This document shows positions 1-64,000 of a stretch of DNA of 64,000 nt, in pieces; positions within the stretch are counted from its first letter, which is position 1; every line of letters begins with the position of its first letter. The notes below the pieces were generated by a model. That model did no database searches. It had not been told where the DNA came from and saw only the letters and a program-made list of their open reading frames with translations. Made by a program: the position numbers and the translations under genes. Origin of the DNA: Desertimonas flava (GTDB lineage Bacteria > Actinomycetota > Acidimicrobiia > Acidimicrobiales > Ilumatobacteraceae); NCBI RefSeq assembly GCF_003426815.1, contig NZ_QKYK01000012.1, forward strand, positions 62,001 through 126,000. Direction: 5' to 3'.

Positions 1-19
1 ATCGCACTACAGTGCAACC

Positions 20-1741
20 ATGTTCCGTCGAGGCACGTCCCCGCCCCAGCCGGCCCGCCGGCGCACCGCCGCAGCCATCGTCGTCGCCCTCCTCGGCGCG
101 ACGGCGGCCGCCACCGCAGCCGGCGCCACGTCGCCGCCCACCGGTCCCGACACGTCGGTCCCGGGCACCGAGGCTCCGGCCACCGACGCTCCCGGCACAG
201 ACGTCCCGGGCACCGACGCCCCGGGCACCGACGCTCCCGGTAGCGAGGCCCCGGGGTCCGACGCTCCGTCGTCCAGCGCTCCGGCAGCGACCGACGCACC
301 CGGAACGGCAGCGCCCGAGGCACCCGCCGCCACCTTGCCGGCCGACATCGACACCGAGGGCACCGCGGCGATCGGCATCGTGCTCGAGCCGACCAACCTC
401 GACATCGTGCACCAGGCTGGTGCCGCCCTCGAGCAGCTCCTCCTCGACAACGTCTACGAGACGCTCCTCACCGGCGCGCCGGACGGCACCACGTCACCGG
501 GCCTCGCCTCGCTCGAGATCTCCGAGGACGGCCTGACCTACACGTTCACGCTGCCCGAGGGCGTGACGTTCCACGACGGTGACCCGCTCACCGCCTCCGA
601 CGTCGTCGCCACGCTCGAGGAGACCAAGGCCAACGGCGTCAACAAGGAGGACTTCTCCAGCGTCGAGACCATCGAGGCGCCCGACGACCTCACCGTGGTG
701 CTCACGCTCAGCCAGCCCGACAGCGAGTTGGCGTTCAACCTGTCGCGCCGCGGTGGCGTGGTGCTCAACGAAGGCGCCACGGATGTCGAGACGTCGGCCA
801 ACGGCACGGGACCGTTCACCCTCGCCGAGTGGAGCCAGGGCTCGTCGATCACGCTCGAGCGCAACGACGACTACTGGGGCGAGCCCGCCAACGTGGCCGA
901 GGTCGTGTTCCAGTTCTACCCCGAACCCAACGCCCTCGTGAACGCCTTGAGCGACGGGGACATCGACATCGCCGTGGCGGTCAACACCGACCTGATCGGC
1001 GAGTTCGAGGACAATCCCGACTGGGTGATCACGTCGGGGCCGTCCAACGGCGAGTTCACGCTCGGCTACAACAACGGCGGCGAGGTTCTCTCCGACCAGC
1101 GGGTCCGCCAGGCCATCACGCAGGCCATCGACAAGGCCGGCGTCCAGGCGCTGTTCAACGGCTACGGCACCATCGTCGGTGCTCCGGTGCCGCCGTTCGA
1201 CCCGTGGTACGAGGACCTCACCGGCCTCTACCCGTACGACCCCGACGCGGCCCGCGCCCTGCTCGAGGAAGCCGGCTACGGCGACGGACTCACGCTCAGC
1301 TTCGTGGTTCCCAACCACTACCCGCAGAGCATCGCCGACTACGTCGTGTCGCAGCTCGGCGACGTCGGCATCACGGTCGACCTCCAGCTCGTCGAGTTCC
1401 CGACGTGGCTCGAGCAGGTGTACACCAACCACGACTACGACCTCACGGCCGTGCTGCACGTCGAGCCCCGGGACATCTTCAACTACGGGAACCCCGACTA
1501 CTACTGGCAGTACAACAACCCCGAGGTGATCGCCCTGCTCGACCAGTCCCGGCTCGAGGTCGACGTCGACGCCTCCAACGAGCTGCGTCGCCAGGCGGCG
1601 GCGATTATCGCCGAGGACGCGGCCACCAACGTGCTGATCGTGTACGACGACGTGATCGTCGCCAACACCCGCATCTACGGCTACCCGACGTTCGACGCGA
1701 ACTCGCGCTTCGACGTGACGGGCGTGGCCGTCACCAGCTGA
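20..1741 (+). CDS. Peptide ABC transporter substrate-binding protein (SBP_bac_5 type)
   Basis: A 573-residue extracellular solute receptor that would deliver peptides to the permeases encoded just downstream. The N-terminus is Arg-rich and is followed by a hydrophobic Ala/Val segment at about residues 17-36, which reads as a signal peptide. A Pro/Thr/Ala/Asp-rich spacer with repeated APGTD-like units follows (about residues 36-105), and then a classic SBP_bac_5 body containing GTGPFTLAEW. No lipobox cysteine is evident, so anchoring is unclear; the spacer may cross the cell wall. The start is ATG at 20; only 19 bases precede it, so its promoter lies outside. A strong hairpin follows the stop, so this gene can be transcribed apart from the permeases. 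The substrate (dipeptide, oligopeptide or other) cannot be told. Confidence 0.88.
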   Translation: MFRRGTSPPQPARRRTAAAIVVALLGATAAATAAGATSPPTGPDTSVPGTEAPATDAPGTDVPGTDAPGTDAPGSEAPGSDAPSSSAPAATDAPGTAAPEAPAATLPADIDTEGTAAIGIVLEPTNLDIVHQAGAALEQLLLDNVYETLLTGAPDGTTSPGLASLEISEDGLTYTFTLPEGVTFHDGDPLTASDVVATLEETKANGVNKEDFSSVETIEAPDDLTVVLTLSQPDSELAFNLSRRGGVVLNEGATDVETSANGTGPFTLAEWSQGSSITLERNDDYWGEPANVAEVVFQFYPEPNALVNALSDGDIDIAVAVNTDLIGEFEDNPDWVITSGPSNGEFTLGYNNGGEVLSDQRVRQAITQAIDKAGVQALFNGYGTIVGAPVPPFDPWYEDLTGLYPYDPDAARALLEEAGYGDGLTLSFVVPNHYPQSIADYVVSQLGDVGITVDLQLVEFPTWLEQVYTNHDYDLTAVLHVEPRDIFNYGNPDYYWQYNNPEVIALLDQSRLEVDVDASNELRRQAAAIIAEDAATNVLIVYDDVIVANTRIYGYPTFDANSRFDVTGVAVTS

Positions 1742-1771
1742 GCCGGCTCCGCATCGGACCGCGATGACGAT

Positions 1772-1802
1772 GGCGGGCGGCACCCTCGTGGTGCCGCCCG
1801 CC
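1772..1802 (+). terminator. Perfect 13-bp hairpin after the binding-protein gene
   Basis: Stem 1772-1784 pairs perfectly with 1790-1802 around a 5-nt loop (ctcgt). There is no T-run after it, which is usual for high-GC actinobacterial terminators. It would raise binding-protein mRNA relative to the permease mRNA. Confidence 0.7.
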
Positions 1803-1840
1803 GTTCGTCCGGGCCCCCTGCGTCCGGGACGTCGATTGCC

Positions 1841-1846
1841 TAGATT
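1841..1846 (+). promoter_or_regulatory. -10 hexamer TAGATT for a leaderless permease mRNA
   Basis: TAGATT lies 6 nt before the GTG start at 1853 and there is no Shine-Dalgarno sequence between. This is the spacing expected if transcription begins at the start codon. Confidence 0.45.
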
Positions 1847-1852
1847 CTGACC

Positions 1853-2803
1853 GTGCTCTGGTTCCTGCTGCGACGACTCGGCCTGCTCGTCGTCGCCCTC
1901 GCGGTGGCCAGCGTGGTGGTGTTCCTGCTGCTGCGCGTCATCCCCGGGGATCTCGCCGCCACCGTCGGCGGTCTCGAGGCGTCCCAGGAGGACCTGGCCG
2001 CGATTCGCGAGCGGCTCGGCCTCAACCGGCCGCTCCTCACGCAGTACTTCGAGTGGATCGGCGGCGTCCTGCAGGGCGATCTCGGGCAGTCGGCGCTCAC
2101 CAGGTCGTCGGTCACGTCGCAGCTCGGCGAGAAGCTCACGATCACCGGCCCCCTCGTGGCCGCGTCGACGGTCGTGTCGCTCGCCGTCTCGCTCCCCCTC
2201 GGGATGTATGCGGCGATGCGTCACCGCAAGGCCGACGGCGTCGCACTCTCGGCCGGCAGTCAGATCGGGTTCGCCACGCCGCAGTTCATCGTGGGCATCG
2301 TGCTGATCGCCGCCCTCAGCGGCAGGTTCCAGCTGCCGTCGCAGGGCTTCCCCCGCAAGGGTTGGAGCGACGATTGGGGCCGCTCGATCCGGTCGATGGT
2401 GCTGCCGACGATGACCCTGGCGCTGGCCCAGACGGCGGTGCTGATGCGGTTCGTGCGGACCTCGACGATCGAAGTGATGAACCAGGACTACATCCGCACG
2501 GCCCGCGCCAAGGGCCTCACCCGCGGGCGGGCGCTGCTGCTCCACGGGATGCGCAACGCATCCGTCCCGGTCATCTCCGTCGTCGGCATCCAGATCGCCG
2601 GGCTGCTCGCCGGCGTCGTGGTGATCGAGCGGGTGTTCAACCTTCCCGGCGTCGGCCAGATGCTCCTCAAGGACGTCAGCAACCGCGACATGGACAAGGT
2701 GCAGGGAACGCTCCTGCTGCTCGTCGCCGCCGTCCTCGTGATCGGCTTCCTCGTCGACGTCATCCACCATCTCGTCGATCCCCGCCTGCGGCTCGCCCGA
2801 TGA
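1853..2803 (+). CDS. Peptide ABC transporter permease, DppB/OppB family
   Basis: A 316-residue inner-membrane permease that forms half of the peptide channel. It begins with a hydrophobic helix (residues 1-25), has several further membrane segments, and carries the BPD_transp_1 coupling loop (DYIRTARAKGL, about residue 215) that docks the ATPases. The GTG start at 1853 places the first helix at the usual position for DppB. The gene overlaps the next permease by 4 bp (ATGA), so the two are translationally coupled. Confidence 0.9.
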   Translation: MLWFLLRRLGLLVVALAVASVVVFLLLRVIPGDLAATVGGLEASQEDLAAIRERLGLNRPLLTQYFEWIGGVLQGDLGQSALTRSSVTSQLGEKLTITGPLVAASTVVSLAVSLPLGMYAAMRHRKADGVALSAGSQIGFATPQFIVGIVLIAALSGRFQLPSQGFPRKGWSDDWGRSIRSMVLPTMTLALAQTAVLMRFVRTSTIEVMNQDYIRTARAKGLTRGRALLLHGMRNASVPVISVVGIQIAGLLAGVVVIERVFNLPGVGQMLLKDVSNRDMDKVQGTLLLLVAAVLVIGFLVDVIHHLVDPRLRLAR

Positions 2804-3756
2804 CCGACGCCACGCCCGACGTTCGCCCGTCCGGGCCGGGCAATGCTGTGGTCGGCATCCTGACGGCCATCTGGCGGTCGTGGAGCGGCCGCATCGGTCT
2901 GATCTTCGTGTCGATCATCGTCGCCGCGGCGATCGTGTCGCTGTTCTGGGTCCCCTACGACCCGCTCGAGGTGGTGCCCACCGACAAGTGGCTGCCGATC
3001 TCGCGTGATCACTGGTTCGGCACCGACGGCGCCGGCAAGGACCTCTTCTCCCAGGCGCTCGAAGGGAGCCGCGTCAGTCTGTTCGTCGCCCTTGTCACGG
3101 CCGCCATCGCCGCCGCCGTCGGGCTCGGTCTCGGCATCTTCAGCGCCGTGCTGCCCAGCCGCCTCGGCGACCCCATCGCCTACTTCGTCGACGTGATGAT
3201 CGCCATCCCGACGCTCATCTTCGCCCTCGTCCTCGTCGGCGTCTTCTCGGCATCGGTCCTCGTCATCACGCTCGCCCTCGGGGTCGGATTCGGTGTCGCC
3301 CTCGCCCGCATCGTCCGCGGAGAGGGGCTGCGCGTGATGACGCAGGACTACATCATGGCGGCCGCCGCGTCGGGTACGTCCACGTGGCGCACCACGTGGC
3401 GCCACGTGTTGCCGAACGTGGCGCCGGTCGCCATCGTCCAGCTCTCGCTGATCGCCGGCCTGGCGATCGTGGCCGAGACGTCGCTCGCCTTCCTCGGCGT
3501 GTCATCGCTCAACCGGGCCTCGTGGGGCCGCACGCTGGGCGAGCTGCAGGGGAGCATCACCGCCCACCTCGGCTCCGCCGTTCCAACCAGCATCGTCCTC
3601 GTGATCGCCACGCTCGGCTTCAACCTGCTCGGCGACGGCCTTCGGGACGCGATCGATCCGCGCCTGCGCCTCAGCGGGCGACGCGGCGCAGCACCGGGCG
3701 TCGTCGCCGACGAAGCGCCGGTGGTGACCGTGGTCGACGAAGCGAGTCTCTTGTGA
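2800..3756 (+). CDS. Peptide ABC transporter permease, DppC/OppC family
   Basis: A 318-residue second permease subunit. A hydrophilic N-terminus precedes a membrane helix at about residues 29-50, as in the OppC_N domain; the FGTDGAGKDLFS segment and the coupling loop DYIMAAAASGTSTW are typical of the family. The ATG at 2800 overlaps the stop of the upstream permease, and the gene's own stop overlaps the GTG of the ATPase gene. Several acidic/valine residues after the last helix (about 300-318) form a short cytoplasmic tail. Confidence 0.9.
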   Translation: MTDATPDVRPSGPGNAVVGILTAIWRSWSGRIGLIFVSIIVAAAIVSLFWVPYDPLEVVPTDKWLPISRDHWFGTDGAGKDLFSQALEGSRVSLFVALVTAAIAAAVGLGLGIFSAVLPSRLGDPIAYFVDVMIAIPTLIFALVLVGVFSASVLVITLALGVGFGVALARIVRGEGLRVMTQDYIMAAAASGTSTWRTTWRHVLPNVAPVAIVQLSLIAGLAIVAETSLAFLGVSSLNRASWGRTLGELQGSITAHLGSAVPTSIVLVIATLGFNLLGDGLRDAIDPRLRLSGRRGAAPGVVADEAPVVTVVDEASLL

Positions 3757-4526
3757 GCCTGCTCACCGTCACCGACCTCACCGTGGCCTTCGGCGACCAG
3801 GTCGTCGTCGACCACGTCTCGTTCGCCATCGACACCGGCGAGCGGATCGCCATCATCGGCGAGTCCGGCTCGGGCAAGACGATCACCGCGCTGTCCATCA
3901 TCGGCCTCGCTCCCGACACCGCCACCGTCACCGGCAGCATCGTGTTCGAGGGCACCGAGCTGATCGGCCGGACCGACCGGCAGCTGTCGAAGACACGGGG
4001 CGAGGACATCGCCATGGTCTTCCAGAACCCCCTGACGTCGCTCAACCCGCTGATGCGCGTCGGCAAGCAGATCGCCGAACCCCTTCGCCGCCACCACGGC
4101 ATGAGTCGATCCGCCGCACGCACCGCGGCCATCGAGCTGTGCCAGCGCGTCGGCCTGCCCGAGCCGGAACGGATCGTGCGCTCCTACCCGCACCAGATGT
4201 CGGGCGGCCAGCGCCAACGCGTCGGCATGGCGATGGCCCTCGCCTGCCGGCCGGCGCTGCTCATCGCCGACGAACCGACGACGGCGCTCGACGTCACCGT
4301 CCAGGCCGAGGTGCTGACCGTGCTCGCCGATCTGGTCCAGCAGGAGTCGACGGCACTCCTGTTCATCACCCACGACGTCGCCCTCGTCCCCATCGTCGCC
4401 GACCGGCTGCTCGTGATGCGCCAAGGCCGCGTGGTCGAGTCGGGGTCGGCCGCCGACCTGATCGCCTCGCCCACCCACGAGTACACCACCTCGCTGCTCG
4501 CCGCCGCCAGGAAGACCGCACTGTGA
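3753..4526 (+). CDS. Peptide ABC transporter ATPase, DppD/OppD type (short)
   Basis: A 257-residue nucleotide-binding subunit. Walker A GESGSGKT is at residues 36-43, the signature MSGGQRQRV at about 150, and Walker [13 protein letters not shown] at about 170. Usual OppD/DppD proteins run to about 320-340 residues with a C-terminal oligopeptide HPY tail carrying cysteines; that tail is absent here, as the protein ends soon after the THEYTTSLL segment. The GTG start at 3753 overlaps the permease stop (GTGA). Confidence 0.88.
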
Positions 4527-5326
4527 CCAGCCCCGTCGTCTCCGGCGACGTGCTGCTGTCGGCTCGCGGGATCGAACGGGTCTACCGGCTCCCCCGCACC
4601 TCACTGTTCGGGGCCCGGGGCGAGCGCCGCGCCCTCGACGGCGTCGACCTCGACATCCCCGCCGGCGCGTCCATCGGCATCGTCGGCGAGTCCGGTTCCG
4701 GCAAGTCGACGCTCGCCCGCATCCTCCTCGGCCTCGACAAGGCGACCGCCGGAACCGTGACCTACCGCGGCCGCGACGTCCGGCCCGGCCCCCCGGCGTC
4801 ATTGCGCTGGTTGCGACGCGAGGTGCAGATCGTGTTCCAGGACCCGCTCAGCTCGCTCGACCCGCGGATGACGATCGCGTCGATCGTCCGCGAGCCGCTC
4901 GTCGGACTGGACGTCGACGGCGACCACACCGAACGGGTCGTCGAGGTGCTCTCCGCCGTGGGCATCGATCCCGACGCCCGGCACCGCTACCCGCACGAGT
5001 TCTCCGGTGGCCAGCAGCAGCGCATCGCCATCGCCAGAGCGATCGCCCCTCGACCCCGGGTCCTCGTGGCCGACGAGCCGGTCAGTGCGCTCGACGTCTC
5101 GGTTCGGGCACAGATCCTCGACCTCCTCGCCCACCTGATGCGCGAATTCCACCTCAGCCTCGTCATGGTGTCCCATGATCTTGGGGTGATCAACACGCTG
5201 TGCGACGACGTCCTGGTGCTCCATCGCGGCCGCTGCGTCGAGCGTGGTCGAGCGGCCGACGTCTTCCGCGATCCCACCGACGACTACACCCGACGGCTCG
5301 TCGCCGCCGTGCCGCGACTCCCATGA
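4523..5326 (+). CDS. Peptide ABC transporter ATPase, DppF/OppF type
   Basis: A 267-residue second nucleotide-binding subunit that pairs with the preceding ATPase. Walker [10 protein letters not shown] is near residue 55, the signature [16 protein letters not shown] is present, and Walker B is [12 protein letters not shown]. The VYRLPR...LFG opening is typical of OppF. It starts at GTG 4523, overlapping the upstream stop by 4 bp, and its own stop overlaps the ATG of the HAD gene, so the transporter and the phosphatase are on one coupled message. Confidence 0.88.
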
Positions 5327-5901
5327 ACCGGCTCGACATCCTCCTCGACGTCGACGGCGTGCTGTACCCGCTGCCCGAGCTGTTCACCACGTACGCCGCC
5401 GAGCAGCTCGGCCGGCCGCTGGAGCTCGACACCACCAACTGGGAGTTCTACCGCGACTGGGGACTCGGCTACGACGACTTCGTCGAACTCCTCGGCGAGG
5501 GCGTCCGCGAGCGTCGCTTGTGGTGGTCGGGCGATCCGTACGACGAGGTCGTCGACGCCGTCGCCGCCATCCGTGACGCCGGCCATCGCATCCACGTCGT
5601 CACGGCGCGCGACGTCCGCGGCATCGAGGCCGAGGCGTTCGACGCCACCCAACACTGGCTCGACCGGCATGGCATCGTCGTCGACACGATCAACCTCGCA
5701 CAGGACAAGACCGTCGTCCTGGCCCGCCTCGGTCTGGAATCGCGCAGCTGCGTCGCCATCGACGACGGCCCGCAGCACATCACGGCCTTCGCCCGAGTGG
5801 GGGTCCGCGGCATCGTCCTCGATCGATGGGGCAGCTATCGCGGCGACCACCCTGCGGCCCCCGACCTCGCCGCCGTGGCGGCGCGGCTGGCGACGTGGTA
5901 G
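5323..5901 (+). CDS. HAD-family phosphatase, 5'-nucleotidase-like
   Basis: A 192-residue protein opening with LLDVDGVLYPLP; D9 and D11 fit the DxD nucleophile pair of HAD phosphatases. Motif II is the Thr in VTARD (about residue 91), and motif III/IV are the Lys of DKTVVLARLG and the acidic pair in AIDDGPQH. The compact size and motif spacing resemble 5'(3')-deoxyribonucleotidases, but the substrate cannot be assigned. Coupling to the peptide transporter genes by ATGA overlap suggests co-expression rather than proof of shared function. Confidence 0.75.
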   Translation: MNRLDILLDVDGVLYPLPELFTTYAAEQLGRPLELDTTNWEFYRDWGLGYDDFVELLGEGVRERRLWWSGDPYDEVVDAVAAIRDAGHRIHVVTARDVRGIEAEAFDATQHWLDRHGIVVDTINLAQDKTVVLARLGLESRSCVAIDDGPQHITAFARVGVRGIVLDRWGSYRGDHPAAPDLAAVAARLATW

Positions 5902-7919
5902 TCGCCGAACTCACGCCCGACCGTACGGTTCCTCCTTCACCCGCCGCTGCCCACCGTCGCCGACGCTTTCCCGCCGAGCTCGTCGCCCTCGCCGGCGCCG
6001 TCCTCCCGACCATCGTGATGATCGTCCGGGCCGTCGCGACGGGCTGGGTGCCGCTCTTCGACGCCGCCTACTTCACGGTTCGATCCCGCGACGTCGCCAC
6101 CTCACACAACCCCCTCGTCGGTGCGTGGTCGATGGGCTCGAGAGGCGCCGGCGTCTGGGTCAACAACCTGGGCCCGCTCCAGCTCGACGTGCTGGCGCCG
6201 TTCACGAAGCTCGACCCCTACTGGGGGACGGCCCTCGGCGTCGGCTTGACCAACATCGCCGCCATCGCCGGCGTGTGGCTCGTCAGCCGTCGCCTGTTCG
6301 GCCCGGCCGGTGTGATGGGCGCGATGGCGGGGTCCGTGCTGCTGCAACTCGACATGGGCAGCCTGATGCTCATCGAGGCCCGCCAGCAGCTCGCCCTCGT
6401 GCTGCCGATGTGGTGCCTGCTGTGGCTCGCCACCGCAGTGTGGCACGGCGACCGCTGGGCCGCTCCGTGGATGGTCTTCGTCGCCAGCTTCGTGCTGCAG
6501 ACCCACTTCACCTACGCCTACCAGGCAGCGGCTGCGGCGTTGTCGGCCGCGATCGCCCTCGTCGTGCGGTACCGCGGTCGCCTCGCCGACCTCACCGGGG
6601 TCGCCATCGTCACCGGGGCCGTGGCCGTCGCCTGCTGGCTGCCCACCGTGTGGGACCAGCTCGTCGGCTCGGGGAACCTCGCCGAGGTGCTCCGTCGCGA
6701 CACCGGGACCCAGGAGCCGGTCGGCTGGTCGCGAGGCCTGCGCCTGCTGGCCGAGACCGGCTTCGTCCCACCGCTGTTCGTGCCGGGATCGATGGGCGAC
6801 ATGTTGCGGCAGGGCAGCCGGCCGTCGCTGTGGGCCTCGGTCGTCGCCCTGGTCGTGTGGGCCGCACTCCTGGTGCTCGTCATCGTCGCCGCCCGGCGCA
6901 CCTCGTCGGCCCGGGCGCCGATGGCCGCGGTTGCGCTGGTGGTGCTCGGCGCCGGCGCCTACGCGACGGCACAGATCCCCCCGACCGAGCAGTTCGGGAT
7001 CATCGCCCAGAACTACTACTGGGCCTGGCCGGTCGGCGTCTTCATCGCCTCGCCCATCATCGGCCAGGGCGTGTCGTGGCTCATGTGGCAGCTGTCGGCG
7101 ACGACACACGCCTCGCAGGCGTCACCACTCGGCCGGGCCGCGCCGTGGCTCGGGGCCGTCGGGATCGCGGCGGTCGCGGTCCCCCTGTACCGGCCGACCA
7201 ACCAGCTCCCCGAGACTCGCCACGAGTGGGCCGTCGCCCGAACCCACGCACCCGACCTGCTCGACGAGCTCGACGACTCGCTCGATCGGTACCACTTCGA
7301 CGCCCCCGTCCTCGTCGACCCGGGCGGCGCGCGGCACGTCCGCTACACGATGCTGGCCGAGCTGCAGTCCCACGGCATCGACTTCCGCTTCTCCCCCGGC
7401 TCGACGAACATCTCGCGCTTCGGCGCGGGCCGATGCGACGACGGGACGGCCGCCTGGTTGCTGACGCTTCGCCAGGGCGGCGACGCGCTGTCGGTCGGCA
7501 CCGCCGGCACCCTGCTCGCCGCCGTGCCCGGTCTCACCGTCGCCGAGGCCCGCCGGTCGCTCGAATTGGCGACGGCGTTCGGCGAGTACCTCCGCGACGG
7601 CACGGTCGTCGTGGACGACGACCAGGTCGAGTGGTTCGATGCCGAGGTCCCGCCGCTCGTCGAGCGGGCCCGCGAGACCGACGGCGCCGACGCCCGCGGT
7701 CTCGCCGACTTCCTCAACGGGTTCGCCTACCTCGGTGCCGTGCATCTCGACGAGGAGCGCGCCGACGAGCTGCGGGCGGACCTCGCCGAGTGGGCGGAGC
7801 TGGAGCAGCGGGCCGACGAGGACCGCATGGCGATCTACCTCCGGCCGATCATCCCCAGCGGCGTCGACGACTGCGACCGCATCCCTCCCGGCTACGACTA
7901 CGGCGTCCCCATCGACTGA
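5895..7919 (+). CDS. Multipass membrane protein, glycosyltransferase-like (uncertain)
   Basis: A 674-residue protein with about ten hydrophobic segments between residues 25 and 440, followed by a soluble domain of about 230 residues. The segment PLFDAAYFTVRSRDVA in the first extracytoplasmic loop resembles the acidic loop of GT39/GT83-type (PMT/ArnT-like) membrane glycosyltransferases; this is a weak match. The GTG start at 5895 overlaps the HAD stop by 7 bp; an upstream in-frame ATG at 5826 would add 23 residues inside the HAD gene. The function is not assignable beyond a membrane enzyme of the cell envelope. Confidence 0.6.
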   Translation: MVVAELTPDRTVPPSPAAAHRRRRFPAELVALAGAVLPTIVMIVRAVATGWVPLFDAAYFTVRSRDVATSHNPLVGAWSMGSRGAGVWVNNLGPLQLDVLAPFTKLDPYWGTALGVGLTNIAAIAGVWLVSRRLFGPAGVMGAMAGSVLLQLDMGSLMLIEARQQLALVLPMWCLLWLATAVWHGDRWAAPWMVFVASFVLQTHFTYAYQAAAAALSAAIALVVRYRGRLADLTGVAIVTGAVAVACWLPTVWDQLVGSGNLAEVLRRDTGTQEPVGWSRGLRLLAETGFVPPLFVPGSMGDMLRQGSRPSLWASVVALVVWAALLVLVIVAARRTSSARAPMAAVALVVLGAGAYATAQIPPTEQFGIIAQNYYWAWPVGVFIASPIIGQGVSWLMWQLSATTHASQASPLGRAAPWLGAVGIAAVAVPLYRPTNQLPETRHEWAVARTHAPDLLDELDDSLDRYHFDAPVLVDPGGARHVRYTMLAELQSHGIDFRFSPGSTNISRFGAGRCDDGTAAWLLTLRQGGDALSVGTAGTLLAAVPGLTVAEARRSLELATAFGEYLRDGTVVVDDDQVEWFDAEVPPLVERARETDGADARGLADFLNGFAYLGAVHLDEERADELRADLAEWAELEQRADEDRMAIYLRPIIPSGVDDCDRIPPGYDYGVPID

Positions 7920-7970
7920 CGCTTCCAGAATCCCGATTCTCAGCCGTCTCCGGTCGCGTTTTCGGGCTCT

Positions 7971-8273
7971 CCTGTCGGACCTGTGGGTCAGGCACAGGTG
8001 TGATCGCTTGGCTTCGGCACGATTGTCTGCTCCTGAGGCTGGAGTGCCGTCGTCGGTCGTCGGCACCTTGTCGGTGCGACGGGGCGGTTTGGGTCGCCGG
8101 TTGCGGTTGCCGCACTCTCCGTCACCTACCTCGGGGTTTCGACGCCGGCGCGGCTCGTGGGGGATGTTTCGGGGGCTGGATCGTGACGGTTTTCGTCACG
8201 ATCCAGCCCCCGATCATCGAATGGCACGATCGAGCCCCAGATTCTCGACGTTGTCCAGCGTCCACCCGGCCAC
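7971..8273 (+). repeat. 303-bp intergenic repeat, copy A
   Basis: This stretch matches 29243-29544 in inverted orientation with roughly nine in ten bases identical by eye and only one base of length difference. The match starts at cctgtcggacc and ends at ccacccggccac. It encodes no convincing protein: the only shared reading frame is short, is not supported by a start signal, and is cut by the palindrome. It is a candidate non-autonomous mobile repeat or a structured RNA element. Confidence 0.8.
8171..8211. repeat. 18-bp perfect hairpin at the centre of repeat A
   Basis: 8171-8188 is the exact reverse complement of 8194-8211, with the 5-nt loop gtttt between. The same hairpin (16-bp perfect stem) is conserved in copy B at 29307-29343, with the loop reversed as expected for an inverted copy. 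It could also stop transcription from the two convergent genes. Confidence 0.85.
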
Positions 8274-8364
8274 CGAAAACGCGATCAGAGCAGCACCGGA
8301 ATGCGGTAAAGGCAACGGGTCGCCCGGGGTCGAGATCGTGCCGGATTGCGGGACGATCGGCACC

Positions 8365-9216
8365 TCATGCGGGCGGTGTCGGGGGTGGTGGGCCCGTGGT
8401 GACCGAGGTGCTGGTGGTCGAGGCCCCGGGAGCGAGTGTCGTGCTCGTGGTGCTGGTGCTCGTCGACGTGGTCGTCGTCGTGGTGCTCGATGTCGTGCTG
8501 GTGCTCGTGGTCGTCGTGGACGATGTCGTCGATGTCGTCGAGGGAGAGGTAGAGGTCGAGGTCGACGTGGAGGTGCTCGATGGGGTGGTCGAGGACGCCG
8601 GGGTGGACGTGGTCGTCGACGACGACGTCGTTGTCGAGGGCTCGTTCGTGGTCGTCGGCAGGATCACTCGCGAGATCGTCGTGGTCGTACTCGATGTGGT
8701 GGTCGAGGTCGACGTCGTCGATGTGGTGGTCGAGGTCGACGTCGTCGATGTGGAGGTCGACGTCGACGTCGACGTGGTCGAGCTGGTCGTCGTGGAACTC
8801 GTCGTCGTCGACGAGGACGGGGGGACCCATTGCGGCGCATTCGCCCGGCGCGGCAGTTCCGGGGCTTGCGTCGTCGGCACGGTCGCCGCCTGGGCGACGA
8901 CCGGCGGGGCGGTGGTCGTGGTCACCGAGGATGGCGGCGCCATGATCGGCACCGTCGTGGGAGGCCGGTCGGGCCCGTCCGGCTCGGGAATCGTCCGTTG
9001 GCTCTGGGTCGGGCCGACTGCGAACACGGCGACGGCGACGAGGCCGGCCAGAGCGAGGACCACACCCGTCGAGATGCTGATCACCGCGGCTCGTTCGCTC
9101 CACCACGCCCGCGGCCCCAGCTCGTACTCGGGGAGGAGATCGGCGTCCCAGTCGTCCTCTGGGCCAGGGGGCACGTCGGGCGGATCGGGCCCCCACGGGT
9201 CAGGAGGCGACCACAT
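8365..9216 (-). CDS. Single-pass membrane protein with long Thr/Ser-rich extracellular stalk
   Basis: 283 residues: a Pro/Asp-rich cytoplasmic head (1-40), one membrane helix at about 44-68 (ISTGVVLALAGLVAVAVFAV), then about 200 residues made almost wholly of Thr and Ser with a few Pro. The stalk is encoded by a low-complexity tract of gtc/gtg/gac triplets (complement strand), about 8400-8820. Such stalks are common on actinobacterial surfaces and may be O-mannosylated; no enzymatic domain is seen. ATG 9216 with a TATGAG hexamer 8 nt upstream fits leaderless transcription. Confidence 0.7.
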   Translation of the reverse strand: MWSPPDPWGPDPPDVPPGPEDDWDADLLPEYELGPRAWWSERAAVISISTGVVLALAGLVAVAVFAVGPTQSQRTIPEPDGPDRPPTTVPIMAPPSSVTTTTAPPVVAQAATVPTTQAPELPRRANAPQWVPPSSSTTTSSTTTSSTTSTSTSTSTSTTSTSTTTSTTSTSTTTSSTTTTISRVILPTTTNEPSTTTSSSTTTSTPASSTTPSSTSTSTSTSTSPSTTSTTSSTTTTSTSTTSSTTTTTTSTSTSTTSTTLAPGASTTSTSVTTGPPPPTPPA

Positions 9217-9224
9217 AGAGGTCC

Positions 9225-9230
9225 CTCATA
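9225..9230 (-). promoter_or_regulatory. -10-like hexamer TATGAG upstream of the Thr/Ser-rich gene
   Basis: Read on the minus strand, TATGAG ends 8 nt before ATG 9216. It departs from TANNNT in the last base, so support is moderate. Confidence 0.3.
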
Positions 9231-9310
9231 CCCGCGAACTGCTGCCGGCAGGCACGCGCGGGGAACGCCCGACCGACCTGACCCCCGGGGCGGGATGGCA
9301 GACTCCTCGG

Positions 9311-10144
9311 GTGGCCTCCGTCGCTCGGCTCCTCCGACGCACTCGCATCGGACGGAGTGCCAGCTCCTTCTACCGGCGCCGGATCGCCATCCCCGTCGAC
9401 TCGGACGCCCTCGTCCTCGACGTCGGCAGCGGGGACAAGCCACACTGGCGGGCCGATGTGCTGCTCGACCGCTACGTCGATGCCACCCACGCCGGCCAGC
9501 GATCCGGGCGAGCCGAGGCCAGGATCTCGCGCCCGCTCTTCGACGCCGACGCCGCCGACATGCCCTTCGCCGACGGCGTGTTCGACTACGTCGTCTGCTC
9601 TCATGTGCTCGAGCACGTCCCCGACCCGGCGGCCGTCGTCGCCGAGATGACCCGAGTGGGCAAGGCCGGCTACATCGAGGTGCCGGAGGCTTCCAGCGCC
9701 AAGATCCTCGACTTCCCGAGCCACCTCTGGTGGGTCCGGGCCGATGGCGGGACACTGGTGTTCGAGGCGAAGTCGCGGCGGGCGTTCGACGACGAGATCG
9801 CCGGCTACCTGAAGCGGTCGGGCGTGGAAGATCGCATGGCCAGGCTGCTCGACTCCGAGTTCGATCATCGCGTGATCGCCCTGCCGTGGAGCGGTCGCGT
9901 CGACGTGCGCGTGGTCGGCGAACTCGATCCCAGGTTCGTGGCCGCTGCGCTCGAGGCCGACGCTCACCACCACGTGAGCCAGAGCCTCGTCAGCCGGGCG
10001 GTAACGGCGCTGTGCGCGCTTCCCCTGCGCCACGGTCCCAAGCGTATCGACCGCCGTCGACCGATCGAGTTCGACCAGATCGTCGCCCCCCGCTATCGCC
10101 GCGCCAACGGCGAGACCCTGCAGCGCCAGATCTACCATTTGTGA
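9311..10144 (+). CDS. SAM-dependent methyltransferase (Methyltransf_11 type)
   Basis: 277 residues. SAM-binding motif I is VLDVGSGDKPHW at about residue 32, followed by ADMPFADGVFDYVVCSHVLEHV, the acidic/aromatic signature of class I small-molecule methyltransferases. The acceptor is unknown. The start is taken as GTG 9311, which begins the Arg-rich helix before motif I; there is no ATG in frame upstream. It converges on aroA with a shared hairpin terminator at 10150-10167. Confidence 0.75.
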   Translation: MASVARLLRRTRIGRSASSFYRRRIAIPVDSDALVLDVGSGDKPHWRADVLLDRYVDATHAGQRSGRAEARISRPLFDADAADMPFADGVFDYVVCSHVLEHVPDPAAVVAEMTRVGKAGYIEVPEASSAKILDFPSHLWWVRADGGTLVFEAKSRRAFDDEIAGYLKRSGVEDRMARLLDSEFDHRVIALPWSGRVDVRVVGELDPRFVAAALEADAHHHVSQSLVSRAVTALCALPLRHGPKRIDRRRPIEFDQIVAPRYRRANGETLQRQIYHL

Positions 10145-10149
10145 CGTCG

Positions 10150-10167
10150 CGCCCGACGCATCGGGCG
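10150..10167. terminator. Bidirectional hairpin between methyltransferase and aroA
   Basis: cgcccga (10150-10156) pairs with tcgggcg (10161-10167) over the loop cgca, in the 31-bp gap between convergent genes. Confidence 0.5.
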
Positions 10168-10175
10168 AACCAGGT

Positions 10176-11462
10176 TCAGGCGACCAGCGAGTCGTAGGCC
10201 GACCAGAAGCCGGGCCAGCTCTTCGACACCACGTCGGGGTCGGCGACCTCGATGCCGTCGACCACGGTGCCGAGTACGGCGAACGCCATCGCCAAGCGGT
10301 GGTCGTGATGGGTGTCGAGCATGGCGCCGTGGAGCCCGGCAGCTCCCCCGCCCACCGGCTCGATGTGCAGGCCGTCGTCGGTCACCGTGACGGCCGCGCC
10401 GAGCTTGCCGAGCTCGGCGGCGAGGTCGCCCAGACGGTCGCTCTCCTTCGCCCGGATGAACCCCACACCACGGATCGTGGTGGGCGTCGAGGCCACGGCC
10501 CCGACCACGGCGAGCGTCGGCACCAGGTCGGACACGTCGGCCATGTCGGCATCGACACCGAGCAGTGGATCGTCGAGCGAGCGGCGGATGCCGATGCCGT
10601 CGACGCCGTGGAGGACGTCGCACCCCATCCGGGCGAGCAGCGATGCGAACGCCATGTCGCCCTGCGGCGACAGCATCGTCAGCCCGGGGATCGTCACCGT
10701 TCCACCGCACACGGCGGCGATGGCGAGCGGGTAGCTGGCCGACGAGGCGTCGGGCTCCACGTCGTACTCGCGGGCCACGTACCGTCCCTCGGGCACGATG
10801 ATCGAATCGGCGGTCACCTCCACGCCGGGCACGCCGAAGTCGGCCATCACCCGGGCGGTGAGCTCGACGTAGGGCACCGAGACCAGCGGCGACGACAGCT
10901 CGATCCGCAACCCGCCGCCCAGGCACGGGCCGATCATCATCAACGCCGACACGAACTGGCTCGACACGTCACCGCGCAGCACGACGGATCCCCCCTGCCG
11001 GAGGGGACCGGCCACCTGCACCGGCAACCGGCCCTCGCCCTCCTCGTAGGTCAGCGTGGCGCCCAACGAACCGAGGGCGCCGTGGAGCGCACGCATCGGG
11101 CGGGCCCGCAACGGCGCGTCGCCGTCCACCACCACCGGCCGGTCGGCCAGCGCCGCCAGCGCCGTGACGAACCGGGACGTCGTGCCGGCCAGCGCCGCGT
11201 GCACCCGCTCGGTCACCGGGGAGAACGCCCCGCCGCGGCCGGCCACGGTGGTCGAACCGTCGGCCGCGGTCTCGCACGCGATGCCCAGGCCGGCGAGGGC
11301 CCGCAGCATCGCCGTCGTGTCATCTCCGTCGGGGAGACCGCGCACCGTGGACTGGCCACCGGCGAGGGCGGCGATGGCGAGCGCCCGATTGGCGATGCTC
11401 TTCGACCCGGGCACGGAGACGGCTCCCTCGACCGCGCGCCCGAAGGCCCGTAGCCGCTTCAC
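10176..11462 (-). CDS. aroA: 3-phosphoshikimate 1-carboxyvinyltransferase (EPSP synthase)
   Basis: 428 residues, full length for the family. It joins PEP to shikimate-3-phosphate in the sixth step of chorismate synthesis. The N-terminal PGSKSIANRALAIAALA (S, K, R contact the substrate), GTTSRFVTALAAL, RPMRALHGALG, DVSSQFVSALMM, IRAKESDRL and the closing DHRLAMAFAVLG are all present. The start overlaps the stop of tyrA by 4 bp, so the two genes of aromatic amino acid synthesis form an operon. The GTTSRF motif differs from the GNAGT form of E. coli class I enzymes; I make no statement about inhibitor sensitivity. Confidence 0.95.
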   Translation of the reverse strand: MKRLRAFGRAVEGAVSVPGSKSIANRALAIAALAGGQSTVRGLPDGDDTTAMLRALAGLGIACETAADGSTTVAGRGGAFSPVTERVHAALAGTTSRFVTALAALADRPVVVDGDAPLRARPMRALHGALGSLGATLTYEEGEGRLPVQVAGPLRQGGSVVLRGDVSSQFVSALMMIGPCLGGGLRIELSSPLVSVPYVELTARVMADFGVPGVEVTADSIIVPEGRYVAREYDVEPDASSASYPLAIAAVCGGTVTIPGLTMLSPQGDMAFASLLARMGCDVLHGVDGIGIRRSLDDPLLGVDADMADVSDLVPTLAVVGAVASTPTTIRGVGFIRAKESDRLGDLAAELGKLGAAVTVTDDGLHIEPVGGGAAGLHGAMLDTHHDHRLAMAFAVLGTVVDGIEVADPDVVSKSWPGFWSAYDSLVA

Positions 11463-12541
11463 GAGAGCGGGGTGATCGCCGGGCGGAAGCCGTGCGAGGC
11501 CAGGGCGTCGCGATAGCGAACGGCGGCATCGGCGTCGACGAGGACGACGGCGACACCGGTGTTGCTCTCGGCCAGATGCACCACTTCGAAGCTGGCGATG
11601 TTGACGGATTCGCGGGCGGCCAGGGTGAAGATCTCGGCCGCTGCGCCGAGGCGGTCCGGGATCGGGATGCGCACCTCGGCGAGCTGCTCCGGCCGGCTGA
11701 TGCGGCTGGGCAGGTTGCTCCGGGCGGCGCGTGCTCGCTGCAGACGGCCGAGGAGCCCGTCACGGTCGGACGTGCTGACGATCTCGCGCATGTCGGTGAG
11801 CCCGTCGATCAGCCGGTCGAGCGCCGACACGATGGCCGGCCGGTTCTGTTCGCAGATGTCGAGCCAGATGTCGGGATGCCCGCTGGCGATGCGCGTCATG
11901 TCGCGGAAGCCGCCGGCCGCCAACCGCAACAGAGCCGCGTGCTCCTCGGCGCCGTCGGCCGCCACCCCCATCAGGCTCGCCGCCGTGAGATGTGGGACGT
12001 GGCTCACCACGGCCACCATCTCGTCGTGTCGCGCCGGCGTCATCGCCACCATCTCGGCGCCGAGCAGGCGCACGGCCTTGGTCACCATCGACAGCGTCAC
12101 GTGCGAGGTGGCCGGCGTGGGTGTGAGCACCCAGACGGCACCGTTGAACATCGATGCGTCGGCGCCGTCGAGCCCCTCCAACTCGCTGCCGGCCATCGGA
12201 TGTCCACCGACGAAGCGCTCGTCGTCGACACCGGTACCGACGGCGCCCTTCACGCTGCCCACATCGGTGACGACCCCGGTTGTCGCCTTGAGCGCATGCT
12301 GCACGGCGTCGACGGCGGCGAGCACCGGCACGGCGACGAACGTGATGTCGGCGTCGGCATCGATGCCGGCCTGGTCGACCACGCCCCGCCGGACGGCTTC
12401 GGCGGCCCGACCGTCGACGACATCGTCGCCGCTGACGTGCCAACCGTGGGACCGCAGACCGAGGGCGATCGAGCCGCCGATCAGCCCGAGGCCGACCACG
12501 TTGGCCCGCATCGGCCCACCTGCGGCGTCGTCGCTTGTCAC
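11459..12541 (-). CDS. tyrA: Prephenate dehydrogenase with C-terminal ACT domain
   Basis: 360 residues. A Rossmann GLGLIGGS motif (about residue 17) binds NAD(P), and HPMAGSE (about residue 115) is the characteristic prephenate dehydrogenase motif. A C-terminal ACT domain (about 280-350: IPDRLGAAAEIFTLA onward) suggests feedback control, probably by tyrosine. It converts prephenate to 4-hydroxyphenylpyruvate; an arogenate-specific enzyme cannot be excluded. The GTG start at 12541 has TACGAT 8 nt upstream, so the tyrA-aroA message is probably leaderless. Confidence 0.92.
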   Translation of the reverse strand: MTSDDAAGGPMRANVVGLGLIGGSIALGLRSHGWHVSGDDVVDGRAAEAVRRGVVDQAGIDADADITFVAVPVLAAVDAVQHALKATTGVVTDVGSVKGAVGTGVDDERFVGGHPMAGSELEGLDGADASMFNGAVWVLTPTPATSHVTLSMVTKAVRLLGAEMVAMTPARHDEMVAVVSHVPHLTAASLMGVAADGAEEHAALLRLAAGGFRDMTRIASGHPDIWLDICEQNRPAIVSALDRLIDGLTDMREIVSTSDRDGLLGRLQRARAARSNLPSRISRPEQLAEVRIPIPDRLGAAAEIFTLAARESVNIASFEVVHLAESNTGVAVVLVDADAAVRYRDALASHGFRPAITPLS

Positions 12542-12549
12542 GTCGTGCG

Positions 12550-12555
12550 ATCGTA
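12550..12555 (-). promoter_or_regulatory. -10 hexamer TACGAT for the tyrA-aroA message
   Basis: On the minus strand TACGAT lies 8 nt before GTG 12541 with no ribosome binding site between, matching the leaderless pattern seen across the window. Confidence 0.45.
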
Positions 12556-12640
12556 CCGGGGCGGTGGCGACGCCACCCCGGCCGATTCCGGCCGTACCGG
12601 CGGCGACGCGTCGCAGGCCGGACCGAAACCTGCGTCCGGA

Positions 12641-13441
12641 TCAGTCGGGCCGACGGTTCATCCGGGCCCGGCGCTCGGCTCGCGACGGCTTCACCGCGGT
12701 GGCGACGGCCAGGCTGCGCACCTCCTCGTCGGTCAGCGGCCGCCACGTTCCCGGCTTCAGGCGCCGGTCGGACAGGGGACCGATGCGGGTGCGCACGAGC
12801 CGTGCGACCGGAAAGCCGACGGCGTCGCACATGCGCCGGATCTGACGGTTGCGGCCCTCGTGGATGACGATGCGCAGGACGCCAGGCGACGGCTGTGACA
12901 CCTCGGCGGGCGCGGTGCGGCCATCGTCGAGCTCGACGCCGTCGCGCAGGGTGCGGATGGCGCCGGCCGGCACCTCGCGGGAGCCGCCCAGGCTCACCTC
13001 CACGAGATACTCCTTCTCGAGGCCCGTGGACGGATGGGCGATGCGATTGGCCAGCTCGCCGTCGTTGGTGACGATGATGAGACCCTCGCTGTCGGCGTCG
13101 AGGCGGCCGACCGGATAGACCCGCGGCTCGGGCGGAAGGTCGTCGAGCACCGTGGGCCGCCCGTGGGTGTCCTTCGCCGTGGTGACCACGCCGGTCGTCT
13201 TGTTGAGCAGGTAGTAGACGAGATCGGCCTTGGTGCCGACCGGTGCCCCGTCCACCTCGATCAGGTCGCGCTCGGGGTCGACGCGGCGCCCGAGCACGGC
13301 GACCTCACCGTTGACGGTGACCCGCCCGGCGGCGATCAGCTCCTCGGAGACCCGGCGGCTACCCCAGCCCCGCGTGGCCAGCACCTTCTGCAGCCGTTCG
13401 CCCTCCGGCGACGCCTGCTCCCAGAGTGGAGGCTCGGTCAC
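12641..13441 (-). CDS. rluB: 23S rRNA pseudouridine synthase, RluB/RsuA family
   Basis: 266 residues: an N-terminal S4 RNA-binding domain (about 15-60, ERLQKVLATRGWGSRR) and a PseudoU_synth_2 domain with the catalytic motif GRLDADSEGL (Asp nucleophile). The short basic tail (KPSRAERRARMNRR) is likely RNA-contacting. It follows scpB directly, as in Mycobacterium and other Gram-positives where scpA-scpB-rluB is conserved. The precise rRNA target (RluB versus RsuA-like) is inferred from this context. Confidence 0.88.
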   Translation of the reverse strand: MTEPPLWEQASPEGERLQKVLATRGWGSRRVSEELIAAGRVTVNGEVAVLGRRVDPERDLIEVDGAPVGTKADLVYYLLNKTTGVVTTAKDTHGRPTVLDDLPPEPRVYPVGRLDADSEGLIIVTNDGELANRIAHPSTGLEKEYLVEVSLGGSREVPAGAIRTLRDGVELDDGRTAPAEVSQPSPGVLRIVIHEGRNRQIRRMCDAVGFPVARLVRTRIGPLSDRRLKPGTWRPLTDEEVRSLAVATAVKPSRAERRARMNRRPD

Positions 13442-13453
13442 GCGATGAACGCC

Positions 13454-14335
13454 TCAGTCGTTGCTGATGCGGAGCCCGGACTCCAACGCCTCGACGACGT
13501 CGGCACCCGGGATGAAGTCGGCGATCGCCGGCAGTCCGTTGATCGAGTCCAGGCCCAGCCGCTCGAGGAACTCGCGGGTGGTACCGAACAGCACCGCCTG
13601 GCCGGGACCGGTGTCGCGGCCGACGGCGTCGATGTAGCCGCGCGACTGCAGCGTGCGCAGCACGCCGTCGGGATCGACGCCGCGGATCGAGGCGATCTGC
13701 GCACGGGAGATCGGCTGCTTGTACGCCACGATGGCGAGCGTCTCGAGCGCCGCGCCCGACAGCCGGGCCCGCTGATCGTGCAGGAGGAAGCGCTCGACGT
13801 ACGGGGCCAGGTCGCTGTGGGTCTGGTAGCGGTAGCCACCGGCGACGCGGACGAGCTCGAAGCCGCGGTTGGCGGCCCGGTACTGCTCGGCCAGCTGCTC
13901 GCACCACGCCTCGACGTCGACGACGGGCCGCTCGATGAGCTGGGCGAGGACGTCGGGCGCGACGGGGTCGTGGGCGACGAGGACGACCGCCTCGATCGCC
14001 CGGAGATAGTCGGCCTCGGGCGTCTCGCCGACCGCGGCCAGCTCCGGCTGCGCCACCTCGGCCGGCTCCCCGAGGTCGAGCGGTTCGGGTTGGGCGGGGA
14101 CGACGTCGACCCCGGCAACGGGCTCGTCGTCAGCGCGCGGTTCAGCCTCGGCGACGACATCAGCGTCGGCGGCGAGCTCGGCCTCGGGGGCGACCTCGGC
14201 CTCGACCGGCGTGGCGACCTCGGCATCAATCGTGACCTCGGCATCAGCGGCGACCGCGTCGTCCTCCGCCTCGACAGCGGGATCAGCGGGTGCGCCGGCA
14301 TCTCGAGTGACCGGTGAGTCGAACGGGTCGGACAT
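13454..14335 (-). CDS. scpB: Segregation and condensation protein B, with acidic N-terminal extension
   Basis: 293 residues from ATG 14335, chosen because an AAGGGGG ribosome-binding site stands just upstream and the gap to scpA is 20 bp; a start at 14416 would overlap scpA. The C-terminal ~190 residues are ScpB (tandem winged helices; ALETLAIVAYKQPISRAQI is the family signature). They are preceded by ~95 residues rich in Ala/Glu/Asp/Val in repeating units (EVAPEAELAADADV). ScpB usually has about 180-200 residues, so this tail is an addition. It binds the ScpA-kleisin/SMC condensin complex. Confidence 0.92.
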   Translation of the reverse strand: MSDPFDSPVTRDAGAPADPAVEAEDDAVAADAEVTIDAEVATPVEAEVAPEAELAADADVVAEAEPRADDEPVAGVDVVPAQPEPLDLGEPAEVAQPELAAVGETPEADYLRAIEAVVLVAHDPVAPDVLAQLIERPVVDVEAWCEQLAEQYRAANRGFELVRVAGGYRYQTHSDLAPYVERFLLHDQRARLSGAALETLAIVAYKQPISRAQIASIRGVDPDGVLRTLQSRGYIDAVGRDTGPGQAVLFGTTREFLERLGLDSINGLPAIADFIPGADVVEALESGLRISND

Positions 14336-14355
14336 GCTTCGCCCCCTTCCTCTCG

Positions 14356-15132
14356 TCAGCCTTCGTAGGAGTCGACGGCCAATGCCATCGCCTCGGCGGG
14401 GTCGCCACCAATCCATTCCACCTGGATATCACCGAAATGCACCGGTTGATCCAGTTCGACCAATCCCTGCTTGAACATCTCGAGGACGGCCAGGAACCGG
14501 ACGATCACGTCGAGCCGTTCGCCCAGGTCGGCGGTGAGCCGCCGGAACGAGATGCGTCCGACCCGCGGCAGCTCGTCGATGAGCTCGGCGACGGCGTCGG
14601 CCACGCTGACCCGCACGGGGGCCACGTGGAACAGGTCGATGCGCGGCACCGGCTTGGGCGTGAGGGCCCGGACGGCGGCGTCGTGGAGGCGTTGCGGGGT
14701 GACGCCGGCCAGCAGGTCGGGGGCGACGTCGGCGAACCGCTCGTCGGGTCCGACCTCGCGCGGCGCGCTCCGGCCGGCCATGTCGGTGAGCGTGCCGAAC
14801 ACGGCGGCGACGTCCTTGAAGGTCTTGCACTCGAGCAGGCGGGCCAGGAGCAGGTCGCGCTCCTCCCACAGGGCGAACTCCTCGTCGAGATCGACGTCGG
14901 CCCGGCCCGGCAGCAACCGGCGGGCCTTGAGCTCGACCAGCGTGGCGGCGATGAGCAGGAACTCCGTGGCGACGTCGAGGTCGAGGGACTGCATCCTCTC
15001 GATCTCGGCCAGGTAGGCGTCGACGATCCGCGCCAGATTGACCTCGTAGAGGTCGACCTCCTCGGCCAGGATCAGCTGGAGGAGCAGGTCGAACGGACCC
15101 TCGTAGACGGGTGTCGCGACGTCGATCGCCAT
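14356..15132 (-). CDS. scpA: Segregation and condensation protein A (kleisin)
   Basis: 258 residues. The opening YEGPFDLLLQLILAEEVDLYEV is the canonical ScpA N-terminus that binds the SMC neck; the C-terminal winged helix (about 190-250) would bind the SMC head. With ScpB it closes the SMC ring during chromosome segregation. TAGTTT lies 9 nt before ATG 15132. The gene is divergent from trpS with only 70 bp between starts. Confidence 0.92.
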   Translation of the reverse strand: MAIDVATPVYEGPFDLLLQLILAEEVDLYEVNLARIVDAYLAEIERMQSLDLDVATEFLLIAATLVELKARRLLPGRADVDLDEEFALWEERDLLLARLLECKTFKDVAAVFGTLTDMAGRSAPREVGPDERFADVAPDLLAGVTPQRLHDAAVRALTPKPVPRIDLFHVAPVRVSVADAVAELIDELPRVGRISFRRLTADLGERLDVIVRFLAVLEMFKQGLVELDQPVHFGDIQVEWIGGDPAEAMALAVDSYEG

Positions 15133-15141
15133 GCCGGACCC

Positions 15142-15147
15142 AAACTA
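15142..15147 (-). promoter_or_regulatory. -10 hexamer TAGTTT for scpA-scpB-rluB
   Basis: On the minus strand TAGTTT ends 9 nt before ATG 15132, in the 70-bp divergent gap shared with trpS. Confidence 0.35.
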
Positions 15148-15188
15148 CACCGGTGAAACACGGACCGCACGGACCGCGCGACCCCCAG

Positions 15189-15194
15189 TAGCGT
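15189..15194 (+). promoter_or_regulatory. -10 hexamer TAGCGT for trpS
   Basis: TAGCGT lies 8 nt before GTG 15203, again the leaderless spacing; no Shine-Dalgarno sequence is seen. Confidence 0.4.
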
Positions 15195-15202
15195 TGAGTG
15201 CC

Positions 15203-16189
15203 GTGACCAGAGTCCTTTCCTGCATGCAGCCCACGGGCGACGTCCATCTCGGGAGTTACCTGGGTGCGCTGCGGAACTGGGTCACCGGTCAGCACGACCG
15301 CGACGTCTTCCACGGGATCGTCGACCTCCACGCCCTCACCGTCATGGACGTGCCCGACGTCGTCGGCCAGCGCACCATCGAGCTGGCGGCGATCTTCTTC
15401 GCCGTCGGCCTCGACCCCGACGTGGCCACGATCTTCGTGCAGAGCCACGTACCCGAGCACTCGCAGCTGGCGTGGCTGATGGAGTGCAACGTCAGCTTCG
15501 GCGAGCTGTCGCGCATGACGCAGTTCAAGGACAAGTCCTCGAAGCGCCAGGGCGACTTCATCTCGGCCGGTCTGTTCACGTACCCGGCCCTGCAGGCCGC
15601 CGACATTCTCCTCTACGACGCCAACGAGGTGCCCATCGGGGACGATCAGCGACAGCACGTGGAGATCACGCGAGAGATCGCCGTCCGCTTCAACCATCGC
15701 TTCGGCGACGTGTTCGTGCTCCCCGAAGCCGTCACCCCCAAGGCCGGCGCCCGGGTGATGGACCTGCAGGATCCGACGTCGAAGATGTCGAAGTCGTCCG
15801 CCACCGACAGCGGCATCGTCTACCTGCTCGACGAGCCCGACGTGATCATGCGCAAGTTCAAGCGGGCGGTCACCGACTCCGACAACGAGGTCCGCTACGA
15901 CCGGGCGAACAAGCCGGGCGTCAGCAATCTCCTCGACATCCTCGCCGCCGTCCGCGACACGACCGCCGAGGCCGTGGCGGCCGAGTTCACCCAGTACGGG
16001 CCGCTCAAGACGGCGGCGGGTGAAGAGGTGGTCGAGCGTCTGCGACCGATCCGCGAGCGGGCCAACGAACTGCTCACCGACCGGGCCGAACTGGCGGACC
16101 TGTTGCGGAAGGGGTCGGGCAAGGCCCGCGAGATCGCCTCGGCCACGCTGAAGCGCGCCTACGACGCGGTCGGACTCGTTTCCTGCTGA
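15203..16189 (+). CDS. trpS: Tryptophanyl-tRNA synthetase
   Basis: 328 residues, normal for bacterial TrpRS. PTGDVHLGSYLGALRNW carries the HIGH-type motif (residues about 9-25) and SKMSKSSATDSG the KMSKS loop (about 195). The GTG at 15203 puts MQPTG at residue 8 as in the family; the upstream in-frame ATG at 15131 would add an unlikely basic tail that overlaps the scpA start. It charges tRNA-Trp. Confidence 0.95.
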   Translation: MTRVLSCMQPTGDVHLGSYLGALRNWVTGQHDRDVFHGIVDLHALTVMDVPDVVGQRTIELAAIFFAVGLDPDVATIFVQSHVPEHSQLAWLMECNVSFGELSRMTQFKDKSSKRQGDFISAGLFTYPALQAADILLYDANEVPIGDDQRQHVEITREIAVRFNHRFGDVFVLPEAVTPKAGARVMDLQDPTSKMSKSSATDSGIVYLLDEPDVIMRKFKRAVTDSDNEVRYDRANKPGVSNLLDILAAVRDTTAEAVAAEFTQYGPLKTAAGEEVVERLRPIRERANELLTDRAELADLLRKGSGKAREIASATLKRAYDAVGLVSC

Positions 16190-16214
16190 GTCAGCGCCTG
16201 ACGGGTCGAGCCTC

Positions 16215-17501
16215 CTGAACCCGATCGACCGGCGCATCGTCGCGCTCGCCATCCCGGCCCTCGGCAGCCTGGCGGTCGAGCCGCTCTACGTGCTCGTCGA
16301 CACGGCGATCGTCGGCCGCCTCGGCACCGCCCAGCTGGGCGGGCTGGCCCTCTCGGCCACGGTGCTGTCGCTGGTCGTCAGCGCCTGCACGTTCCTCACC
16401 TACGGCACCACCGAGCGCGTCGCCCGTCGCGTCGGCGCCGGTCAGGCGGCGGCCGCCGCCGACGTCGGCGTGCAGGCGATCTGGCTCGGTGCGATCGTCA
16501 GCGTCCCGATCGCCGTTGCCGTGGGGCTGGGCGCGCGGCCGCTGGCGGTCGCCCTCGGCGGCTCCGACGACGTGCTCGGCCACGCGGCGACGTATCTGCG
16601 GATCTCGGCGGTGGCCGTCCCGGCGGTGGTGTTCATGCTGTGCGCCCAGGGTGTGCAACGAGGCGTGTCCGACTACCGCACGCCGATGGTCATCCTGCTC
16701 GCCTCCAATGCGGTCAACGCTGTGCTCGAGGTGGTGATGGTGTTCGGGCTCGATCTCGGCGTGCCCGGCTCGGCCTGGTCCACGGTGATCGCCCAGGTCC
16801 TCGCCGCCGCTGCGTTCGTGGTGGTGATCCGCCGCCACCTCCGTCCGGCCGAGCATCGGCGGCCGAGTTGGCACGGCATGCGACCCCTCGTCACCGCAGG
16901 CCGACACCTGATCCTCAGGTCGGCGTCGATGCTCGTCGTGCTCGTGGGCGCCACGTCACTCGCATCCCGCACCGACGACGCCACCCTCGGCGCCCACCAG
17001 ATCGTGGCCAGCATCCTGACGTTCGTCGCTCTCGCCCTCGACGCCCTGGCGATCCCGGCCCAGACGCTCGTCGCCGACTCGCTCGGGCGCGACGACCCTG
17101 CCTCGGCCGCCGGCATCAACCGGCGGGTCGTCCGCTTGACGGTGTGGTGTGCGGCGCTCGCCGGTGCCGCGATCGCCGCCACCGCTCCCCTGCTCCCGCG
17201 CGCCTTCACCGGTGACGGGGCCGTGATCTCCCGGGCCTCCGCAGCGCTCGCCATCCTCGGCCTCGTCGTGCTGCTGCCCGGCGGCATCGCCTACGCCACC
17301 GACGGTGCCCTCATCGGCGCCGGCGACTACCGCTTCTTGGGGCGGGCGTCGTTCGCCTACCTCGCCGCCCTCGTGCCGATCGGCGCCGTCATCCTCCTCA
17401 CCGATGCCGGCATCACGGCGATCTGGCTCGCCATCGCCACCTGGATGGTGCTGCGGGCCATCGTGAACATCATGAGAGCGCGTCGACTGTTCGGGACGTG
17501 A
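16215..17501 (+). CDS. MATE-family efflux protein, DinF-like; probable CTG start
   Basis: About 428 residues with around 12 hydrophobic segments. The opening NPIDRRIVALAIPALGSLAVEP matches the first half-helix of DinF-type MATE exporters, which move organic cations or drugs in exchange for Na+ or H+. No ATG, GTG or TTG lies in this frame between the stop at 16149 and GTG 16290. Starting at 16290 would cut off 25 family-like residues. CTG at 16215 is the only codon one base away from ATG at the right place, so I propose it as the start. Confidence 0.72.
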   Translation: MNPIDRRIVALAIPALGSLAVEPLYVLVDTAIVGRLGTAQLGGLALSATVLSLVVSACTFLTYGTTERVARRVGAGQAAAAADVGVQAIWLGAIVSVPIAVAVGLGARPLAVALGGSDDVLGHAATYLRISAVAVPAVVFMLCAQGVQRGVSDYRTPMVILLASNAVNAVLEVVMVFGLDLGVPGSAWSTVIAQVLAAAAFVVVIRRHLRPAEHRRPSWHGMRPLVTAGRHLILRSASMLVVLVGATSLASRTDDATLGAHQIVASILTFVALALDALAIPAQTLVADSLGRDDPASAAGINRRVVRLTVWCAALAGAAIAATAPLLPRAFTGDGAVISRASAALAILGLVVLLPGGIAYATDGALIGAGDYRFLGRASFAYLAALVPIGAVILLTDAGITAIWLAIATWMVLRAIVNIMRARRLFGT

Positions 17502-17536
17502 CTGCGCCGTGACCGGATGCGAGCGCCCGGGAGGGC

Positions 17537-17542
17537 TACCGT
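17537..17542 (+). promoter_or_regulatory. -10 hexamer TACCGT for the secreted-protein gene
   Basis: TACCGT stands 7 nt before ATG 17550, which also supports that start over an upstream ATG at 17517. Confidence 0.45.
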
Positions 17543-17549
17543 CCGGGAC

Positions 17550-18293
17550 ATGCGCCCACTCATGCCCCTTCGTCGCGGCCCCGCCCTCGCCGGTGTCGCC
17601 ATGCTCACGATGCTCGGATCCGCAGCGGTCGCCTCGGCGACCGAACCGCAGCCTCCGACCGACACGAGCGTGGGCGCGGCCTCAGAGTTCGACGTCCCGG
17701 GAGGCGTGGCGCCGGAGGTCCTGCAGGAGGGCACCTGGTTCGACGACCAGGGACGCCTGTACTTCCCCGAGAACAGCGACCAGAGCGCCGAGAAGGATGC
17801 CGCCTTCTGCTCGTTCGTCTTCGGCACCCCCGAGGAGGTCGCCGCAGTGCTCGGCCTCGACGGGGAGTTGGCCATCGCCGAGAACAGCGGCCTGGTCAAT
17901 CTCGGCGGTGGCGGGATCGGGTACTCGTGCGGCTACGTGCCGGCCGACAGCGAGGACGCGCTCGAGATCGCGACCGACTCCACCGGCCCCGGCCCCGGCG
18001 CCGAGTCCGAGCCGGCGACCACCGGCGACGCTCCGGACACGACGAGCGACCCTTCGGACACGACGAGCGACGCGGCCGACGATGACATCCGCCCACTCGT
18101 GGTGTTCGCCCTGCTGTCGGAGCCGCTGGACATCGATGGCATCCCCGAGGGCTACGCCGAGCTGTTCCAGGTCGAAGGAGCCGACAGCGAGTACTCGGGG
18201 GCCCTCGGGCTCTCCACCGAGTACGACGGAGACCCAATCGACGAGGCCATCGCCCAGGCCTGGCTGACGACAGCGCGCGACCGCCTGGCGTAG
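17550..18293 (+). CDS. Secreted acidic protein of unknown function
   Basis: 247 residues. A signal peptide is clear at residues 1-31 (basic MRPLMPLRRG, hydrophobic core, cleavage near AVASA/TEP). The mature protein is acidic, with two cysteines (near residues 89 and 129) and a Thr/Asp/Ser linker with repeated DTTSD units at about 160-175. I do not recognise a domain. It is monocistronic: a MATE gene ends 48 bp upstream and an inverted repeat follows the stop. Confidence 0.65.
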   Translation: MRPLMPLRRGPALAGVAMLTMLGSAAVASATEPQPPTDTSVGAASEFDVPGGVAPEVLQEGTWFDDQGRLYFPENSDQSAEKDAAFCSFVFGTPEEVAAVLGLDGELAIAENSGLVNLGGGGIGYSCGYVPADSEDALEIATDSTGPGPGAESEPATTGDAPDTTSDPSDTTSDAADDDIRPLVVFALLSEPLDIDGIPEGYAELFQVEGADSEYSGALGLSTEYDGDPIDEAIAQAWLTTARDRLA

Positions 18294-18303
18294 CCGAGCC
18301 CCT

Positions 18304-18329
18304 GTGCGGGTCGTGTTCACGCCCCGCAC
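18304..18329. terminator. Hairpin between convergent genes
   Basis: gtgcggg (18304-18310) pairs with cccgcac (18323-18329) across a 12-nt loop in the 67-bp gap between the secreted-protein gene and the HD-domain gene. Confidence 0.4.
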
Positions 18330-18360
18330 ACGTTGCAGAGAGTGTTCACAACCCCGCAGG

Positions 18361-18825
18361 TCAGATCGAGTCGTCGGCGGCCTGGAGGGCAGAGGCGGCA
18401 TCGGGCGGACCGCCGCCGCCGATGAGGGCGATGGTGAGCGCCGACGAGCCGGCAGCCGCCGCCAGCTCGGCCCCCATCGCCTCGTGATCGTGGTACAGCC
18501 GGAAGCGGCGGGTGCGTGGCCCCGCCACCGTGGCCACCACGCGGCCGAACGTGCCGAGCCCGCTGCGCACCTTGCCGACGTCGTGCAGCAGGGCGGCGGC
18601 GACCTCGTCCCGCACCGCCGACGGCCGGGACGCCACCAACCGCCGGGCGACCTCGATCGAGTGACGCCGATCGGCGACCGGCATCGACGCCCACAGGGCC
18701 AGCTCGCCCGCGCCGAGCTGGCTGCCGACCCACGCGTCGTCGTCGGCCGACGGCGGCCGCCGCGACAGCGAGGTGGCGAAGCGTCGGGCCAGGTGGCCGA
18801 GGCTGGAACGGTTGGGCTCGGTCAT
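18361..18825 (-). CDS. HD-domain protein (putative phosphohydrolase)
   Basis: 154 residues. RRHSIEVARRL and AALLHDVGKVRSGLG give the H...HD metal ligands of the HD superfamily, and YHDHEAMGAEL supplies further histidines/acid. These features fit a small metal-dependent phosphohydrolase, substrate unknown. It starts 14 bp after the xerD stop on the same strand and is likely the last gene of the pyrG-nudix-xerD operon. Confidence 0.65.
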   Translation of the reverse strand: MTEPNRSSLGHLARRFATSLSRRPPSADDDAWVGSQLGAGELALWASMPVADRRHSIEVARRLVASRPSAVRDEVAAALLHDVGKVRSGLGTFGRVVATVAGPRTRRFRLYHDHEAMGAELAAAAGSSALTIALIGGGGPPDAASALQAADDSI

Positions 18826-18838
18826 GGCAGTCCCGCGC

Positions 18839-19765
18839 TCACGAGGCCATCCGGGCCCGCGGGTGGGCCTCGCGGTACACCTGCCACAGGCGCTCCTGGC
18901 TCACCTTGGTGTACACCTGCGTGGTCGAGATCGAGGCATGGCCGAGCATCTCCTGGACCACGCGCAGGTCGGCACCGTGATCGAGCATGTGCGTGGCGCA
19001 GCTGTGCCGCAGGACGTGCGGCGACAGTGCGTGCAGAGGGTCGAGCCGGGCGCGCTTGCCGTACTTCTTGATCAATGCCCACGCCGCCTGTCTGGTCAGC
19101 CGGGCACCCCGGGTGTTGAGGAACACCGCCTGGGCATCGTCGCGATGACGCCACTGGACCGGGGCCAGATCGACGCGACCCCCGGGACCGAACCACGCGT
19201 CGAGCGCAGCGGCGGCCGTGCGTCCGAACGGCACGATCCGCTCCTTCGACCCTTTGCCGAACAGGCGGACGAGCTGGCCGTCGAAGTCGATGTCGCCCAT
19301 CGACAGGCCGCACACCTCCGAGATGCGCGCGCCGGTGCCGTAGAGCAGCTCGAGGAGGGCGCGATCGCGGCGCGCCACCGGATCGTTGCCCGTCACCGCG
19401 TCGAGCAACGCCGTGACCTCGGCCTCGCTGAGCGGTTTGGGGATCCCCGACGGCACCTTCACGCCCTCCAGGTCGGCGGTCGGGTCGTCGCTGCGCTCGC
19501 CTTCGAGCACGAGGTGCCGGTGGAGCATGCGGATCGCCGCCAGCTGCCGGGCGACCGACGACGGTGCCAGGCCCGCCTTGCGCCGGGCGTCGACGAACTC
19601 GATCAGGTCGTCGGGTTCCACCGAGTCGAGCGCCAGACCCCGCTCGTCGAGCCACTCGGTGTACCCCGTGAGGTCGCGCCGGTAGGCGGCGACGGTGTTG
19701 GCCGCCCGTCCGCGCTCGGACACCATCCAGGCGAGGAACTCCTCGACCTCGATGGGGACCATCAT
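18839..19765 (-). CDS. xerD: Site-specific tyrosine recombinase XerD
   Basis: 308 residues from ATG 19765, which overlaps the Nudix stop by 4 bp. An N-terminal SAM-like core-binding domain (1-95) precedes the catalytic domain, with R in GTGARISEVCGL, HVLRHSCATH, LGHASISTTQVYTKV (H and nucleophile Y). It resolves chromosome dimers at dif with FtsK. Its position after pyrG and the Nudix gene is the conserved actinobacterial place of xerD, unlike the two element-borne recombinases further right. Confidence 0.93.
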   Translation of the reverse strand: MMVPIEVEEFLAWMVSERGRAANTVAAYRRDLTGYTEWLDERGLALDSVEPDDLIEFVDARRKAGLAPSSVARQLAAIRMLHRHLVLEGERSDDPTADLEGVKVPSGIPKPLSEAEVTALLDAVTGNDPVARRDRALLELLYGTGARISEVCGLSMGDIDFDGQLVRLFGKGSKERIVPFGRTAAAALDAWFGPGGRVDLAPVQWRHRDDAQAVFLNTRGARLTRQAAWALIKKYGKRARLDPLHALSPHVLRHSCATHMLDHGADLRVVQEMLGHASISTTQVYTKVSQERLWQVYREAHPRARMAS

Positions 19766-20327
19766 CCGCCCCGGAGGCGCCGTTCGGCGAGGAGGATGCC
19801 GACGACCGACTTGGCATCGACGATGCGGCCCGACTCGATCCACTCGATCGCCTCGCGCAGCGGGATGTCGAACACCTCGCTGTGGCGCTCCTCGGGGCCG
19901 TGAGGGCTGGCCGCGGTGGGCGTCAGCTCGGTGGCGAGAAAGATGGAGTTGGTCGAATCGGTCATGCCGGCGCTCGGATAGATCGTGCCGAGTGGTTCGA
20001 TGCGGCCGGCGATCAGCCCGACCTCCTCGACGAGCTCGCGCCGGGCATTGTCCTCGTCCGCCTCGCCCTCGACGTCGCGCACGCCGGCCGGGATCTCGAC
20101 GACGATCTCGTCGTGGGCCGCCCGGTACTGCGAGATGAGCACCACCCGCGGTTCCTCGCGGGCAGCGTCGTCCGCGGCGTACACGATCGGGACGACCGAC
20201 ACCGCCCCCGACGTTCGGAAGACGAAGCGCTCGAACCGGTCACCGCTCGGCGACTCGAAGGTGCCGGCGACGAGGCGGTAGACGAATCCCGACCAGATCT
20301 CGCGTTCGTCGACCTGGCGGAAGCCGC

Positions 20328-20331
<4 letters not shown>
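19762..20331 (-). CDS. Nudix hydrolase, ADP-ribose pyrophosphatase type
   Basis: 189 residues. The Nudix box is complete ([20 protein letters not shown] then EVGL, about residues 84-107), with the upstream [15 protein letters not shown] segment typical of ADP-ribose pyrophosphatases. It overlaps pyrG by 4 bp and xerD by 4 bp, as in Mycobacterium, so the three genes are coupled. Confidence 0.88.
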
Positions 20332-21980
<1,649 letters not shown>

Positions 21981-22179
21981 CGGCGTGCGCCTCCCGTCTC
22001 GAATCACGACGGGACATCATCCTACCGCGCCGCGAGGGACCGCGTGGGGAACCGCGTGTCACACCCCGTTGCTGCGCGGTGTGCTGTGCCGGCAGCTACG
22101 CGTCAACCGACATCACCGGTGGCCGCCGGATCGCGAGGAATGGGTGGCGGCACCGATGCCGCGTGGTCTCGTCGTTCCG

Positions 22180-22185
22180 TACCGT
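22180..22185 (+). promoter_or_regulatory. -10 hexamer TACCGT upstream of the CMD-like gene
   Basis: TACCGT ends 7 nt before ATG 22193, repeating the spacing seen at 17537 with the same hexamer. Confidence 0.45.
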
Positions 22186-22192
22186 CGCCTGC

Positions 22193-22873
22193 ATGCCCTC
22201 GCTCACCGGATCGGCCCCCGACGACACCGTCTCCACGTGCACCGCCGATCCGGCCACGGGCGGGTTCCTCCGCCCCGCTCCCCCCTCCCCCGGCGCCGAC
22301 CAGATGTTCGCCGCCGATGTCGACCGCCATGGATACGTGACGACGCCCATCCGCCTCTGGGCACACGTGCCGGCAGCCGACACCGCCGTCCGCACCCTGC
22401 TGGACACGCTGGCCGGTGCCGGGGGTCTCACCCAGCGTCAGTGCGCCATCATCGGCACCACCACCGCCGCGGCCCGGGCGGACGCGTCCGGCTCCCTGGC
22501 GTGGGGTACCCGGCTCGCCCGCCACGTCGGACCCCACGTGGCCGGCGAGGTCCTGCGAGGCATCGACGACCACCTCGACGAGCCCGACGCCGCCCTGGCG
22601 CGCTGGGCGCGGCGGGTCGTGGCGACGCCGAACGGCACGAGCGGGCCCGACGTCGACGAGCTCCGGCAGGCCGGGTTCGGCGACACGGCGATCTTCGCCG
22701 TCACCGCGTTCGCCGCGCTTCGTATGGCGTTCAGCACCGTCAACAGTGCGCTCGGCGGGCGGCCCGATGCGGCGATCGCCCAGTTCGCTCCCCATCCGGT
22801 CCGCAACGCGGTCACATACGGCCGCACCCCGGACATCGACCCGCCGAGGTCGACTCGTGTGCCGGGCGTCTGA
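22193..22873 (+). CDS. Possible AhpD/carboxymuconolactone-decarboxylase-fold protein
   Basis: 226 residues, largely helical, Ala-rich. The layout (about 70 residues, then GLTQRQCAIIGTTTAAARADASG and a second helical repeat with AFAALRMAFSTVNSALG) resembles the all-helical AhpD/CMD fold used by peroxidase-related proteins. The catalytic CxxC of AhpD is absent, with only a lone Cys in QRQCAI, so no redox role is claimed. Start by the leaderless promoter at 22180. It converges on recN. Confidence 0.5.
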   Translation: MPSLTGSAPDDTVSTCTADPATGGFLRPAPPSPGADQMFAADVDRHGYVTTPIRLWAHVPAADTAVRTLLDTLAGAGGLTQRQCAIIGTTTAAARADASGSLAWGTRLARHVGPHVAGEVLRGIDDHLDEPDAALARWARRVVATPNGTSGPDVDELRQAGFGDTAIFAVTAFAALRMAFSTVNSALGGRPDAAIAQFAPHPVRNAVTYGRTPDIDPPRSTRVPGV

Positions 22874-22880
22874 TCGCCGC

Positions 22881-22930
22881 CCCGTCCCCGCCGGCCGCCA
22901 CCGCCCTCACCATCCGCCGGCCGGGACGGG
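22881..22930. terminator. GC-rich inverted repeat between convergent genes
   Basis: cccgtccc (22881-22888) pairs with gggacggg (22923-22930), with further ccgg/ccgg pairing inside, in the gap before recN ends. Confidence 0.4.
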
Positions 22931-22953
22931 CGACCACCCCACGAGCAGGACCA

Positions 22954-24552
22954 TCAGCGGGCGAGGAGCTGGCGGGCGTGGCGTTCCGCGGCCGCGCCAC
23001 CCTCGTCTCCCGACAGCATCCGAGCAATCTCGCTGACGCGACGGCGGCCGTCGATCACGGTGGCCGACGTTGTCGTCGCCCCGTCGGCGACGCGCTTCTC
23101 CACGGAGATCTGGGTGTCGGCCGCCGCGGCCACCTGGGGGAGGTGGGTGACGACCAGGACCTGGAACGCCGCCCCGACCTCGGCCAGGGCGCGGCCCACG
23201 GCGGTGGCCGCCCCGCCACCGATGCCGGCGTCCACCTCGTCGAACACGAGCGTCGCGACCACCCCGCTGCCCGGCTGGGCGGGCAACTCGTGACCGATCA
23301 TCACGAGGCGGAGGGCGAGCATCGTGCGGGCCAGTTCGCCCCCCGATGCGATCTTGGTGAACGGCAAGGGCGGCGTGCCGGGGTTCGCCGCCAGCAGGAA
23401 CGTCACGTCGTCGCCCGCCCCGGAGTCGGCCACCGTGACCTCGACGACGGCATTCGGCATCGCCAGGTCGGCAAGGCGTTCGGTGATCGCCGTGCCAAGT
23501 TCAGGCGCGGCCGCCTGGCGCTGGGCCCGCACCGCCCGAGCGGCGGCACCCACCTCCGCCAACGCCTCGCGCCGGGCGGTGTCCAGCGCCTCAGCGCGTT
23601 CGTCGAACCGCTCCAGCTCGTCCACCCGCTCGGCCACCTCGCGGTGATACTGCATCACCTCGGCGAGGTCGTCGCCGTACTTGCGCTGCATGTCGTGCAG
23701 GAGCTGGCGGCGTTGCCGGACGGCTTCGAGCCGCTCGGGGTCTTCGTCGATCGACTCGGCGGTGTCGCGGATACCGGCGGCGAGGTCGTCGAGCTCGGCG
23801 AGCACGTCGGCCAGACGATCGGCGTACTCCCGGTAGGGCGCGCGGCCGGCGATCGCCGCTGCCGCCGCCGCCAGCGCGTCGCGACCGCCACCATCGCCCG
23901 TGAGCGCCTCGTGGGCGATCGCCCCCGTCTCCTTGTGCTCGACGGCTCCCGCCAGCGTGTCCTCGGCGGCCTCGAGCGTTGTGTCCTCGTCCGGATCGCT
24001 GATGTCGGCGGCGTCCAGCTCGGCCAGCTGGTAGCGAGCCACGTCGAGTTGCCGAGACCGCGTCCGCTCGTCGCCGCCGAGCGTCGCCAGCTCGGCCTCG
24101 ATCTCGGTGACGCGGGCCCGGGCCGCCCGCAACGGAGCGAGGTCGACGCCACCGAAGGCATCGAGCGCCTCGCGCTGGCTGGCCGGCGACAGTAGCCGTT
24201 GATGGGCGTGCTGGCCGTGCAGATCGACGAGGTCGGCTGCCGCATCGGCCAGGGCGGCCACGGTGGCCGGGCGGCCGTCGACGTAGGCCCGCGACCGCCC
24301 CTCGGCCGGGACGACCCGGGACAGCACCACTTCGTGGTCACCGCAGACGAAGCGGGCATCGACGCGCGCCTCGGCCGCGCCATGCCGCACCACGATCGAC
24401 TCGGCCCGGCCGCCGACGACGAGGTCGAGGGCCTCGACGAGCATCGTCTTGCCCGCGCCCGTCTCGCCGGTGATCGCCGTCAGCCCTGGTCCGAGCACCA
24501 GGTCGGTCCGCTCGATCACGCCCAGGTTCTCGATGTGGAGTTCGGTCAGCAC
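22954..24552 (-). CDS. recN: DNA repair protein RecN
   Basis: 532 residues, near full family length (about 550-590). Walker A GETGAGKTMLVEAL is at residues 29-42, a long coiled-coil middle region runs 150-370, the SMC-like signature is FTKIASGGELARTMLALRLV, and Walker B is VFDEVDAGIGG. RecN is a cohesin-like protein in double-strand break repair. The start is GTG 24552; TACCGT lies about 37 nt further upstream, so this gene probably has a leader. The tlyA-nadK-recN order is conserved in Actinobacteria. Confidence 0.94.
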   Translation of the reverse strand: MLTELHIENLGVIERTDLVLGPGLTAITGETGAGKTMLVEALDLVVGGRAESIVVRHGAAEARVDARFVCGDHEVVLSRVVPAEGRSRAYVDGRPATVAALADAAADLVDLHGQHAHQRLLSPASQREALDAFGGVDLAPLRAARARVTEIEAELATLGGDERTRSRQLDVARYQLAELDAADISDPDEDTTLEAAEDTLAGAVEHKETGAIAHEALTGDGGGRDALAAAAAAIAGRAPYREYADRLADVLAELDDLAAGIRDTAESIDEDPERLEAVRQRRQLLHDMQRKYGDDLAEVMQYHREVAERVDELERFDERAEALDTARREALAEVGAAARAVRAQRQAAAPELGTAITERLADLAMPNAVVEVTVADSGAGDDVTFLLAANPGTPPLPFTKIASGGELARTMLALRLVMIGHELPAQPGSGVVATLVFDEVDAGIGGGAATAVGRALAEVGAAFQVLVVTHLPQVAAAADTQISVEKRVADGATTTSATVIDGRRRVSEIARMLSGDEGGAAAERHARQLLAR

Positions 24553-24626
24553 ACCGGGTTCCCGTCCTCGTGTCGCATCACGGGGGACGGTAGCGGGCCG
24601 CGTGGCGGGTTCTCGCCGCCGCCGCC

Positions 24627-24657
24627 CTCCGAGATAGTGCCAGGCACTATCTCGGAG
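24627..24657. repeat. 31-bp odd-centred palindrome with core GTGCCAGGCAC
   Basis: 24627-24641 is the exact complement of 24643-24657 around a single central A (24642). It lies between nadK and recN. It shares the central 11 bp with the palindrome at 35123-35157 while the outer arms differ but still pair, which is the mark of a conserved hairpin or a dimer binding site. Confidence 0.8.
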
Positions 24658-24711
24658 ACCGTGCGGCGCGCGTGGGTGACTGTTGCCGCCGCGTGTCGAT
24701 GTCGGCGGAGC

Positions 24712-25572
24712 TCAGCGGTCGGCGAGACCGAATTTGGACTTGAGGATCTGGTGGTACCGGTACGGCCCGAAGCGGACGAACCGCGCCGTCGCCTCGGCCG
24801 GCCGGCAGCTCACCACGTCGCCGGCGTCCGCCGTGATCACCACCCGTCCGTCCACGCACACCTCGGCTCGGCGGTGCCCGGCCACCTCGATGTCGACCAC
24901 CTCGGACGGGTCGAGCACCAGCGTGCGGTCGAACAGCATGTGCGGCGACACGGGGGTGAGCAGCAGCGCCCGGTGGCGGGGCGACACGATCGGGCCGCGC
25001 GCCGACAGCGAATAGGCCGTCGATCCGGTGGGCGTGGAGACGATCAGGCCGTCGGCGGCGTAGCTCGTGAACGGCTCGCCGTCGATGCGGGCGATCAGCC
25101 GCACGGTGTGCCCGGCGGCCGAGCGCTCGACGACCACCTCGTTGAGGGCCCGCCACGTGCCGCGCCGCTCCCCGCCACGCAACACGTCGATGTGCAGCAT
25201 CAACCGCTCGTCGAGGTGCCACCCGCCGGCCTCGCTACCGGCCACGAAGCGGGCGACTGCGTCGTTCAGGTCGGCCGGTTCGACCTCGGTGAGGTAGCCG
25301 AGCTGACCGAGGTTGACCCCGAGCAACGGAACGGCGGCACCCTCCAGCGCTCCGACCGCTCGCAGCATCGTCCCGTCGCCGCCCAGCGAGATCACCAAGT
25401 CGGCGTCGGCGAGCGGTCGGTCGGCGGCCAGGTGGGCAAGCCCGAGCTCGTCGCCGTCGTCGTCGATCACCCAGCCCTCGTGACCGTTGTCGGCGAGCCA
25501 CTTCATGAGGCCCTCGATGAGCTCGACCACCTCGGGCCGCTCGTGATGGGCGCAGACGGCGACGCGCGTCAT
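24712..25572 (-). CDS. nadK: NAD kinase
   Basis: 286 residues. SLGGDGTML (about 69) is the ATP/NAD kinase GGDGT motif, NEVVVERS follows, and TPTGSTAYSLSARGPIV (about 165) is the second family signature. It phosphorylates NAD to NADP. ATG 25572 overlaps the tlyA stop by 4 bp. Confidence 0.95.
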   Translation of the reverse strand: MTRVAVCAHHERPEVVELIEGLMKWLADNGHEGWVIDDDGDELGLAHLAADRPLADADLVISLGGDGTMLRAVGALEGAAVPLLGVNLGQLGYLTEVEPADLNDAVARFVAGSEAGGWHLDERLMLHIDVLRGGERRGTWRALNEVVVERSAAGHTVRLIARIDGEPFTSYAADGLIVSTPTGSTAYSLSARGPIVSPRHRALLLTPVSPHMLFDRTLVLDPSEVVDIEVAGHRRAEVCVDGRVVITADAGDVVSCRPAEATARFVRFGPYRYHQILKSKFGLADR

Positions 25573-26348
25573 CGGCGTGCCCCGTCGCCGGCTGCAGTGG
25601 GTCCCGAGGTCGGCGCCGTCGCGTGGACGAGGAACTCGACGTTGCCCTCGCCGCCCTTGATCGGCGACTCGCTCCATCCCTGGACGTGGCAGCCGGCAGC
25701 CTCGAGCGCGGCGCCCACCTCGGCCTGCACCCGCTCGTGCACCGCGGGGTCGGTGATGATGCCCCGGCCCTTGCTGACCTCGGCCCGACCGGCCTCGAAC
25801 TGCGGTTTGACGAGCATCACCATGGTGGCCCCAGGCTTGCACACGCCGACGAGCGCCGGGATGATCGCCGTGAGCGAGATGAACGACACGTCGACCACGA
25901 CGCCGTCCACCGGACCGCCGATGGCCGCGGCGTCGGTGGTGCGCATGTTCGTCCGCTCGAGCACGGTCACCCGATTGTCGTCGCGCAACTTCGGGTGCAG
26001 CTGGCCGTGGCCGACGTCGAGGGCCACGACGTGGGCGGCGCCGCGCTGGAGCAGGCAATCGGTGAACCCGCCGGTGGAGGCGCCACAGTCGAGGTAACGG
26101 GCACCGGTGACCTCGACGCCGAAGTGGGACAGCGCGGCGTCGAGCTTCTCGCCACCGCGGCCGACGAACCGCGCCGGTGGGCCGGCGACGAGCACGTTGT
26201 CGGACGGGGCGACGAGCCGGGCCGGCTTGTCGGCCACGGCACCGTTCACGTGGACGCGCCCGGCGGCGATCAGGTCGGTGGCTGCGGCCCGGCTGGGCGC
26301 CGCCCCGGAGGCGACGAGCTCGAGATCGAGGCGGCGGCGAGCGGCCAT
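25569..26348 (-). CDS. tlyA: TlyA-family rRNA 2'-O-methyltransferase/hemolysin
   Basis: 259 residues: an N-terminal S4 domain (1-60, RRLDLELVASG...AGRVHVNG) and an FtsJ/RrmJ-like methyltransferase with the SAM motif YLDCGASTGGFTDCLLQRGA, VDVSFISL, and KPQFEAGR. By analogy with mycobacterial TlyA it would methylate 16S and/or 23S rRNA riboses. The start is ATG 26348 (MAARRRLDL); the longer reading frame to 26402 is less family-like. Confidence 0.92.
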   Translation of the reverse strand: MAARRRLDLELVASGAAPSRAAATDLIAAGRVHVNGAVADKPARLVAPSDNVLVAGPPARFVGRGGEKLDAALSHFGVEVTGARYLDCGASTGGFTDCLLQRGAAHVVALDVGHGQLHPKLRDDNRVTVLERTNMRTTDAAAIGGPVDGVVVDVSFISLTAIIPALVGVCKPGATMVMLVKPQFEAGRAEVSKGRGIITDPAVHERVQAEVGAALEAAGCHVQGWSESPIKGGEGNVEFLVHATAPTSGPTAAGDGARR

Positions 26349-26419
26349 CCGTGCAGTCTGCCCGACGAAGCCGAACGTGCGACGACGGGACGTGCCGGGC
26401 ACATCCCGTCAGGTTCGGC

Positions 26420-26902
26420 TCAGGCCTTCTTGGCGGCGGCCGCCTTCTTGGCCGGTGCCTTCTTGGCAGCGGCCTTCTTCGCCGGCGCCTTCTTGGCAGC
26501 CGTCTTCTTCGCCGCGGTCTTCTTGGCAGCGGTCTTCTTCGCAGCGGTCTTCTTCGCAGCGGTCTTCTTCGCAGCCGGGGCCGGCGCAGCGGGGGCTGCC
26601 GGCTTGGCCGGCTTGCCGCCGGCGATGCGGCCGACGACCGCCTCCAACTGCTCCTCGACGTCGTCGACGCGGCCGGCAAGCCAGCCGATCTGCTTGGCGA
26701 CCTCGCGCTGGACGACCTCGGCGATCGCCGCCGACGTCTCCTTGCCGCGCTCGATCAGGGCGCCGATCACCTTCTCGGCCTCGCCCCGGCGAACCTCACC
26801 GGCCTGGACGAGGTGCTTGACGGCCTTCTCGGCCTGGGCGCGCTGATCTTCGGTCGCCTGGAGACCGGTGTCGATCAGCTTCTGAATCGGATTCTTGGCC
26901 AT
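26420..26902 (-). CDS. Phasin-like coiled-coil protein with histone H1-like Lys/Ala tail
   Basis: 160 residues. The first ~95 residues are a helical, charged region (KNPIQKLIDTGLQATEDQRAQ...VDDVEEQLEAVVGRI) like small phasin/PHA-granule or coiled-coil proteins. The rest is a low-complexity tail of KKTAA and KKAPA repeats like histone H1 or the C-terminus of mycobacterial HupB, which binds DNA. A nucleoid role is inferred from the tail only. TAACCT lies 7 nt before ATG 26902. Confidence 0.75.
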   Translation of the reverse strand: MAKNPIQKLIDTGLQATEDQRAQAEKAVKHLVQAGEVRRGEAEKVIGALIERGKETSAAIAEVVQREVAKQIGWLAGRVDDVEEQLEAVVGRIAGGKPAKPAAPAAPAPAAKKTAAKKTAAKKTAAKKTAAKKTAAKKAPAKKAAAKKAPAKKAAAAKKA

Positions 26903-26909
26903 GGCCCCA

Positions 26910-26915
26910 AGGTTA
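26910..26915 (-). promoter_or_regulatory. -10 hexamer TAACCT for the Lys/Ala-tail protein
   Basis: On the minus strand TAACCT stands 7 nt before ATG 26902. It overlaps the 3' end of the HAD-IIA gene (stop at 26913). Confidence 0.45.
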
Positions 26916-27740
26916 CTCGCCAGTAGCAAGCATCGCGCTCGCGACCGCGCTCAGGTCGAATCCGTCGAACGCGGCATCCATCTCGATCGCCGCCGCCGGC
27001 GCCGTGTTGCCGGTCCGGACCAGCGCGAAACGGCAGGCGAGCAACTCGGCGAAGAGGCCGTCGGTGCTGACCTGATCGCCCACCATCACGAGACCCCTGA
27101 TGAACGCGGCGTCGTCGTCGAGGGAAATGCCGAGATGCGCGGCCACCGCCTCCGCGGCGGCGCGATGCGGCTTGCCCGCCACCTCGGGCTCACGTTGCGC
27201 CGACGCGGCGAGCGCCGCGACGATCGCACCGGCCCCGGGTACGCGGCCCGCAGGAGTCGGGAACAGCGGGTCCCGGTTGCACGCGATGAACCGGGCACCA
27301 CGCTGCAGCGCGGCGACGGCGATGCGCAGCCGCTCGTAGTCGAACGTGCGATGGAGCCCGACGACGACGGCATCGACGCCGTCGGCCGCCCCCGCCTCGT
27401 CGGAACCGTCGATCGACACCGCACCGGCCGACAGCACCGCCTCGTGTACGCCGGCACCGCCGCACACGAGCACACGCTCGCCTGGCGACACCAGCGCGGC
27501 GGCAGCCGTCGCCGACGAGATCACGTCACCCGACGCCTCGATGCCCACAGCGGCGAGGGCCGCGGTGTGTTCGGCGATCGTCGGGGCTGACGAGTTCGTC
27601 ACGAAGACCACCCGTCGTCCCGCCGCCCGCAGCTTGTCGATCGCCTCGACCGAACCGGGGATCGGCACACCGGCCAACCACACCACGCCGTCGAGGTCGC
27701 ACAGCACCGTGTGAACCGGAGACCCGGTCGCCACTGACAT
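26913..27740 (-). CDS. HAD-IIA family phosphatase (NagD-like)
   Basis: 275 residues from ATG 27740. CDLDGVVWLAG provides the DxD nucleophile at about residue 15, VFVTNSSA motif II, a C2-type cap in the middle, the KPHR lysine (motif III) and MVGDQVSTDG motif IV. These fit NagD/4-nitrophenylphosphatase-like enzymes; the substrate is unknown. In Mycobacterium a HAD-IIA gene also precedes tlyA. TACCTT stands 7 nt upstream; it is divergent from the DUF1015 gene with 34 bp between starts. Confidence 0.82.
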   Translation of the reverse strand: MSVATGSPVHTVLCDLDGVVWLAGVPIPGSVEAIDKLRAAGRRVVFVTNSSAPTIAEHTAALAAVGIEASGDVISSATAAAALVSPGERVLVCGGAGVHEAVLSAGAVSIDGSDEAGAADGVDAVVVGLHRTFDYERLRIAVAALQRGARFIACNRDPLFPTPAGRVPGAGAIVAALAASAQREPEVAGKPHRAAAEAVAAHLGISLDDDAAFIRGLVMVGDQVSTDGLFAELLACRFALVRTGNTAPAAAIEMDAAFDGFDLSAVASAMLATGE

Positions 27741-27747
27741 GGCGGTC

Positions 27748-27753
27748 AAGGTA
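27748..27753 (-). promoter_or_regulatory. -10 hexamer TACCTT for the HAD-IIA gene
   Basis: On the minus strand TACCTT ends 7 nt before ATG 27740. The divergent gene's CAATCT (27763-27768) is only 9 bp away, so the two promoters overlap back to back. Confidence 0.45.
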
Positions 27754-27762
27754 GTGGCGTGC

Positions 27763-27768
27763 CAATCT
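27763..27768 (+). promoter_or_regulatory. -10-like hexamer CAATCT for the DUF1015 gene
   Basis: CAATCT ends 6 nt before GTG 27775. The first base departs from TANNNT. Confidence 0.3.
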
Positions 27769-27774
27769 GAACGT

Positions 27775-28956
27775 GTGCCGCGCTTCGAGCCCTTCCGTGC
27801 CCTCCGCTACGCCGCGTCCGATCTCGACGATCTCATCGCTCCGCCCTACGACGTCTTGTCCCCCGACGACGTCGCCGAGCTGGCGGCGCGGAGTCCGAGC
27901 AACATCGTCCACGTCGACGTGCCGGCCGGCGGCGACGAGCGCTACGAGAACGCCGCGAGGGTGCTCGCCGGTTGGGTGGATGACGGCGTGCTCGTGGCCG
28001 ACGACGAGCCGTCGTTCACGATCTACCGAATGCTGTTCACCGACGCGACCGGTGCCGACCGGGCCCTGGTCGGCGTGCTCGGCGGGCTCGAGGTGGTCGA
28101 CGTCGGAGCCGGCGGTGTGCTGCCCCACGAGCGCACCACGCCCAAGGCGTCCACCGATCGCTTCGACCTCACCCGGGCGACGTCGGCCAACCTGTCACCG
28201 GTGTGGGGTCTGTCGCTGGCGGCCGGCCTCAGCGAGCTACTCGCCGAGCCGGGCGAGCCGGTCGGCGAGGTGATGGTCGACGGCGTCCGCCACATCGTCG
28301 AGCGGGTGTCGGATCCGGAGCGGGTGGCGGCGATCCGGGATCACGTGGCGCCGCACGACGTGCTGATCGCCGACGGCCACCACCGGTACAGCATCTCGCG
28401 CACCTACCGCGACGAGGTGCGGGCGACGACCGGCCACTCCGACACGCCGGCCGAGCAGACCTTGGCGTTCATCGGCGAGCTCGTCGCCGAGCAGCTCAGC
28501 GTCGAGGCGATCCACCGCATCTACACCGGGGTCACGGCCGACGAGCTGGCGGCGACCCTCGCCGGGTCGTTCGACCTCACGCCGATCGACGATCCGACGC
28601 CGGCCACGCTGGCCGCGATGGTCGCCGAAGGGTTCCTCGTGCTGATCACGCCCGAAGGCGCGCAGCGTCTCGACGCCAAACCCGCCGCGTTCGACGGCGT
28701 GCGGGCCATCGACGGCGCGTGGCTCGAACACGCGCTAGCGGGCAGCCCCGCCGTCGTCGACTATCAGCACGGCCTCGCCGAGGTGACCGCAGCCGTCGAG
28801 TCGGGCCGCGCCGCGGCCGCGGTGCTCATCCGGCCGGTCAGCGTGGCCGAGATCGAGCGCACGGCACGAGAGGGCGTCCTCATGCCCCCGAAGTCGACCT
28901 TCTTCACGCCAAAGCTGCGCACCGGCTTCGTCATCCGCCCCCTCTCTCAGACCTGA
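27775..28956 (+). CDS. DUF1015 family protein
   Basis: 393 residues. PFRALRYAASDLDDLIAPPYDVLSPDD at the start, ADGHHRYSISRTYRDEV at about 200 and the terminal PKSTFFTPKLRTGFVIRPL are the DUF1015 hallmarks. The biochemical role of the family is unsettled; it is widespread in Actinobacteria and often lies near HAD phosphatases. GTG 27775 is chosen because it starts exactly at the conserved PRFEPFRALRY. Confidence 0.85.
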   Translation: MPRFEPFRALRYAASDLDDLIAPPYDVLSPDDVAELAARSPSNIVHVDVPAGGDERYENAARVLAGWVDDGVLVADDEPSFTIYRMLFTDATGADRALVGVLGGLEVVDVGAGGVLPHERTTPKASTDRFDLTRATSANLSPVWGLSLAAGLSELLAEPGEPVGEVMVDGVRHIVERVSDPERVAAIRDHVAPHDVLIADGHHRYSISRTYRDEVRATTGHSDTPAEQTLAFIGELVAEQLSVEAIHRIYTGVTADELAATLAGSFDLTPIDDPTPATLAAMVAEGFLVLITPEGAQRLDAKPAAFDGVRAIDGAWLEHALAGSPAVVDYQHGLAEVTAAVESGRAAAAVLIRPVSVAEIERTAREGVLMPPKSTFFTPKLRTGFVIRPLSQT

Positions 28957-29037
28957 GGTCCGCGCGCCGGCTTGGGCAGCTCCGACGTGGGGCTGCGACA
29001 TCGGAGTGCGAGTTGAGATGACGCTGGAGAATGCTTC

Positions 29038-29062
29038 GGCGCCGTAGGCGGCCGGACTTTGC
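29038..29062 (+). repeat. 25-bp direct repeat, left copy
   Basis: This stretch begins GGCGCCGTAGGCGGCCGG and matches 29545-29569 with two mismatches. The pair lies 507 bp apart and encloses repeat B; the right copy abuts the end of repeat B. Confidence 0.65.
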
Positions 29063-29242
29063 GGCGCTCCTGTCGCTTTCGTGGGTTGTGAACGGTGGAA
29101 GTGCGTACGGGGTGGCGCTCTGGGAGCGCGCTGGGTCGGCACTTCGGCGGGGCCGTCGCGCCTGTCTCGTCTTCTGCTGGCCGCAGGTTGGGCTGTGTCG
29201 CCGGTGGCGGCTCCTGCTCCGAAGGTGAGGTGATCGACGTCA

Positions 29243-29544
29243 GTGGCCGGGTGGAAGCTGGACCACGTCGAGATTCTGGGGCTCGATCGTGCCATTCGGT
29301 GATCGAGGGCTGGATCGTGACGAAAACCGTCACGATCCAGCCCCCGAAACATCCCCGCGAGCCGCGCCGGCGTCGAGACCCCGAAGTGGGTGACGGAGAG
29401 TGCGGCAACCGCAACCGGCGACCCAAACCGTCCCGTCGCACCGACAAGGTGCCGGCGTCCGACGACGGCACTCCAGCTTCAGGAGCAGACAATCGTGCCG
29501 CAGCACAGCGATCACACCTGTCCCTGACCCACCGGTCCGACAAG
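29243..29544 (-). repeat. 303-bp intergenic repeat, copy B (inverted)
   Basis: This is the inverted counterpart of 7971-8273; one base shorter and about 90 percent identical by eye. Its central palindrome is 29307-29322 with 29328-29343 around aaaac. Confidence 0.8.
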
Positions 29545-29569
29545 GGCGCCGTAGGCGGCCGGGCTCTGC
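29545..29569 (+). repeat. 25-bp direct repeat, right copy
   Basis: It matches 29038-29062 with two mismatches and starts at the base after repeat B ends. Confidence 0.65.
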
Positions 29570-29601
29570 CGGCCGACTACGGCTGCATCGAGCGGGGGTT
29601 C

Positions 29602-29630
29602 GAAAGGGGAGAGCTTGCTCTCCCCCCTTT
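29602..29630 (-). terminator. Hairpin terminator after the YkuD gene
   Basis: ggggagagc (29606-29614) pairs with gctctcccc (29617-29625) over a 2-nt loop, and flanking aaa/ttt can extend it. It lies directly at the stop of the minus-strand gene. Confidence 0.65.
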
Positions 29631-30985
29631 CAGCGAATGACGAAAAAGGCCTGGCCGGGCACGAGGGCCTGGAGGACGGCGACGAGGTCGTTGTTGTTCA
29701 GCGAGACGCAGCCGGCCGTGGGCTTGCTGTTGCCCGCCGCGTCGTAGCTGTGGCGATGGAGGAAGATCGCCGCGGCCAGCGGAGGCTCGCCGGCCTGGTC
29801 GCCCGAGCGGTTGGGCCCGAGGTTGGCCCCGATGATCGCCGCACGCGAGTAGGCGTTCTGGTAGTTGATCAGGAACTCGTCGTCACCGGTGCACGTAGCC
29901 GCCGTGCGGGTGACGAGCGTGTTGTACGCCGCCGTGTTCGGCGTGGCCACCCAGCAGTCGCCGTTGCGGACCTGGCGCCACGTGCCGTGCACACCCGGGT
30001 TGACGCCGTTGCCGAAGAACTGGAACGTCTGGCCGTCAGGAGCGGTCATCGAGCCGAGCGGGAACACACCACCGGGCGTCGAACCGTCGCCGGAACGGCG
30101 ATTGGCGAGCGGGGTGACGCCGCTGCGACCGACGCGGCCGCTCATGTTGGACCGGGCACACGTCCACGCCGAGCCGTTGTGGACGTACAGGTCGACGTCG
30201 GCGCGAGTGCCGCTGGCCGTGACGACGACCACCTGGCGAGCGCCGGCCGGCAGGCCGGATTCGGGCGGCGTGCACGTGGCTCCCCCACCGCTCGTGCCGC
30301 CACCGGTGGAGCCGCCTCCCGTGGAACCGCCCGACCCCCAGATGCCAAGCGCCGTGCCGGTCTGGCGGCCGGCGATCCCGTCGACGTACAGGCCCTTGGC
30401 CTGTTGGAAGCGCACCACGGCGCCGCGCGTCTGGCTGCCGAACGCCCCGTCGACCGGACCCGGGGAGTAGCCGTTCGCGGCCAACGCCTGCTGGAGACAA
30501 CGCACCGGCGCGCCCGACGAGCCGACTCGCAGCGACGAGCTGATCGTGCATCCCGCTGGTGCCGGCGCGCCACCGCCACCGGACGACCCACCGGTCGATC
30601 CGCCCCCTGTGCTGCCACCGGTGGATCCGCCGGTGCCCCAGATGCCGAGCGCCGAGCCGGTCTGGCGGCCGACGATGCCGTCGACGTACAGCCCCTTGGC
30701 CTGCTGGTAGGAACGCACGGCCCGGTAGGTCACCGACCCGAACTTGCCGTCGACGGGCCCCGAGTTGAAGCCTTGCGCGTTCAGCGTCTGCTGGAGGCAC
30801 TGCACGGCCGGCCCGGTCGATCCGAGGCCGAGGTTGGCGGAGATCGAACAGGCAGCCGACGCGACCGGAGACCCAGCCGTTCCCGCCGCCACGAACACCG
30901 CCGACAGCGATGCGATGGCCATGGCGACGGCGCCCACCCGCCGACCGATCGAGGGGCGCGCTCCGCGCCGGTGGGGTGAAGGCAT
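29630..30985 (-). CDS. Secreted protein with two peptidoglycan-binding domains and an L,D-transpeptidase-like (YkuD) domain
   Basis: 451 residues from ATG 30985. A signal peptide covers about 1-45 (GRRVGAVAMAIASLSAVFVAA). Two PG_binding_1 repeats follow (about 50-110 and 145-205), each ending GLYVDGI.GRQTG.ALGIWG, joined by Gly/Ser linkers. The C-terminal ~170 residues contain HRHSYDAAGNSKPTAGCVSL, which carries the His and Cys of the YkuD active site, and FFGNGVNPGVHGTW. It likely edits or crosslinks peptidoglycan, or binds it without crosslinking. CATACT lies 7 nt before the ATG. Confidence 0.82.
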   Translation of the reverse strand: MPSPHRRGARPSIGRRVGAVAMAIASLSAVFVAAGTAGSPVASAACSISANLGLGSTGPAVQCLQQTLNAQGFNSGPVDGKFGSVTYRAVRSYQQAKGLYVDGIVGRQTGSALGIWGTGGSTGGSTGGGSTGGSSGGGGAPAPAGCTISSSLRVGSSGAPVRCLQQALAANGYSPGPVDGAFGSQTRGAVVRFQQAKGLYVDGIAGRQTGTALGIWGSGGSTGGGSTGGGTSGGGATCTPPESGLPAGARQVVVVTASGTRADVDLYVHNGSAWTCARSNMSGRVGRSGVTPLANRRSGDGSTPGGVFPLGSMTAPDGQTFQFFGNGVNPGVHGTWRQVRNGDCWVATPNTAAYNTLVTRTAATCTGDDEFLINYQNAYSRAAIIGANLGPNRSGDQAGEPPLAAAIFLHRHSYDAAGNSKPTAGCVSLNNNDLVAVLQALVPGQAFFVIR

Positions 30986-30992
30986 AGCCGCC

Positions 30993-30998
30993 AGTATG
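30993..30998 (-). promoter_or_regulatory. -10-like hexamer CATACT for the YkuD gene
   Basis: On the minus strand CATACT ends 7 nt before ATG 30985. It supports this start over the longer reading frame to 31102. Confidence 0.35.
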
Positions 30999-31008
30999 TC
31001 AGGCGCGG

Positions 31009-32025
31009 TCAGGCGCCGACCAGGGTGGCGCCGACAGTGTCGGCCGGCACCGTCGCCGACGTGCGCTCCACGAGCACCGCGCCCGGTGTCGGGGTGACCC
31101 ACACCTCGTCGCCGACCTCCAGGCCGAGATGCCGAGCCTCGGCCCGCGTGACGATCACCTGAACGGGGGCGTCACCGGCCCCATCCACCTGGATGTCGAC
31201 ACGGACCTCGAAGCCGACGCGGACGAGACGCCTGATCGCGCCGAGTGCCGCTCCTGCCGACGGCCTCCGCTCGATCACCAGGTCGTGGGGCCGGACGAGC
31301 TGCCCGTGGAGCGACGTGACGGGTCCGAGGAAGCTCATCACGAAGTCGTTGGCCGGGGCGTCGTACAACTCGTCGGGAGTCCCCACCTGCTCGATGCGCC
31401 CGTCGTTGATCACGACGATCTCGTCGGCCACCTCGAGCGCCTCTTCCTGGTCGTGGGTGACGAACACCGTGGTCACGTGCACCTCGTCGTGGAGGCGGCG
31501 GAGCCAGTCACGCAGCTCTTTGCGCACCTTGGCGTCGAGCGCACCGAACGGCTCGTCGAGGAGCAGCACCTTGGGCTCGATGGCCAGCGCCCGGGCGAGC
31601 GCCATGCGCTGGCGTTGACCGCCCGACAGCTGCGAGGGCAGGCGATCGGCGAAGTTCTCCAGGTGCACCAGTTCGAGCAACTGCTGCACCCGGTCGCGGA
31701 TCTCGTCCTTCGGCTTGCGGCGGATCTCCAGCCCGAACGCCACGTTCTTGGCCACGGTCATGTGCTTGAACGCTGCGTAGTGCTGGAACACGAAGCCGAC
31801 GTTGCGCTTCTGCGGCGCGAGCGACGTGGCGTCCACGCCTTCGATCTCCACGATGCCGGCGTCGGACGTCTCGAGCCCGGCGATCACCCTGAGCAGGGTC
31901 GACTTGCCGCCGCCGCTCGGGCCGAGCAGCGCCGTGAGCTGTCCGGTGGGGATGCTCACCGAGACGTTGTCGAGCGCGACGAACGACCCGAAGTACTTGG
32001 AGATGTTGCGAACTTCGATACTCAC
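31009..32025 (-). CDS. cysA: Sulfate/thiosulfate ABC transporter ATPase
   Basis: 338 residues. Walker [10 protein letters not shown] (about 36), signature [15 protein letters not shown], Walker [12 protein letters not shown], and the H-loop [14 protein letters not shown] are intact; [21 protein letters not shown] is the typical CysA opening. The C-terminal ~100 residues form a TOBE/regulatory region. It energises sulfate uptake with the CysT/CysW pair upstream. It is separated from cysW by 118 bp that hold a copy of a dispersed repeat, unlike the tight spacing elsewhere in the operon. Confidence 0.93.
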
Positions 32026-32040
32026 TGTTTCCTCTGCGTT

Positions 32041-32141
32041 CCCCGGCCACGCAGGCCGCTTGAACGCCTCGGTCGGAGCAAGCTCCTCCCTCGGCTTGAC
32101 CGCTCGAACCCCAGGACGCTCGCTGGCGCTCGCTGAACTGG
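32041..32141 (-). repeat. Dispersed ~100-bp repeat inside the cys operon
   Basis: Read on the minus strand, this segment matches the repeat at 63348-63450 (about 88 percent by eye), including GAGCGTCC, the GGAG-AGCTTGCTCC hairpin and the GGCCTGCGTGGCCGGGG end. It fills nearly the whole cysW-cysA gap. Confidence 0.75.
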
Positions 32142-32143
32142 GA

Positions 32144-33007
32144 TCATGCCGATCCCTTCGATGTCGTGCGGCCGCTGTGGTTCGGCCGCAGGAGGGAAAC
32201 GACGATGATGCACACCACCGACACGGCGGCGAGCACGAAGGACATGGCGTACGCCTCGGGCTGGGCGAAGTTGCGGTACTTGTCGTCGACGACCAGCGTC
32301 GCCGTCTGGGTGCGGCCGGCCACGTTGCCCGAGACCACCTTGACGGCGCCGAACTCGCCGAGCGAGCGGGCCAGGCTGAGCACGACGCCGTAGACCACCG
32401 CCCATTTGATGGCCGGCAGCGTGATACGCCAGAACGTCTGCGGCGCGCTGGCGCCGAGGCTCTTGGCCGCCTGCTCCTGGTCGGTACCGACCTCGTGCAG
32501 CACGGGGACGACCTCGCGGATCACCAGCGGGAGCGACACGAACGACGTCGCCATCACCATCGCCGGGACGGCGAAGACCACCTGGAAGGCGTGGTCCTCG
32601 AGCCACGGCCCGAACCATCCGTTGCGCCCGCCGTAGACCAGCATCAGCGACAGGCCGACGACCACGGGCGAGACCGACAGCGGCAGATCGACGAACGCAC
32701 TGAGCAGGCGCCGGCCCGGGAACCGGTAGCGGACGAGCAGGATCGAGACGCCGACACCGAACACGGTGTTGATCAGCACGGCGAGCAGGGCGATGCGCGC
32801 GGTGAGCCAGAGGGCGCTGGTGACGTCGGGGTCGCTGAACGCGTCGCCGAGCGACTGGAAGCCGTCGGCGAAGGTCTCCTTGGCGACGAGGCTCACCGGC
32901 CACGCCACGAGCAGGAACAGGTAGCCGATGGCGAGCACCCGGAACACCCACCTGGTGGAGCTCTTCCGCCGCGTGGTGCGGCGCGGCGGCGCGATCACCT
33001 CAGCCAC
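32144..33007 (-). CDS. cysW: Sulfate ABC transporter permease CysW
   Basis: 287 residues, six predicted membrane segments starting at about residue 22 ([21 protein letters not shown]). The coupling loop [21 protein letters not shown] fits BPD_transp_1, and [19 protein letters not shown] is typical of CysW. ATG 33007 overlaps the end of cysT by 8 bp. Confidence 0.92.
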
Positions 33008-33881
33008 GGCGGGCCACCCGGCGTTGGAGCAGGTCGAGGGCGACGATGACGACGAGGGCGATGAACAGGAGCACCGACGCGACCGCAGCGGCCGCGGCCA
33101 TGTTGCCGTTCTCGATGTAGGTGAGGATGCGCACCGACGTCACCTCGGTCCGCAGCGGCTTGTTGCCGGAGAGCAGCACGAGCGAGCCGTACTCGCTGAT
33201 GGCCCGGGCGAACGACATCGCCGCACCGGCGCTGATCGCCGGCACGAGGCTGGGCAGGATGATGCGCCGGAACACCGTGAAGCGGCTCGCACCGAGCGAC
33301 GCTGCCGCCTCCTCGGCGTCGGGGTCGAGCTCGGCGAGCACCGGCTGCACGGTCCGGACCACGAACGGCAGGGTGACGAACAGGAAGGCGAGGAAGATCG
33401 CCGGACGGGTGAACGCAACGTCGAGTCCCATCGGGCTCTTCGGCCCGTAGAGGGTGAGCAGCACGAGCCCGGCGACGATCGTCGGTAGGGCGAAGGGGAT
33501 GTCGATGAGGATCTCCAGGGCCCGCTTGCCGAAGAAGTCGTCACGCACCAGCACCCACGCGATCAGCGTCCCCATGACGACGTTGACGAGGGTGACGAGG
33601 AACGCCTGCATCAGCGTCATCCGGATCGCCGCCGCCGTCTGGACGTTGGTGATCGTGTTCCAGAACTCCGACCAGCCACCCGCCGACGCCTCGACCACGA
33701 CGGCACAGAGCGGGATGAGCACGAGGACGCTCAACCACAGCACCGCCACGCCGAGACCGAGACCCGACGCGGGCGTGAGCGTGGTCGACCGCCCGATCGC
33801 CCTGCGGGCGCGCGCCAGCGGGCGACGCTGGGGGGAAGCGTCGCCCGCGGCGGCAGCCGACTCGAAGTCGACCACGGTCAT
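33000..33881 (-). CDS. cysT: Sulfate ABC transporter permease CysT
   Basis: 293 residues. A 40-residue cytoplasmic N-terminus precedes six membrane helices; EEAAASLGASRFTVFRRIILPSL is the coupling loop and SFARAISEYGSLVLLSGN the family signature. It forms the channel with CysW. It lies 46 bp after sbp. Confidence 0.92.
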   Translation of the reverse strand: MTVVDFESAAAAGDASPQRRPLARARRAIGRSTTLTPASGLGLGVAVLWLSVLVLIPLCAVVVEASAGGWSEFWNTITNVQTAAAIRMTLMQAFLVTLVNVVMGTLIAWVLVRDDFFGKRALEILIDIPFALPTIVAGLVLLTLYGPKSPMGLDVAFTRPAIFLAFLFVTLPFVVRTVQPVLAELDPDAEEAAASLGASRFTVFRRIILPSLVPAISAGAAMSFARAISEYGSLVLLSGNKPLRTEVTSVRILTYIENGNMAAAAAVASVLLFIALVVIVALDLLQRRVARRG

Positions 33882-33927
33882 CTCGCTGCCTCCGCCGGCG
33901 AGGCCGGCTGCTGGCCACGTGTTCGCG

Positions 33928-35049
33928 TCACGTGCGGCCGGCCTCCTGCTGGATCAGCGTGATGATGCCGTCGTCCTCGTTGAAGTACTTAGCGCCGGCC
34001 TCGGACCATCCGCCGAAGTCGCCGTCGATCGTCAGCAGCGTCTCGGGCGCAGGGAAGGGGTTGTCGGGATCGTTGGCGCCCTCGATGCCGGTGACCTCGT
34101 CGTGCGGGAGGGTGCCGTCGATCGGGCGGAAACCGACGGTGGCGAAGGCGGCCTGGCCCTCGGGGCTGAGCACGAAGTTGAGGTAGGCCTGGGCGTGCGG
34201 GTCGGCGTCGATCAGCACGGCGGCCGGATTCTCGATGAGCAGCGTCGTCGACGGCACGACGTAGTCGATCTCGGCGCCGTTCTGGCGGGCGAGGATGGCC
34301 TCGTTCTCGTAGGAGATGAGCACGTCACCCGTGCCCTCGAGGAACGCCGTCGTCGCTTCGCGACCGCTGCCGGGCAGGGCCACGACGTTGGCGAAGAAGT
34401 CGGCGAAGTACGCGGCCGCGTCCTCCTCGGTGCCGCCGTTGGCGGTCACCGCGCCCCACCCGGCGAGGATGTTCCAGCGCGCCGCTCCCGACGAGCCGGG
34501 GTTGGGCGTGACGATCTCGATGCCCTCGCCGATGAGGTCGTCCCAGCCCTCGATGCCCTCGGGGTTCCCGGGGCGGACGACGAGCACGACGACCGAGTCG
34601 GTGGCGATGCCGTGGTTGGGCCCGTCGTCCCAGGTCTCCGCCACGAGGCCGGCGTCGACGAGCCGCGTGACGTCGCCGGACTGCGAGAAGTGGACGTAGT
34701 CGGCGGCCTTGCCGTCGGCCACGGCGCGGCTCTGGTCGCCCGAGGCTCCGTACGACGTGAGCCACTCGACGCCCGCGCCCTCGGGGGTCTCGGCGAAGGC
34801 GGCCTGGGCGGCCTCGTTACCCGCCTCGGGGACGGCGAAGCCGACGAGGTCGAGCGTGACGGGCTCGCCGGACTCGGCCGCCACCTCGTCAGCCGTGTTC
34901 GGCGGGTACGTCGCCTCGACGGACTCGGTGCCGGATGCGCCGTCGGTGGTCTCGGGCTCGGTCGACGCCAGGGCCGGAGCGGCGAGCGAGGCGCCGACGG
35001 CGGCAATCGCCGCGGCGACGACCAGCGGGGTGCGGGTAATTCTGACCAC
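33928..35049 (-). CDS. sbp: Periplasmic sulfate-binding protein
   Basis: 373 residues. The signal peptide (1-30, RTPLVVAAAIAAVGASLAAPALA) is followed by a short acidic/Thr linker and an Sbp/ModA-type type-II binding protein: VHFSQSGDVTRLVDAGLV, VRPGNPEGIEGWDDLIGEG, VTPNPGSSGAARWNILAGWG and the YLNFVLSPEGQ tail. It captures sulfate for CysTWA and is the first gene of the operon. GTG 35049 has a good promoter directly upstream, so the operon message appears leaderless. Confidence 0.92.
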   Translation of the reverse strand: MVRITRTPLVVAAAIAAVGASLAAPALASTEPETTDGASGTESVEATYPPNTADEVAAESGEPVTLDLVGFAVPEAGNEAAQAAFAETPEGAGVEWLTSYGASGDQSRAVADGKAADYVHFSQSGDVTRLVDAGLVAETWDDGPNHGIATDSVVVLVVRPGNPEGIEGWDDLIGEGIEIVTPNPGSSGAARWNILAGWGAVTANGGTEEDAAAYFADFFANVVALPGSGREATTAFLEGTGDVLISYENEAILARQNGAEIDYVVPSTTLLIENPAAVLIDADPHAQAYLNFVLSPEGQAAFATVGFRPIDGTLPHDEVTGIEGANDPDNPFPAPETLLTIDGDFGGWSEAGAKYFNEDDGIITLIQQEAGRT

Positions 35050-35057
35050 GACGGTCG

Positions 35058-35086
35058 AGATTAGCGACCGCCATGTTCATTGTCGA
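35058..35086 (-). promoter_or_regulatory. Promoter of the sulfate uptake operon (leaderless)
   Basis: On the minus strand -35 TCGACA (35081-35086) and -10 TAATCT (35058-35063) are 17 bp apart. The -10 ends 8 nt before GTG 35049, so transcription should begin at or next to the start codon. This is the clearest full promoter in the window. Confidence 0.6.
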
Positions 35087-35122
35087 CTTTCCCGATCAGA
35101 TTTCTCGGTCGGGGAACGCGCG

Positions 35123-35157
35123 CGGTAACAGATGGTGCCAGGCACCATCTGTTACCG
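35123..35157. repeat. 35-bp odd-centred palindrome with core GTGCCAGGCAC
   Basis: 35123-35139 is the exact complement of 35141-35157 around A 35140, between the sbp promoter and the fba stop. The 17-bp arms differ from those at 24627-24657 outside the shared core. It can act as the fba terminator, but the single-base loop and conserved core suggest more than that. Confidence 0.8.
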
Positions 35158-35160
35158 ACG

Positions 35161-36252
35161 TCAGGCCAGCGTGCCGACGTTGTTCAGCTCGGCGAAGGCG
35201 AGCTCGAGACGCTTGACGAAGCTCTCCTCCCCCGCCCGCAGCCAGACCCGAGGGTCGTAGATCTTCTTGTTCGGCTTGTCCTCGCCCTCGGGGTTGCCGA
35301 TCTGGCCCTGGAGGTAGTCGTGCTTCTCGGCCTCGAAGGCCCGGATTCCGTCCCACAGGGCCCACTGGAGGTCGGTGTCGATGTTCATCTTCACCACGCC
35401 GTAGCTGAGCGCCTCGGCGATCTCGGCGGCGCTGGAGCCGGAGCCGCCGTGGAACACGAAGTCGACCGGCTTGTCGCCGACGCCGGGGTGCTTGGCGGCG
35501 ATGTACTTCTGGCTGTCGCCGAGGATCGACGGCGTGAGCTTGACGTTGCCCGGCTTGTACACGCCGTGCACGTTGCCGAACGCTGCAGCGATGGTGAACC
35601 GGTCGCTGATCGCACTCAGCTCGGTGTAGGCGTAGTCGACCTCTTCGGGCTTCGAGTACAGGTCGCTCTGGTCACGATGGCTGTTGTCGACGCCGTCCTC
35701 TTCACCGCCGGTGATGCCCAGCTCGATCTCGAGCGTCATGCCCAGCTTCTCCATGCGTTGCAGGTAGCGCTTGGAGATCTCGACGTTCTCCTCGAGCGAC
35801 TCCTCGGACAGGTCGAGCATGTGCGACGAGAACAGCGGACGGCCATGCTCGGCGAAGTACTCCTCGCCGGCGTCGAGCAGGCCGTCGATCCAGCCGAGCT
35901 TGTCCTTCGAGCAGTGGTCGGTGTGGAGGATAACACGGGCGCCGTACGCCGCAGCCAGGGCGTTCACGTGGGCGGCACCGGCGATGGCGCCGACGATGGA
36001 CGCCTGATCGCCCTTCACGCCGTTGACGGCGAGCCCCTTGCCGCCGACGAACTGGGCCCCGGTGTACGAGAACTGGATGATCACCGGCGAGTTGATCTTC
36101 GCCGCCGTCTCCATCACCCCGTTCATCGTGTTGGAGCCCGTGCAGTTGGCCGCCGGGAGGGCGAACTGGTTGGCCTTGGCGAGGGCGAAGATGTCCTTGA
36201 CGTCACCCCCGGTGACGACGCCGGGAGCAAAGTCGTTGCGAACTGCGGTCAT
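35161..36252 (-). CDS. fba: Fructose-bisphosphate aldolase, class II
   Basis: 363 residues, class IIA size. Zn ligands fit LHTDHCSKDKLGW, and HG in AAFGNVHGVYKPG and VFHGGSGSS; the glycine-rich GGSGSS binds phosphate, and KMNIDTDLQWA closes the active site. It cleaves fructose-1,6-bisphosphate in glycolysis and runs in reverse in gluconeogenesis. ATG 36252 has TAGGAT 7 nt upstream, giving a leaderless start; an in-frame ATG at 36288 is less likely. Confidence 0.95.
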   Translation of the reverse strand: MTAVRNDFAPGVVTGGDVKDIFALAKANQFALPAANCTGSNTMNGVMETAAKINSPVIIQFSYTGAQFVGGKGLAVNGVKGDQASIVGAIAGAAHVNALAAAYGARVILHTDHCSKDKLGWIDGLLDAGEEYFAEHGRPLFSSHMLDLSEESLEENVEISKRYLQRMEKLGMTLEIELGITGGEEDGVDNSHRDQSDLYSKPEEVDYAYTELSAISDRFTIAAAFGNVHGVYKPGNVKLTPSILGDSQKYIAAKHPGVGDKPVDFVFHGGSGSSAAEIAEALSYGVVKMNIDTDLQWALWDGIRAFEAEKHDYLQGQIGNPEGEDKPNKKIYDPRVWLRAGEESFVKRLELAFAELNNVGTLA

Positions 36253-36259
36253 GCCCCCG

Positions 36260-36265
36260 ATCCTA
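36260..36265 (-). promoter_or_regulatory. -10 hexamer TAGGAT for fba
   Basis: On the minus strand TAGGAT ends 7 nt before ATG 36252. Confidence 0.5.
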
Positions 36266-36286
36266 CAAACCCGATTCTCAGGCGTC

Positions 36287-36310
36287 ATTCGTCGCGATTT
36301 CGCGACGAAT
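36287..36310 (-). terminator. 11-bp perfect hairpin after aspS
   Basis: attcgtcgcga (36287-36297) pairs with tcgcgacgaat (36300-36310) over TT. The surrounding cccgattctcag and gaatgcggta strings recur around repeat A at 7932-7943 and 8302-8311. Confidence 0.6.
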
Positions 36311-36348
36311 GCGGTACAGGAATCGTCGGGGATCGCGAGTGGCGGTGA

Positions 36349-38097
36349 TCAGCCCTTGGCGGCCGGCGGGAGGACGCGGATGCCGAGCTGATCGAGCTGG
36401 GCGGCGGCCACCGGGAGCGGCGAGTTCGTCATCGGATCGGCGCCCGACTGCGTCTTCGGGTAGGCGATGACCTCGCGGATGTTCTCCTCGCCGGCAAGGA
36501 TGGCCACCAGGCGGTCGAGGCCGAAGGCGAAGCCGCCGTGGGGCGGGGCGCCGTAGTCGAACGGGTTGAGGAAGAACCCGAACTTGCGGTTCGCCTCCTC
36601 CTCGCTGATGCCGAGGACGGAGAAGATGCGGCGCTGCAGGTCGCTCTGATGGATCCGGATCGACCCCGAACCGAGCTCCCACCCGTTGAGCACGAGGTCG
36701 TAGGCCTGTGAGCGCACGCTCATCGGGTCGGTCTCGAGCTGGTCGAGGTCGTCGGGGTGCGGCTGCGTGAACGGATGGTGCCCGGGCTTCGGCGCGCCGG
36801 TCTCGGCGTCGCGGCCGACGAACATCGGGAAGTCGACGACCCACACGTAGCGGTACGGGCCCTCGTGCACCGGCGGCCGGCCGAGGTCGTTGCGCAGCTG
36901 GCCGAGCACCTCGCACGTGGTCTCCCACTCGTCGGCGACGACGAGCACGAGGTCGCCCTCGACGACGCCGAGGCGCGTGGCGACCGCCTCCACCTCGGAC
37001 GCCGAGAGAAACTTGGCGACGGGCGATTCGAAGGCGATCTGCAGGTCGTCGCCGGCCACCGCCTTGAGCCACACGAGGCCCTTGGCCCCGAGCGACTTGG
37101 CCCGGTCGGTGAGCTTGTCGAGCTGGTTGCGGCCGTAGTCGGCAGCGACGCCCGGCACGCAGATCCCTTTGATGCTGGGCGCGGTTGCAAAGGCCTTGAA
37201 CTCGGTGGCGGCGAAGGCGTCGGTCAGCTCGGTGAGCTCGATGCCGAAGCGCAGGTCGGGCTTGTCGACGCCGAAGCGGTTCATCGCGTCGTGCCACGTC
37301 ATCCGCTCGATCTCGGGCGGGCGCTCCCCCGTCGCCGCCTCGGCGGCGGCGAGGACGGCCTCGGAGATGGCGCCGAGCACGTCGTCCTGGTTGACGAAGC
37401 TCATCTCGGCGTCGAGCTGCATGAACTCGTACTGGCGGTCGGCGCGCAGGTCCTCGTCGCGCAGGCAGCGGGCGATCTGGTAGTAGCGGTCGACGCCGGC
37501 AACCATCAGCAGCTGCTTGAAGAGCTGCGGTGACTGCGGGAGGGCGTAGAACGAGCCCGGCTCCTTGCGCGACGGCACGAGGAACTCGCGAGCCCCCTCG
37601 GGCGTGGACGGCACCAGCATCGGGGTCTCGACTTCGACGAACCCCTGGGCCTCCATCGACGCGCGCACGGCCGAGTTGATGGCCGCGCGGACGCGCAGGT
37701 TCTTCTGCATGCGCTCGCGGCGCAGGTCGAGGTACCGGTACTGCAGCCGGATGTTCTCGTCCACCTCGTCGGCACGGGCGTCGATGGGGAACGGCGGCGG
37801 CGCCGCCGTGCGCAGGATCTCGACCTGGCACTCACCCAGCTCGATCTCGCCGGTGGGCAGGTTGGGGTTGACGGTGCCTTCGGGGCGTTCGCGCACGATG
37901 CCCGTGATCCGCACGACGTACTCGCTGCGCACGTCGACCGAGTTGTCAACCACGCACTGGACGACGCCGGCGTGGTCGCGGACGTCGACGAACGCCAGGT
38001 GCTCGCCGTGCTCCCGGCGGCGGGCGACCCAGCCGCACACCGACACGGTCGATCCGATGTGCTCGCGGCGCAGTTCGCCGCACATGTGGGTTCGCAT
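36349..38097 (-). CDS. aspS: Aspartyl-tRNA synthetase (bacterial type)
   Basis: 582 residues. An N-terminal OB fold binds the anticodon (RREHGEHLAFVDVRDHAG), motif 2 is FMQLDAEMSFV, a GAD insertion domain spans about 290-410, and motif 3 is GFAFGLDRLVAILAG. ATG 38097 (MRTHMCGELR) is preferred over 38136. It charges tRNA-Asp; whether it also charges tRNA-Asn cannot be read directly. Confidence 0.95.
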   Translation of the reverse strand: MRTHMCGELRREHIGSTVSVCGWVARRREHGEHLAFVDVRDHAGVVQCVVDNSVDVRSEYVVRITGIVRERPEGTVNPNLPTGEIELGECQVEILRTAAPPPFPIDARADEVDENIRLQYRYLDLRRERMQKNLRVRAAINSAVRASMEAQGFVEVETPMLVPSTPEGAREFLVPSRKEPGSFYALPQSPQLFKQLLMVAGVDRYYQIARCLRDEDLRADRQYEFMQLDAEMSFVNQDDVLGAISEAVLAAAEAATGERPPEIERMTWHDAMNRFGVDKPDLRFGIELTELTDAFAATEFKAFATAPSIKGICVPGVAADYGRNQLDKLTDRAKSLGAKGLVWLKAVAGDDLQIAFESPVAKFLSASEVEAVATRLGVVEGDLVLVVADEWETTCEVLGQLRNDLGRPPVHEGPYRYVWVVDFPMFVGRDAETGAPKPGHHPFTQPHPDDLDQLETDPMSVRSQAYDLVLNGWELGSGSIRIHQSDLQRRIFSVLGISEEEANRKFGFFLNPFDYGAPPHGGFAFGLDRLVAILAGEENIREVIAYPKTQSGADPMTNSPLPVAAAQLDQLGIRVLPPAAKG

Positions 38098-38198
38098 ACT
38101 CGTAGCAGGCACGGTCAACCAGGCTACGAGCCGCACCCGGCACTTCCGATGCCGATACCCGGCACCTCAGCCAGACCCACCCGAGTGTTCAACCGCAC

Positions 38199-38239
38199 CC
38201 GAGTGTGGGAGGCCCCACTGGTGGGCGCTCCACACTCGG
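38199..38239 (-). terminator. Long hairpin after the coupled membrane protein gene
   Basis: ccgagtgtgg (38199-38208) pairs with ccacactcgg (38230-38239); the 21-nt loop contains a second gcccca/gtgggc pairing. It lies just 3' of the minus-strand stop at 38245. Confidence 0.6.
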
Positions 38240-38244
38240 ATCGG

Positions 38245-39435
38245 TCAGCAGCCGCTGTTGTACTGGGCGGTTACGTGCCAACCCCGCTCGCCGTCGCGTT
38301 CGACGACGATCAGCGTGGCCATCATCGACGCGTCATAGTCGGGCGAGTACGTGTACACGTACCGGTCGGCCGTTTCGGCGTACTCGACGTAGCCGCTGTC
38401 CATCAGACCCTGGAAGTTCGAGGAGCCGGAATCGAGGTACGCCCACAGCGCCTCAGCCGGCGTCGCCGCCCAGGACGTTCCCACCAGCGTGCCACCCACG
38501 CGGCCGACAGCGGTGTCGCAGGGAATGACGTCGTCGAGCACCGGCGCGGCCACCGGGTCGCCGGTCGCCACGATGAGCGGGCCGAGGTCGCCGCGGCCGC
38601 GGCTGAGTTCGCCCATGGGGTCGGGCCAGAACAGACCGTGTATCCACCGCAAGCCGTCCGGCGCGCCGATGGACACCTGGACCACGTCACACGGGACCGC
38701 GGCGTCGCCCTCGCCGCCGGGCCTCCTCGAGACGACGACATCGGGTGCCGTCTCCGGGGCCGACGACAGCGTGTCCACCGACGGCGTGTCGCCAGGACCA
38801 GTCAGCGTCTCGCGGCTCAGCTCGACGGACTGGCCCGTTCCGCCAACCTGAACATACGGTTCTCCGGGGAGGCCGGCGTAAGAGTCGGCCCAGGTACCAG
38901 CGAGGTCGTAGAGCACCTTGGGGTCGGCGGGCCAGCGGATCTCGACGGTGCCGACGTCGCCGTTCCAGTAGCCGACCAGCTGACCGGCAGCCGGCGCTCG
39001 TTGGCCGGGCGCGGCGCCGGGCGTCATCTCGCCCGCACCGGCCACGGTCACGTCGACTGGTAGCTCCGTCCCGCAGGTCACCGGCTCGGTGTCCGCGACG
39101 ACGGTGGTGGGCGCCGGGCCGGGTGCGGAGGCCTGACGGATCGACACCTCGGACTCCGACGTCGCAGGATCGTCTAGTGGTGTGGTCGAGGCAGGCGACG
39201 AGCCGCCGCCGGGGGCGTCGGCGTCACGACCACCGAGCAGCGCGACGGCGCCGACGCCAGCGACGGCCACTACGCCGGCGGCGGCCGCCGCGAACCAGCG
39301 TGGATCGATCACCGACGAAGCGCTCGACGCGGGCGCAGTGAGCGGCCACGACGACGGGTGAGGGCTGGCGGCGCCGATGTTGCCAAGGGCCGCCCGGACG
39401 ATGTCGTCGAACTCGATGGTGTCGGGTGTGCTCAC
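38245..39435 (-). CDS. Membrane-anchored protein coupled to an ECF sigma factor (anti-sigma candidate)
   Basis: 396 residues from GTG 39435. About 45 cytoplasmic residues (FDDIVRAALGNIG), one membrane helix at about 49-68 (AAAAAGVVAVAGVGAVALLGG), a Ser/Thr linker, and about 300 extracytoplasmic residues with four or more cysteines. The start overlaps the sigma-factor stop by 4 bp, the usual layout of a sigma/anti-sigma pair. The N-terminal part has no zinc-binding ZAS motif that I can see, so the anti-sigma role rests on context. Confidence 0.6.
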   Translation of the reverse strand: MSTPDTIEFDDIVRAALGNIGAASPHPSSWPLTAPASSASSVIDPRWFAAAAAGVVAVAGVGAVALLGGRDADAPGGGSSPASTTPLDDPATSESEVSIRQASAPGPAPTTVVADTEPVTCGTELPVDVTVAGAGEMTPGAAPGQRAPAAGQLVGYWNGDVGTVEIRWPADPKVLYDLAGTWADSYAGLPGEPYVQVGGTGQSVELSRETLTGPGDTPSVDTLSSAPETAPDVVVSRRPGGEGDAAVPCDVVQVSIGAPDGLRWIHGLFWPDPMGELSRGRGDLGPLIVATGDPVAAPVLDDVIPCDTAVGRVGGTLVGTSWAATPAEALWAYLDSGSSNFQGLMDSGYVEYAETADRYVYTYSPDYDASMMATLIVVERDGERGWHVTAQYNSGC

Positions 39436-39940
39436 TGCAGTGCCTTTCGGAGATGGATCCGCGCCCGGACGAGCTGACGGTGGACGGTGCCGAGCGACAC
39501 GCCGAGTTCGGCGGCGATGTCTCGCTCGGACAGGTCGGACCAGTACGCGAGGTAGACGACGGCCCGCTGGGCCACGCTGAGTTCGGCGACCGCCCGTTGC
39601 ACATCGATGTCGGGATGATCGCCCGGAGGGTGTCCGGGGCCAGCGCCTTGAGCTCGCGGGCGGCGCGCCGTCGCTGGGCGCGTCGGCGCCCGGCGGCGCC
39701 GTTGTAGACGGACCGGAACAGGTAGGCCCGCCGGTTGCCGATGCCACCGGCGAGTATCGCTTCGGACGCCCGGAGAAATGCGTCGACGACCACGTCGTGA
39801 GCGTCGGCCGGCCCAACCAGCACGGTCGCGAACCGCATCAGCTCCGTGTTGTGGGCACACCAGAGCGCCTCAGCCGTCACCGGCTGCTCGTCGGGGACCC
39901 CTTCGGGTCGTGGCACCCCCTCCGCGTTCATCTCGCGCAT
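39432..39940 (-). pseudogene. ECF-type sigma factor, frameshifted
   Basis: Sigma region 2 (ALWCAHNTELMRFATVLVG then DAHDVVVDAFLRASEAILAG, YLFRSVYNGAAGRRR) is read from ATG 39940 or 39931. Region 4 (VQRAVAELSVAQRAVVYLAYW, DLSERDIAAELGVSLGTVHRQ, LVRARIHLRKALQ) is in a different frame that ends at 39432. The switch point falls near 39611-39614 (CCCG on the coding strand); adding one G there joins LRAIIP to DIDVQRAV in one frame. It is therefore a one-base deletion, a sequencing error, or a +/-1 recoding site. If intact it would be a SigE/RpoE-like factor of about 168 residues. Confidence 0.75.
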
Positions 39941-39990
39941 GCGACCGTATGACTCCGCCGCACCCCCATCCGCGTGACACCCGAACTTCT

Positions 39991-40030
39991 TGTACTGGTT
40001 GTGGCCCGCCTACGGGACGAAACCAGTACA
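39991..40030 (-). terminator. 10-bp hairpin after hisS
   Basis: tgtactggtt (39991-40000) pairs perfectly with aaccagtaca (40021-40030) around 20 nt; flanking ttc/gaa can add pairs past a mismatch. It follows the hisS stop on the minus strand. Confidence 0.55.
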
Positions 40031-40045
40031 GGAACTCGAGGGCGG

Positions 40046-41290
40046 TCAGGACTGCAGCGCGGCGGCGAGGTCGGCGCGCGCGACGACGGACTGGTCGCCG
40101 CCGTCGCGCATCGGCCGCACGACCGCCGTCCCGGCAGCCAGTTCGTCGCTGCCGACGATGACGGCGAAGCGGGCGCCGCTGCGGTCGGCCGCCTTCATCT
40201 GCGACTTCATGCTCCGGTTGTCGAAGGCCCGGTCGACACGGAGGCCTGCAGCGCGCAGCTCCTCGCTGATCGCCAGAGCTTCGAGACCACCGGTGGTGTC
40301 GACCACGAACACGTCGAGCTCGAGCGGATCGGCGGGGAACACGCCCTCGTCGTCGCAGGCGATCAGCGTGCGATCGACGCCGATGGCGAAACCGATACCC
40401 GGCGTGGCCGGCCCGCCGAGCGCCTCGACGAGGCCGTCGTAACGACCGCCGCCACCGAGGGCGTTCTGGGCGCTGTCGAGGGTGCCGCCGGCGAACTCGA
40501 ACGTGGTGCGCACGTAGTAGTCGAGGCCGCGTACGAGGCGGGGCGACACGGTGTAGGGGATGCCGAGCCGGTCGAGGCCCGCCAACACGGACGCGAAGTG
40601 GGCGGCCGACTCCTCGCCGTAGAAGTCGGCGATCGTCGGCGCGCCTGCGATCACCGGGGCGTCCTCACGGCGCTTGGAGTCCAGCACGCGCAGCGGGTTG
40701 CGGGCGAGCGTCGCCCGGCTGTCCTCCGACAGGGCGTCGATGTTGGCCGTGAAGTAGTCGCGCAACGCATCGTTGAACGCCGCCCGCTCGGCGGGCTCGC
40801 CGAGCGAGTTGATCAGCAGCGTCACCTGCTGCAACCCGAGTTGCTGGAAGAAGCGCCAGCCGACGGCGACCACCTCGGCGTCGACGAAGGGATCGTCGCT
40901 GCCGAGGACCTCGAGGTCGATCTGGTCGAACTGGCGGTACCGGCCCCGCTGTGGCTTCTCGTACCGGAAGTTGGAACCGGCCAACCAGACCTTCCACGGC
41001 GTCACCGGCCGTTGCTGAGCGAACGAGCGGCACACGCCGGCGGTGAACTCGGGCCGCAGGGCGACGTCCCGTCCACCATTGTCGGTGAAGCGGTACATCT
41101 CCTTCTGCACGATGTCGGTCGCCTCTCCGACCCCCGCGAACACCCCAGCGTCCTCCATCAGGGGCGTCGCCAACGCGGCGTAGCCGGCGGCCGCGGCCAC
41201 GTCGGCGAATGCCGCGACGAATCGGCGCCAGCGATCGGCGTCGGGCGGAAGGATGTCTCTCATCCCCGGGCTGGTCTGGAACTGCGGCAC
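40046..41290 (-). CDS. hisS: Histidyl-tRNA synthetase
   Basis: 414 residues. It opens FQTSPGMRDILPPDADRWRR (class II HisRS start), then LRPEFTAGVCRSF (motif 2 region), RGLDYYVRTTFEF (histidine-binding), GGGGRYDGLVEALGG and motif 3 GIGFAIGVDRTLIA; the C-terminal ~95 residues are the anticodon domain. GTG 41290 is preceded by TAGCCT at 8 nt. In Mycobacterium hisS also lies near relA and apt, which agrees with relA having ended just beyond the PQQ gene before the insertion. Confidence 0.95.
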   Translation of the reverse strand: MPQFQTSPGMRDILPPDADRWRRFVAAFADVAAAAGYAALATPLMEDAGVFAGVGEATDIVQKEMYRFTDNGGRDVALRPEFTAGVCRSFAQQRPVTPWKVWLAGSNFRYEKPQRGRYRQFDQIDLEVLGSDDPFVDAEVVAVGWRFFQQLGLQQVTLLINSLGEPAERAAFNDALRDYFTANIDALSEDSRATLARNPLRVLDSKRREDAPVIAGAPTIADFYGEESAAHFASVLAGLDRLGIPYTVSPRLVRGLDYYVRTTFEFAGGTLDSAQNALGGGGRYDGLVEALGGPATPGIGFAIGVDRTLIACDDEGVFPADPLELDVFVVDTTGGLEALAISEELRAAGLRVDRAFDNRSMKSQMKAADRSGARFAVIVGSDELAAGTAVVRPMRDGGDQSVVARADLAAALQS

Positions 41291-41298
41291 GGCCAGCA

Positions 41299-41304
41299 AG
41301 GCTA
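41299..41304 (-). promoter_or_regulatory. -10 hexamer TAGCCT for hisS
   Basis: On the minus strand TAGCCT ends 8 nt before GTG 41290; this decides the start among several upstream in-frame codons. Confidence 0.45.
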
Positions 41305-41465
41305 CGGGTGCGCTCCGCCGGCTGTGGGTTCCGATTCCTCCCCGGCCCGTCCCACCGGCCTGAGACGAGCAGGGAATTTCCTCGCGCGCCCCGTCGGACC
41401 TCGCTACGTTGCCCAACCCCGACCCCGCTCCACGGGGCCCCGAACCCGCACTCCGAGGATCCCAG

Positions 41466-42680
41466 ATGATCGATCTCCAGGCTCGCCGGCGTTGGCTCGT
41501 CGGCGCCTGCGCCCTGCTCGCCCCGACCGCCTTCGTCGCCGGCGTCGCCAACGGCCCGGCTGCGGCCGCCACGGCGGCGTCGCCGTGCTTCGATGTCGAC
41601 CAGTTCCTCGGCGGGGCCGGACACGCCGGCTCCGGGATGGCCACGGCCGGCATCACGGGCAGCCCGACGCTGTTGTGGACGTCGCCGTCGAGCGGTCAGA
41701 TGCCGGCGTCGCCGGCCATCGTGGACGGCATCGCGTACGTCGCCGACGGCCTGCTGGGCACCGGAGCGATCCGGGCGATCGACACGGCCACGGGCGCCGA
41801 ATTGTGGAACGCTCCGCTGCCCGGCCAGCCGTTCGGGTCGACCGTCGCCGTGGTCGATGGGCTCGCCGTCGTGGGTGACATCGACGGCAACCTGACGGCC
41901 ATCGACACCGCGACGCATGGCGAGGCGTGGACCGTGGCGCTCGCCACGACGATCTCGTCGTCGCCGGCCGTCGCCGACGGCGTCCTGGTGATCAACGCCG
42001 AGGACACCGTCTACGCGCTCGACCCGGTGACGGGGACGACGCTGTGGACGTTTGAGAACGGCGGGGACGGCGGCTACACGATCGAATCGTCGGCGGCCAT
42101 CGTGGACGGCATCGTGTTCACCACCTCGATCGGTGGCGACGGCGGAACGTCGCTGTGGGCGCTCGACGCCGCGACCGGGGACGAGATCTGGTCCTACGAA
42201 CCGTCGCAGGCGGGGCTGGGCACGCCGGCCTACCACGACGGGACCGTCTACGCCGGCGGCCCCGGCGGCCTCGTCGCCGTCGATGCCGAGACGGGCGAGG
42301 AGGTGTGGGCGAGCCCGGTCGGCGACGTGTTCTCGGCACCGGCGGTCGGCGACGATCTCATCATCGCCCACACCAACCGGGACCTCGTCGCCGTGGACGC
42401 GGCGACGGGTGACGAGGTCTGGCGTGCCGACACCGGTGGCTCGTGGTCGGCGCCGACGCTCGTCGACGACGTCGTGTACATCGGCAGCAACGGCATGGCG
42501 TTCCAGCAGAGCGTGCAGTTGCTCGACGCCGCCACGGGCGAGCAGATCGCCCGCATCGAAGGCTTCGGCTCCGTCAACAGCCCGGTGGTCGTCACCGGCG
42601 GAGCTGCCTACGCGGCGACGGCGAAGGGATTGATCGCCATCGGCGGGGCCGGCCCGTCGTCGTGCGCCGCAGCCGGCTGA
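41466..42680 (+). CDS. Secreted PQQ-type beta-propeller repeat protein
   Basis: 404 residues. A signal peptide (about 1-38: Arg-rich, then LVGACALLAPTAFVAGVANG) is followed by at least seven blades of the PQQ_2 type, each with a V-A-D/Y-A-L/I-D-A-A-TGDEVW pattern (for example VYALDPVTGTTLWTF, LVAVDAETGEEVWASP, LVAVDAATGDEVWRAD). Such propellers occur in PQQ dehydrogenases and BamB-like scaffolds; no catalytic or PQQ-binding residues are evident, so I call it a structural or ligand-binding propeller. It converges on the original relA 3' end 19 bp away. Confidence 0.8.
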   Translation: MIDLQARRRWLVGACALLAPTAFVAGVANGPAAAATAASPCFDVDQFLGGAGHAGSGMATAGITGSPTLLWTSPSSGQMPASPAIVDGIAYVADGLLGTGAIRAIDTATGAELWNAPLPGQPFGSTVAVVDGLAVVGDIDGNLTAIDTATHGEAWTVALATTISSSPAVADGVLVINAEDTVYALDPVTGTTLWTFENGGDGGYTIESSAAIVDGIVFTTSIGGDGGTSLWALDAATGDEIWSYEPSQAGLGTPAYHDGTVYAGGPGGLVAVDAETGEEVWASPVGDVFSAPAVGDDLIIAHTNRDLVAVDAATGDEVWRADTGGSWSAPTLVDDVVYIGSNGMAFQQSVQLLDAATGEQIARIEGFGSVNSPVVVTGGAAYAATAKGLIAIGGAGPSSCAAAG

Positions 42681-42699
42681 TCGAAACCGGCCGGACGGC

Positions 42700-42758
42700 T
42701 CAGCTGGCCGCCTGGACCGCCTTGGCGCCCTTACCGGGCACCAGGCGGTAGGCGTCAT
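42700..42758 (-). pseudogene. Displaced original 3' end of relA
   Basis: Read on the minus strand this encodes DAYRLVPGKGAKAVQAAS and a TGA stop at 42700. The functional relA at 60168 ends DAYRLVPGKGARTVSAAS and stop. Upstream of the shared 13 bp the reading frame here is no longer relA. The fragment is the native gene end left behind when the element entered relA. Confidence 0.9.
42746..42758. other. attL core of the integrated element
   Basis: CGGTAGGCGTCAT is identical to 60214-60226. To its left the two sites stay similar (28 of 35 positions over 42724-42758 against 60192-60226) because both encode the relA C-terminus; to its right they diverge. Recombination must have occurred inside or at the edge of this block. 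Confidence 0.85.
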
Positions 42759-42850
42759 CTATGCGACCACATGCGTTGTAGCTAGCGACGAACTACCAGG
42801 ATCCCGGCGAGCGCAACGGGGGTGACTATCCGCATGGAAGGGACACCACC

Positions 42851-43330
42851 ATGACCATCATCGCGTGCGAACTCCGGCAGTACGCCCTCATCCAAGCGGC
42901 TGGCCTGATCGATCGCCTCGGGTTCGATCCCGTCGCCGTTGACGACTGGCCCGACCTGTGCGCCGCCGACAACGCCCTCGACCTCGCGTCGGCCTCGATC
43001 GCCGAGGCCGCCGAGTGGGACCCCTCATTGGTCGCCGAGGCGGCCGCAGGGCTGGACCGGCGCCGGCTCGTCGGTCACCTGCTGTGGGCGACGCGGATCA
43101 TGGTCGAGCAATCCCTCCAGCCCGACGAGCGCCGCGCCGAACAGCTCGCCCGCCTTGCCTGCGTCGGGGTGCCGGCCCGTGCGCAGAGCTTCGCGCCGCG
43201 GCATGCACAGATGGCGCTCGACATCCTCGAGGCCGTGCACCCGACCGTGCCGTGGGGCGAGGTTGTGCCGATCGACGACGCTCGCGCCCGTCTCGTCCGG
43301 TTCGCCGAGCAGGCGTGCGCGTTGGCATGA
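42851..43330 (+). CDS. Protein of unknown function coupled to the left recombinase
   Basis: 159 residues, mainly helical, with no signal or membrane segment. It has an AAGGGA ribosome-binding site 8 nt before ATG 42851 and overlaps the recombinase ATG by 4 bp (ATGA, 43327-43330). Its content (QYALIQAAGLIDRLGFDP, MVEQSLQPDERRAEQLARLA) does not match a family I know. The tight coupling suggests a partner, for example a directionality or regulatory factor, but that is inference. Confidence 0.6.
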   Translation: MTIIACELRQYALIQAAGLIDRLGFDPVAVDDWPDLCAADNALDLASASIAEAAEWDPSLVAEAAAGLDRRRLVGHLLWATRIMVEQSLQPDERRAEQLARLACVGVPARAQSFAPRHAQMALDILEAVHPTVPWGEVVPIDDARARLVRFAEQACALA

Positions 43331-44310
43331 GCGACCAGGCCACGGTCGCTACCGACCGTCTGCCCACGCTGTACCCGCTGGCGAGGGAGTACCTGCGGTC
43401 ACGGCAAGCTCGCGGCGAGATCGACGAGCGCACCGCCAAAGACACGTACTGGCATCTGCTGCGACGGTTCGCCGAGTTCTTCGGGGCCCGCCGTCTCGAC
43501 CAGCTGTCACCGCCGCTGATCGACCGCTGGGTCGAAACGCTCGGCCACTACGCGCCGGCATCGCGGCGGCAGTACATCTCAATGACGCGGGTGTTCTGCC
43601 AGTGGCTCGTGTCCACCGGCAAGATCCCGCGCGATCCGACGACGCACGTGCGGCCGGTGAAGGAGCCACGGCACTTCCCGAGGACACTCAACGAGGCCGA
43701 GGTCGGCCGACTGCTCGCAGCGTGTCCGAATCGGCGGGCTCGGGCGATCGTGTGGCTGATGGTCGGCTGCGGCCTACGTTGCGTCGAGGTCTCGCGACTG
43801 ACGACGGCCGACTACGACGCCGAGCGGCGCCTACTGCACGTCACCGGAAAGGGCGGCCACGAGCGCCAGGTGCCCGTCCCCTGCCACGCCGCACGCGAGG
43901 TCGACGCCTACCTCCTCGACGTCGGCAAGACGCGTGGCCCGCTGATCCGCAACGAGCTCGACGGCCGATCACCGATCAATGCCAAGACGCTGTCGCACTA
44001 CATGCGCCGATGGCTGCGGGCCGCCGGCGTCAAGCAAGCCGCGCTCGATGGTCGGTCGGCGCACACGTTGCGTCGGACCGCGGCGTCCGACGTGATGGAA
44101 CGCTCCGGCGAGATCCGGATCGTGCAGGAGATGCTCGGCCACGCCCGACTCGAGACGACCGCGAAGTACTACCTGCGGGCAGTCCCGCTCGACAAGCTCC
44201 GCGAGGCGATGGAGGGCCGCGACTACGGCACCGCCACCGCGTCACCACCGGTCGACGAGGCGCCGGAAGGTGACGAGCTCGCCGCACGACGCAAACAGCG
44301 CGCCGGATGA
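43327..44310 (+). CDS. Tyrosine recombinase at the left end of the element
   Basis: 327 residues from ATG 43327. A SAM-like N-terminal domain (about 15-110, YLRSRQARGEIDERTAKDTY) is followed by a catalytic domain with R in GCGLRCVEVSRL, HTLRRTAASDVM, LGHARLETTAKYYLR (H and Y), and a ~40-residue acidic/basic tail. All catalytic residues are visible. It could serve integration or excision or act at another site; it differs from the right-end recombinase in length and motifs. Confidence 0.88.
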   Translation: MSDQATVATDRLPTLYPLAREYLRSRQARGEIDERTAKDTYWHLLRRFAEFFGARRLDQLSPPLIDRWVETLGHYAPASRRQYISMTRVFCQWLVSTGKIPRDPTTHVRPVKEPRHFPRTLNEAEVGRLLAACPNRRARAIVWLMVGCGLRCVEVSRLTTADYDAERRLLHVTGKGGHERQVPVPCHAAREVDAYLLDVGKTRGPLIRNELDGRSPINAKTLSHYMRRWLRAAGVKQAALDGRSAHTLRRTAASDVMERSGEIRIVQEMLGHARLETTAKYYLRAVPLDKLREAMEGRDYGTATASPPVDEAPEGDELAARRKQRAG

Positions 44311-44384
44311 ACGATCCGGTCCGGTATTGACGCCATCAACTATGCGGTCTGCGCCCGCCTCACACCCACCGGTGCCCCACAGGC

Positions 44385-44639
44385 CTAGATGCCGATGAGG
44401 TACTTCGGGACGCCAACGGTCTCGTCGAAGTAGTTGGCGTGCGTCACCTTGACCGTCTCGAGTGAGTCCGACCCGATCAGCACGATCTCGATCTCTGGCC
44501 GATCCTTGTGCGTCTGCTCCATCAGGAAGTAGGCCGAGACGGCCTTGTCCGACTCTGCGAACTTCTGCTGGTGGACAAGCCTGTTCGAGCCGTGGTCAAA
44601 CACCAACAAAAAATGGATGAGCTTCCCGGACATCATCAC
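44385..44639 (-). CDS. Small partner protein of the RelA/SpoT-domain gene (antitoxin candidate)
   Basis: 83-84 residues; start codons GTG 44639, ATG 44636 and ATG 44633 are stacked, all overlapping or abutting the upstream stop (44636-44638). The sequence (GKLIHFLLVFDHGSNRLV, EIEIVLIGSDSLETVKVTH, HANYFDE) alternates strands and helices with no known motif. Coupling to a stand-alone alarmone-synthetase fold is the pattern of toxSAS toxin-antitoxin pairs, so an antitoxin role is the leading guess. Base composition is visibly less GC-rich than the host genes. Confidence 0.65.
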   Translation of the reverse strand: MMMSGKLIHFLLVFDHGSNRLVHQQKFAESDKAVSAYFLMEQTHKDRPEIEIVLIGSDSLETVKVTHANYFDETVGVPKYLIGI

Positions 44640-45346
44640 TGCCCTTCCATGCGTTGAATGTACCCGAATACCTCGGAGCGTAGAGCGTTGATCTCGTCCA
44701 GGATGTCATCAGGCACATCCTCATCGGATTCCTCGATCGCGTTCGCTCGCGACACCACTCGCAAGAGATCAAGAACCTCGCGCGGCCCGGCGCCGCTCTT
44801 CAGGTCCCCGAACCGCTGCCCGAATCGCTCGACGGCGATGGCCCACTCGTGCATCACGACCGTTCGAAGCTGCATCTCGATGGTTCGGCCGTCGTACGCG
44901 ACGATCACGTGAACCCCGCGGTAGCCGGACGACCGAGGGGTGGCGACGTAGTCCACACTTCGGACATAGCCGGAGCGGCCCTCGAGGCGTCGCTGGAGAG
45001 CCCGGAGATCGCGAATCGTCGGCACTACCGCCCGGCACCCTCCGATGTCCTGCATCCTGGACAGCTTCATGCTCGGTTCCCGGAGCAGCTTGTCGAGGAT
45101 CGTGTTGAGGCGCTTGAGTCGTTGCGAAACACGCACCGGGATGCCTTCGGCCTGCACGGACGAGCGCATTCCCATCGTGGCCTTTGTCAGCGGGTACTGG
45201 TGACACCGCCGGTAGTGCTCCACGATGTCGAACGACTCGGATACCTGCATGAGGTCCAGTTGACGATCGCCGAACTGGTACGAGCGCCAGATCTCGCCCG
45301 CCCGGTCGACCTGGCCCTTCGAGTACCGCAGATCAAGTCGAGCCAT
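44636..45346 (-). CDS. Stand-alone RelA/SpoT-domain protein (small alarmone synthetase or toxSAS-like toxin)
   Basis: 236 residues from ATG 45346. The synthetase core is complete: KLSRMQDIGGCRAVV (Asp and Arg of the ATP/G-loop region), YVATPRSSGYRGVHVIV (Tyr and His of the acceptor loop) and IEMQLRTVVMHEWA (catalytic Glu and the RT-xxMH-WA signature). There is no HD hydrolase, TGS or ACT domain. An N-terminal helical part (about 1-85) precedes the core. Proteins of this kind make (p)ppGpp/ppApp or pyrophosphorylate tRNA 3' ends; which applies here cannot be read. TACGGT lies 7 nt before the ATG. Confidence 0.85.
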   Translation of the reverse strand: MARLDLRYSKGQVDRAGEIWRSYQFGDRQLDLMQVSESFDIVEHYRRCHQYPLTKATMGMRSSVQAEGIPVRVSQRLKRLNTILDKLLREPSMKLSRMQDIGGCRAVVPTIRDLRALQRRLEGRSGYVRSVDYVATPRSSGYRGVHVIVAYDGRTIEMQLRTVVMHEWAIAVERFGQRFGDLKSGAGPREVLDLLRVVSRANAIEESDEDVPDDILDEINALRSEVFGYIQRMEGQ

Positions 45347-45353
45347 TGGCGTC

Positions 45354-45359
45354 ACCGTA
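45354..45359 (-). promoter_or_regulatory. -10 hexamer TACGGT for the RelA/SpoT-domain gene pair
   Basis: On the minus strand TACGGT ends 7 nt before ATG 45346; the same bases could read as a GGTGA ribosome-binding site if transcription starts upstream. Confidence 0.4.
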
Positions 45360-45420
45360 CAGAACTGGGCTGACCGTCGAATGGGGGTTTCGCGGTGTCA
45401 AGACGGGCCCACCGTCGCCG

Positions 45421-45954
45421 CTACTCCTGCTCGGCGTTCGGAGCGTTCCGATGGGCAATGTAGGCCCCGCGGTTCGATGCCGGCGGCCACCACTGGAAGG
45501 TGAGAAGTTCGCGCCACCGACCTCGGTCTCGCCACTCCAGCCGCATGACACACGGCCCATCGCCTGGCTGCCACGCGCCTTCGCCGCTCTGACCGAACTC
45601 GGGCACCAGCTGCACGGCGGACCGGCCAGCAACGGCAAACGGCTTTGCAAGGTCGAGCCTGTCACCCGCCTCTGGTCGCAGGGTTGCTCGAGTGGTGAGC
45701 CACTCGAGCACGTTTCCGTCCACGACTGCCCGCAGATCCTCAACGGCAATGGACGGGGCGCCGGTGTTGGTCAGCACCAGGGGAAACCGGAGGCGAGCTT
45801 GCTTCGCCAGAAAGACGGATCCGTACCCATTGGGGGCGAAGGTCTTCAGTTTCCCGCGGCGCACGTAGATCCACCAGAACGAGGCCACCGTGAACACGAG
45901 CGCCAGCACGGGCACGAAGTGGCTCCAATGCGTCACCACCGCCAGAGCAGCCAT
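45421..45954 (-). CDS. Small membrane-anchored protein of unknown function
   Basis: 177 residues. One or two membrane helices at about 8-32 (FVPVLALVFTVASFWWIYV) are followed by a soluble domain with RFPLVLTNTGAPSIAVEDLRA, an immunoglobulin-like strand pattern, and Trp-rich ends (LLTFQWWPPA). It faces the DUF4145 gene divergently. TACGCT lies 8 nt before ATG 45954. I recognise no family. Confidence 0.55.
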   Translation of the reverse strand: MAALAVVTHWSHFVPVLALVFTVASFWWIYVRRGKLKTFAPNGYGSVFLAKQARLRFPLVLTNTGAPSIAVEDLRAVVDGNVLEWLTTRATLRPEAGDRLDLAKPFAVAGRSAVQLVPEFGQSGEGAWQPGDGPCVMRLEWRDRGRWRELLTFQWWPPASNRGAYIAHRNAPNAEQE

Positions 45955-45962
45955 GTCAGCGC

Positions 45963-45968
45963 AGCGTA
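45963..45968 (-). promoter_or_regulatory. -10 hexamer TACGCT for the 177-residue membrane protein
   Basis: On the minus strand TACGCT ends 8 nt before ATG 45954, within the 154-bp divergent gap to the DUF4145 gene. Confidence 0.4.
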
Positions 45969-46108
45969 CGCGGCGCGGCCGATCGGACGTGACCTGAGGA
46001 CCGTCGCGCCGGGACGATCGCTACGATCGGCCTGCAACCTGGGGAGGGAAAGATGAAGCAACGAGCCACCGCGGTCCACGCCTGTGGGGCAGGCTGAGGA
46101 TCTCCGCC

Positions 46109-46927
46109 ATGCTGAGGATCCCGCAGGCCGATATCGGAATGCGCAGTCAGGGCAATCGCTGGTTCCCGGGCAGCGCACGCGTCGAGTGTCCGTGTTGCGG
46201 GCGACTCGGCTCGATCACGTTTCCTCCCTACGACCCCGGTGTCGTCGTCCGGCAGCAATGCCCGAACACCGAGTGCCGGACAGCGTTTCACTTCCTGGTC
46301 ATTGAGGGGGAGGGAAGCATTCGTCGCGGGGATTGGCGTGGAGAACTCTGGATGCATCCGCCAGCCCGCAAACAGCGACAGCCGAAGCCACTCGACACGA
46401 TCGATGAGATCAACGCACACCTCCGTGAGGACTACGAGGAAGCGGTCGACCTCTTCAACCAGAGGTACTGGCGACCAAGCGCAGCGGCGGCGGGACGAGT
46501 CGTCGAAGGCATCGGACGTGACCGAACCGGTACCGACTCGATGCTCGGACGGCTCCGCACCGAACTCGTCGAACACGGCTTCACCGGGCTGGCAGCTGAC
46601 GTTCTCGAAGCCATCAACAAGGCCCGCAACTCCGCTGCGCACTACGACACCAAGGCGAACGTCGGCGAGATGTACGCCGAGGCCATGCTCGACCTCGCTG
46701 AGTCGGTCATCGATCTCGCCTACCTCGCACCGCGGCGCATTTCGCTGCTCACGCACCTCATCAACGGTGGTACCGGGGCCGACACCGAGATCGCCGACAT
46801 CGCCCGGCGGGCGGCAGAGATGCAGCGCGTGTACGACTCCGGCGGCATGACGGCGATGGTGCAGTGGCTCGCGCGCAAGCACCCCCAGAGCCCGGCACCA
46901 GAGGAATCCCATCCAGATGTCGAGTGA
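46109..46927 (+). CDS. Zinc-ribbon protein with DUF4145-like domain
   Basis: 272 residues. An N-terminal Cys4 knuckle (ECPCCGRLG ... QQCPNTECRT, about residues 27-56) likely binds Zn. The region about 110-215 (SAAAAGRVVEGIGRD, LRTELVEHGFTG, NKARNSAAHYD) fits the DUF4145 helical domain found in accessory and defence loci. A TGAGGA ribosome-binding site precedes ATG 46109. The last 11 bp overlap the next gene. Cargo or anti-phage function is possible but unproven. Confidence 0.65.
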   Translation: MLRIPQADIGMRSQGNRWFPGSARVECPCCGRLGSITFPPYDPGVVVRQQCPNTECRTAFHFLVIEGEGSIRRGDWRGELWMHPPARKQRQPKPLDTIDEINAHLREDYEEAVDLFNQRYWRPSAAAAGRVVEGIGRDRTGTDSMLGRLRTELVEHGFTGLAADVLEAINKARNSAAHYDTKANVGEMYAEAMLDLAESVIDLAYLAPRRISLLTHLINGGTGADTEIADIARRAAEMQRVYDSGGMTAMVQWLARKHPQSPAPEESHPDVE

Positions 46928-47174
46928 CGATGCTCGCGGGCCGGAGCACTTCGACGGCGAGATGTTCAAACTCGAACTCGGCGTCATGCGAAACGACCTG
47001 GTCGAGGCGCTCACGAATCTCGACATCGCACGGCTGTGCTACCTCGCCATGTCGCCCGACGATCAAGTCGGACTGGACGCTCTCGATCCGATCAAGGACC
47101 TCGAGTACCGAGGGGCCGAGATCGCCAGGCGGGCGGAGCGGCTGCGTCTGCACATGTTCGGCAACGACCGGTGA
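46917..47174 (+). CDS. Small coupled protein downstream of the DUF4145 gene
   Basis: 85 residues, helical and acidic (FKLELGVMRNDLVEALTNLDI, DLEYRGAEIARRAERLRL). ATG 46917 overlaps the DUF4145 stop by 11 bp, so translation is coupled. No known domain; a two-gene unit with the preceding protein is likely. Confidence 0.55.
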   Translation: MSSDDARGPEHFDGEMFKLELGVMRNDLVEALTNLDIARLCYLAMSPDDQVGLDALDPIKDLEYRGAEIARRAERLRLHMFGNDR

Positions 47175-47203
47175 CGGGGGCACCCTCGCACCACGAGCTG
47201 GGG

Positions 47204-47527
47204 TCAGTATTCGTCTGAACCGTACTCGTCCACCTTGAAGACGGTCTTATCCACGCGCCGTTCGTGCTCCCAGGCGAGGTGACGAGCCCAGAGCCCGACG
47301 AGCACGACCGAGCCGCCGACCGCGACGGAGATCGCATGTGGCGCTCCCCAGTTAGCAGCGAGGCCCGTCAGCCCGAGCACAGCACCGACGATCGGAACCA
47401 CGACGAGCGCCATCGACGTCTTCGCTATGCGCTTGGGAGCGCGAGCAGATTCCACGAATCCGCCGAGCATGAACACAGCTGAGAGTGTGACGATCGCTGA
47501 CCAAAAGTCGGGGTCACCTTTGTCCAT
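47204..47527 (-). CDS. Small membrane protein at the 3' end of the late operon
   Basis: 107 residues with three hydrophobic segments (about 8-27, 36-58, 62-80), then a charged tail (RHLAWEHERRVDKTVFKVDEY). It follows the terminase gene by 30 bp on the same strand. A holin-like role is conceivable from size and topology only; no lysin is nearby. Confidence 0.5.
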   Translation of the reverse strand: MDKGDPDFWSAIVTLSAVFMLGGFVESARAPKRIAKTSMALVVVPIVGAVLGLTGLAANWGAPHAISVAVGGSVVLVGLWARHLAWEHERRVDKTVFKVDEYGSDEY

Positions 47528-47557
47528 CCCAGTGATCGTTGCAGGTCGGCGAAGGAG

Positions 47558-49072
47558 CTAGAGAAGGGGGCCGCCGTACACCGTGGGCACGCCGTGGTTG
47601 TGGACGGCCCAGTGTGCGAGACTGACGGCGATCAGTGCGGCGTGGTCGCCACCGTCGGCGTGGCGGTCGATGCCCCAACGGTCACGACTGAACCTCGGCC
47701 GGGCCGCCGTGATCGCCTCAGCGAGCTGCTCGTCGTCCTGGTGGGCGATGCGGCCGTCGGTGATCGCTGCGGCGAGTTCACCGGCCGCAGTGTGGATGTC
47801 GGCGGTGCGGGCCTCGATCACGGTGACGCCGGCCCGCTCGAGCGCGGCGATGGTCCAGGCGAGCGGTCCGAGAGCGTCGACGACGACCGGTGCCGAGTCC
47901 CGGTTGGCGTACGTGGCGATGGTGTCGACGATCCAGGCGACGCCCGGCTCGTTGAAGAACACCTCGACCGCGACGAGGTCGGGTCTGCCCGCGGCCTCAC
48001 CGGCCGCGGCGATGACGGCGTGGTCGCCGTTGGGGTCGGCGTCGATCGCGTACATCAGCTCGCCGGGATAGGCGATGTCGATCACCGGGGCGGCGGCCCA
48101 GGCGTCGACGTCGAGGAGCTGGAGCTCGGGTCGGTTGGTGTGCATGCAGAGGTACTCCTGTCGGAACTGGTGGGCCGTCATCGACTCGGCCTCGATCTGC
48201 AGGTAGGCGGTGGACAGGCCGTTGGGCTGATCGAGCGTCGGGATCGTCGTCGCCCACACGTCGGGGTCGTAGATGTCGGCGTCATCGGCGGCGGACCACT
48301 CGAACCAGGCCCGTGACCGGTCGCCCTCGGCGACGGCCCGGCGGCCGAGCTCGCGCTCAGCGTTGAGCAGCGTCGACGAGTCATCGCCGGCGTTCGACAC
48401 GATGACGAGCTGGGCGCCGATGCAGCCGATCGCACCGTCGCGCTGCGCCTGCGTCGGCCGTGTCGAGCCGAGCAGCGCGACGGTGTGGGCGAGGGCCTCG
48501 TCGATGATCACGAGGTCGAACTTCGAGCCACGCGGCCCGGTGTCCGACGGCGTGAACACGCTGTACGCCGAGCCGTTTCGGAACCGCACCGACTCGTCAC
48601 CACGCTGACGCACGACCCGGTCGACCTCGCTGCGCAGGTCGGACGACATGATCATGTCGACGTGCTCGAAGAACCGCTTGAGCGCGGCGGCGCGGTCCTG
48701 CGCCGTGAACCCGATGTACTGCGGCACGATCCGCTCGAGCCCGACGAGCGCGGCGACGTCAGGCAGATCCGGCAGCATCGCCTGCGTCGCGATGCGCACC
48801 GCGGCCCGCGTGGTCTTGCCGGTCTGACGGCCAACGAGAACTCCGACGATCTGCGCGGCGAGCCGCAGCCGCGACGCTCCCGGGTGCCGGGCCGACGGGT
48901 CACGCTCGACGAACTCGCCCGACACATCGGCGACGTACTGCTGCCACGGATGCAGCTCGAGGCCCATCGCGTCGGCGATCTGCGTCTCAGCGGTGCCGAG
49001 CGTGGGGCGCGTCGGATCCCGCGGTGTGCCGAACCGAGGTGGCACGAGCCGGGCCATCGTCGTATCGGTCAT
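47558..49072 (-). CDS. Phage terminase large subunit
   Basis: 504 residues from ATG 49072. The ATPase domain has VGRQTGKTTRAAV (Walker A, about 78) and FDLVIIDEA (Walker B with catalytic Glu). The RNase H-like nuclease has Asp residues in YAIDADPNGDHAV, VVVDALGPLAW and RHADGGDHAALIAVSLAHWA. It packages DNA into proheads. The ATG overlaps the HNH stop by 4 bp. Its presence means the element can direct its own packaging. Confidence 0.9.
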   Translation of the reverse strand: MTDTTMARLVPPRFGTPRDPTRPTLGTAETQIADAMGLELHPWQQYVADVSGEFVERDPSARHPGASRLRLAAQIVGVLVGRQTGKTTRAAVRIATQAMLPDLPDVAALVGLERIVPQYIGFTAQDRAAALKRFFEHVDMIMSSDLRSEVDRVVRQRGDESVRFRNGSAYSVFTPSDTGPRGSKFDLVIIDEALAHTVALLGSTRPTQAQRDGAIGCIGAQLVIVSNAGDDSSTLLNAERELGRRAVAEGDRSRAWFEWSAADDADIYDPDVWATTIPTLDQPNGLSTAYLQIEAESMTAHQFRQEYLCMHTNRPELQLLDVDAWAAAPVIDIAYPGELMYAIDADPNGDHAVIAAAGEAAGRPDLVAVEVFFNEPGVAWIVDTIATYANRDSAPVVVDALGPLAWTIAALERAGVTVIEARTADIHTAAGELAAAITDGRIAHQDDEQLAEAITAARPRFSRDRWGIDRHADGGDHAALIAVSLAHWAVHNHGVPTVYGGPLL

Positions 49073-49362
49073 CGCGGCAGCGAACTCCTGGAGGCCGGCC
49101 GCTTCACGCGTGCGCCACGGCGACGCCGGTTGGCGTTGGCAACCCTCCACCCTCCGGATTCCTGGTTGCACGACAGGTGCGCCGGCAGCAGCCGGCAGCA
49201 GCCCGACCCCGCCACGTGGGTGTGCAGCCCGAGCGCCGGGACGTGATCGATCGACCGCGCCCCGACCTTGCCGCACAGGTGGCAGCGCGCCGGCGTGCGA
49301 CGCAGCTGCTCGAGCGCCCGCACATAGGCCGGCTCACCGTACGGCGACCCACGGCGCGGCAT
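49069..49362 (-). CDS. HNH endonuclease next to terminase
   Basis: 97 residues from ATG 49362 (MPRRGSPYGEP); an in-frame codon at 49437 would add 25. CHLCGKVG, SIDHVPALG, and LLPAHLSCN give the Cys pair, the catalytic DH and the closing H/N-C of HNH enzymes. In many siphophages such an HNH sits beside the large terminase and is needed for cos cleavage. No small terminase is recognised. Confidence 0.8.
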   Translation of the reverse strand: MPRRGSPYGEPAYVRALEQLRRTPARCHLCGKVGARSIDHVPALGLHTHVAGSGCCRLLPAHLSCNQESGGWRVANANRRRRGARVKRPASRSSLPR

Positions 49363-49475
49363 CACCGCTCCCGGCCCGCCAGCACCTCGCCGACACACAC
49401 ACCCGAAGGACAGTGTCCGGCTGGGACGGCTACACAAAAAACTGGCTGTGACCTGGGGTTATGGTTCCGCATCGT

Positions 49476-49898
49476 TCAGCTGGCGCGTTCGAGGATGGGC
49501 GGCGGCGTCTCGGCTTCGACGATGTCGGGTGGGCACATGGCGTCGACGCCGATGGTGACCTCGACGGTGAGGGTGAGCCCGGTGTGGTCGCGGTCGGTGG
49601 GTGAGCTGGTTTGGCTGCCGGTCCATCGGATGCCCGGGGTGGCGTCGATGGCGTCGCAGACTTTGGCGGTGACCTCGTCGAGGCCGGCGATCTGGGCGTG
49701 GTCGGCGCCGTCGTAGGAGATGACGACGGGGACTTGGGCGACCTTGAAGGTGCCGCCGCCGGATTGGCGGTGGCCGGGTGCGGCGACGCCGAGGTAGATG
49801 CATGGCATCGCCTCTGACCCGTAGGGGTGGACCCGTCCGGGCAGGACCGGCTCGAGCGTGTCGACGATGAGTTGGCGGGCTTGGGCGAGGCGGTTCAT
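49476..49898 (-). CDS. Phage tail-completion-like protein (uncertain)
   Basis: 140 residues from ATG 49898. The layout (RLAQARQLIVDTLEPVLPG, VHPY, PVVISYDGADHAQIAGLDEVTAKVCDAID, LTLTVEVTIG) resembles small head-tail/tail-completion proteins of siphophages that lie between capsid and tape-measure genes. It overlaps the upstream gene by 4 bp; the stop is at 49476, 113 bp before the HNH start. Confidence 0.5.
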   Translation of the reverse strand: MNRLAQARQLIVDTLEPVLPGRVHPYGSEAMPCIYLGVAAPGHRQSGGGTFKVAQVPVVISYDGADHAQIAGLDEVTAKVCDAIDATPGIRWTGSQTSSPTDRDHTGLTLTVEVTIGVDAMCPPDIVEAETPPPILERAS

Positions 49899-50167
49899 GG
49901 TGCGGGTTCTTTCCAGTCGGGGTCGGTGATCCACGCGATGGCGAGCTCGGCCATGAGTGCGTGGGGGTCGCGGTCGACGAGTTCTGCGACGCGTCGGATG
50001 TCGAGGGCGACGATGTGGGCGAGGCGTTCGGTGACGGCGGCGTGGAGCTCCGGGTTTCTGGTGAGCGCGGCGAGCGCGGGGCGGCCGAGTTCGTTCCAGT
50101 CGTCGATCGCTGCGGTGGCGAGTTCGATGACGGCGGCCGTGATCGAGTCGTCGTTGGGGGTGTTCAT
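49895..50167 (-). CDS. Small protein between tape measure and tail protein
   Basis: 90 residues, helical and acidic (DSITAAVIELATAAIDDWNEL, AELVDRDPHALMAELAIAWI). Four-base overlaps on both sides place it inside the coupled morphogenesis operon. A tail assembly chaperone would fit the position, but usual chaperones lie upstream of the tape measure and use a frameshift, so I leave it unassigned. Confidence 0.55.
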   Translation of the reverse strand: MNTPNDDSITAAVIELATAAIDDWNELGRPALAALTRNPELHAAVTERLAHIVALDIRRVAELVDRDPHALMAELAIAWITDPDWKEPAP

Positions 50168-52809
50168 CGCTCCACCAGCCGTGAGCCGTCGATGCGTGGT
50201 GTGTGGCGGATGTAGGCGTCCATCGGCACGCGGACCGTACCGACCCGCGCCTGGAAGTCGGCGGCCGTCGGGAGGTCGATCGTGCCCGTGACGAAGTTGA
50301 CGCGGACGGTGCGTTCCTCGACGAGTCCGTCGACCTGCCGCTCGAACTCGCCGCTGTTGCCGATCTCGAGGTCGGCGGTGATGGTTTGGCCCTTGAGGTC
50401 GGCGAACACGTCGCCGTCCTTCGCCAGCGACGTGTCGAGCTCGACGGCAACCTTCGTGGTGCGGTCCTTCGTGACCTCGCCGATCGTGTCGTCGAACTGC
50501 TTGGTCACGGGGAGGATCCCGACCTCGACGGTCGGCTCGGACTCCTCGATCGCATCGATGTCAGCTTCGAGGCCGTCGACGATGGCCTTGAGGTTGACGG
50601 GGACTTCCCAGTCGGGGGAGGCGGCTTCCAGCTCGGCGATGGCCAGCTGTGCTGCTGCGACGGGGTCCTCCAGGCTGAGCGCAGCGATCCGCAACTGCAC
50701 CTCCGGCGGCAGCCCGTCGATCACACCCTTGATCGAGTCGAGGATGCTGAGCGCCTGCTGCTCGTTCGAGATCACGATCGCCGTCTCCACCTGGGGCGGC
50801 AGCAGATTCAGCGCGCCGAGGATCTCTTGGATCTGCTCGTCGGACTCGACGCCGGCGGCGGTGAGCGAGTCCGTGATGGCACGGCGGGTGTCCTCGGCCC
50901 AGCGTTGCACCTCGGGGGCGCCGCCGGCTTCGAAGGCCTGCGCCATCTCCGACTGAACGTTGTCCCGGAACCCCGAGAGGGCCTGCAGCACGGGCTGGAG
51001 CTCCTCGGGCATGTTCAGCACCTCGTCCCAGCTGTCGGGGACGAGGTCGAGGTTGGCGAAGTCCTCGGAGCCGAGCTCGTCGCGGAGTTCCTTCACCGCG
51101 TCGCCGAGCGAGTTCATGCCGTCGACGAACGACACGAGCTCGATCGACTGGGTGAGTTCGCTCATCCGCTCGAGGCCGTCGGTCGCCGCTGTGAACGCCT
51201 CACCGCGCAATGCCGCTGCGTCGAGGCCTTCGGCGATGTCGGCGAGGCTGTCACCCATCGCGTCGATCGCCGCCTTGGCGTCGTCGGCGCCCTGCCTCTG
51301 TGCTTCCCAGAACTCGAGGCCCTTGTCGAGCACGGTGTCGAGATCCCAGCCGGTCTGTTCGATCACGGCGTTGATCGCCTGCCACTGCGTTTCGCTCGGC
51401 TCGAGCCCTTCGCGGAGCGAGTTCGCCGCGTCGGCGATCAACGCCCACGTGAGGCTTGTCGGGTCGATCTCACGGTTCGCGTCTGCCCACCGCCGAGCGG
51501 CATCGGCCGCCGTGTCGATCTGCCCGGTGATCTGCGTCCAGATCTCCCCGGCGGTCGCTTCGGGGTTCGCTGCTTTCGCCGCGGCGATGAGTGCCGCGGT
51601 GGCGGGGTCGGCTGCTGCGGCGACCGACAGCAGCTTCTCGGCGTAGCCGTCCCAGTCGTTGTCCTGCTGAACGTCGTTGAGCTGCTCGAGCGCCCCGATC
51701 TGCTCCCGGTACTGGTTGACCAGCGCGAACGCGGCGTCCTCCTCCATCCCCCACGTGTTGATCAGGAACGACGCGGCGTCGTCGAGGCTTTCGATGTTGT
51801 GCACCATCGCGGCGACGGCGTCGATGTGCTCGGGCGGGATCCCGGCCGCCTCGGTGAGCGCGCGCATGGTCGGCATCGCGCTCTCGGTGTCACGCTCGAG
51901 ACCGGCGATCGTCTCGCCGAGGTCCTCCCACGTCAGCCCGACCGCTCGGAGCGCCTCGTCGATCTTGTTGATCTCGCCGTAGTTCTCCTCGCCGGCGAGC
52001 GCCGTGGCGATCGATGCGCCGAACTGCTCGAACGCGTCGCCGCTCGTTTGCGCCGCGCCTTCGAGCCCGCTGACACGGTTCTCGAGTTCGTCGAGCAGGC
52101 CGGCGGCCTCGATCGCCGCGTCAGCAACGGCGGCGGTCTGTTCGGCGGTCCGTTCGGCGCGGGTGCCGAACGCCTCGAACGCTTGCGTCGCCGCGAACCC
52201 TGCGGCGGCCACGCCGAGCATCGGCCCGGCGACCTTCGCGAGGTTGCTGAGTGAGATGTTGCCGTCGACGGCGTACTCGACGAGCTGGCCGAGCCCGACG
52301 CCGAGGGTGCCGACGGCGCCGCCGAGCTCACCGAGGTCCTGGGCCGTGTTGCCGGCCAGGTTGGCGAGCACGCTGCGGGACTGGTCGCCGGAGGCACGGA
52401 CCCGGCCGAGTGCGCCGTCGACGTTGGTGAGGCCGGAGTTGACCGCATCGAGCTTGATCTGATCGACGCGTTCGATCACGTCGGCAAACTCCTTCGCCTG
52501 CGCCTCGATGTCCTCGAACGTGAGACCCATCGACCTCAAGTTGGCGACCATCTCCTCGACGCGTGGCTGGTCGAACGCGGGGCCGAGCGCGTCGCCGATG
52601 GCCTTCACGGCGTCGACGGTGCCCTGCAGTTCCGTCTCGGCGTCGTCGGCGAGCGCTCGGAGCGTCTCGAGGGCTTCGGTGACGCGGCTGGGGTCGGTGT
52701 CGCCGAGCTCGTCGAGGCGGTCCTCGAGGCGTTCGACGGCGTCGGTGGCGTCGTCGATGCCGGAGGTGTCTGCGTCGAAGCCGACGCGGTAGGTGTATGA
52801 ATCGCTCAC
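50164..52809 (-). CDS. Phage tail tape measure protein
   Basis: 881 residues from GTG 52809, which has a GAGGAG ribosome-binding site just upstream. Coiled-coil N-terminus (DAVERLEDRLDELGD), long helical stretches, a hydrophobic patch at about 180-215 (AGNTAQDLGELGGAVGTLG and VAGPMLGVAAAGFAATQAF), and a repetitive acidic C-terminal half are typical of tape measures, which set tail length. At about 0.15 nm per residue it would imply a tail near 130 nm; this is a family rule of thumb, not a measurement. Confidence 0.85.
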   Translation of the reverse strand: MSDSYTYRVGFDADTSGIDDATDAVERLEDRLDELGDTDPSRVTEALETLRALADDAETELQGTVDAVKAIGDALGPAFDQPRVEEMVANLRSMGLTFEDIEAQAKEFADVIERVDQIKLDAVNSGLTNVDGALGRVRASGDQSRSVLANLAGNTAQDLGELGGAVGTLGVGLGQLVEYAVDGNISLSNLAKVAGPMLGVAAAGFAATQAFEAFGTRAERTAEQTAAVADAAIEAAGLLDELENRVSGLEGAAQTSGDAFEQFGASIATALAGEENYGEINKIDEALRAVGLTWEDLGETIAGLERDTESAMPTMRALTEAAGIPPEHIDAVAAMVHNIESLDDAASFLINTWGMEEDAAFALVNQYREQIGALEQLNDVQQDNDWDGYAEKLLSVAAAADPATAALIAAAKAANPEATAGEIWTQITGQIDTAADAARRWADANREIDPTSLTWALIADAANSLREGLEPSETQWQAINAVIEQTGWDLDTVLDKGLEFWEAQRQGADDAKAAIDAMGDSLADIAEGLDAAALRGEAFTAATDGLERMSELTQSIELVSFVDGMNSLGDAVKELRDELGSEDFANLDLVPDSWDEVLNMPEELQPVLQALSGFRDNVQSEMAQAFEAGGAPEVQRWAEDTRRAITDSLTAAGVESDEQIQEILGALNLLPPQVETAIVISNEQQALSILDSIKGVIDGLPPEVQLRIAALSLEDPVAAAQLAIAELEAASPDWEVPVNLKAIVDGLEADIDAIEESEPTVEVGILPVTKQFDDTIGEVTKDRTTKVAVELDTSLAKDGDVFADLKGQTITADLEIGNSGEFERQVDGLVEERTVRVNFVTGTIDLPTAADFQARVGTVRVPMDAYIRHTPRIDGSRLVER

Positions 52810-52819
52810 GGTGTGCTCC

Positions 52820-53287
52820 TCACTGGCGGAAGGGGTTGTTGGCGCGAGCCGACTGGTCGGCGGCGCGACGGATCGTGGTTTGGGCGGTGCGGGTGGCGTT
52901 GCGCCAGAGGGGTCGGCGGCGGGTGCCGGGGTGCTGCACGGTCTGCGCGTAGCGGCCGCTGTCGAGCTTGAGGACGCGGCCGCGGCGAGGGCGGATCGTG
53001 TGCGCCTTGGCACCGGAGGCGAGCCCCCATGCGGCGCGTGGTGAGGCCGACAGCTCGAGCGCGGCGCCTGCGTTGCTGCCTGAGACGTCGGTGTCGACGT
53101 CGAGCCGCATCCGGGCGTTCGAGAGCGTGAGGCTGCCGCGTTCGGATCGGACCGCGTCGAGGACGGCGTCGGCCGCTGGTAGGGCGACGTCGGCGGCGAT
53201 GGTGCGTGGGAGTTGCTGGGCGCGGCGTGACGCGCCGGCGAGGGCCCGGCCGAGACCACCGGCGCCGGAGGCGTTGACGCGGATCAC
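52820..53287 (-). CDS. HK97 gp10-like minor head-tail protein (uncertain)
   Basis: 155 residues, basic. RVNASGAGGLGRALAGASRRAQQLPRTI and AVLDAVRSERGSLTLSNARM resemble gp10-family neck proteins, and the Arg-rich tail (RRRPLWRNATRTAQTTIRRA) suits DNA contact. It overlaps the upstream gene by 4 bp and ends 10 bp before the tape measure start. Confidence 0.55.
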   Translation of the reverse strand: MIRVNASGAGGLGRALAGASRRAQQLPRTIAADVALPAADAVLDAVRSERGSLTLSNARMRLDVDTDVSGSNAGAALELSASPRAAWGLASGAKAHTIRPRRGRVLKLDSGRYAQTVQHPGTRRRPLWRNATRTAQTTIRRAADQSARANNPFRQ

Positions 53288-53562
53288 AGCTGGCGTCCTT
53301 CGCTGCTGGAGGCGAGGTGGTCGAGCAGCTCGGCGTCGAGCGCTTCGACCTCCGAGCGTCCGAGTTCGATCGCGTATTCGAGGAGCTGCTCGTGCAACAT
53401 CTCGATGCAGGTGCGGAGCGCGGCACGGCTCTCGACGTTCGCTTCGAACATCGCCACGATGGCGCGCTGCTCGGCCTGAGCCTGGGCGAGCTCAAGTACG
53501 GCGGCTTGGAGTCGCAGCTTCGTGGCGCGGTAGCCGCGGCGGTCGTCGTCGAGCGTGCTCAT
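53284..53562 (-). CDS. Small helical protein of the morphogenesis operon
   Basis: 92 residues forming one long amphipathic helix (RATKLRLQAAVLELAQAQAEQ, HEQLLEYAIELGRSEVEALDA). Overlaps of 4 bp on both sides. It could be a scaffold or chaperone by shape and position; no family recognised. Confidence 0.5.
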   Translation of the reverse strand: MSTLDDDRRGYRATKLRLQAAVLELAQAQAEQRAIVAMFEANVESRAALRTCIEMLHEQLLEYAIELGRSEVEALDAELLDHLASSSEGRQL

Positions 53563-55406
53563 GCTGTGCGACTCCGGTAGCTGGTAACGCCGGCGTCGGC
53601 GTACGCGCCGCGGTGCTCGAGGGCGACGGCGTCGAGGTGGACGTTGGTGCGCCAGCGGACGCCGTCGCGTTCGATGGTGCCGCCGGGTCGTTCGCGGAAC
53701 TCGATCGACAGGCCCGTGACGCCGTTGGCGAGGAGGTCGGCGACGTCGGCGCGGCGGGTGCTGATCACCTTGAACTCGCCGTGCAGCCCGTCAGTGTGCT
53801 CTTCGAGCGAGGTGGCCGGGCCGAGGTAGCCAAGGCCGGCGCCGCCGTGCTTGTGGCGCAGGTCGACGCCGGCAACGGCACCGCCGGTCTGGCCCGCGAA
53901 CGCACCCCGGCGGAAGCCTTCGCTGTAGCGGTCCCAGGTGCCGTCGGGTCGCGGGTCGGCGACCCGGGCAGAGACGTCGAACGGCACCAGCCGCCCGAAC
54001 AACTGCCCCTCAGACATCTCGAGGTCGGCGGGGAACGATCGCACCAGCAGCGCCCGGGCGGCGGGGCGGGCGCGGTTGGGAGCGGCTTCGGCGAGTCGTC
54101 GATCGACGTGAGCGAGCGCGTCGTCCAGGCTGCCGGCCGGCGGCGCTGGCGGGTCGAGATCGACGATCGGGGTCGTGCTGCGGGTGTGGTGGTCCCACCG
54201 CTGGCAGGCCTCGGCGGCGAGGTCCCACAGCCGCCAGTAACGCTCCGGACGGGGCCGCGAGCTCGGGCGTGACTGTTCGACGTCGAACTCGATCCACTCG
54301 ATCGGTGACGGGGCCACGTTCGCCGGGTTACGCACGAGCGACACCTCGTTGATGCGGTCAACGAGGAAGTGCTCCTGGCCTTCGATGAGTCCGCCGCGGC
54401 CGGACTCGCCAGGACTGAAGTACCAGTCCTCGCCTCGCAGGATCGGCACGATCTGGTCGGCGAGACAGCGGGCGACGACTGCGACGCCGAGCGTTGGGCC
54501 TCGGGCGATCAGTTCGACCTGTCCGACGGCTTGGCGTGGCAGGTGCTCGAACCACACGGGGATGCGATCGGGCTGCTGTGGGTCGTAGTAGCCGGGCTTG
54601 GCCCAGCCGGCAGCCATTCGGCCGGTGCCGTCGCGGTGAAGGTAGATGCCCTCGGGCGTCGTGATGATGCCGAGCAGGGTCACGGTGTTGTCGGGCGTGA
54701 GCCGTGAGCGGTCGAACTGATGCCGGAGCTCGACCGTCGACCGCTTCGCCGGCTTGTCGTCCGGTGGCGGTGGTGGTGTGGCGTCGCCGTCGACGATGCG
54801 GGGCCGGGCACGTCCCTCGGCGGCGCGGGACACGAGGCTGCCGAGCATCGACGTCCGAGCTCGCCGCCAAAGCCCACCCCACGCCTCCGGCGCCGGGCCC
54901 TCTCGGGCGGTGTCGAACGGCAGGACCCGCGCTCTCACGGACCACGGCTCGCGGCGGTCGCTGGTCAGCACGAGACCGGTCAGGACGGCGTCGGTGCCGT
55001 CGAGGGCGTACTCGGCGGTGACCCACCAGTCGCCCGACTGGAGCGGCAGGTCGTACCAGCGGGCCCGGTGCCCGGCGCGGATCTCGCCGCGCGACATCAC
55101 GCGGCCGGCGACGGAGAGCCCGTCAGCCGCGGTGGTTTCGAAGTGCTCGACGTAGCCGACGGTCGCCCCGAGCGCCTTCGGGTGAAGCGAGACGATCGGC
55201 ACCTGCTCGCGGACCACGAACCGTTCCGGCAGCAGCGGCTCGCGACGCCACGACGGTTCGGGGTTCGGCACCCCGGCGGCCGGGACGATGCTCGCGCCGA
55301 TCGTCATCCAGCGTTCGGTGTTGGCGGCCGGGACGTAGTCGGTGGCGATCAGCCGGTCGACGTCGATCCTGCCGATCGCTCGTTCGAAGCCGTATGGGTT
55401 CTTCAT
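53559..55406 (-). CDS. HK97-type prohead protease fused to a large N-terminal region
   Basis: 615 residues from ATG 55406 (AAGGAG ribosome-binding site). The C-terminal ~170 residues are a complete HK97 prohead serine protease: GQLFGRLVPFDVSARV, YSEGFRRGAF, LRHKHGG (His), GYLGPATSLEEHTDGLHGEF and GLSIEFRERP (Ser). The middle region (about 240-400) has a second protease-like pattern (WFEHLPRQAVG, GEDWYFSPGE, RINEVSLVRNPANVAPSP), and the first 190 residues repeat VGYVEHFETTAADGL-like strands. Ordinary prohead proteases have about 150-220 residues. Confidence 0.8.
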   Translation of the reverse strand: MKNPYGFERAIGRIDVDRLIATDYVPAANTERWMTIGASIVPAAGVPNPEPSWRREPLLPERFVVREQVPIVSLHPKALGATVGYVEHFETTAADGLSVAGRVMSRGEIRAGHRARWYDLPLQSGDWWVTAEYALDGTDAVLTGLVLTSDRREPWSVRARVLPFDTAREGPAPEAWGGLWRRARTSMLGSLVSRAAEGRARPRIVDGDATPPPPPDDKPAKRSTVELRHQFDRSRLTPDNTVTLLGIITTPEGIYLHRDGTGRMAAGWAKPGYYDPQQPDRIPVWFEHLPRQAVGQVELIARGPTLGVAVVARCLADQIVPILRGEDWYFSPGESGRGGLIEGQEHFLVDRINEVSLVRNPANVAPSPIEWIEFDVEQSRPSSRPRPERYWRLWDLAAEACQRWDHHTRSTTPIVDLDPPAPPAGSLDDALAHVDRRLAEAAPNRARPAARALLVRSFPADLEMSEGQLFGRLVPFDVSARVADPRPDGTWDRYSEGFRRGAFAGQTGGAVAGVDLRHKHGGAGLGYLGPATSLEEHTDGLHGEFKVISTRRADVADLLANGVTGLSIEFRERPGGTIERDGVRWRTNVHLDAVALEHRGAYADAGVTSYRSRTA

Positions 55407-55795
55407 GGGCGTTGCTCCTTGGGTGCGGGCGGTTGTGTCTGGTCTGCTCGCGGCTTCGAGCGATAGGCGTCGGCGAGGGGCTCCCACGGCGACTCGAGGC
55501 GTGACTCGACGACTGCGAAGGCGAGCTGCTCGCCGTGCCGTCGCTGCAGTGCTTCGACGAGGAGCTCGGCGCGCCGCTTGTTCGGGCCGAACGTGGCGGT
55601 CTGCTCGGCCTCGCCGGCGAGTCGCCAGCGGGCCCGGTAGCCGCGGCGGCCGAGCACGGCTGCCATGTCGACCTCGGGGTGCTCGGCGAGGAGACGTCGG
55701 GTCAGCGTGGCCGGCGGGCGGTGCCTTTCGCCGAGGTACTCCACCGTGCGCACTCGCTCCGGTGGCGGCGCGATCTTCGGCTTCGGCACGCTCAC
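55403..55795 (-). CDS. Unknown protein upstream of the protease
   Basis: 130 residues, basic and Pro-rich at both ends (KPKIAPPPERVRTVEYLGE ... QTQPPAPKEQRP), with a central helical part (RRLLAEHPEVDMAAVLGRRGY). Four-base overlaps on both sides. No family recognised. Confidence 0.5.
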   Translation of the reverse strand: MSVPKPKIAPPPERVRTVEYLGERHRPPATLTRRLLAEHPEVDMAAVLGRRGYRARWRLAGEAEQTATFGPNKRRAELLVEALQRRHGEQLAFAVVESRLESPWEPLADAYRSKPRADQTQPPAPKEQRP

Positions 55796-56001
55796 GCCGC
55801 GCCCTCCCTCGTGAGTGCAGCGACGGCCCGTGCCGCCAGGTCGTGCACGGTGCGGCCCTCACGGCGGTGCCGGCGGTGCACGAGACCCGCGGCACGGACG
55901 AGCCGGCGGCCGACGATCGCCGAGCCGAACACGGCGTCGACGTCGACCGGCCTCGACGAGCGCAGCTCGTGAAGCGCACACAGAGCGCAGTCATGCTCCA
56001 T
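55792..56001 (-). CDS. Small CxxC protein
   Basis: 69 residues opening MEHDCALCALHELRSS, a possible metal-binding CxxC knuckle, then an Arg/His-rich helix. It overlaps both neighbours (10-11 bp upstream, 4 bp downstream), so it is a translated member of the operon. No function assigned. Confidence 0.45.
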   Translation of the reverse strand: MEHDCALCALHELRSSRPVDVDAVFGSAIVGRRLVRAAGLVHRRHRREGRTVHDLAARAVAALTREGAA

Positions 56002-56266
56002 CGCTGGCCTCCTCGGCTGAAGGTGCCGGATTCGTGACCGGAGTTGCGGCGGCGGTCTGGCGTGGAGCGACGAGCACGCCGTCGCCGGCCTCCGTCAGTG
56101 CCGGGCGAATGACCTTTGCGATCGCCCACGGCGCGATCCGCACCATCACGTCGTGGTCGAGCTCGAGCGTGACGACGGCCCGCTCGACCGCGGCCACGAT
56201 GCCGCGGAGGCCGCACCGCATCTCGACCTCGTCGCCGACGAACGTGTGGACGCGGCGGCGCTTCAC
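55991..56266 (-). CDS. Small protein of unknown function (SH3-like strand pattern)
   Basis: 91 residues. GDEVEMRCGLRGIVAAVERAVVTLELDHDVMVRIA reads like a small beta-barrel (KOW/SH3-like), followed by a flexible Ala/Pro/Thr tail. Overlaps upstream by 4 bp. Confidence 0.45.
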   Translation of the reverse strand: MKRRRVHTFVGDEVEMRCGLRGIVAAVERAVVTLELDHDVMVRIAPWAIAKVIRPALTEAGDGVLVAPRQTAAATPVTNPAPSAEEASDGA

Positions 56267-56556
56267 GAGGCACCACCCTTCGCCGGTCCGCCACCGCGCA
56301 ACGCCGGCGACGCATCAAGCGCACCTGCGGCCCGATCCCGGCGGGCCTGATGCCGACGCTCACGGACCTCGGCAGTCTCGGACAGCGGCGCGGAGCCGGG
56401 CGGGGACCAGCCGAGAGCCTCGAGCAGGTCGGCGAGCTCGGCGATGACGGCCCTCTCGTCGCGCGGTGTGAGCTTCACCTCGGCGGCGTCGAGCGAAGCC
56501 CGGAACGCATCGGCGACCACCGCCTGCGCACGCGTCGTCCACCGATCGCCGATCAC
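56263..56556 (-). CDS. Small helical protein downstream of the replication gene
   Basis: 97 residues (RAQAVVADAFRASLDAAEVK, ERAVIAELADLLEALGW). It starts 118 bp after the replication gene stop, beyond the GTGTTCC repeat cluster, and is the first gene of the tightly overlapping run that leads into the structural operon. Confidence 0.5.
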   Translation of the reverse strand: MIGDRWTTRAQAVVADAFRASLDAAEVKLTPRDERAVIAELADLLEALGWSPPGSAPLSETAEVRERRHQARRDRAAGALDASPALRGGGPAKGGAS

Positions 56557-56589
56557 GACCGACGCTCCGGAGGGGCAACGGACCCGGGG

Positions 56590-56757
56590 GTGTTCCTTTC
56601 AGGAAACACCCCCCGTGTTCCGATTCTGCTCGGTGAGTGTTCCGAAGTGTTCCGGGACGGTGTTCCTACCTGGTCAGAGGGCATGTCCGTTCTCCTGTCC
56701 GACCTGTGTTCCGAATAGTTGCGGGCTCAATGTTCCGGTGGGTGTTCCGACCGTTCC
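56590..56757. repeat. Iteron-like cluster of GTGTTCC heptamers
   Basis: Seven exact GTGTTCC copies start at 56590, 56615, 56637, 56647, 56660, 56706 and 56742, with near copies ATGTTCC (56730) and CCGTTCC (56751) and one inverted GGAAACA (56602) that forms a hairpin with the first copy. They span the 3' end of the replication gene and the gap after it. Such clusters next to a replication gene are usually origins (Rep binding) or operator arrays. Confidence 0.7.
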
Positions 56758-58122
56758 TGAGTGGGTCAGACCGGTGCGGCGATACCGCAGTGCGGCCGCC
56801 AAGACCTCGCTCGTTCCGATCTGCCGGCCAGCGGCCTTGAGTGCGGCACGGGCGTCCCGGTTCGATGCCTCCCGGGGCAGATCGAGCTCGTCGAGCTCTC
56901 GGGCCTTGGCCTCGGTGCCGGCTGGCCAGCTCGACGCCGAACGGTGGTAGCTGATCGGTGCGGATCCGTCGGCGCCTCGAATGACGAGCGTCATCTCCTT
57001 CGCGTACGCGGCAGTGCGGCGATGGGTGGTGGTCAGCTTGACGCCGTGATCGGTCCGCGAGACGAAGACGGCGGCGTCGGGCTTGTCCACCTTCACTGAC
57101 GACCCACGGGCGCGTTTCTCGTCGCCATGGCCAGCGTTGTCGGTCGTGACGATCGCGACGCCTCGACGCTTGAGCGGAGCGATCGTCAGGTCGTAGAACG
57201 GTCGCCACGTGGTGTCGTCGTTCTCTGGGCCATCGACGGCCCCGTTGATGCCATCGATGATGAGGAGATCGACACCGAGCCGGTCGACGTCGGCGAGCAG
57301 CAGGCCGGCACCAACGGCCGTGTCGAGCTTCGGGACGATGTCGGTGTAGTGCAGTCCGACCAGGTCCGCAGGGGTCAGGCCAAGGTCGCAGAGCCGCTCG
57401 AGGACGTCGAGACGACCCATCTCGGGGTCGACCACCATCACGCAGAGCGGCCGGCGTGCGCCGCCTTCGAACGGATCCTCGCCCCGGTGGCATGCGAGCG
57501 CGACATGCATCAGGAGCGTGGACTTGCCGGTCTTCGGCTTGGCCGCGAGTGCTGTCCAGCGGCCCCGGAACGCAAATTCGTCGACCACCGGGCGCTCGTC
57601 GACGACGCCAGAGAACAGCGCATCCCAGTCGACGAACTCCATCCCGGCCCGCTGGCTCGTCGTCCGCGACGCCGCCGGCATCTCGTCGATGGCGCGGGTG
57701 ATCGCTCTGTCGTCGCCCTCCCATGCCGCTCGGCTGAGCTCAGATGCCGCGGTGATGAGTCGACGCCGACGGGACGTGTCGGCGATCCGCTCGACGTAGA
57801 TGCCGACGGCGGACACGCTCGGTGTGGCGTTCTGCAGCCGGTGCAGTGCCTCGAGCCCGCCCGCGGCGTCGAGCGTTCCGGCCGCGCGCATCTCCTCGGC
57901 GACGGTGACGACGTCGACGTCGTCACCGGATGCGTACACCTGGCAGATGGCATCGAAGATCAGGCGATGGCTCGGGCTGTGGAAGTCGGACTGATCGAGC
58001 GACGCACGGCCAACCGCAGCGAACGGGTCAGCTCCGACCGCAGGGCCGAGCAGCAGACAGCCCAACAGCGCGCCCTCGGCGTCGAGCGCGTGGGGTGGCT
58101 CGGGGCGGCTTGTCGTCGTCAC
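56674..58122 (-). CDS. Replicative ATPase: DnaB N-terminal domain plus RecA-like/AAA_25 domain
   Basis: 482 residues. Residues 1-115 match the DnaB N-terminal helical domain (LDAEGALLGCLLLGP, SPSHRLIFDAICQVYASGDDVDVVTV). A RecA/RepA-type ATPase follows: Walker A AKPKTGKST (about 192), MVVDPEM, Walker B VDLLIIDGINGA and TTDNAGHGDEKRARGSS. The C-terminal ~90 residues may bind DNA. It probably loads or unwinds DNA for element replication, close to the GTGTTCC array that overlaps its 3' end. The start overlaps the upstream gene by 4 bp. Confidence 0.82.
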   Translation of the reverse strand: MTTTSRPEPPHALDAEGALLGCLLLGPAVGADPFAAVGRASLDQSDFHSPSHRLIFDAICQVYASGDDVDVVTVAEEMRAAGTLDAAGGLEALHRLQNATPSVSAVGIYVERIADTSRRRRLITAASELSRAAWEGDDRAITRAIDEMPAASRTTSQRAGMEFVDWDALFSGVVDERPVVDEFAFRGRWTALAAKPKTGKSTLLMHVALACHRGEDPFEGGARRPLCVMVVDPEMGRLDVLERLCDLGLTPADLVGLHYTDIVPKLDTAVGAGLLLADVDRLGVDLLIIDGINGAVDGPENDDTTWRPFYDLTIAPLKRRGVAIVTTDNAGHGDEKRARGSSVKVDKPDAAVFVSRTDHGVKLTTTHRRTAAYAKEMTLVIRGADGSAPISYHRSASSWPAGTEAKARELDELDLPREASNRDARAALKAAGRQIGTSEVLAAALRYRRTGLTHSGTVGTPTGTLSPQLFGTQVGQENGHAL

Positions 58123-58382
58123 CGAGACCCCTGACTATGGGCGTCCGCATACTGCCGGGCGGTGTGCCTCAGCGCGTCGGCGGCGCTGGATTGTCCGGCC
58201 TGCTCGGAACGGTCGGCGGCCACCAGGCGCTCGAGCACCTCGCCGCACGGCCGACCGTCGGCGCAACGCTGGTGTGCCCGACGGATAGAATTCCCATCGT
58301 CACCAACGCCTCGGAGACAACTCGCCCGCCCGCCGCCCGTCCCATCCCCGGGCGGCGGCGGCGCGTCAGGCGGCGGATGCAC
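58119..58382 (-). CDS. Small protein preceding the replication gene
   Basis: Up to 87 residues; the first ~20 are Pro/Gly-rich and the true start may be internal. DGNSIRRAHQRCADGRPCGEVLERLVAAD has two Cys; the tail is helical. It overlaps the genes on both sides (17 and 4 bp). No family recognised. Confidence 0.45.
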   Translation of the reverse strand: MHPPPDAPPPPGDGTGGGRASCLRGVGDDGNSIRRAHQRCADGRPCGEVLERLVAADRSEQAGQSSAADALRHTARQYADAHSQGSR

Positions 58383-58656
58383 CGTCAGCCCGCTTCCGAG
58401 CTCGAGCCTGCGCCGACTTCAGCGCGAGTCCGGCGTAGTGCGCTCGCTTCGCTGCCTCAGCTGCGGCCAGCCGCTGCTCATCTGTGGCGTCGGCGAAGCG
58501 GACCGGGTCGAGCTTGGCGATCCAGTAGTCGATCGAGCCGGGGCCGGCATTGCGACCTCGCTGGGTGCGGGCGGTACGGTCGGGCGTGTTCGCCCAGGAC
58601 TTGAGGCCGCCGAGACGGCCGGAGAGTTGACGGTGTGGCGCAGCAGCGCGGGACAT
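58366..58656 (-). CDS. Small basic protein, early region
   Basis: 96 residues, strongly basic at both ends, with KSWANTPDRTARTQ and SIDYWIAKLDPVRFADATDEQRLAAAEAAKRAHYAGLALKSA split by a turn; a DNA-binding helix pair is possible. This pattern resembles small actinophage early proteins but I cannot name a family. Confidence 0.5.
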   Translation of the reverse strand: MSRAAAPHRQLSGRLGGLKSWANTPDRTARTQRGRNAGPGSIDYWIAKLDPVRFADATDEQRLAAAEAAKRAHYAGLALKSAQARARKRADGASAA

Positions 58657-58823
58657 CAGAACCTCCGAGGTTCCTAGTCACCTGAGCTACTGGTGTTCTC
58701 CCGGCCAAGGGCGTGCGCACCGTACTGGTAGGGATCCGGAGATCCGCTGGTCTCTCCCGGCTCGGCCGACCAAACCGATGTGCAGGGGGAGGACGAGTCC
58801 TTCGATCGGACGCTTCGGGTGCT

Positions 58824-58840
58824 GTACCGGAGGCCGGTAC
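58824..58840. repeat. 7-bp inverted repeat GTACCGG/CCGGTAC in the early intergenic region
   Basis: gtaccgg (58824-58830), spacer agg, ccggtac (58834-58840). It lies in the 200-bp gap between the zinc-ribbon gene (ends 58858) and the next early gene; this is where a promoter/operator for the leftward early-late operon would be. The rest of the gap shows no gene. Confidence 0.35.
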
Positions 58841-58857
58841 CGCCAGGCCGCTCTATG

Positions 58858-59175
58858 TCACAGCGGACTATAACGCACGTCGACGCGAGCGCGGAGTTTC
58901 TTGCCTGTGCTGGGGTCATGCGTCGGTCGGATGATCAGCCCGAACTCCTGCCCGCACGAACACGTCCCCACGTACTGGCGGACGACGTCTCGGCGCCCGC
59001 TGACGTTGCGCATGCGGACGTTCGGCTCAGGCTGAGCGAAACCGTACGCGTCGACACGGGCGACTCGCCGCTGATCACACGCCGCCCGGCAGCAGTTCAC
59101 CGGCGTGCCGTCGCCCGGCGCCATCTCGTATCGGTCCAGCCGGGACCACTTCGAGTATCGCCCCTTCTCGGTCAT
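58858..59175 (-). CDS. Small zinc-ribbon-like protein downstream of the recombinase
   Basis: 105 residues from ATG 59175, whose last base is the first base of the recombinase stop. VNCCRAACDQRRVARVDAYG and GTCSCGQEFGLIIRP supply five or more Cys in CC-x3-C and C-x-C pairs, suggesting a metal-binding fold; the position beside int suggests an excisionase-like or regulatory role, by context only. Confidence 0.5.
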   Translation of the reverse strand: MTEKGRYSKWSRLDRYEMAPGDGTPVNCCRAACDQRRVARVDAYGFAQPEPNVRMRNVSGRRDVVRQYVGTCSCGQEFGLIIRPTHDPSTGKKLRARVDVRYSPL

Positions 59176-60107
59176 CACAGATCTCCGGCGATGTTGAGGC
59201 GGGCATGTTCGGCGCGGCCGCGCTCGGCTGCTGCGGACCGGGCGTATCGGCGGACCATCTGTGACGAGCGCCAGCCGGCCTCGGACATCAGCCCGCCTTC
59301 TGTGCCGCCGGCGGCGAGCCACCGGTGAGCGAACGCGTGGCGCCACGCGTGCGGGTTCGCCCGCTCGACACCGGCGCGCTCGGCGCGGCGCTGCAGCAGC
59401 TGCTGGATCCCACCACCGGTGAGCGGCCCGAGCTTGCCGATCCACAGCCGATCCGTCGTCGAGCCCTTCGGGTGCAGCTTCCGGGCCCGCAAGTAGCGAC
59501 GGAGCGCGAGCGCGGTGCCGTCCTCGATGTGCACGAGCCGCTCACGGCGCCCCTTGCCCATCACCCGGACCGTCTGTGCACGGAGGTCGAGGTCGTCGAG
59601 CGTGAGGCCGGCCACCTCGGAGCGGCGGCACCCGGTGGTGAGCAGGAACCGCATGAGCGCGAGGTCGCGCACGCCGTCGAAGTCGGCGCCGCAGGTGGCG
59701 AAGATCTGCCGGAGTTCGTCGTCGGAGAGGACCGGGGTGAGCAGTTCGGGCCGCTGCGGCCGCTCGACGCCGGCCATCGGGTCCTCGGCGCAGAGCCGCT
59801 CGACGGTCGCCCACTTGAAGAACGCCAGCAGGCCGCCCCATCGGGTGACGGCCGTGGAGGCGCTGGTGCGCTCGAGGACCGCCACGAGGTACGAGCGGAT
59901 GTCGGCCGGGGAGATCTCGTCGACGGTCGTGGCGACACCACGCTGGCGCTGGTGCTCGAGCAACTGTACGACGGACGTGGCGTACGTCTTGCGTGTCTCG
60001 GGCGACCGGTTCAGCTGTCGGAGCGTCAGATCCCACTCGTCGAGGGCGTCCTCGAGCTCGACGCCGGCCGTGATCCGCTCGTGCGCCGGCGGCTTCCGCT
60101 TCGTCAT
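59175..60107 (-). CDS. Tyrosine integrase adjacent to attR
   Basis: 310 residues. N-terminal core-binding domain (about 18-110), then catalytic domain: R in TTGCRRSEVAGLTL, K in MGKGRRERLVHI, HAWRHAFAHRWLAAGG (H-x-x-R), and nucleophile Y in MVRRYARS. It lies 107 bp from the attR core, the normal place for the integrase that made the insertion. TATCTT stands 8 nt before ATG 60107. Confidence 0.9.
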   Translation of the reverse strand: MTKRKPPAHERITAGVELEDALDEWDLTLRQLNRSPETRKTYATSVVQLLEHQRQRGVATTVDEISPADIRSYLVAVLERTSASTAVTRWGGLLAFFKWATVERLCAEDPMAGVERPQRPELLTPVLSDDELRQIFATCGADFDGVRDLALMRFLLTTGCRRSEVAGLTLDDLDLRAQTVRVMGKGRRERLVHIEDGTALALRRYLRARKLHPKGSTTDRLWIGKLGPLTGGGIQQLLQRRAERAGVERANPHAWRHAFAHRWLAAGGTEGGLMSEAGWRSSQMVRRYARSAAAERGRAEHARLNIAGDL

Positions 60108-60115
60108 CGAGACGA

Positions 60116-60121
60116 AAGATA
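60116..60121 (-). promoter_or_regulatory. -10 hexamer TATCTT for the integrase
   Basis: On the minus strand TATCTT ends 8 nt before ATG 60107, the leaderless arrangement also used by host genes. Confidence 0.4.
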
Positions 60122-60164
60122 CCGCATGGATGAGCGTTGTAGGTGTATGGTGTGATCCACCAAA

Positions 60165-60178
60165 CAGCTAACTAGCTG
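60165..60178. repeat. Inverted repeat CAGCTA-AC-TAGCTG over the relA stop codon
   Basis: A 6-bp perfect inverted repeat with a 2-nt spacer covers the stop of relA (60168-60170), inside element-derived sequence 36 bp from the attR core. It may be an integrase arm site or a short terminator. Confidence 0.35.
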
Positions 60179-62438
60179 CGGATACAGTCCTCGCACCCTT
60201 GCCGGGAACCAAACGGTAGGCGTCATACACCGAATCGATGGCCTTGATCGTGCGCACCACGGCGGCCAGGTGGCCGGGATCGGCGAGCTCGAACTCGAAG
60301 CGCATCTTGGCCACCCGGTCGCTCCCGGTGGCCGTCTCGCAGGCCACGATGTTCACCCGATTCTCGGCCATCGCGTTGGCGACGTCGCGGAGCAGCCGCG
60401 ACCGGTCGAGCGCCACCACCTCGACGGCGGCACGGTAGACGGCGGAGTGGCGCTCGCCCTCCCAGTCGACCTCGATCATGCGGATCGACTGCTCGTTGCC
60501 GAGCGACACGGCGTTGGCGCAGTCGGCGCGATGCACGCTGACCCCGCGACCGCGCGTGATGAACCCGATGATCTCGTCACCGGGCACTGGCGTGCAGCAG
60601 GCGGCGAGGCGGACGAGGACGTCGTCGAGTCCTTCGACGTGGACGCCGACGTCGTCGGCGCGCGCCCGATGGCGCCGGGGACGCTGCACCGTCGCCGGCA
60701 GCTGCTCTTCGCCGTCACCGCCGTGCAGGCCACGAGCCACCCGCTGGGCGACGCTCCGCGCCGACACGTGATGCTCGCCGATGGCCGCCAACAGGGCGTC
60801 GAGATCGGTATAGCCGAGACTGCTGATGACGTCGCGCACCTGGTCGGACGCCCACATGCGCTGCACAGGGAGGCCCTCGCGCCGCAGTGAGTCGGCAAGG
60901 GCCTCGCGGCCGTTCTCGATCATGTCGACGCGCCGCTCGCGGGAGAACCACTGGCGGATCTTGTTACGGGCCCGCGGCGACTTGACGAACGACAGCCAGT
61001 CCTGCGACGGTCCGGCCGCCTCGACCTTGGACGTGAAGATCTCGCACGTGTCGCCGCTGACGAGCTGATAGTCGAGGGAGACGAGCCGGCCGTTGACCTT
61101 GGCGCCGACGCAGGCGTGGCCGACCTCGGTGTGCACGGCGTAGGCGAAGTCCACGGTGGTGGACCCCGGCGGCAGGGTGATCACCCGGCCCTTGGGCGTG
61201 AAGACGAAGACCTCCTCCTGCTGCAGGTCGGTCTTCAGGCTCTGCATGAAGTGGGCCGGATCGGTGACGTCGGCCTGCCAGTCGATGATGCGGTTCAGCC
61301 AGTCGATGTCGGCGGACTGGCTGGTGTCGGGACGGCCGTTGCGGTTCTTGCTGGCGTCCTTGTACGCCCAGTGGGCGGCGACGCCCCACTCGGCGCGCTG
61401 GTGCATCTCGCGTGTGCGGATCTGCACCTCGATGGGCTTGCCCATCGGACCGATGACCGTGGTGTGCAAACTCTGGTAGAGGTTGAACTTGGGCATCGCG
61501 ATGTAGTCCTTGAAGCGCCCGACGACGGGTCGCCACCGGCCGTGAATGCTGCCGAGGGCGGCGTAGCAGTCCTTCGTCGAGTCGACGATGAGGCGGATGG
61601 CGACGAGGTCGAAGATGTCGTCGAACTCGCGGCCCTTCACCACCATCTTCTCGTAGAGGCTCCACAGGTGCTTGCCGCGTCCGGTGACCTCGGCGTGGAT
61701 GCCCACCTCGGCGAGGCGGGCCCGCACCTCGGCCACGGCCGCGGCGAGATAGACGTCGCGCTCGGGCGACCGCGAGCTGACGAGCTGGTCGAGCTCGGCG
61801 AAGCGCTTGGGGTGGAGACTGGCGAACGCCAGGTCCTCGAGCTGCTGCTTCATCTCCTGCATGCCCAGCCGATGGGCCAGGGGGGCGTAGATGTCGAGGG
61901 TCTCCTGGGCGATGCGCTGCTGCTTGTCCGACGGCATCGCAGCGATGGTGCGCATGTTGTGCAGCCGGTCGGCCAGCTTGATGAGCAGCACCCGCAGGTC
62001 TGCCGCCATGGCGACGAGCATCTTGCGCATCGTCGCCGCCTGCTGGGCCTCGCGGGAGTCGAACTGGATGCGGTCGAGCTTGGTGACGCCATCGACGATG
62101 GCCGCGATCTCGGCCCCGAAGTTGCGGTCGACGTCGTCGAGGGTGATCTCGGTGTCCTCGACCGCGTCGTGGAGCAGCGCGGCGGCGACGGTGATCTCGT
62201 CGAGACCGAGCTCGGCGATGATGCGGGCCACGGCGAGCGGGTGATTGATGTAGCTCTCGCCGCTGGAGCGCAGCTGGGAATGATGGGCGGCCGCGGCGAC
62301 CTGGTAGGCGTTGGAGATGACGGCGACGGGCGCCTTCGGGTGGCGACCGCGGTATGACGACAGCAGCGGTGCCAGTTCGGCGGGCGTGGCCGATTCATGG
62401 TGTCGCCGCCAGGGCAGGACTCGATCGACGGTGCCCAT
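60168..62438 (-). CDS. relA: Bifunctional (p)ppGpp synthetase/hydrolase, with element-supplied C-terminus
   Basis: 756 residues. The HD hydrolase is intact (SYINHPLAVARII, ALLHDAVEDT), the synthetase has YIAMPKFNLYQSLHTTVIG and VQIRTREMHQRAEWGVAAHW, then TGS (VFTPKGRVITLPPGSTTVDF) and a C-terminal ACT domain (VVALDRSRLLRDVANAM). It makes and degrades the stringent-response alarmone. The last ~19 codons, from the att core at 60214-60226 to the stop, come from the integrated element. They keep the frame and most residues but use different synonymous codons and change KAVQ to RTVS. It lies 3 bp after apt, so the two are co-transcribed. Confidence 0.95.
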   Translation of the reverse strand: MGTVDRVLPWRRHHESATPAELAPLLSSYRGRHPKAPVAVISNAYQVAAAAHHSQLRSSGESYINHPLAVARIIAELGLDEITVAAALLHDAVEDTEITLDDVDRNFGAEIAAIVDGVTKLDRIQFDSREAQQAATMRKMLVAMAADLRVLLIKLADRLHNMRTIAAMPSDKQQRIAQETLDIYAPLAHRLGMQEMKQQLEDLAFASLHPKRFAELDQLVSSRSPERDVYLAAAVAEVRARLAEVGIHAEVTGRGKHLWSLYEKMVVKGREFDDIFDLVAIRLIVDSTKDCYAALGSIHGRWRPVVGRFKDYIAMPKFNLYQSLHTTVIGPMGKPIEVQIRTREMHQRAEWGVAAHWAYKDASKNRNGRPDTSQSADIDWLNRIIDWQADVTDPAHFMQSLKTDLQQEEVFVFTPKGRVITLPPGSTTVDFAYAVHTEVGHACVGAKVNGRLVSLDYQLVSGDTCEIFTSKVEAAGPSQDWLSFVKSPRARNKIRQWFSRERRVDMIENGREALADSLRREGLPVQRMWASDQVRDVISSLGYTDLDALLAAIGEHHVSARSVAQRVARGLHGGDGEEQLPATVQRPRRHRARADDVGVHVEGLDDVLVRLAACCTPVPGDEIIGFITRGRGVSVHRADCANAVSLGNEQSIRMIEVDWEGERHSAVYRAAVEVVALDRSRLLRDVANAMAENRVNIVACETATGSDRVAKMRFEFELADPGHLAAVVRTIKAIDSVYDAYRLVPGKGARTVSAAS
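60214..60226. other. attR core of the integrated element
   Basis: CGGTAGGCGTCAT, identical to 42746-42758. Host relA lies to the right; element-encoded relA tail to the left. Confidence 0.85.
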
Positions 62439-62441
62439 CGG

Positions 62442-63011
62442 CTACTCCGTGTCGCTGTCCGAGGTGGCGCCGGTGGCCTGGTAGCGGGCGAGCGACTCGA
62501 TGCGATAGTCGGCCAGGCGCTGAACGCCGCCCAGGTCGGTGAGCTCGATGAGGAATCCGAGGCCGACGATGTCACCGCCGAGCCCCTGCACGAGCCGGGC
62601 CGTCGCGGAAGCGGTGCCGCCCGTCGCCAGGACGTCGTCGACCACGAGAATGCGCTCGTCGGGATGGATCGCGTCGCGGTGGATCTCGAGCTTGTCGGAG
62701 CCGTACTCGAGCGTGTACTCCTCACGGGCGACCGCCCACGGGAGCTTGCCCGCCTTGCGCACGGGGACGAAGCCGGCGCCGAGGCGATAGGCCACCGGCG
62801 CGGCGAGGATGAAGCCTCGAGCCTCGATGCCCACGACGCGGTCGACGCTGACATCGGCGAATCGTGCCGACAGCTCGTCGACGGCCCGGGAGAACCCGGC
62901 GGCGTCGCCGAGCAGTGGTGTGATGTCACGGAACGTGACGCCGTCGGTGGGATAGTCGGCGATGTCGCGGATCAGCGACGTGAGCCAGCCGGCATCAGCA
63001 GTCACGGTCAT
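62442..63011 (-). CDS. apt: Adenine phosphoribosyltransferase
   Basis: 189 residues from ATG 63011. ADYPTDGVTFRDITPLLGD is the Apt opening, VGIEARGFILAAPVAYRLG the base-binding loop, and ILVVDDVLATGGTASA the PRPP-binding motif. It salvages adenine to AMP. apt-relA order is conserved with Mycobacterium. TATCCT lies 6 nt before the ATG, so the apt-relA message is probably leaderless; a TTG 6 nt upstream is less likely. Confidence 0.94.
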   Translation of the reverse strand: MTVTADAGWLTSLIRDIADYPTDGVTFRDITPLLGDAAGFSRAVDELSARFADVSVDRVVGIEARGFILAAPVAYRLGAGFVPVRKAGKLPWAVAREEYTLEYGSDKLEIHRDAIHPDERILVVDDVLATGGTASATARLVQGLGGDIVGLGFLIELTDLGGVQRLADYRIESLARYQATGATSDSDTE

Positions 63012-63017
63012 GACCAA

Positions 63018-63023
63018 AGGATA
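63018..63023 (-). promoter_or_regulatory. -10 hexamer TATCCT for apt-relA
   Basis: On the minus strand TATCCT ends 6 nt before ATG 63011. Confidence 0.5.
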
Positions 63024-63060
63024 CGGGCTACGACCGACGGAACCGCAGCATGCGGCGTGC

Positions 63061-63460
63061 GTGCGGGTTCAGCGAGCGTCCTGAAGTCCGAGCGGCCAAG
63101 CCGAAGGAGGAGCTTGCTCCGAGCGAGGCGTTCACGCGGCCTGCGTGGCCTCGTGAGCTTCAGCGAAGCGCTTGTAGGGAACGCAGCGGTGCGAACTGCG
63201 TGCGGGTTCAGCGAGCGCAGCGAGCGTCCTGAAGTCCGAGCGGCCAAGCCGAAGGAGGAGCTTGCTCCGACTGAGGCGTTCACGCGGCCTGCGTTGCCCC
63301 GTGAGCTTCAGCGAAGCGCTTGTAGGGAACGCAGCGGTGCGAACTGCGTGCGGGTTCAGCGAGCGCAGCGAGCGTCCTGAAGTCCGAGCGGCCAAGCCGA
63401 AGGAGGAGCTTGCTCCGACTGAGGCGTTCACGCGGCCTGCGTGGCCGGGGAACGCAGGTG
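63061..63460 (-). repeat. Tandem ~139/148-bp repeat array
   Basis: Units begin at 63061, 63200 and 63348 with GTGCGGGTTCAGCGAGCG. The first unit lacks a 9-bp CAGCGAGCG microrepeat present in the other two (139 against 148 bp). The third unit breaks off near 63450. Each unit holds a GGAGC-TT-GCTCC hairpin. The end of unit three (about 63348-63450) is also found at 32041-32141 in the cys operon. Confidence 0.85.
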
Positions 63461-63461
63461 A

Positions 63462-64000
63462 TCAGTGGCGCTTCTTCTTGCGGGCCCGCGGCGGGTGGCT
63501 GAGCAGCTGCTCGGTGGTGGCCTCGACCGGCGCCCGCTTGGGCGACCGTACGGCCGATTGCGCCGCCTCGTCGAGCTCACCCTCGTCCACGGCGGCGGAG
63601 CCGCCTGCCCGGCGGCGTTCGCCGGCGGAGGAGCCGGTGCCGCGGGAGCCCCGGCGGCGCCCGGTCTTCGGCGCGAGCACCCCGACACCGCGGACGACGA
63701 TGTGGCGCAACTCCTCGCCGACCAGCCAGTCGGGCTCGCCGTTGCGGGCGCCGTTGGCGCCCTTGAGCCAGCCGAGGATCGGCGTGGCGATGTAGATCGA
63801 CGAGTAGGCGCCGGTGACCATGCCGATGAACAGGGCGATGCCGAACTCCCGCAGCGTGACCTGCCCGAGCAGGCCGGACCCGATGACGAGCAGCGACACG
63901 ACGGGCAGCAGCGCCGACACCGACGTGTTGAGCGACCGGAGGAGCACCTGGTTGGTGGAGATGTTGACGAGATCGGCGCCGTTGAGCCCGGCGGCGGCGA
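63462..64000 (-). CDS. secF: Protein-export membrane protein SecF, 3' part
   Basis: The visible C-terminal ~179 residues; the 5' end lies beyond the window. NQVLLRSLNTSVSALLPVVSL, LREFGIALFIGMVTGAYSSIY and ATPILGWLKG are the last membrane segments of SecF, followed by a long basic cytoplasmic tail rich in Arg/Lys (SKRAPVE-like, ending PPRARKKKRH). SecDF aids Sec export using the proton gradient. The frame reads through the window edge without a stop. Confidence 0.9.
   Translation of the reverse strand, partial: AAAGLNGADLVNISTNQVLLRSLNTSVSALLPVVSLLVIGSGLLGQVTLREFGIALFIGMVTGAYSSIYIATPILGWLKGANGARNGEPDWLVGEELRHIVVRGVGVLAPKTGRRRGSRGTGSSAGERRRAGGSAAVDEGELDEAAQSAVRSPKRAPVEATTEQLLSHPPRARKKKRH

Follow-up and report, generated by a model that had tools for sequence, protein, structure and literature searches.

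The window analysed here, a stretch of 64,000 nucleotides from Desertimonas flava, contains a mobile element of 17,468 bp (42,759-60,226) that is probably an integrative phage satellite. Its transfer most likely depends on a helper phage: shell, portal and tail tube are not recognisable in the element, and borrowing from an infecting phage is consequently the most likely way of obtaining them.

Borders, compactness and accessory genes

The borders were set by a direct repeat of the relA 3' end, which places the element between relA and the hisS side; hisS follows relA in 23 of the 29 relA loci of relatives. The repeat spans 43 nt at 79% identity and includes an identical 13-bp core, located on the left at 42746..42758 within the displaced relA 3' end (42700-42758), and on the right at 60214-60226 within the relA 3' end on the element side (60168..60226, minus strand). 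On the minus strand, this left side reads DAYRLVPGKGAKAVQAAS*. The displaced relA end is found at the far side of the element, which provides a replacement end for the gene. An operon does lie at 47204-58656, as a sequence-only reading of this DNA had proposed, but that interval covers just part of the element.

Two tyrosine recombinases lie inside the repeats. One adjoins relA (int1, 59175..60107, minus strand; PF00589, E 2e-27) and has homologues (34-45% identity, E <= 1e-30) in 6 of the 99 other genomes, while the other is XerC-like (int2, 43327..44310, plus strand; PF00589, E 1.9e-26), with a score against the NCBIfam XerC model (E 6e-41) that is below the cut-off of that model. A gene for a 159-aa protein (42851..43330, plus strand) overlaps int2 by 4 bp and had no match in Pfam or PADLOC.

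Summed gene length amounts to 94.7% of the element, or ~94% coding once the 84 bp of overlap that were counted twice are considered, and the widest intergenic gap is 201 bp. The gene junctions between 47,204 and 60,107 show an overlap in 12 of 17 cases; the claim of 4-bp overlaps almost throughout was too strong, with exactly 4 bp in only 9 of 17. No decayed phage genes were found in the element, and six-frame profile and single-sequence scans of its whole length returned no remnants of portal, capsid, tail-tube or connector genes at E <= 1e-3. A satellite is favoured over a decayed prophage because of this coding density and the lack of decayed phage genes.

A DnaB-like replicative helicase (56674..58122, minus strand; PF00772, E 7e-20, and PF13481, E 2e-14) has phage helicases at 24-30% identity among the matches listed. 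The cargo includes a candidate anti-phage pair of type PDC-S33, assigned with Pfam and PADLOC (44385..45355, minus strand), made up of a RelA/SpoT-domain protein (44636-45355; PF04607, E 3e-15) and an 84-aa partner (44385-44639), with PADLOC PDC-S33 scores of E 1.2e-57 and 9.9e-8, respectively. Further cargo searched with Pfam and PADLOC (45421..47174) codes for proteins of 177 aa (minus strand), 272 aa (plus strand, weak DUF4145) and 85 aa (plus strand). The G+C content of this latter cargo is 0.65-0.67, compared to ~0.70 in its surroundings.

The remaining genes are small and all on the minus strand. Downstream of the large terminase gene lies a 107-aa probable membrane protein (47204..47527), judged by eye from its hydrophobic stretches. 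Family searches gave no assignment for four overlapping genes of 130, 69, 91 and 97 aa (55403..56556), and no family match for a 105-aa protein whose gene (58858..59175) separates the helicase group from the integrase. An 87-aa and a 96-aa gene occupy 58119..58656, and the 96-aa protein recurs near related integrases at two loci, with 40% identity over 85 columns (L050, E 6e-8) and 41% over 46 columns (L048, E 4e-4).

Neither a lysis gene nor a repressor or AlpA-like match over the cut-off was recognised in the element (Pfam for 25 genes, PHROG for 20, NCBIfam for 10), and no baseplate gene was recognised either. The sequence-only reading had listed both lysis genes and a repressor as absent. 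The former statement was borne out, and the latter applies to a clear repressor, as a 90-aa protein (49895..50167, minus strand) has sub-threshold matches only, which include TetR C-terminal domains (E 0.0096).

Packaging, protease and tail genes

The protease, tape measure, tail protein, HNH and terminase genes that had been claimed are all present with open frames, and all are on the minus strand. The large terminase subunit, or packaging motor (TerL, 47558..49072; PHROG terminase, E 3.9e-40), is 56% identical to its homologues on the IMG/VR siphophage contigs L009 and L010, and 46-56% identical across L009, L010 and L014. Its probable partner is an HNH protein (49069..49362) which is weak by PHROG (E 0.047), but shares 45% identity (67 residues) with the HNH adjoining TerL in L009, and 48% (63 residues) with the HNH part that shares the TerL frame in a fourth such contig, L012.

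A 615-aa protein (53559..55406) carries an S78 prohead protease at residues 456-612, as indicated by homologues and by its modelled fold. Identity to the corresponding proteases is 38-41% for L009, L010 and L012, and 30-31% for L014 and L015, while family models matched weakly and below their cut-offs (NCBIfam proheadase, E 7e-5; Pfam S78, E 0.011). The predicted structure reaches a pLDDT of 78-94 over residues 451-600, and its top three PDB matches are all the T4 gp21 protease (E 1.3e-4 to 3.8e-4). Residues 512-613 also match phrog_2263, annotated as 'major head protein' (E 1.3e-5, profile positions 73-179). This identity was rejected, since in the same profile the L012 protease covers positions 37-178, whereas 173-534 are matched by the L012 capsid, so that the match falls on the protease part of the profile and not on its capsid part.

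Among the tail genes, the 881-aa tape measure (50164..52809) aligns with that of L012 over 747 columns at 30% identity (E 2e-67) and has a PHROG tape measure match at E 3.6e-4. A 140-aa protein (49476..49898) is 39% identical over 96 columns to L012 5571-6023 and models as a tail terminator: its AlphaFold2 model (pLDDT 70) has the tail terminators of T5, lambda and a gene transfer agent as its top PDB matches. Both structures were built on few sequences, with alignments of 2 for the terminator and 6 for the protease. A 155-aa protein (52820..53287), earlier called neck-like, is a homologue of a phage protein (32% over 102 residues to L012 6532-7014) whose gene sits between those for tail tube and tape measure in L012; a neck role is at most conjectural. 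A 92-aa protein (53284..53562) appears coiled-coil-like by eye and had no family match in Pfam or PHROG. A chaperone and a baseplate hub were looked for beside the tape measure, and neither the 90-aa nor the 92-aa protein gave an informative family match. No tail-tube gene was recognised in the element.

Head genes, related loci and rival readings

As the sequence-only reading had stated for the operon, no portal or capsid gene was found by profile in the element, and the genome gave none either. At a threshold of E <= 1e-3, the best scores in the element were E 0.8 for the portal profile, E 0.4 for the capsid profile, and E 0.06 for a single-sequence portal comparison. In control searches the portal profile matched 7 of 10 genomes tested; the negative for the capsid is weak, since its profile gave matches in no more than 3 of 10 genomes.

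A complete phage of small size, with a portal and capsid that have diverged beyond recognition, for example with a portal-protease fusion in the 615-aa protein, is improbable. This protein is about as long as the neighbouring portal and protease of L009 (398 and 204 aa) taken together, and its residues 1-445 gave no usable model, with residues 1-419 below a pLDDT of 50. The structural check suggested earlier covered this protein and, among those of 69-155 residues, the 140-aa predicted terminator. Residues 1-445 found no match among family, portal or capsid profiles, and in hhalign comparisons they were no better than shuffled sequences, 56 of 60 shuffles scoring as high or higher against the portal profile and 22 of 60 against the capsid profile, while all 4 portals left out as controls, with 23-44% identity to the sequence that heads the profile, scored 99.9-100%. 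The other unassigned proteins are of <=177 aa, bar the 272-aa cargo protein, and such lengths are short for an HK97-fold capsid or portal. A complete phage would also have tail tube, baseplate and lysis genes that likewise escaped recognition.

A reduced or defective prophage, that is, a rearranged siphophage stripped of its genes for head, tail tube, baseplate and lysis, the remainder not yet having decayed, is a more serious contender, if a rather doubtful one. Ordinary phages do carry homologues of those structural genes that were recognised, and a portal accompanies 21 of 24 related TerL loci (a capsid match 10 of 24). L009, L010, L014 and L012 share homologous TerL and protease genes with the element, L009 and L012 also the HNH, and L012 additionally the tape measure, the terminator and the 155-aa homologue; unlike the element, all four have portal and capsid, arranged as TerL, portal, protease, capsid, and L012 has a tail tube as well. 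L012 thereby carries a fuller version of the set, in fact the fullest of the phage contigs. Yet its order is not that of the operon: compared to L012, the terminator and HNH-TerL of the element are placed behind the tape measure, a difference that exceeds what deletion alone gives. Loss of head and tail-tube genes would also have had to leave overlapping genes, a densely coding element and zero detectable remnant. The attachment ends are still in place, defence cargo is aboard, and alignments show that the His and Ser columns of the protease and a TerL ATPase-type motif, presumably the active sites, are kept. The single known copy would suit a defective prophage, as the searched genomes contained no sister element. 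No helper was found. In favour of a satellite, another element from this family of bacteria (L034) combines integrase, helicase, TerL and a small-terminase-like protein (E 0.0018) on a 7.6-kb contig with a terminal overlap of 134 bp and no portal.

The sequence-only reading had offered a satellite or a defective prophage that lost its head genes cleanly. Attachment repeats in place, dense genes, the absence of remnants and an order unlike L012 leave the satellite better supported, and clean loss less so. It is very unlikely that this is a satellite or island with phage-like proteins that serve in defence, as decoys or by inhibiting the assembly of phages, instead of forming part of its own particles. 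The candidate defence pair in the same element would agree with such a role, and blocking of tail assembly is described as a defence route (PMC11364771), but HNH, TerL, helicase and integrase resemble a packaging and mobility set, which a decoy would not need.

Proposed helper exploitation and comparison with known satellites

For an integrative satellite, the gene set suggests the following course. Once a helper phage enters or is induced, the element would excise and replicate, and HNH and TerL would package its DNA into procapsids built from helper portal and capsid protein. The protease may mature these helper-built heads or redirect their maturation. Satellite tape measure and terminator would take the place of those of the helper, resulting in a chimeric tail with helper tube, baseplate and fibres and a satellite ruler and cap, and cell lysis would be left to the helper. 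I tentatively extend this to doubly chimeric particles, a possible but on balance unlikely outcome, in which own motor, protease, tape measure and terminator combine with stolen capsid, portal and tail tube, and the 445-residue extension of the protease would serve to remodel capsids, directing the enzyme into the procapsids of the helper.

Satellites are defined in PMC13376191 by an integrase, attL/attR, a size of 7-20 kb, and replication and regulatory modules, without structural-protein genes. The element has int1 and int2 inside attL/attR-type repeats, its size falls within that range, and its DnaB-like helicase represents a replication module. As to a regulatory one, there are the sub-threshold TetR C-terminal matches of the 90-aa protein and several small genes without assignment. 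It also carries protease, tape measure and terminator, and is therefore filed here as working like a satellite and not as a certified member. PLE and cf-PICI likewise carry structural genes, yet are called satellites.

Among Actinomycetota satellites, Mulch and Flayer, which belong to phages of Streptomyces, resemble the element in their large terminase and HNH, with a tyrosine integrase in one of the two; as PMC10690885 describes them, they encode a small terminase as well as portal, capsid and scaffold but no primase, whereas the element has a replication helicase and no recognised capsid or portal. Capsid-forming PICIs (cf-PICIs) average 14 kb and bring morphogenesis genes, as outlined in PMC10803314, and putative tmp genes are mentioned for some of them in PMC12987554. 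They share the carriage of such genes with the element but make their own capsid.

If the satellite reading is true, satellite control of tail length and tail capping extends to another bacterial lineage with a different gene set, in which head shell and portal are stolen while motor, maturation protease, tail ruler and cap are self-supplied, and the fit of foreign terminase, protease and terminator to helper portal and tube becomes testable. The closest working analogue, likened by description, is the PLE of Vibrio cholerae, which swaps the tape measure of its helper for its own and thereby forms chimeric tails, the first report of such a replacement by a satellite dating from March 2026 (as presented in PMC12987554). 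PLEs average 18 kb, according to PMC10803314, and are similar to the element in size and in encoding a tape measure of their own as part of an incomplete tail set. They use the capsid, tube and fibres of the helper, and next to tmp PLE11 encodes a tail assembly chaperone and a baseplate hub protein in the account of PMC12987554, where the element instead has HNH-TerL, protease and terminator.

Limits and gene content of the element

The phage operon that the sequence-only reading had placed at 47,204-58,656 is a genuine part of a longer element, of which it covers only a portion: the element occupies 42,759-60,226 and is associated with a 43-nt direct repeat (79%, 13 bp identical) at 42,716-42,758 and 60,184-60,226. 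The right repeat copy is the final coding part of relA (60,168-62,438, minus strand), and the left copy gives a second relA ending, DAYRLVPGKGAKAVQAAS*, when its minus strand is read. relA is present in 56 of 61 genomes (own genome counted) and is followed by hisS in 23 of 29 loci of relatives, with no hisS seen within the fetched flank in the remaining 6. Nine relatives, hand-picked out of 26 rows, were compared over 30 nt at the end of relA: seven resembled the displaced copy more closely, one resembled both copies equally and one resembled the displaced copy less. Because of the repeats, the second relA ending, the adjacency of relA and hisS, and the usually closer displaced copy, the most likely reading of the sequence is that a 17,468-bp element inserted into the 3' end of relA and supplied its own ending. 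The gene lying between the element and hisS (41,409-42,680) contains repeated segments, presumably PQQ-like. Outside the element, a tandem array of 148-bp units (63,070-63,446; 2.5 copies, 97% matches) lies upstream of a gene that I take to be apt-like.

Reading from relA on the minus strand, the element encodes the tyrosine recombinase int1, proteins of 105, 96 and 87 aa, a DnaB-like helicase, and proteins of 97, 91, 69 and 130 aa, followed by the 615-aa protease protein, 92- and 155-aa proteins, the tape measure (881 aa), a 90-aa protein, a tail terminator (140 aa), an HNH protein, the large terminase subunit TerL and a 107-aa probable membrane protein. The far side holds cargo genes and a second tyrosine recombinase, int2, reading inward from the other end. 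int2 (43,327-44,310) and int1 (59,175-60,107) are different from each other, sit at opposite ends and both point inward. Among the cargo genes are one for a RelA/SpoT-domain protein and one for its 84-aa partner (44,385-45,355), a candidate anti-phage pair matching the PADLOC candidate defence family PDC-S33; the element carrying this pair itself lies at the relA 3' end. Gene lengths sum to 94.7% of the element, or ~94% with 84 bp of overlap counted once, and the widest intergenic gap is 201 bp. Overlaps of 4 bp had been described as near-universal; they are common, occurring at 9 of 17 operon junctions, while three further junctions overlap by 1, 11 or 17 bp and the remainder not at all.

Phage genes present and absent

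TerL was identified by a PHROG terminase family (E 3.9e-40). Family models recognised the protease weakly (NCBIfam 7e-5, Pfam 0.011, both under cut-off), and a PHROG 'major head protein' profile also matched the protein (E 1.3e-5), covering the part of the profile that is matched by the protease of phage contig L012 and not the part matched by the L012 capsid. The protease is 38-41% identical to those of phage contigs L009, L010 and L012, which adjoin portal and capsid genes, and 30-31% identical to those of phage contig L014 and viral contig L015. Its domain was modelled with a pLDDT of 78-94 over residues 451-600, with the T4 gp21 protease as best structural match. The tape measure aligned with that of L012 at 30% over 747 columns (E 2e-67), and the model of the 140-aa protein (pLDDT 70, built from two sequences) matched 22 PDB chains at E <= 0.001, best among them the T5 p142 and lambda gpU tail terminators. 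The HNH protein was assigned chiefly from its position and from 45-48% identity (63-67 residues) with HNH proteins beside TerL (L009) and in the TerL frame (L012). All that identifies the 155-aa protein is its homology to the L012 gene flanked by tail tube and tape measure. A sequence search of solved structures gave no useful match for the terminator, the 155-aa protein or TerL.

The operon had also been described as having no portal or capsid gene, and none was recognised in the six frames of the element or in the genome. Six-frame hmmsearch of the element with profiles from related loci (10 rows for portal, 5 for capsid) gave best E values of 0.8 and 0.4, so a portal or capsid gene hidden in the element was rejected; single-sequence queries likewise gave no significant match there (best E 0.06 for portal and 0.35 for capsid, the latter in an open frame that also contains the protease). 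Across the whole genome, PF05065, one single portal, one single capsid and both profiles had no match. The portal profile matched 7 of 10 genomes tested, including G075, G089 and G676, which contributed no rows to it, and the capsid profile matched 3 of 10, which makes the capsid negative weaker than the portal negative. The tail tube and connector of L012, used as single-sequence queries, had no significant match in the element. With the genome estimated to be 96.6% complete, a resident helper may still exist.

Residues 1-445 of the 615-aa protein found no match in searches, AlphaFold2 placed residues 1-419 under pLDDT 50, and simple measures of helix, sheet and proline composition were uninformative; the whole protein had no match among phages and one protease match among plasmids. 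A fusion of portal and protease was rejected: none of 5 comparisons (5 of 10 portals; 1000 shuffles, BLOSUM62) fell under p 0.1, all 10 portals gave p 0.055-0.86 in a BLOSUM45 run, and 56 of 60 shuffles scored equal or higher against the portal profile in hhalign, which recovered four left-out portals at 99.9-100% (left-out controls being portals only). Against portal and capsid profiles, residues 1-445 scored like shuffled sequence. Tandem degenerate protease domains, a motif-based idea, were not established either (hhalign 0.6% and 1.5%). Of the two candidate stretches, the second gave p <= 0.035 against 4 of 11 proteases and the first against none of the 11; compared with each other they gave p 0.016. 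In the HMM test, 8 of 197 scored shuffles equalled or bettered the second stretch, and the first scored above all 256 scored shuffles, but at 3.0 bits only.

Related terminase loci and the search for sister elements

A TerL profile matched 24 of 25 related loci, the exception being L012, whose TerL is more distant. Among these 24, a portal lies in the same locus in 21 (12 of them outside the portal-profile set) and a capsid match in 10; in L011, L033 and L034 no portal matched, and in the first two TerL reaches or approaches the end of the contig. At 56% identity, the TerL proteins of L009 and L010 are the nearest to that of the element, and in both contigs portal, protease and capsid come after TerL. 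L012 runs TerL, portal, protease, capsid, connector (assigned by position only), terminator, tail tube, 155-aa homologue and tape measure, and the element runs protease, 92 aa, 155 aa, tape measure, 90 aa, terminator, HNH and TerL; as these orders read, one single deletion from the former cannot yield the latter.

L034 is a 7,637-bp contig whose two ends overlap by 134 bp, consistent with a circular or a repeated form, and belongs to a genome in the same family. Over positions 1-7637 it had no portal or capsid match; its genes specify an integrase, a helicase, a small-terminase-like protein (E 0.0018), TerL, an excisionase-like protein and a 187-aa protein. It is likely a second small packaging-type element, with a TerL only ~28% identical to that studied here. 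L033 (136-5529) carries an integrase beside a gene that is presumably recG-like, together with genes for a primase/helicase, an HNH protein and a 92-aa protein; its TerL lies close to where the contig stops, and it is possibly another element of similar sort. On L015 (436-4083), TerL on the plus strand diverges from portal and protease on the minus strand, an order unusual for phage head genes that could be a misassembly. In contig L111 (5867-7409), TerL occupies two overlapping open frames, possibly by a frameshift or as a split gene.

No sister element was found in the genome samples searched (120 relatives, 395 class and 397 order genomes). With the own genome counted throughout, TerL had matches in 7 of the 120 relatives and in 9 of the 395 class genomes; its profile matched 13 of the 397 order genomes and the tape measure profile 2 of the 395 class genomes, and the only match to the 615-aa protein among the 397 order genomes was itself. 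Apart from itself, no TerL exceeded 35% identity in the searches that report identity (profile searches report none). The tape measure match in genome G011 was weak (E 4e-4), with no phage genes around it by eye, and the tape measure had no match among phages. Scanning genome contigs confirmed at least one TerL, at 22% identity, and scans of viral contigs returned phage-type contigs and one unclassified contig, L011. Five of six int1 homologues were read with their flanks (L047-L051), where the 96-aa gene was the sole other gene of the element to recur, apart from int2 cross-matches. This 96-aa family thus turns up close to related integrases elsewhere in the order: L048 and L050 have matches, and L051 has an 80-aa look-alike recognised by eye.

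A satellite reading and known systems

The element retains its attachment ends, the ATPase-type motif of TerL, the protease His520 and Ser567 columns (invariant in the alignment) and, read by eye, the recombinase motifs; I take these motifs and residues to be active sites. A satellite is favoured over a decaying prophage, since the remnants expected of decay were not found and the attachment ends and motifs are kept. As a satellite, the element would be triggered to excise and replicate by a helper phage, whereupon HNH and TerL would fill procapsids of helper portal and capsid with element DNA, and the protease with its 445-residue extension may work inside these helper-derived heads. A tail made from the helper's tube protein would have its length fixed by the element's tape measure and its end closed by the terminator; should the helper tape measure resemble the 988-aa one of L012, compared with the element's 881 aa, one might guess at a shorter tail.

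Searches of open-licence literature found no paper linking phage satellites with Acidimicrobiia, none joining them with Actinomycetota, prophage, integrase and terminase, and none joining them with tape measure, terminase and Actinobacteria. The size, integrase, replication gene, packaging genes and defence cargo of the element fit published satellites, for which a passage of PMC13376191 gives 7-20 kb. The strict definition in that passage bars structural genes, which the element carries; the Vibrio cholerae satellite PLE and capsid-forming PICIs (cf-PICIs) break it likewise. The Mulch and Flayer satellites of Streptomyces phages, in the portion of PMC10690885 describing them, have portal and capsid and no primase. 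A figure legend in PMC12987554 marks putative tmp genes in PLE-like elements and cf-PICIs, and an extract of the same paper states that PLE swaps its helper's tape measure and baseplate hub, giving shorter chimeric tails. PLE is the nearest working model for the element.
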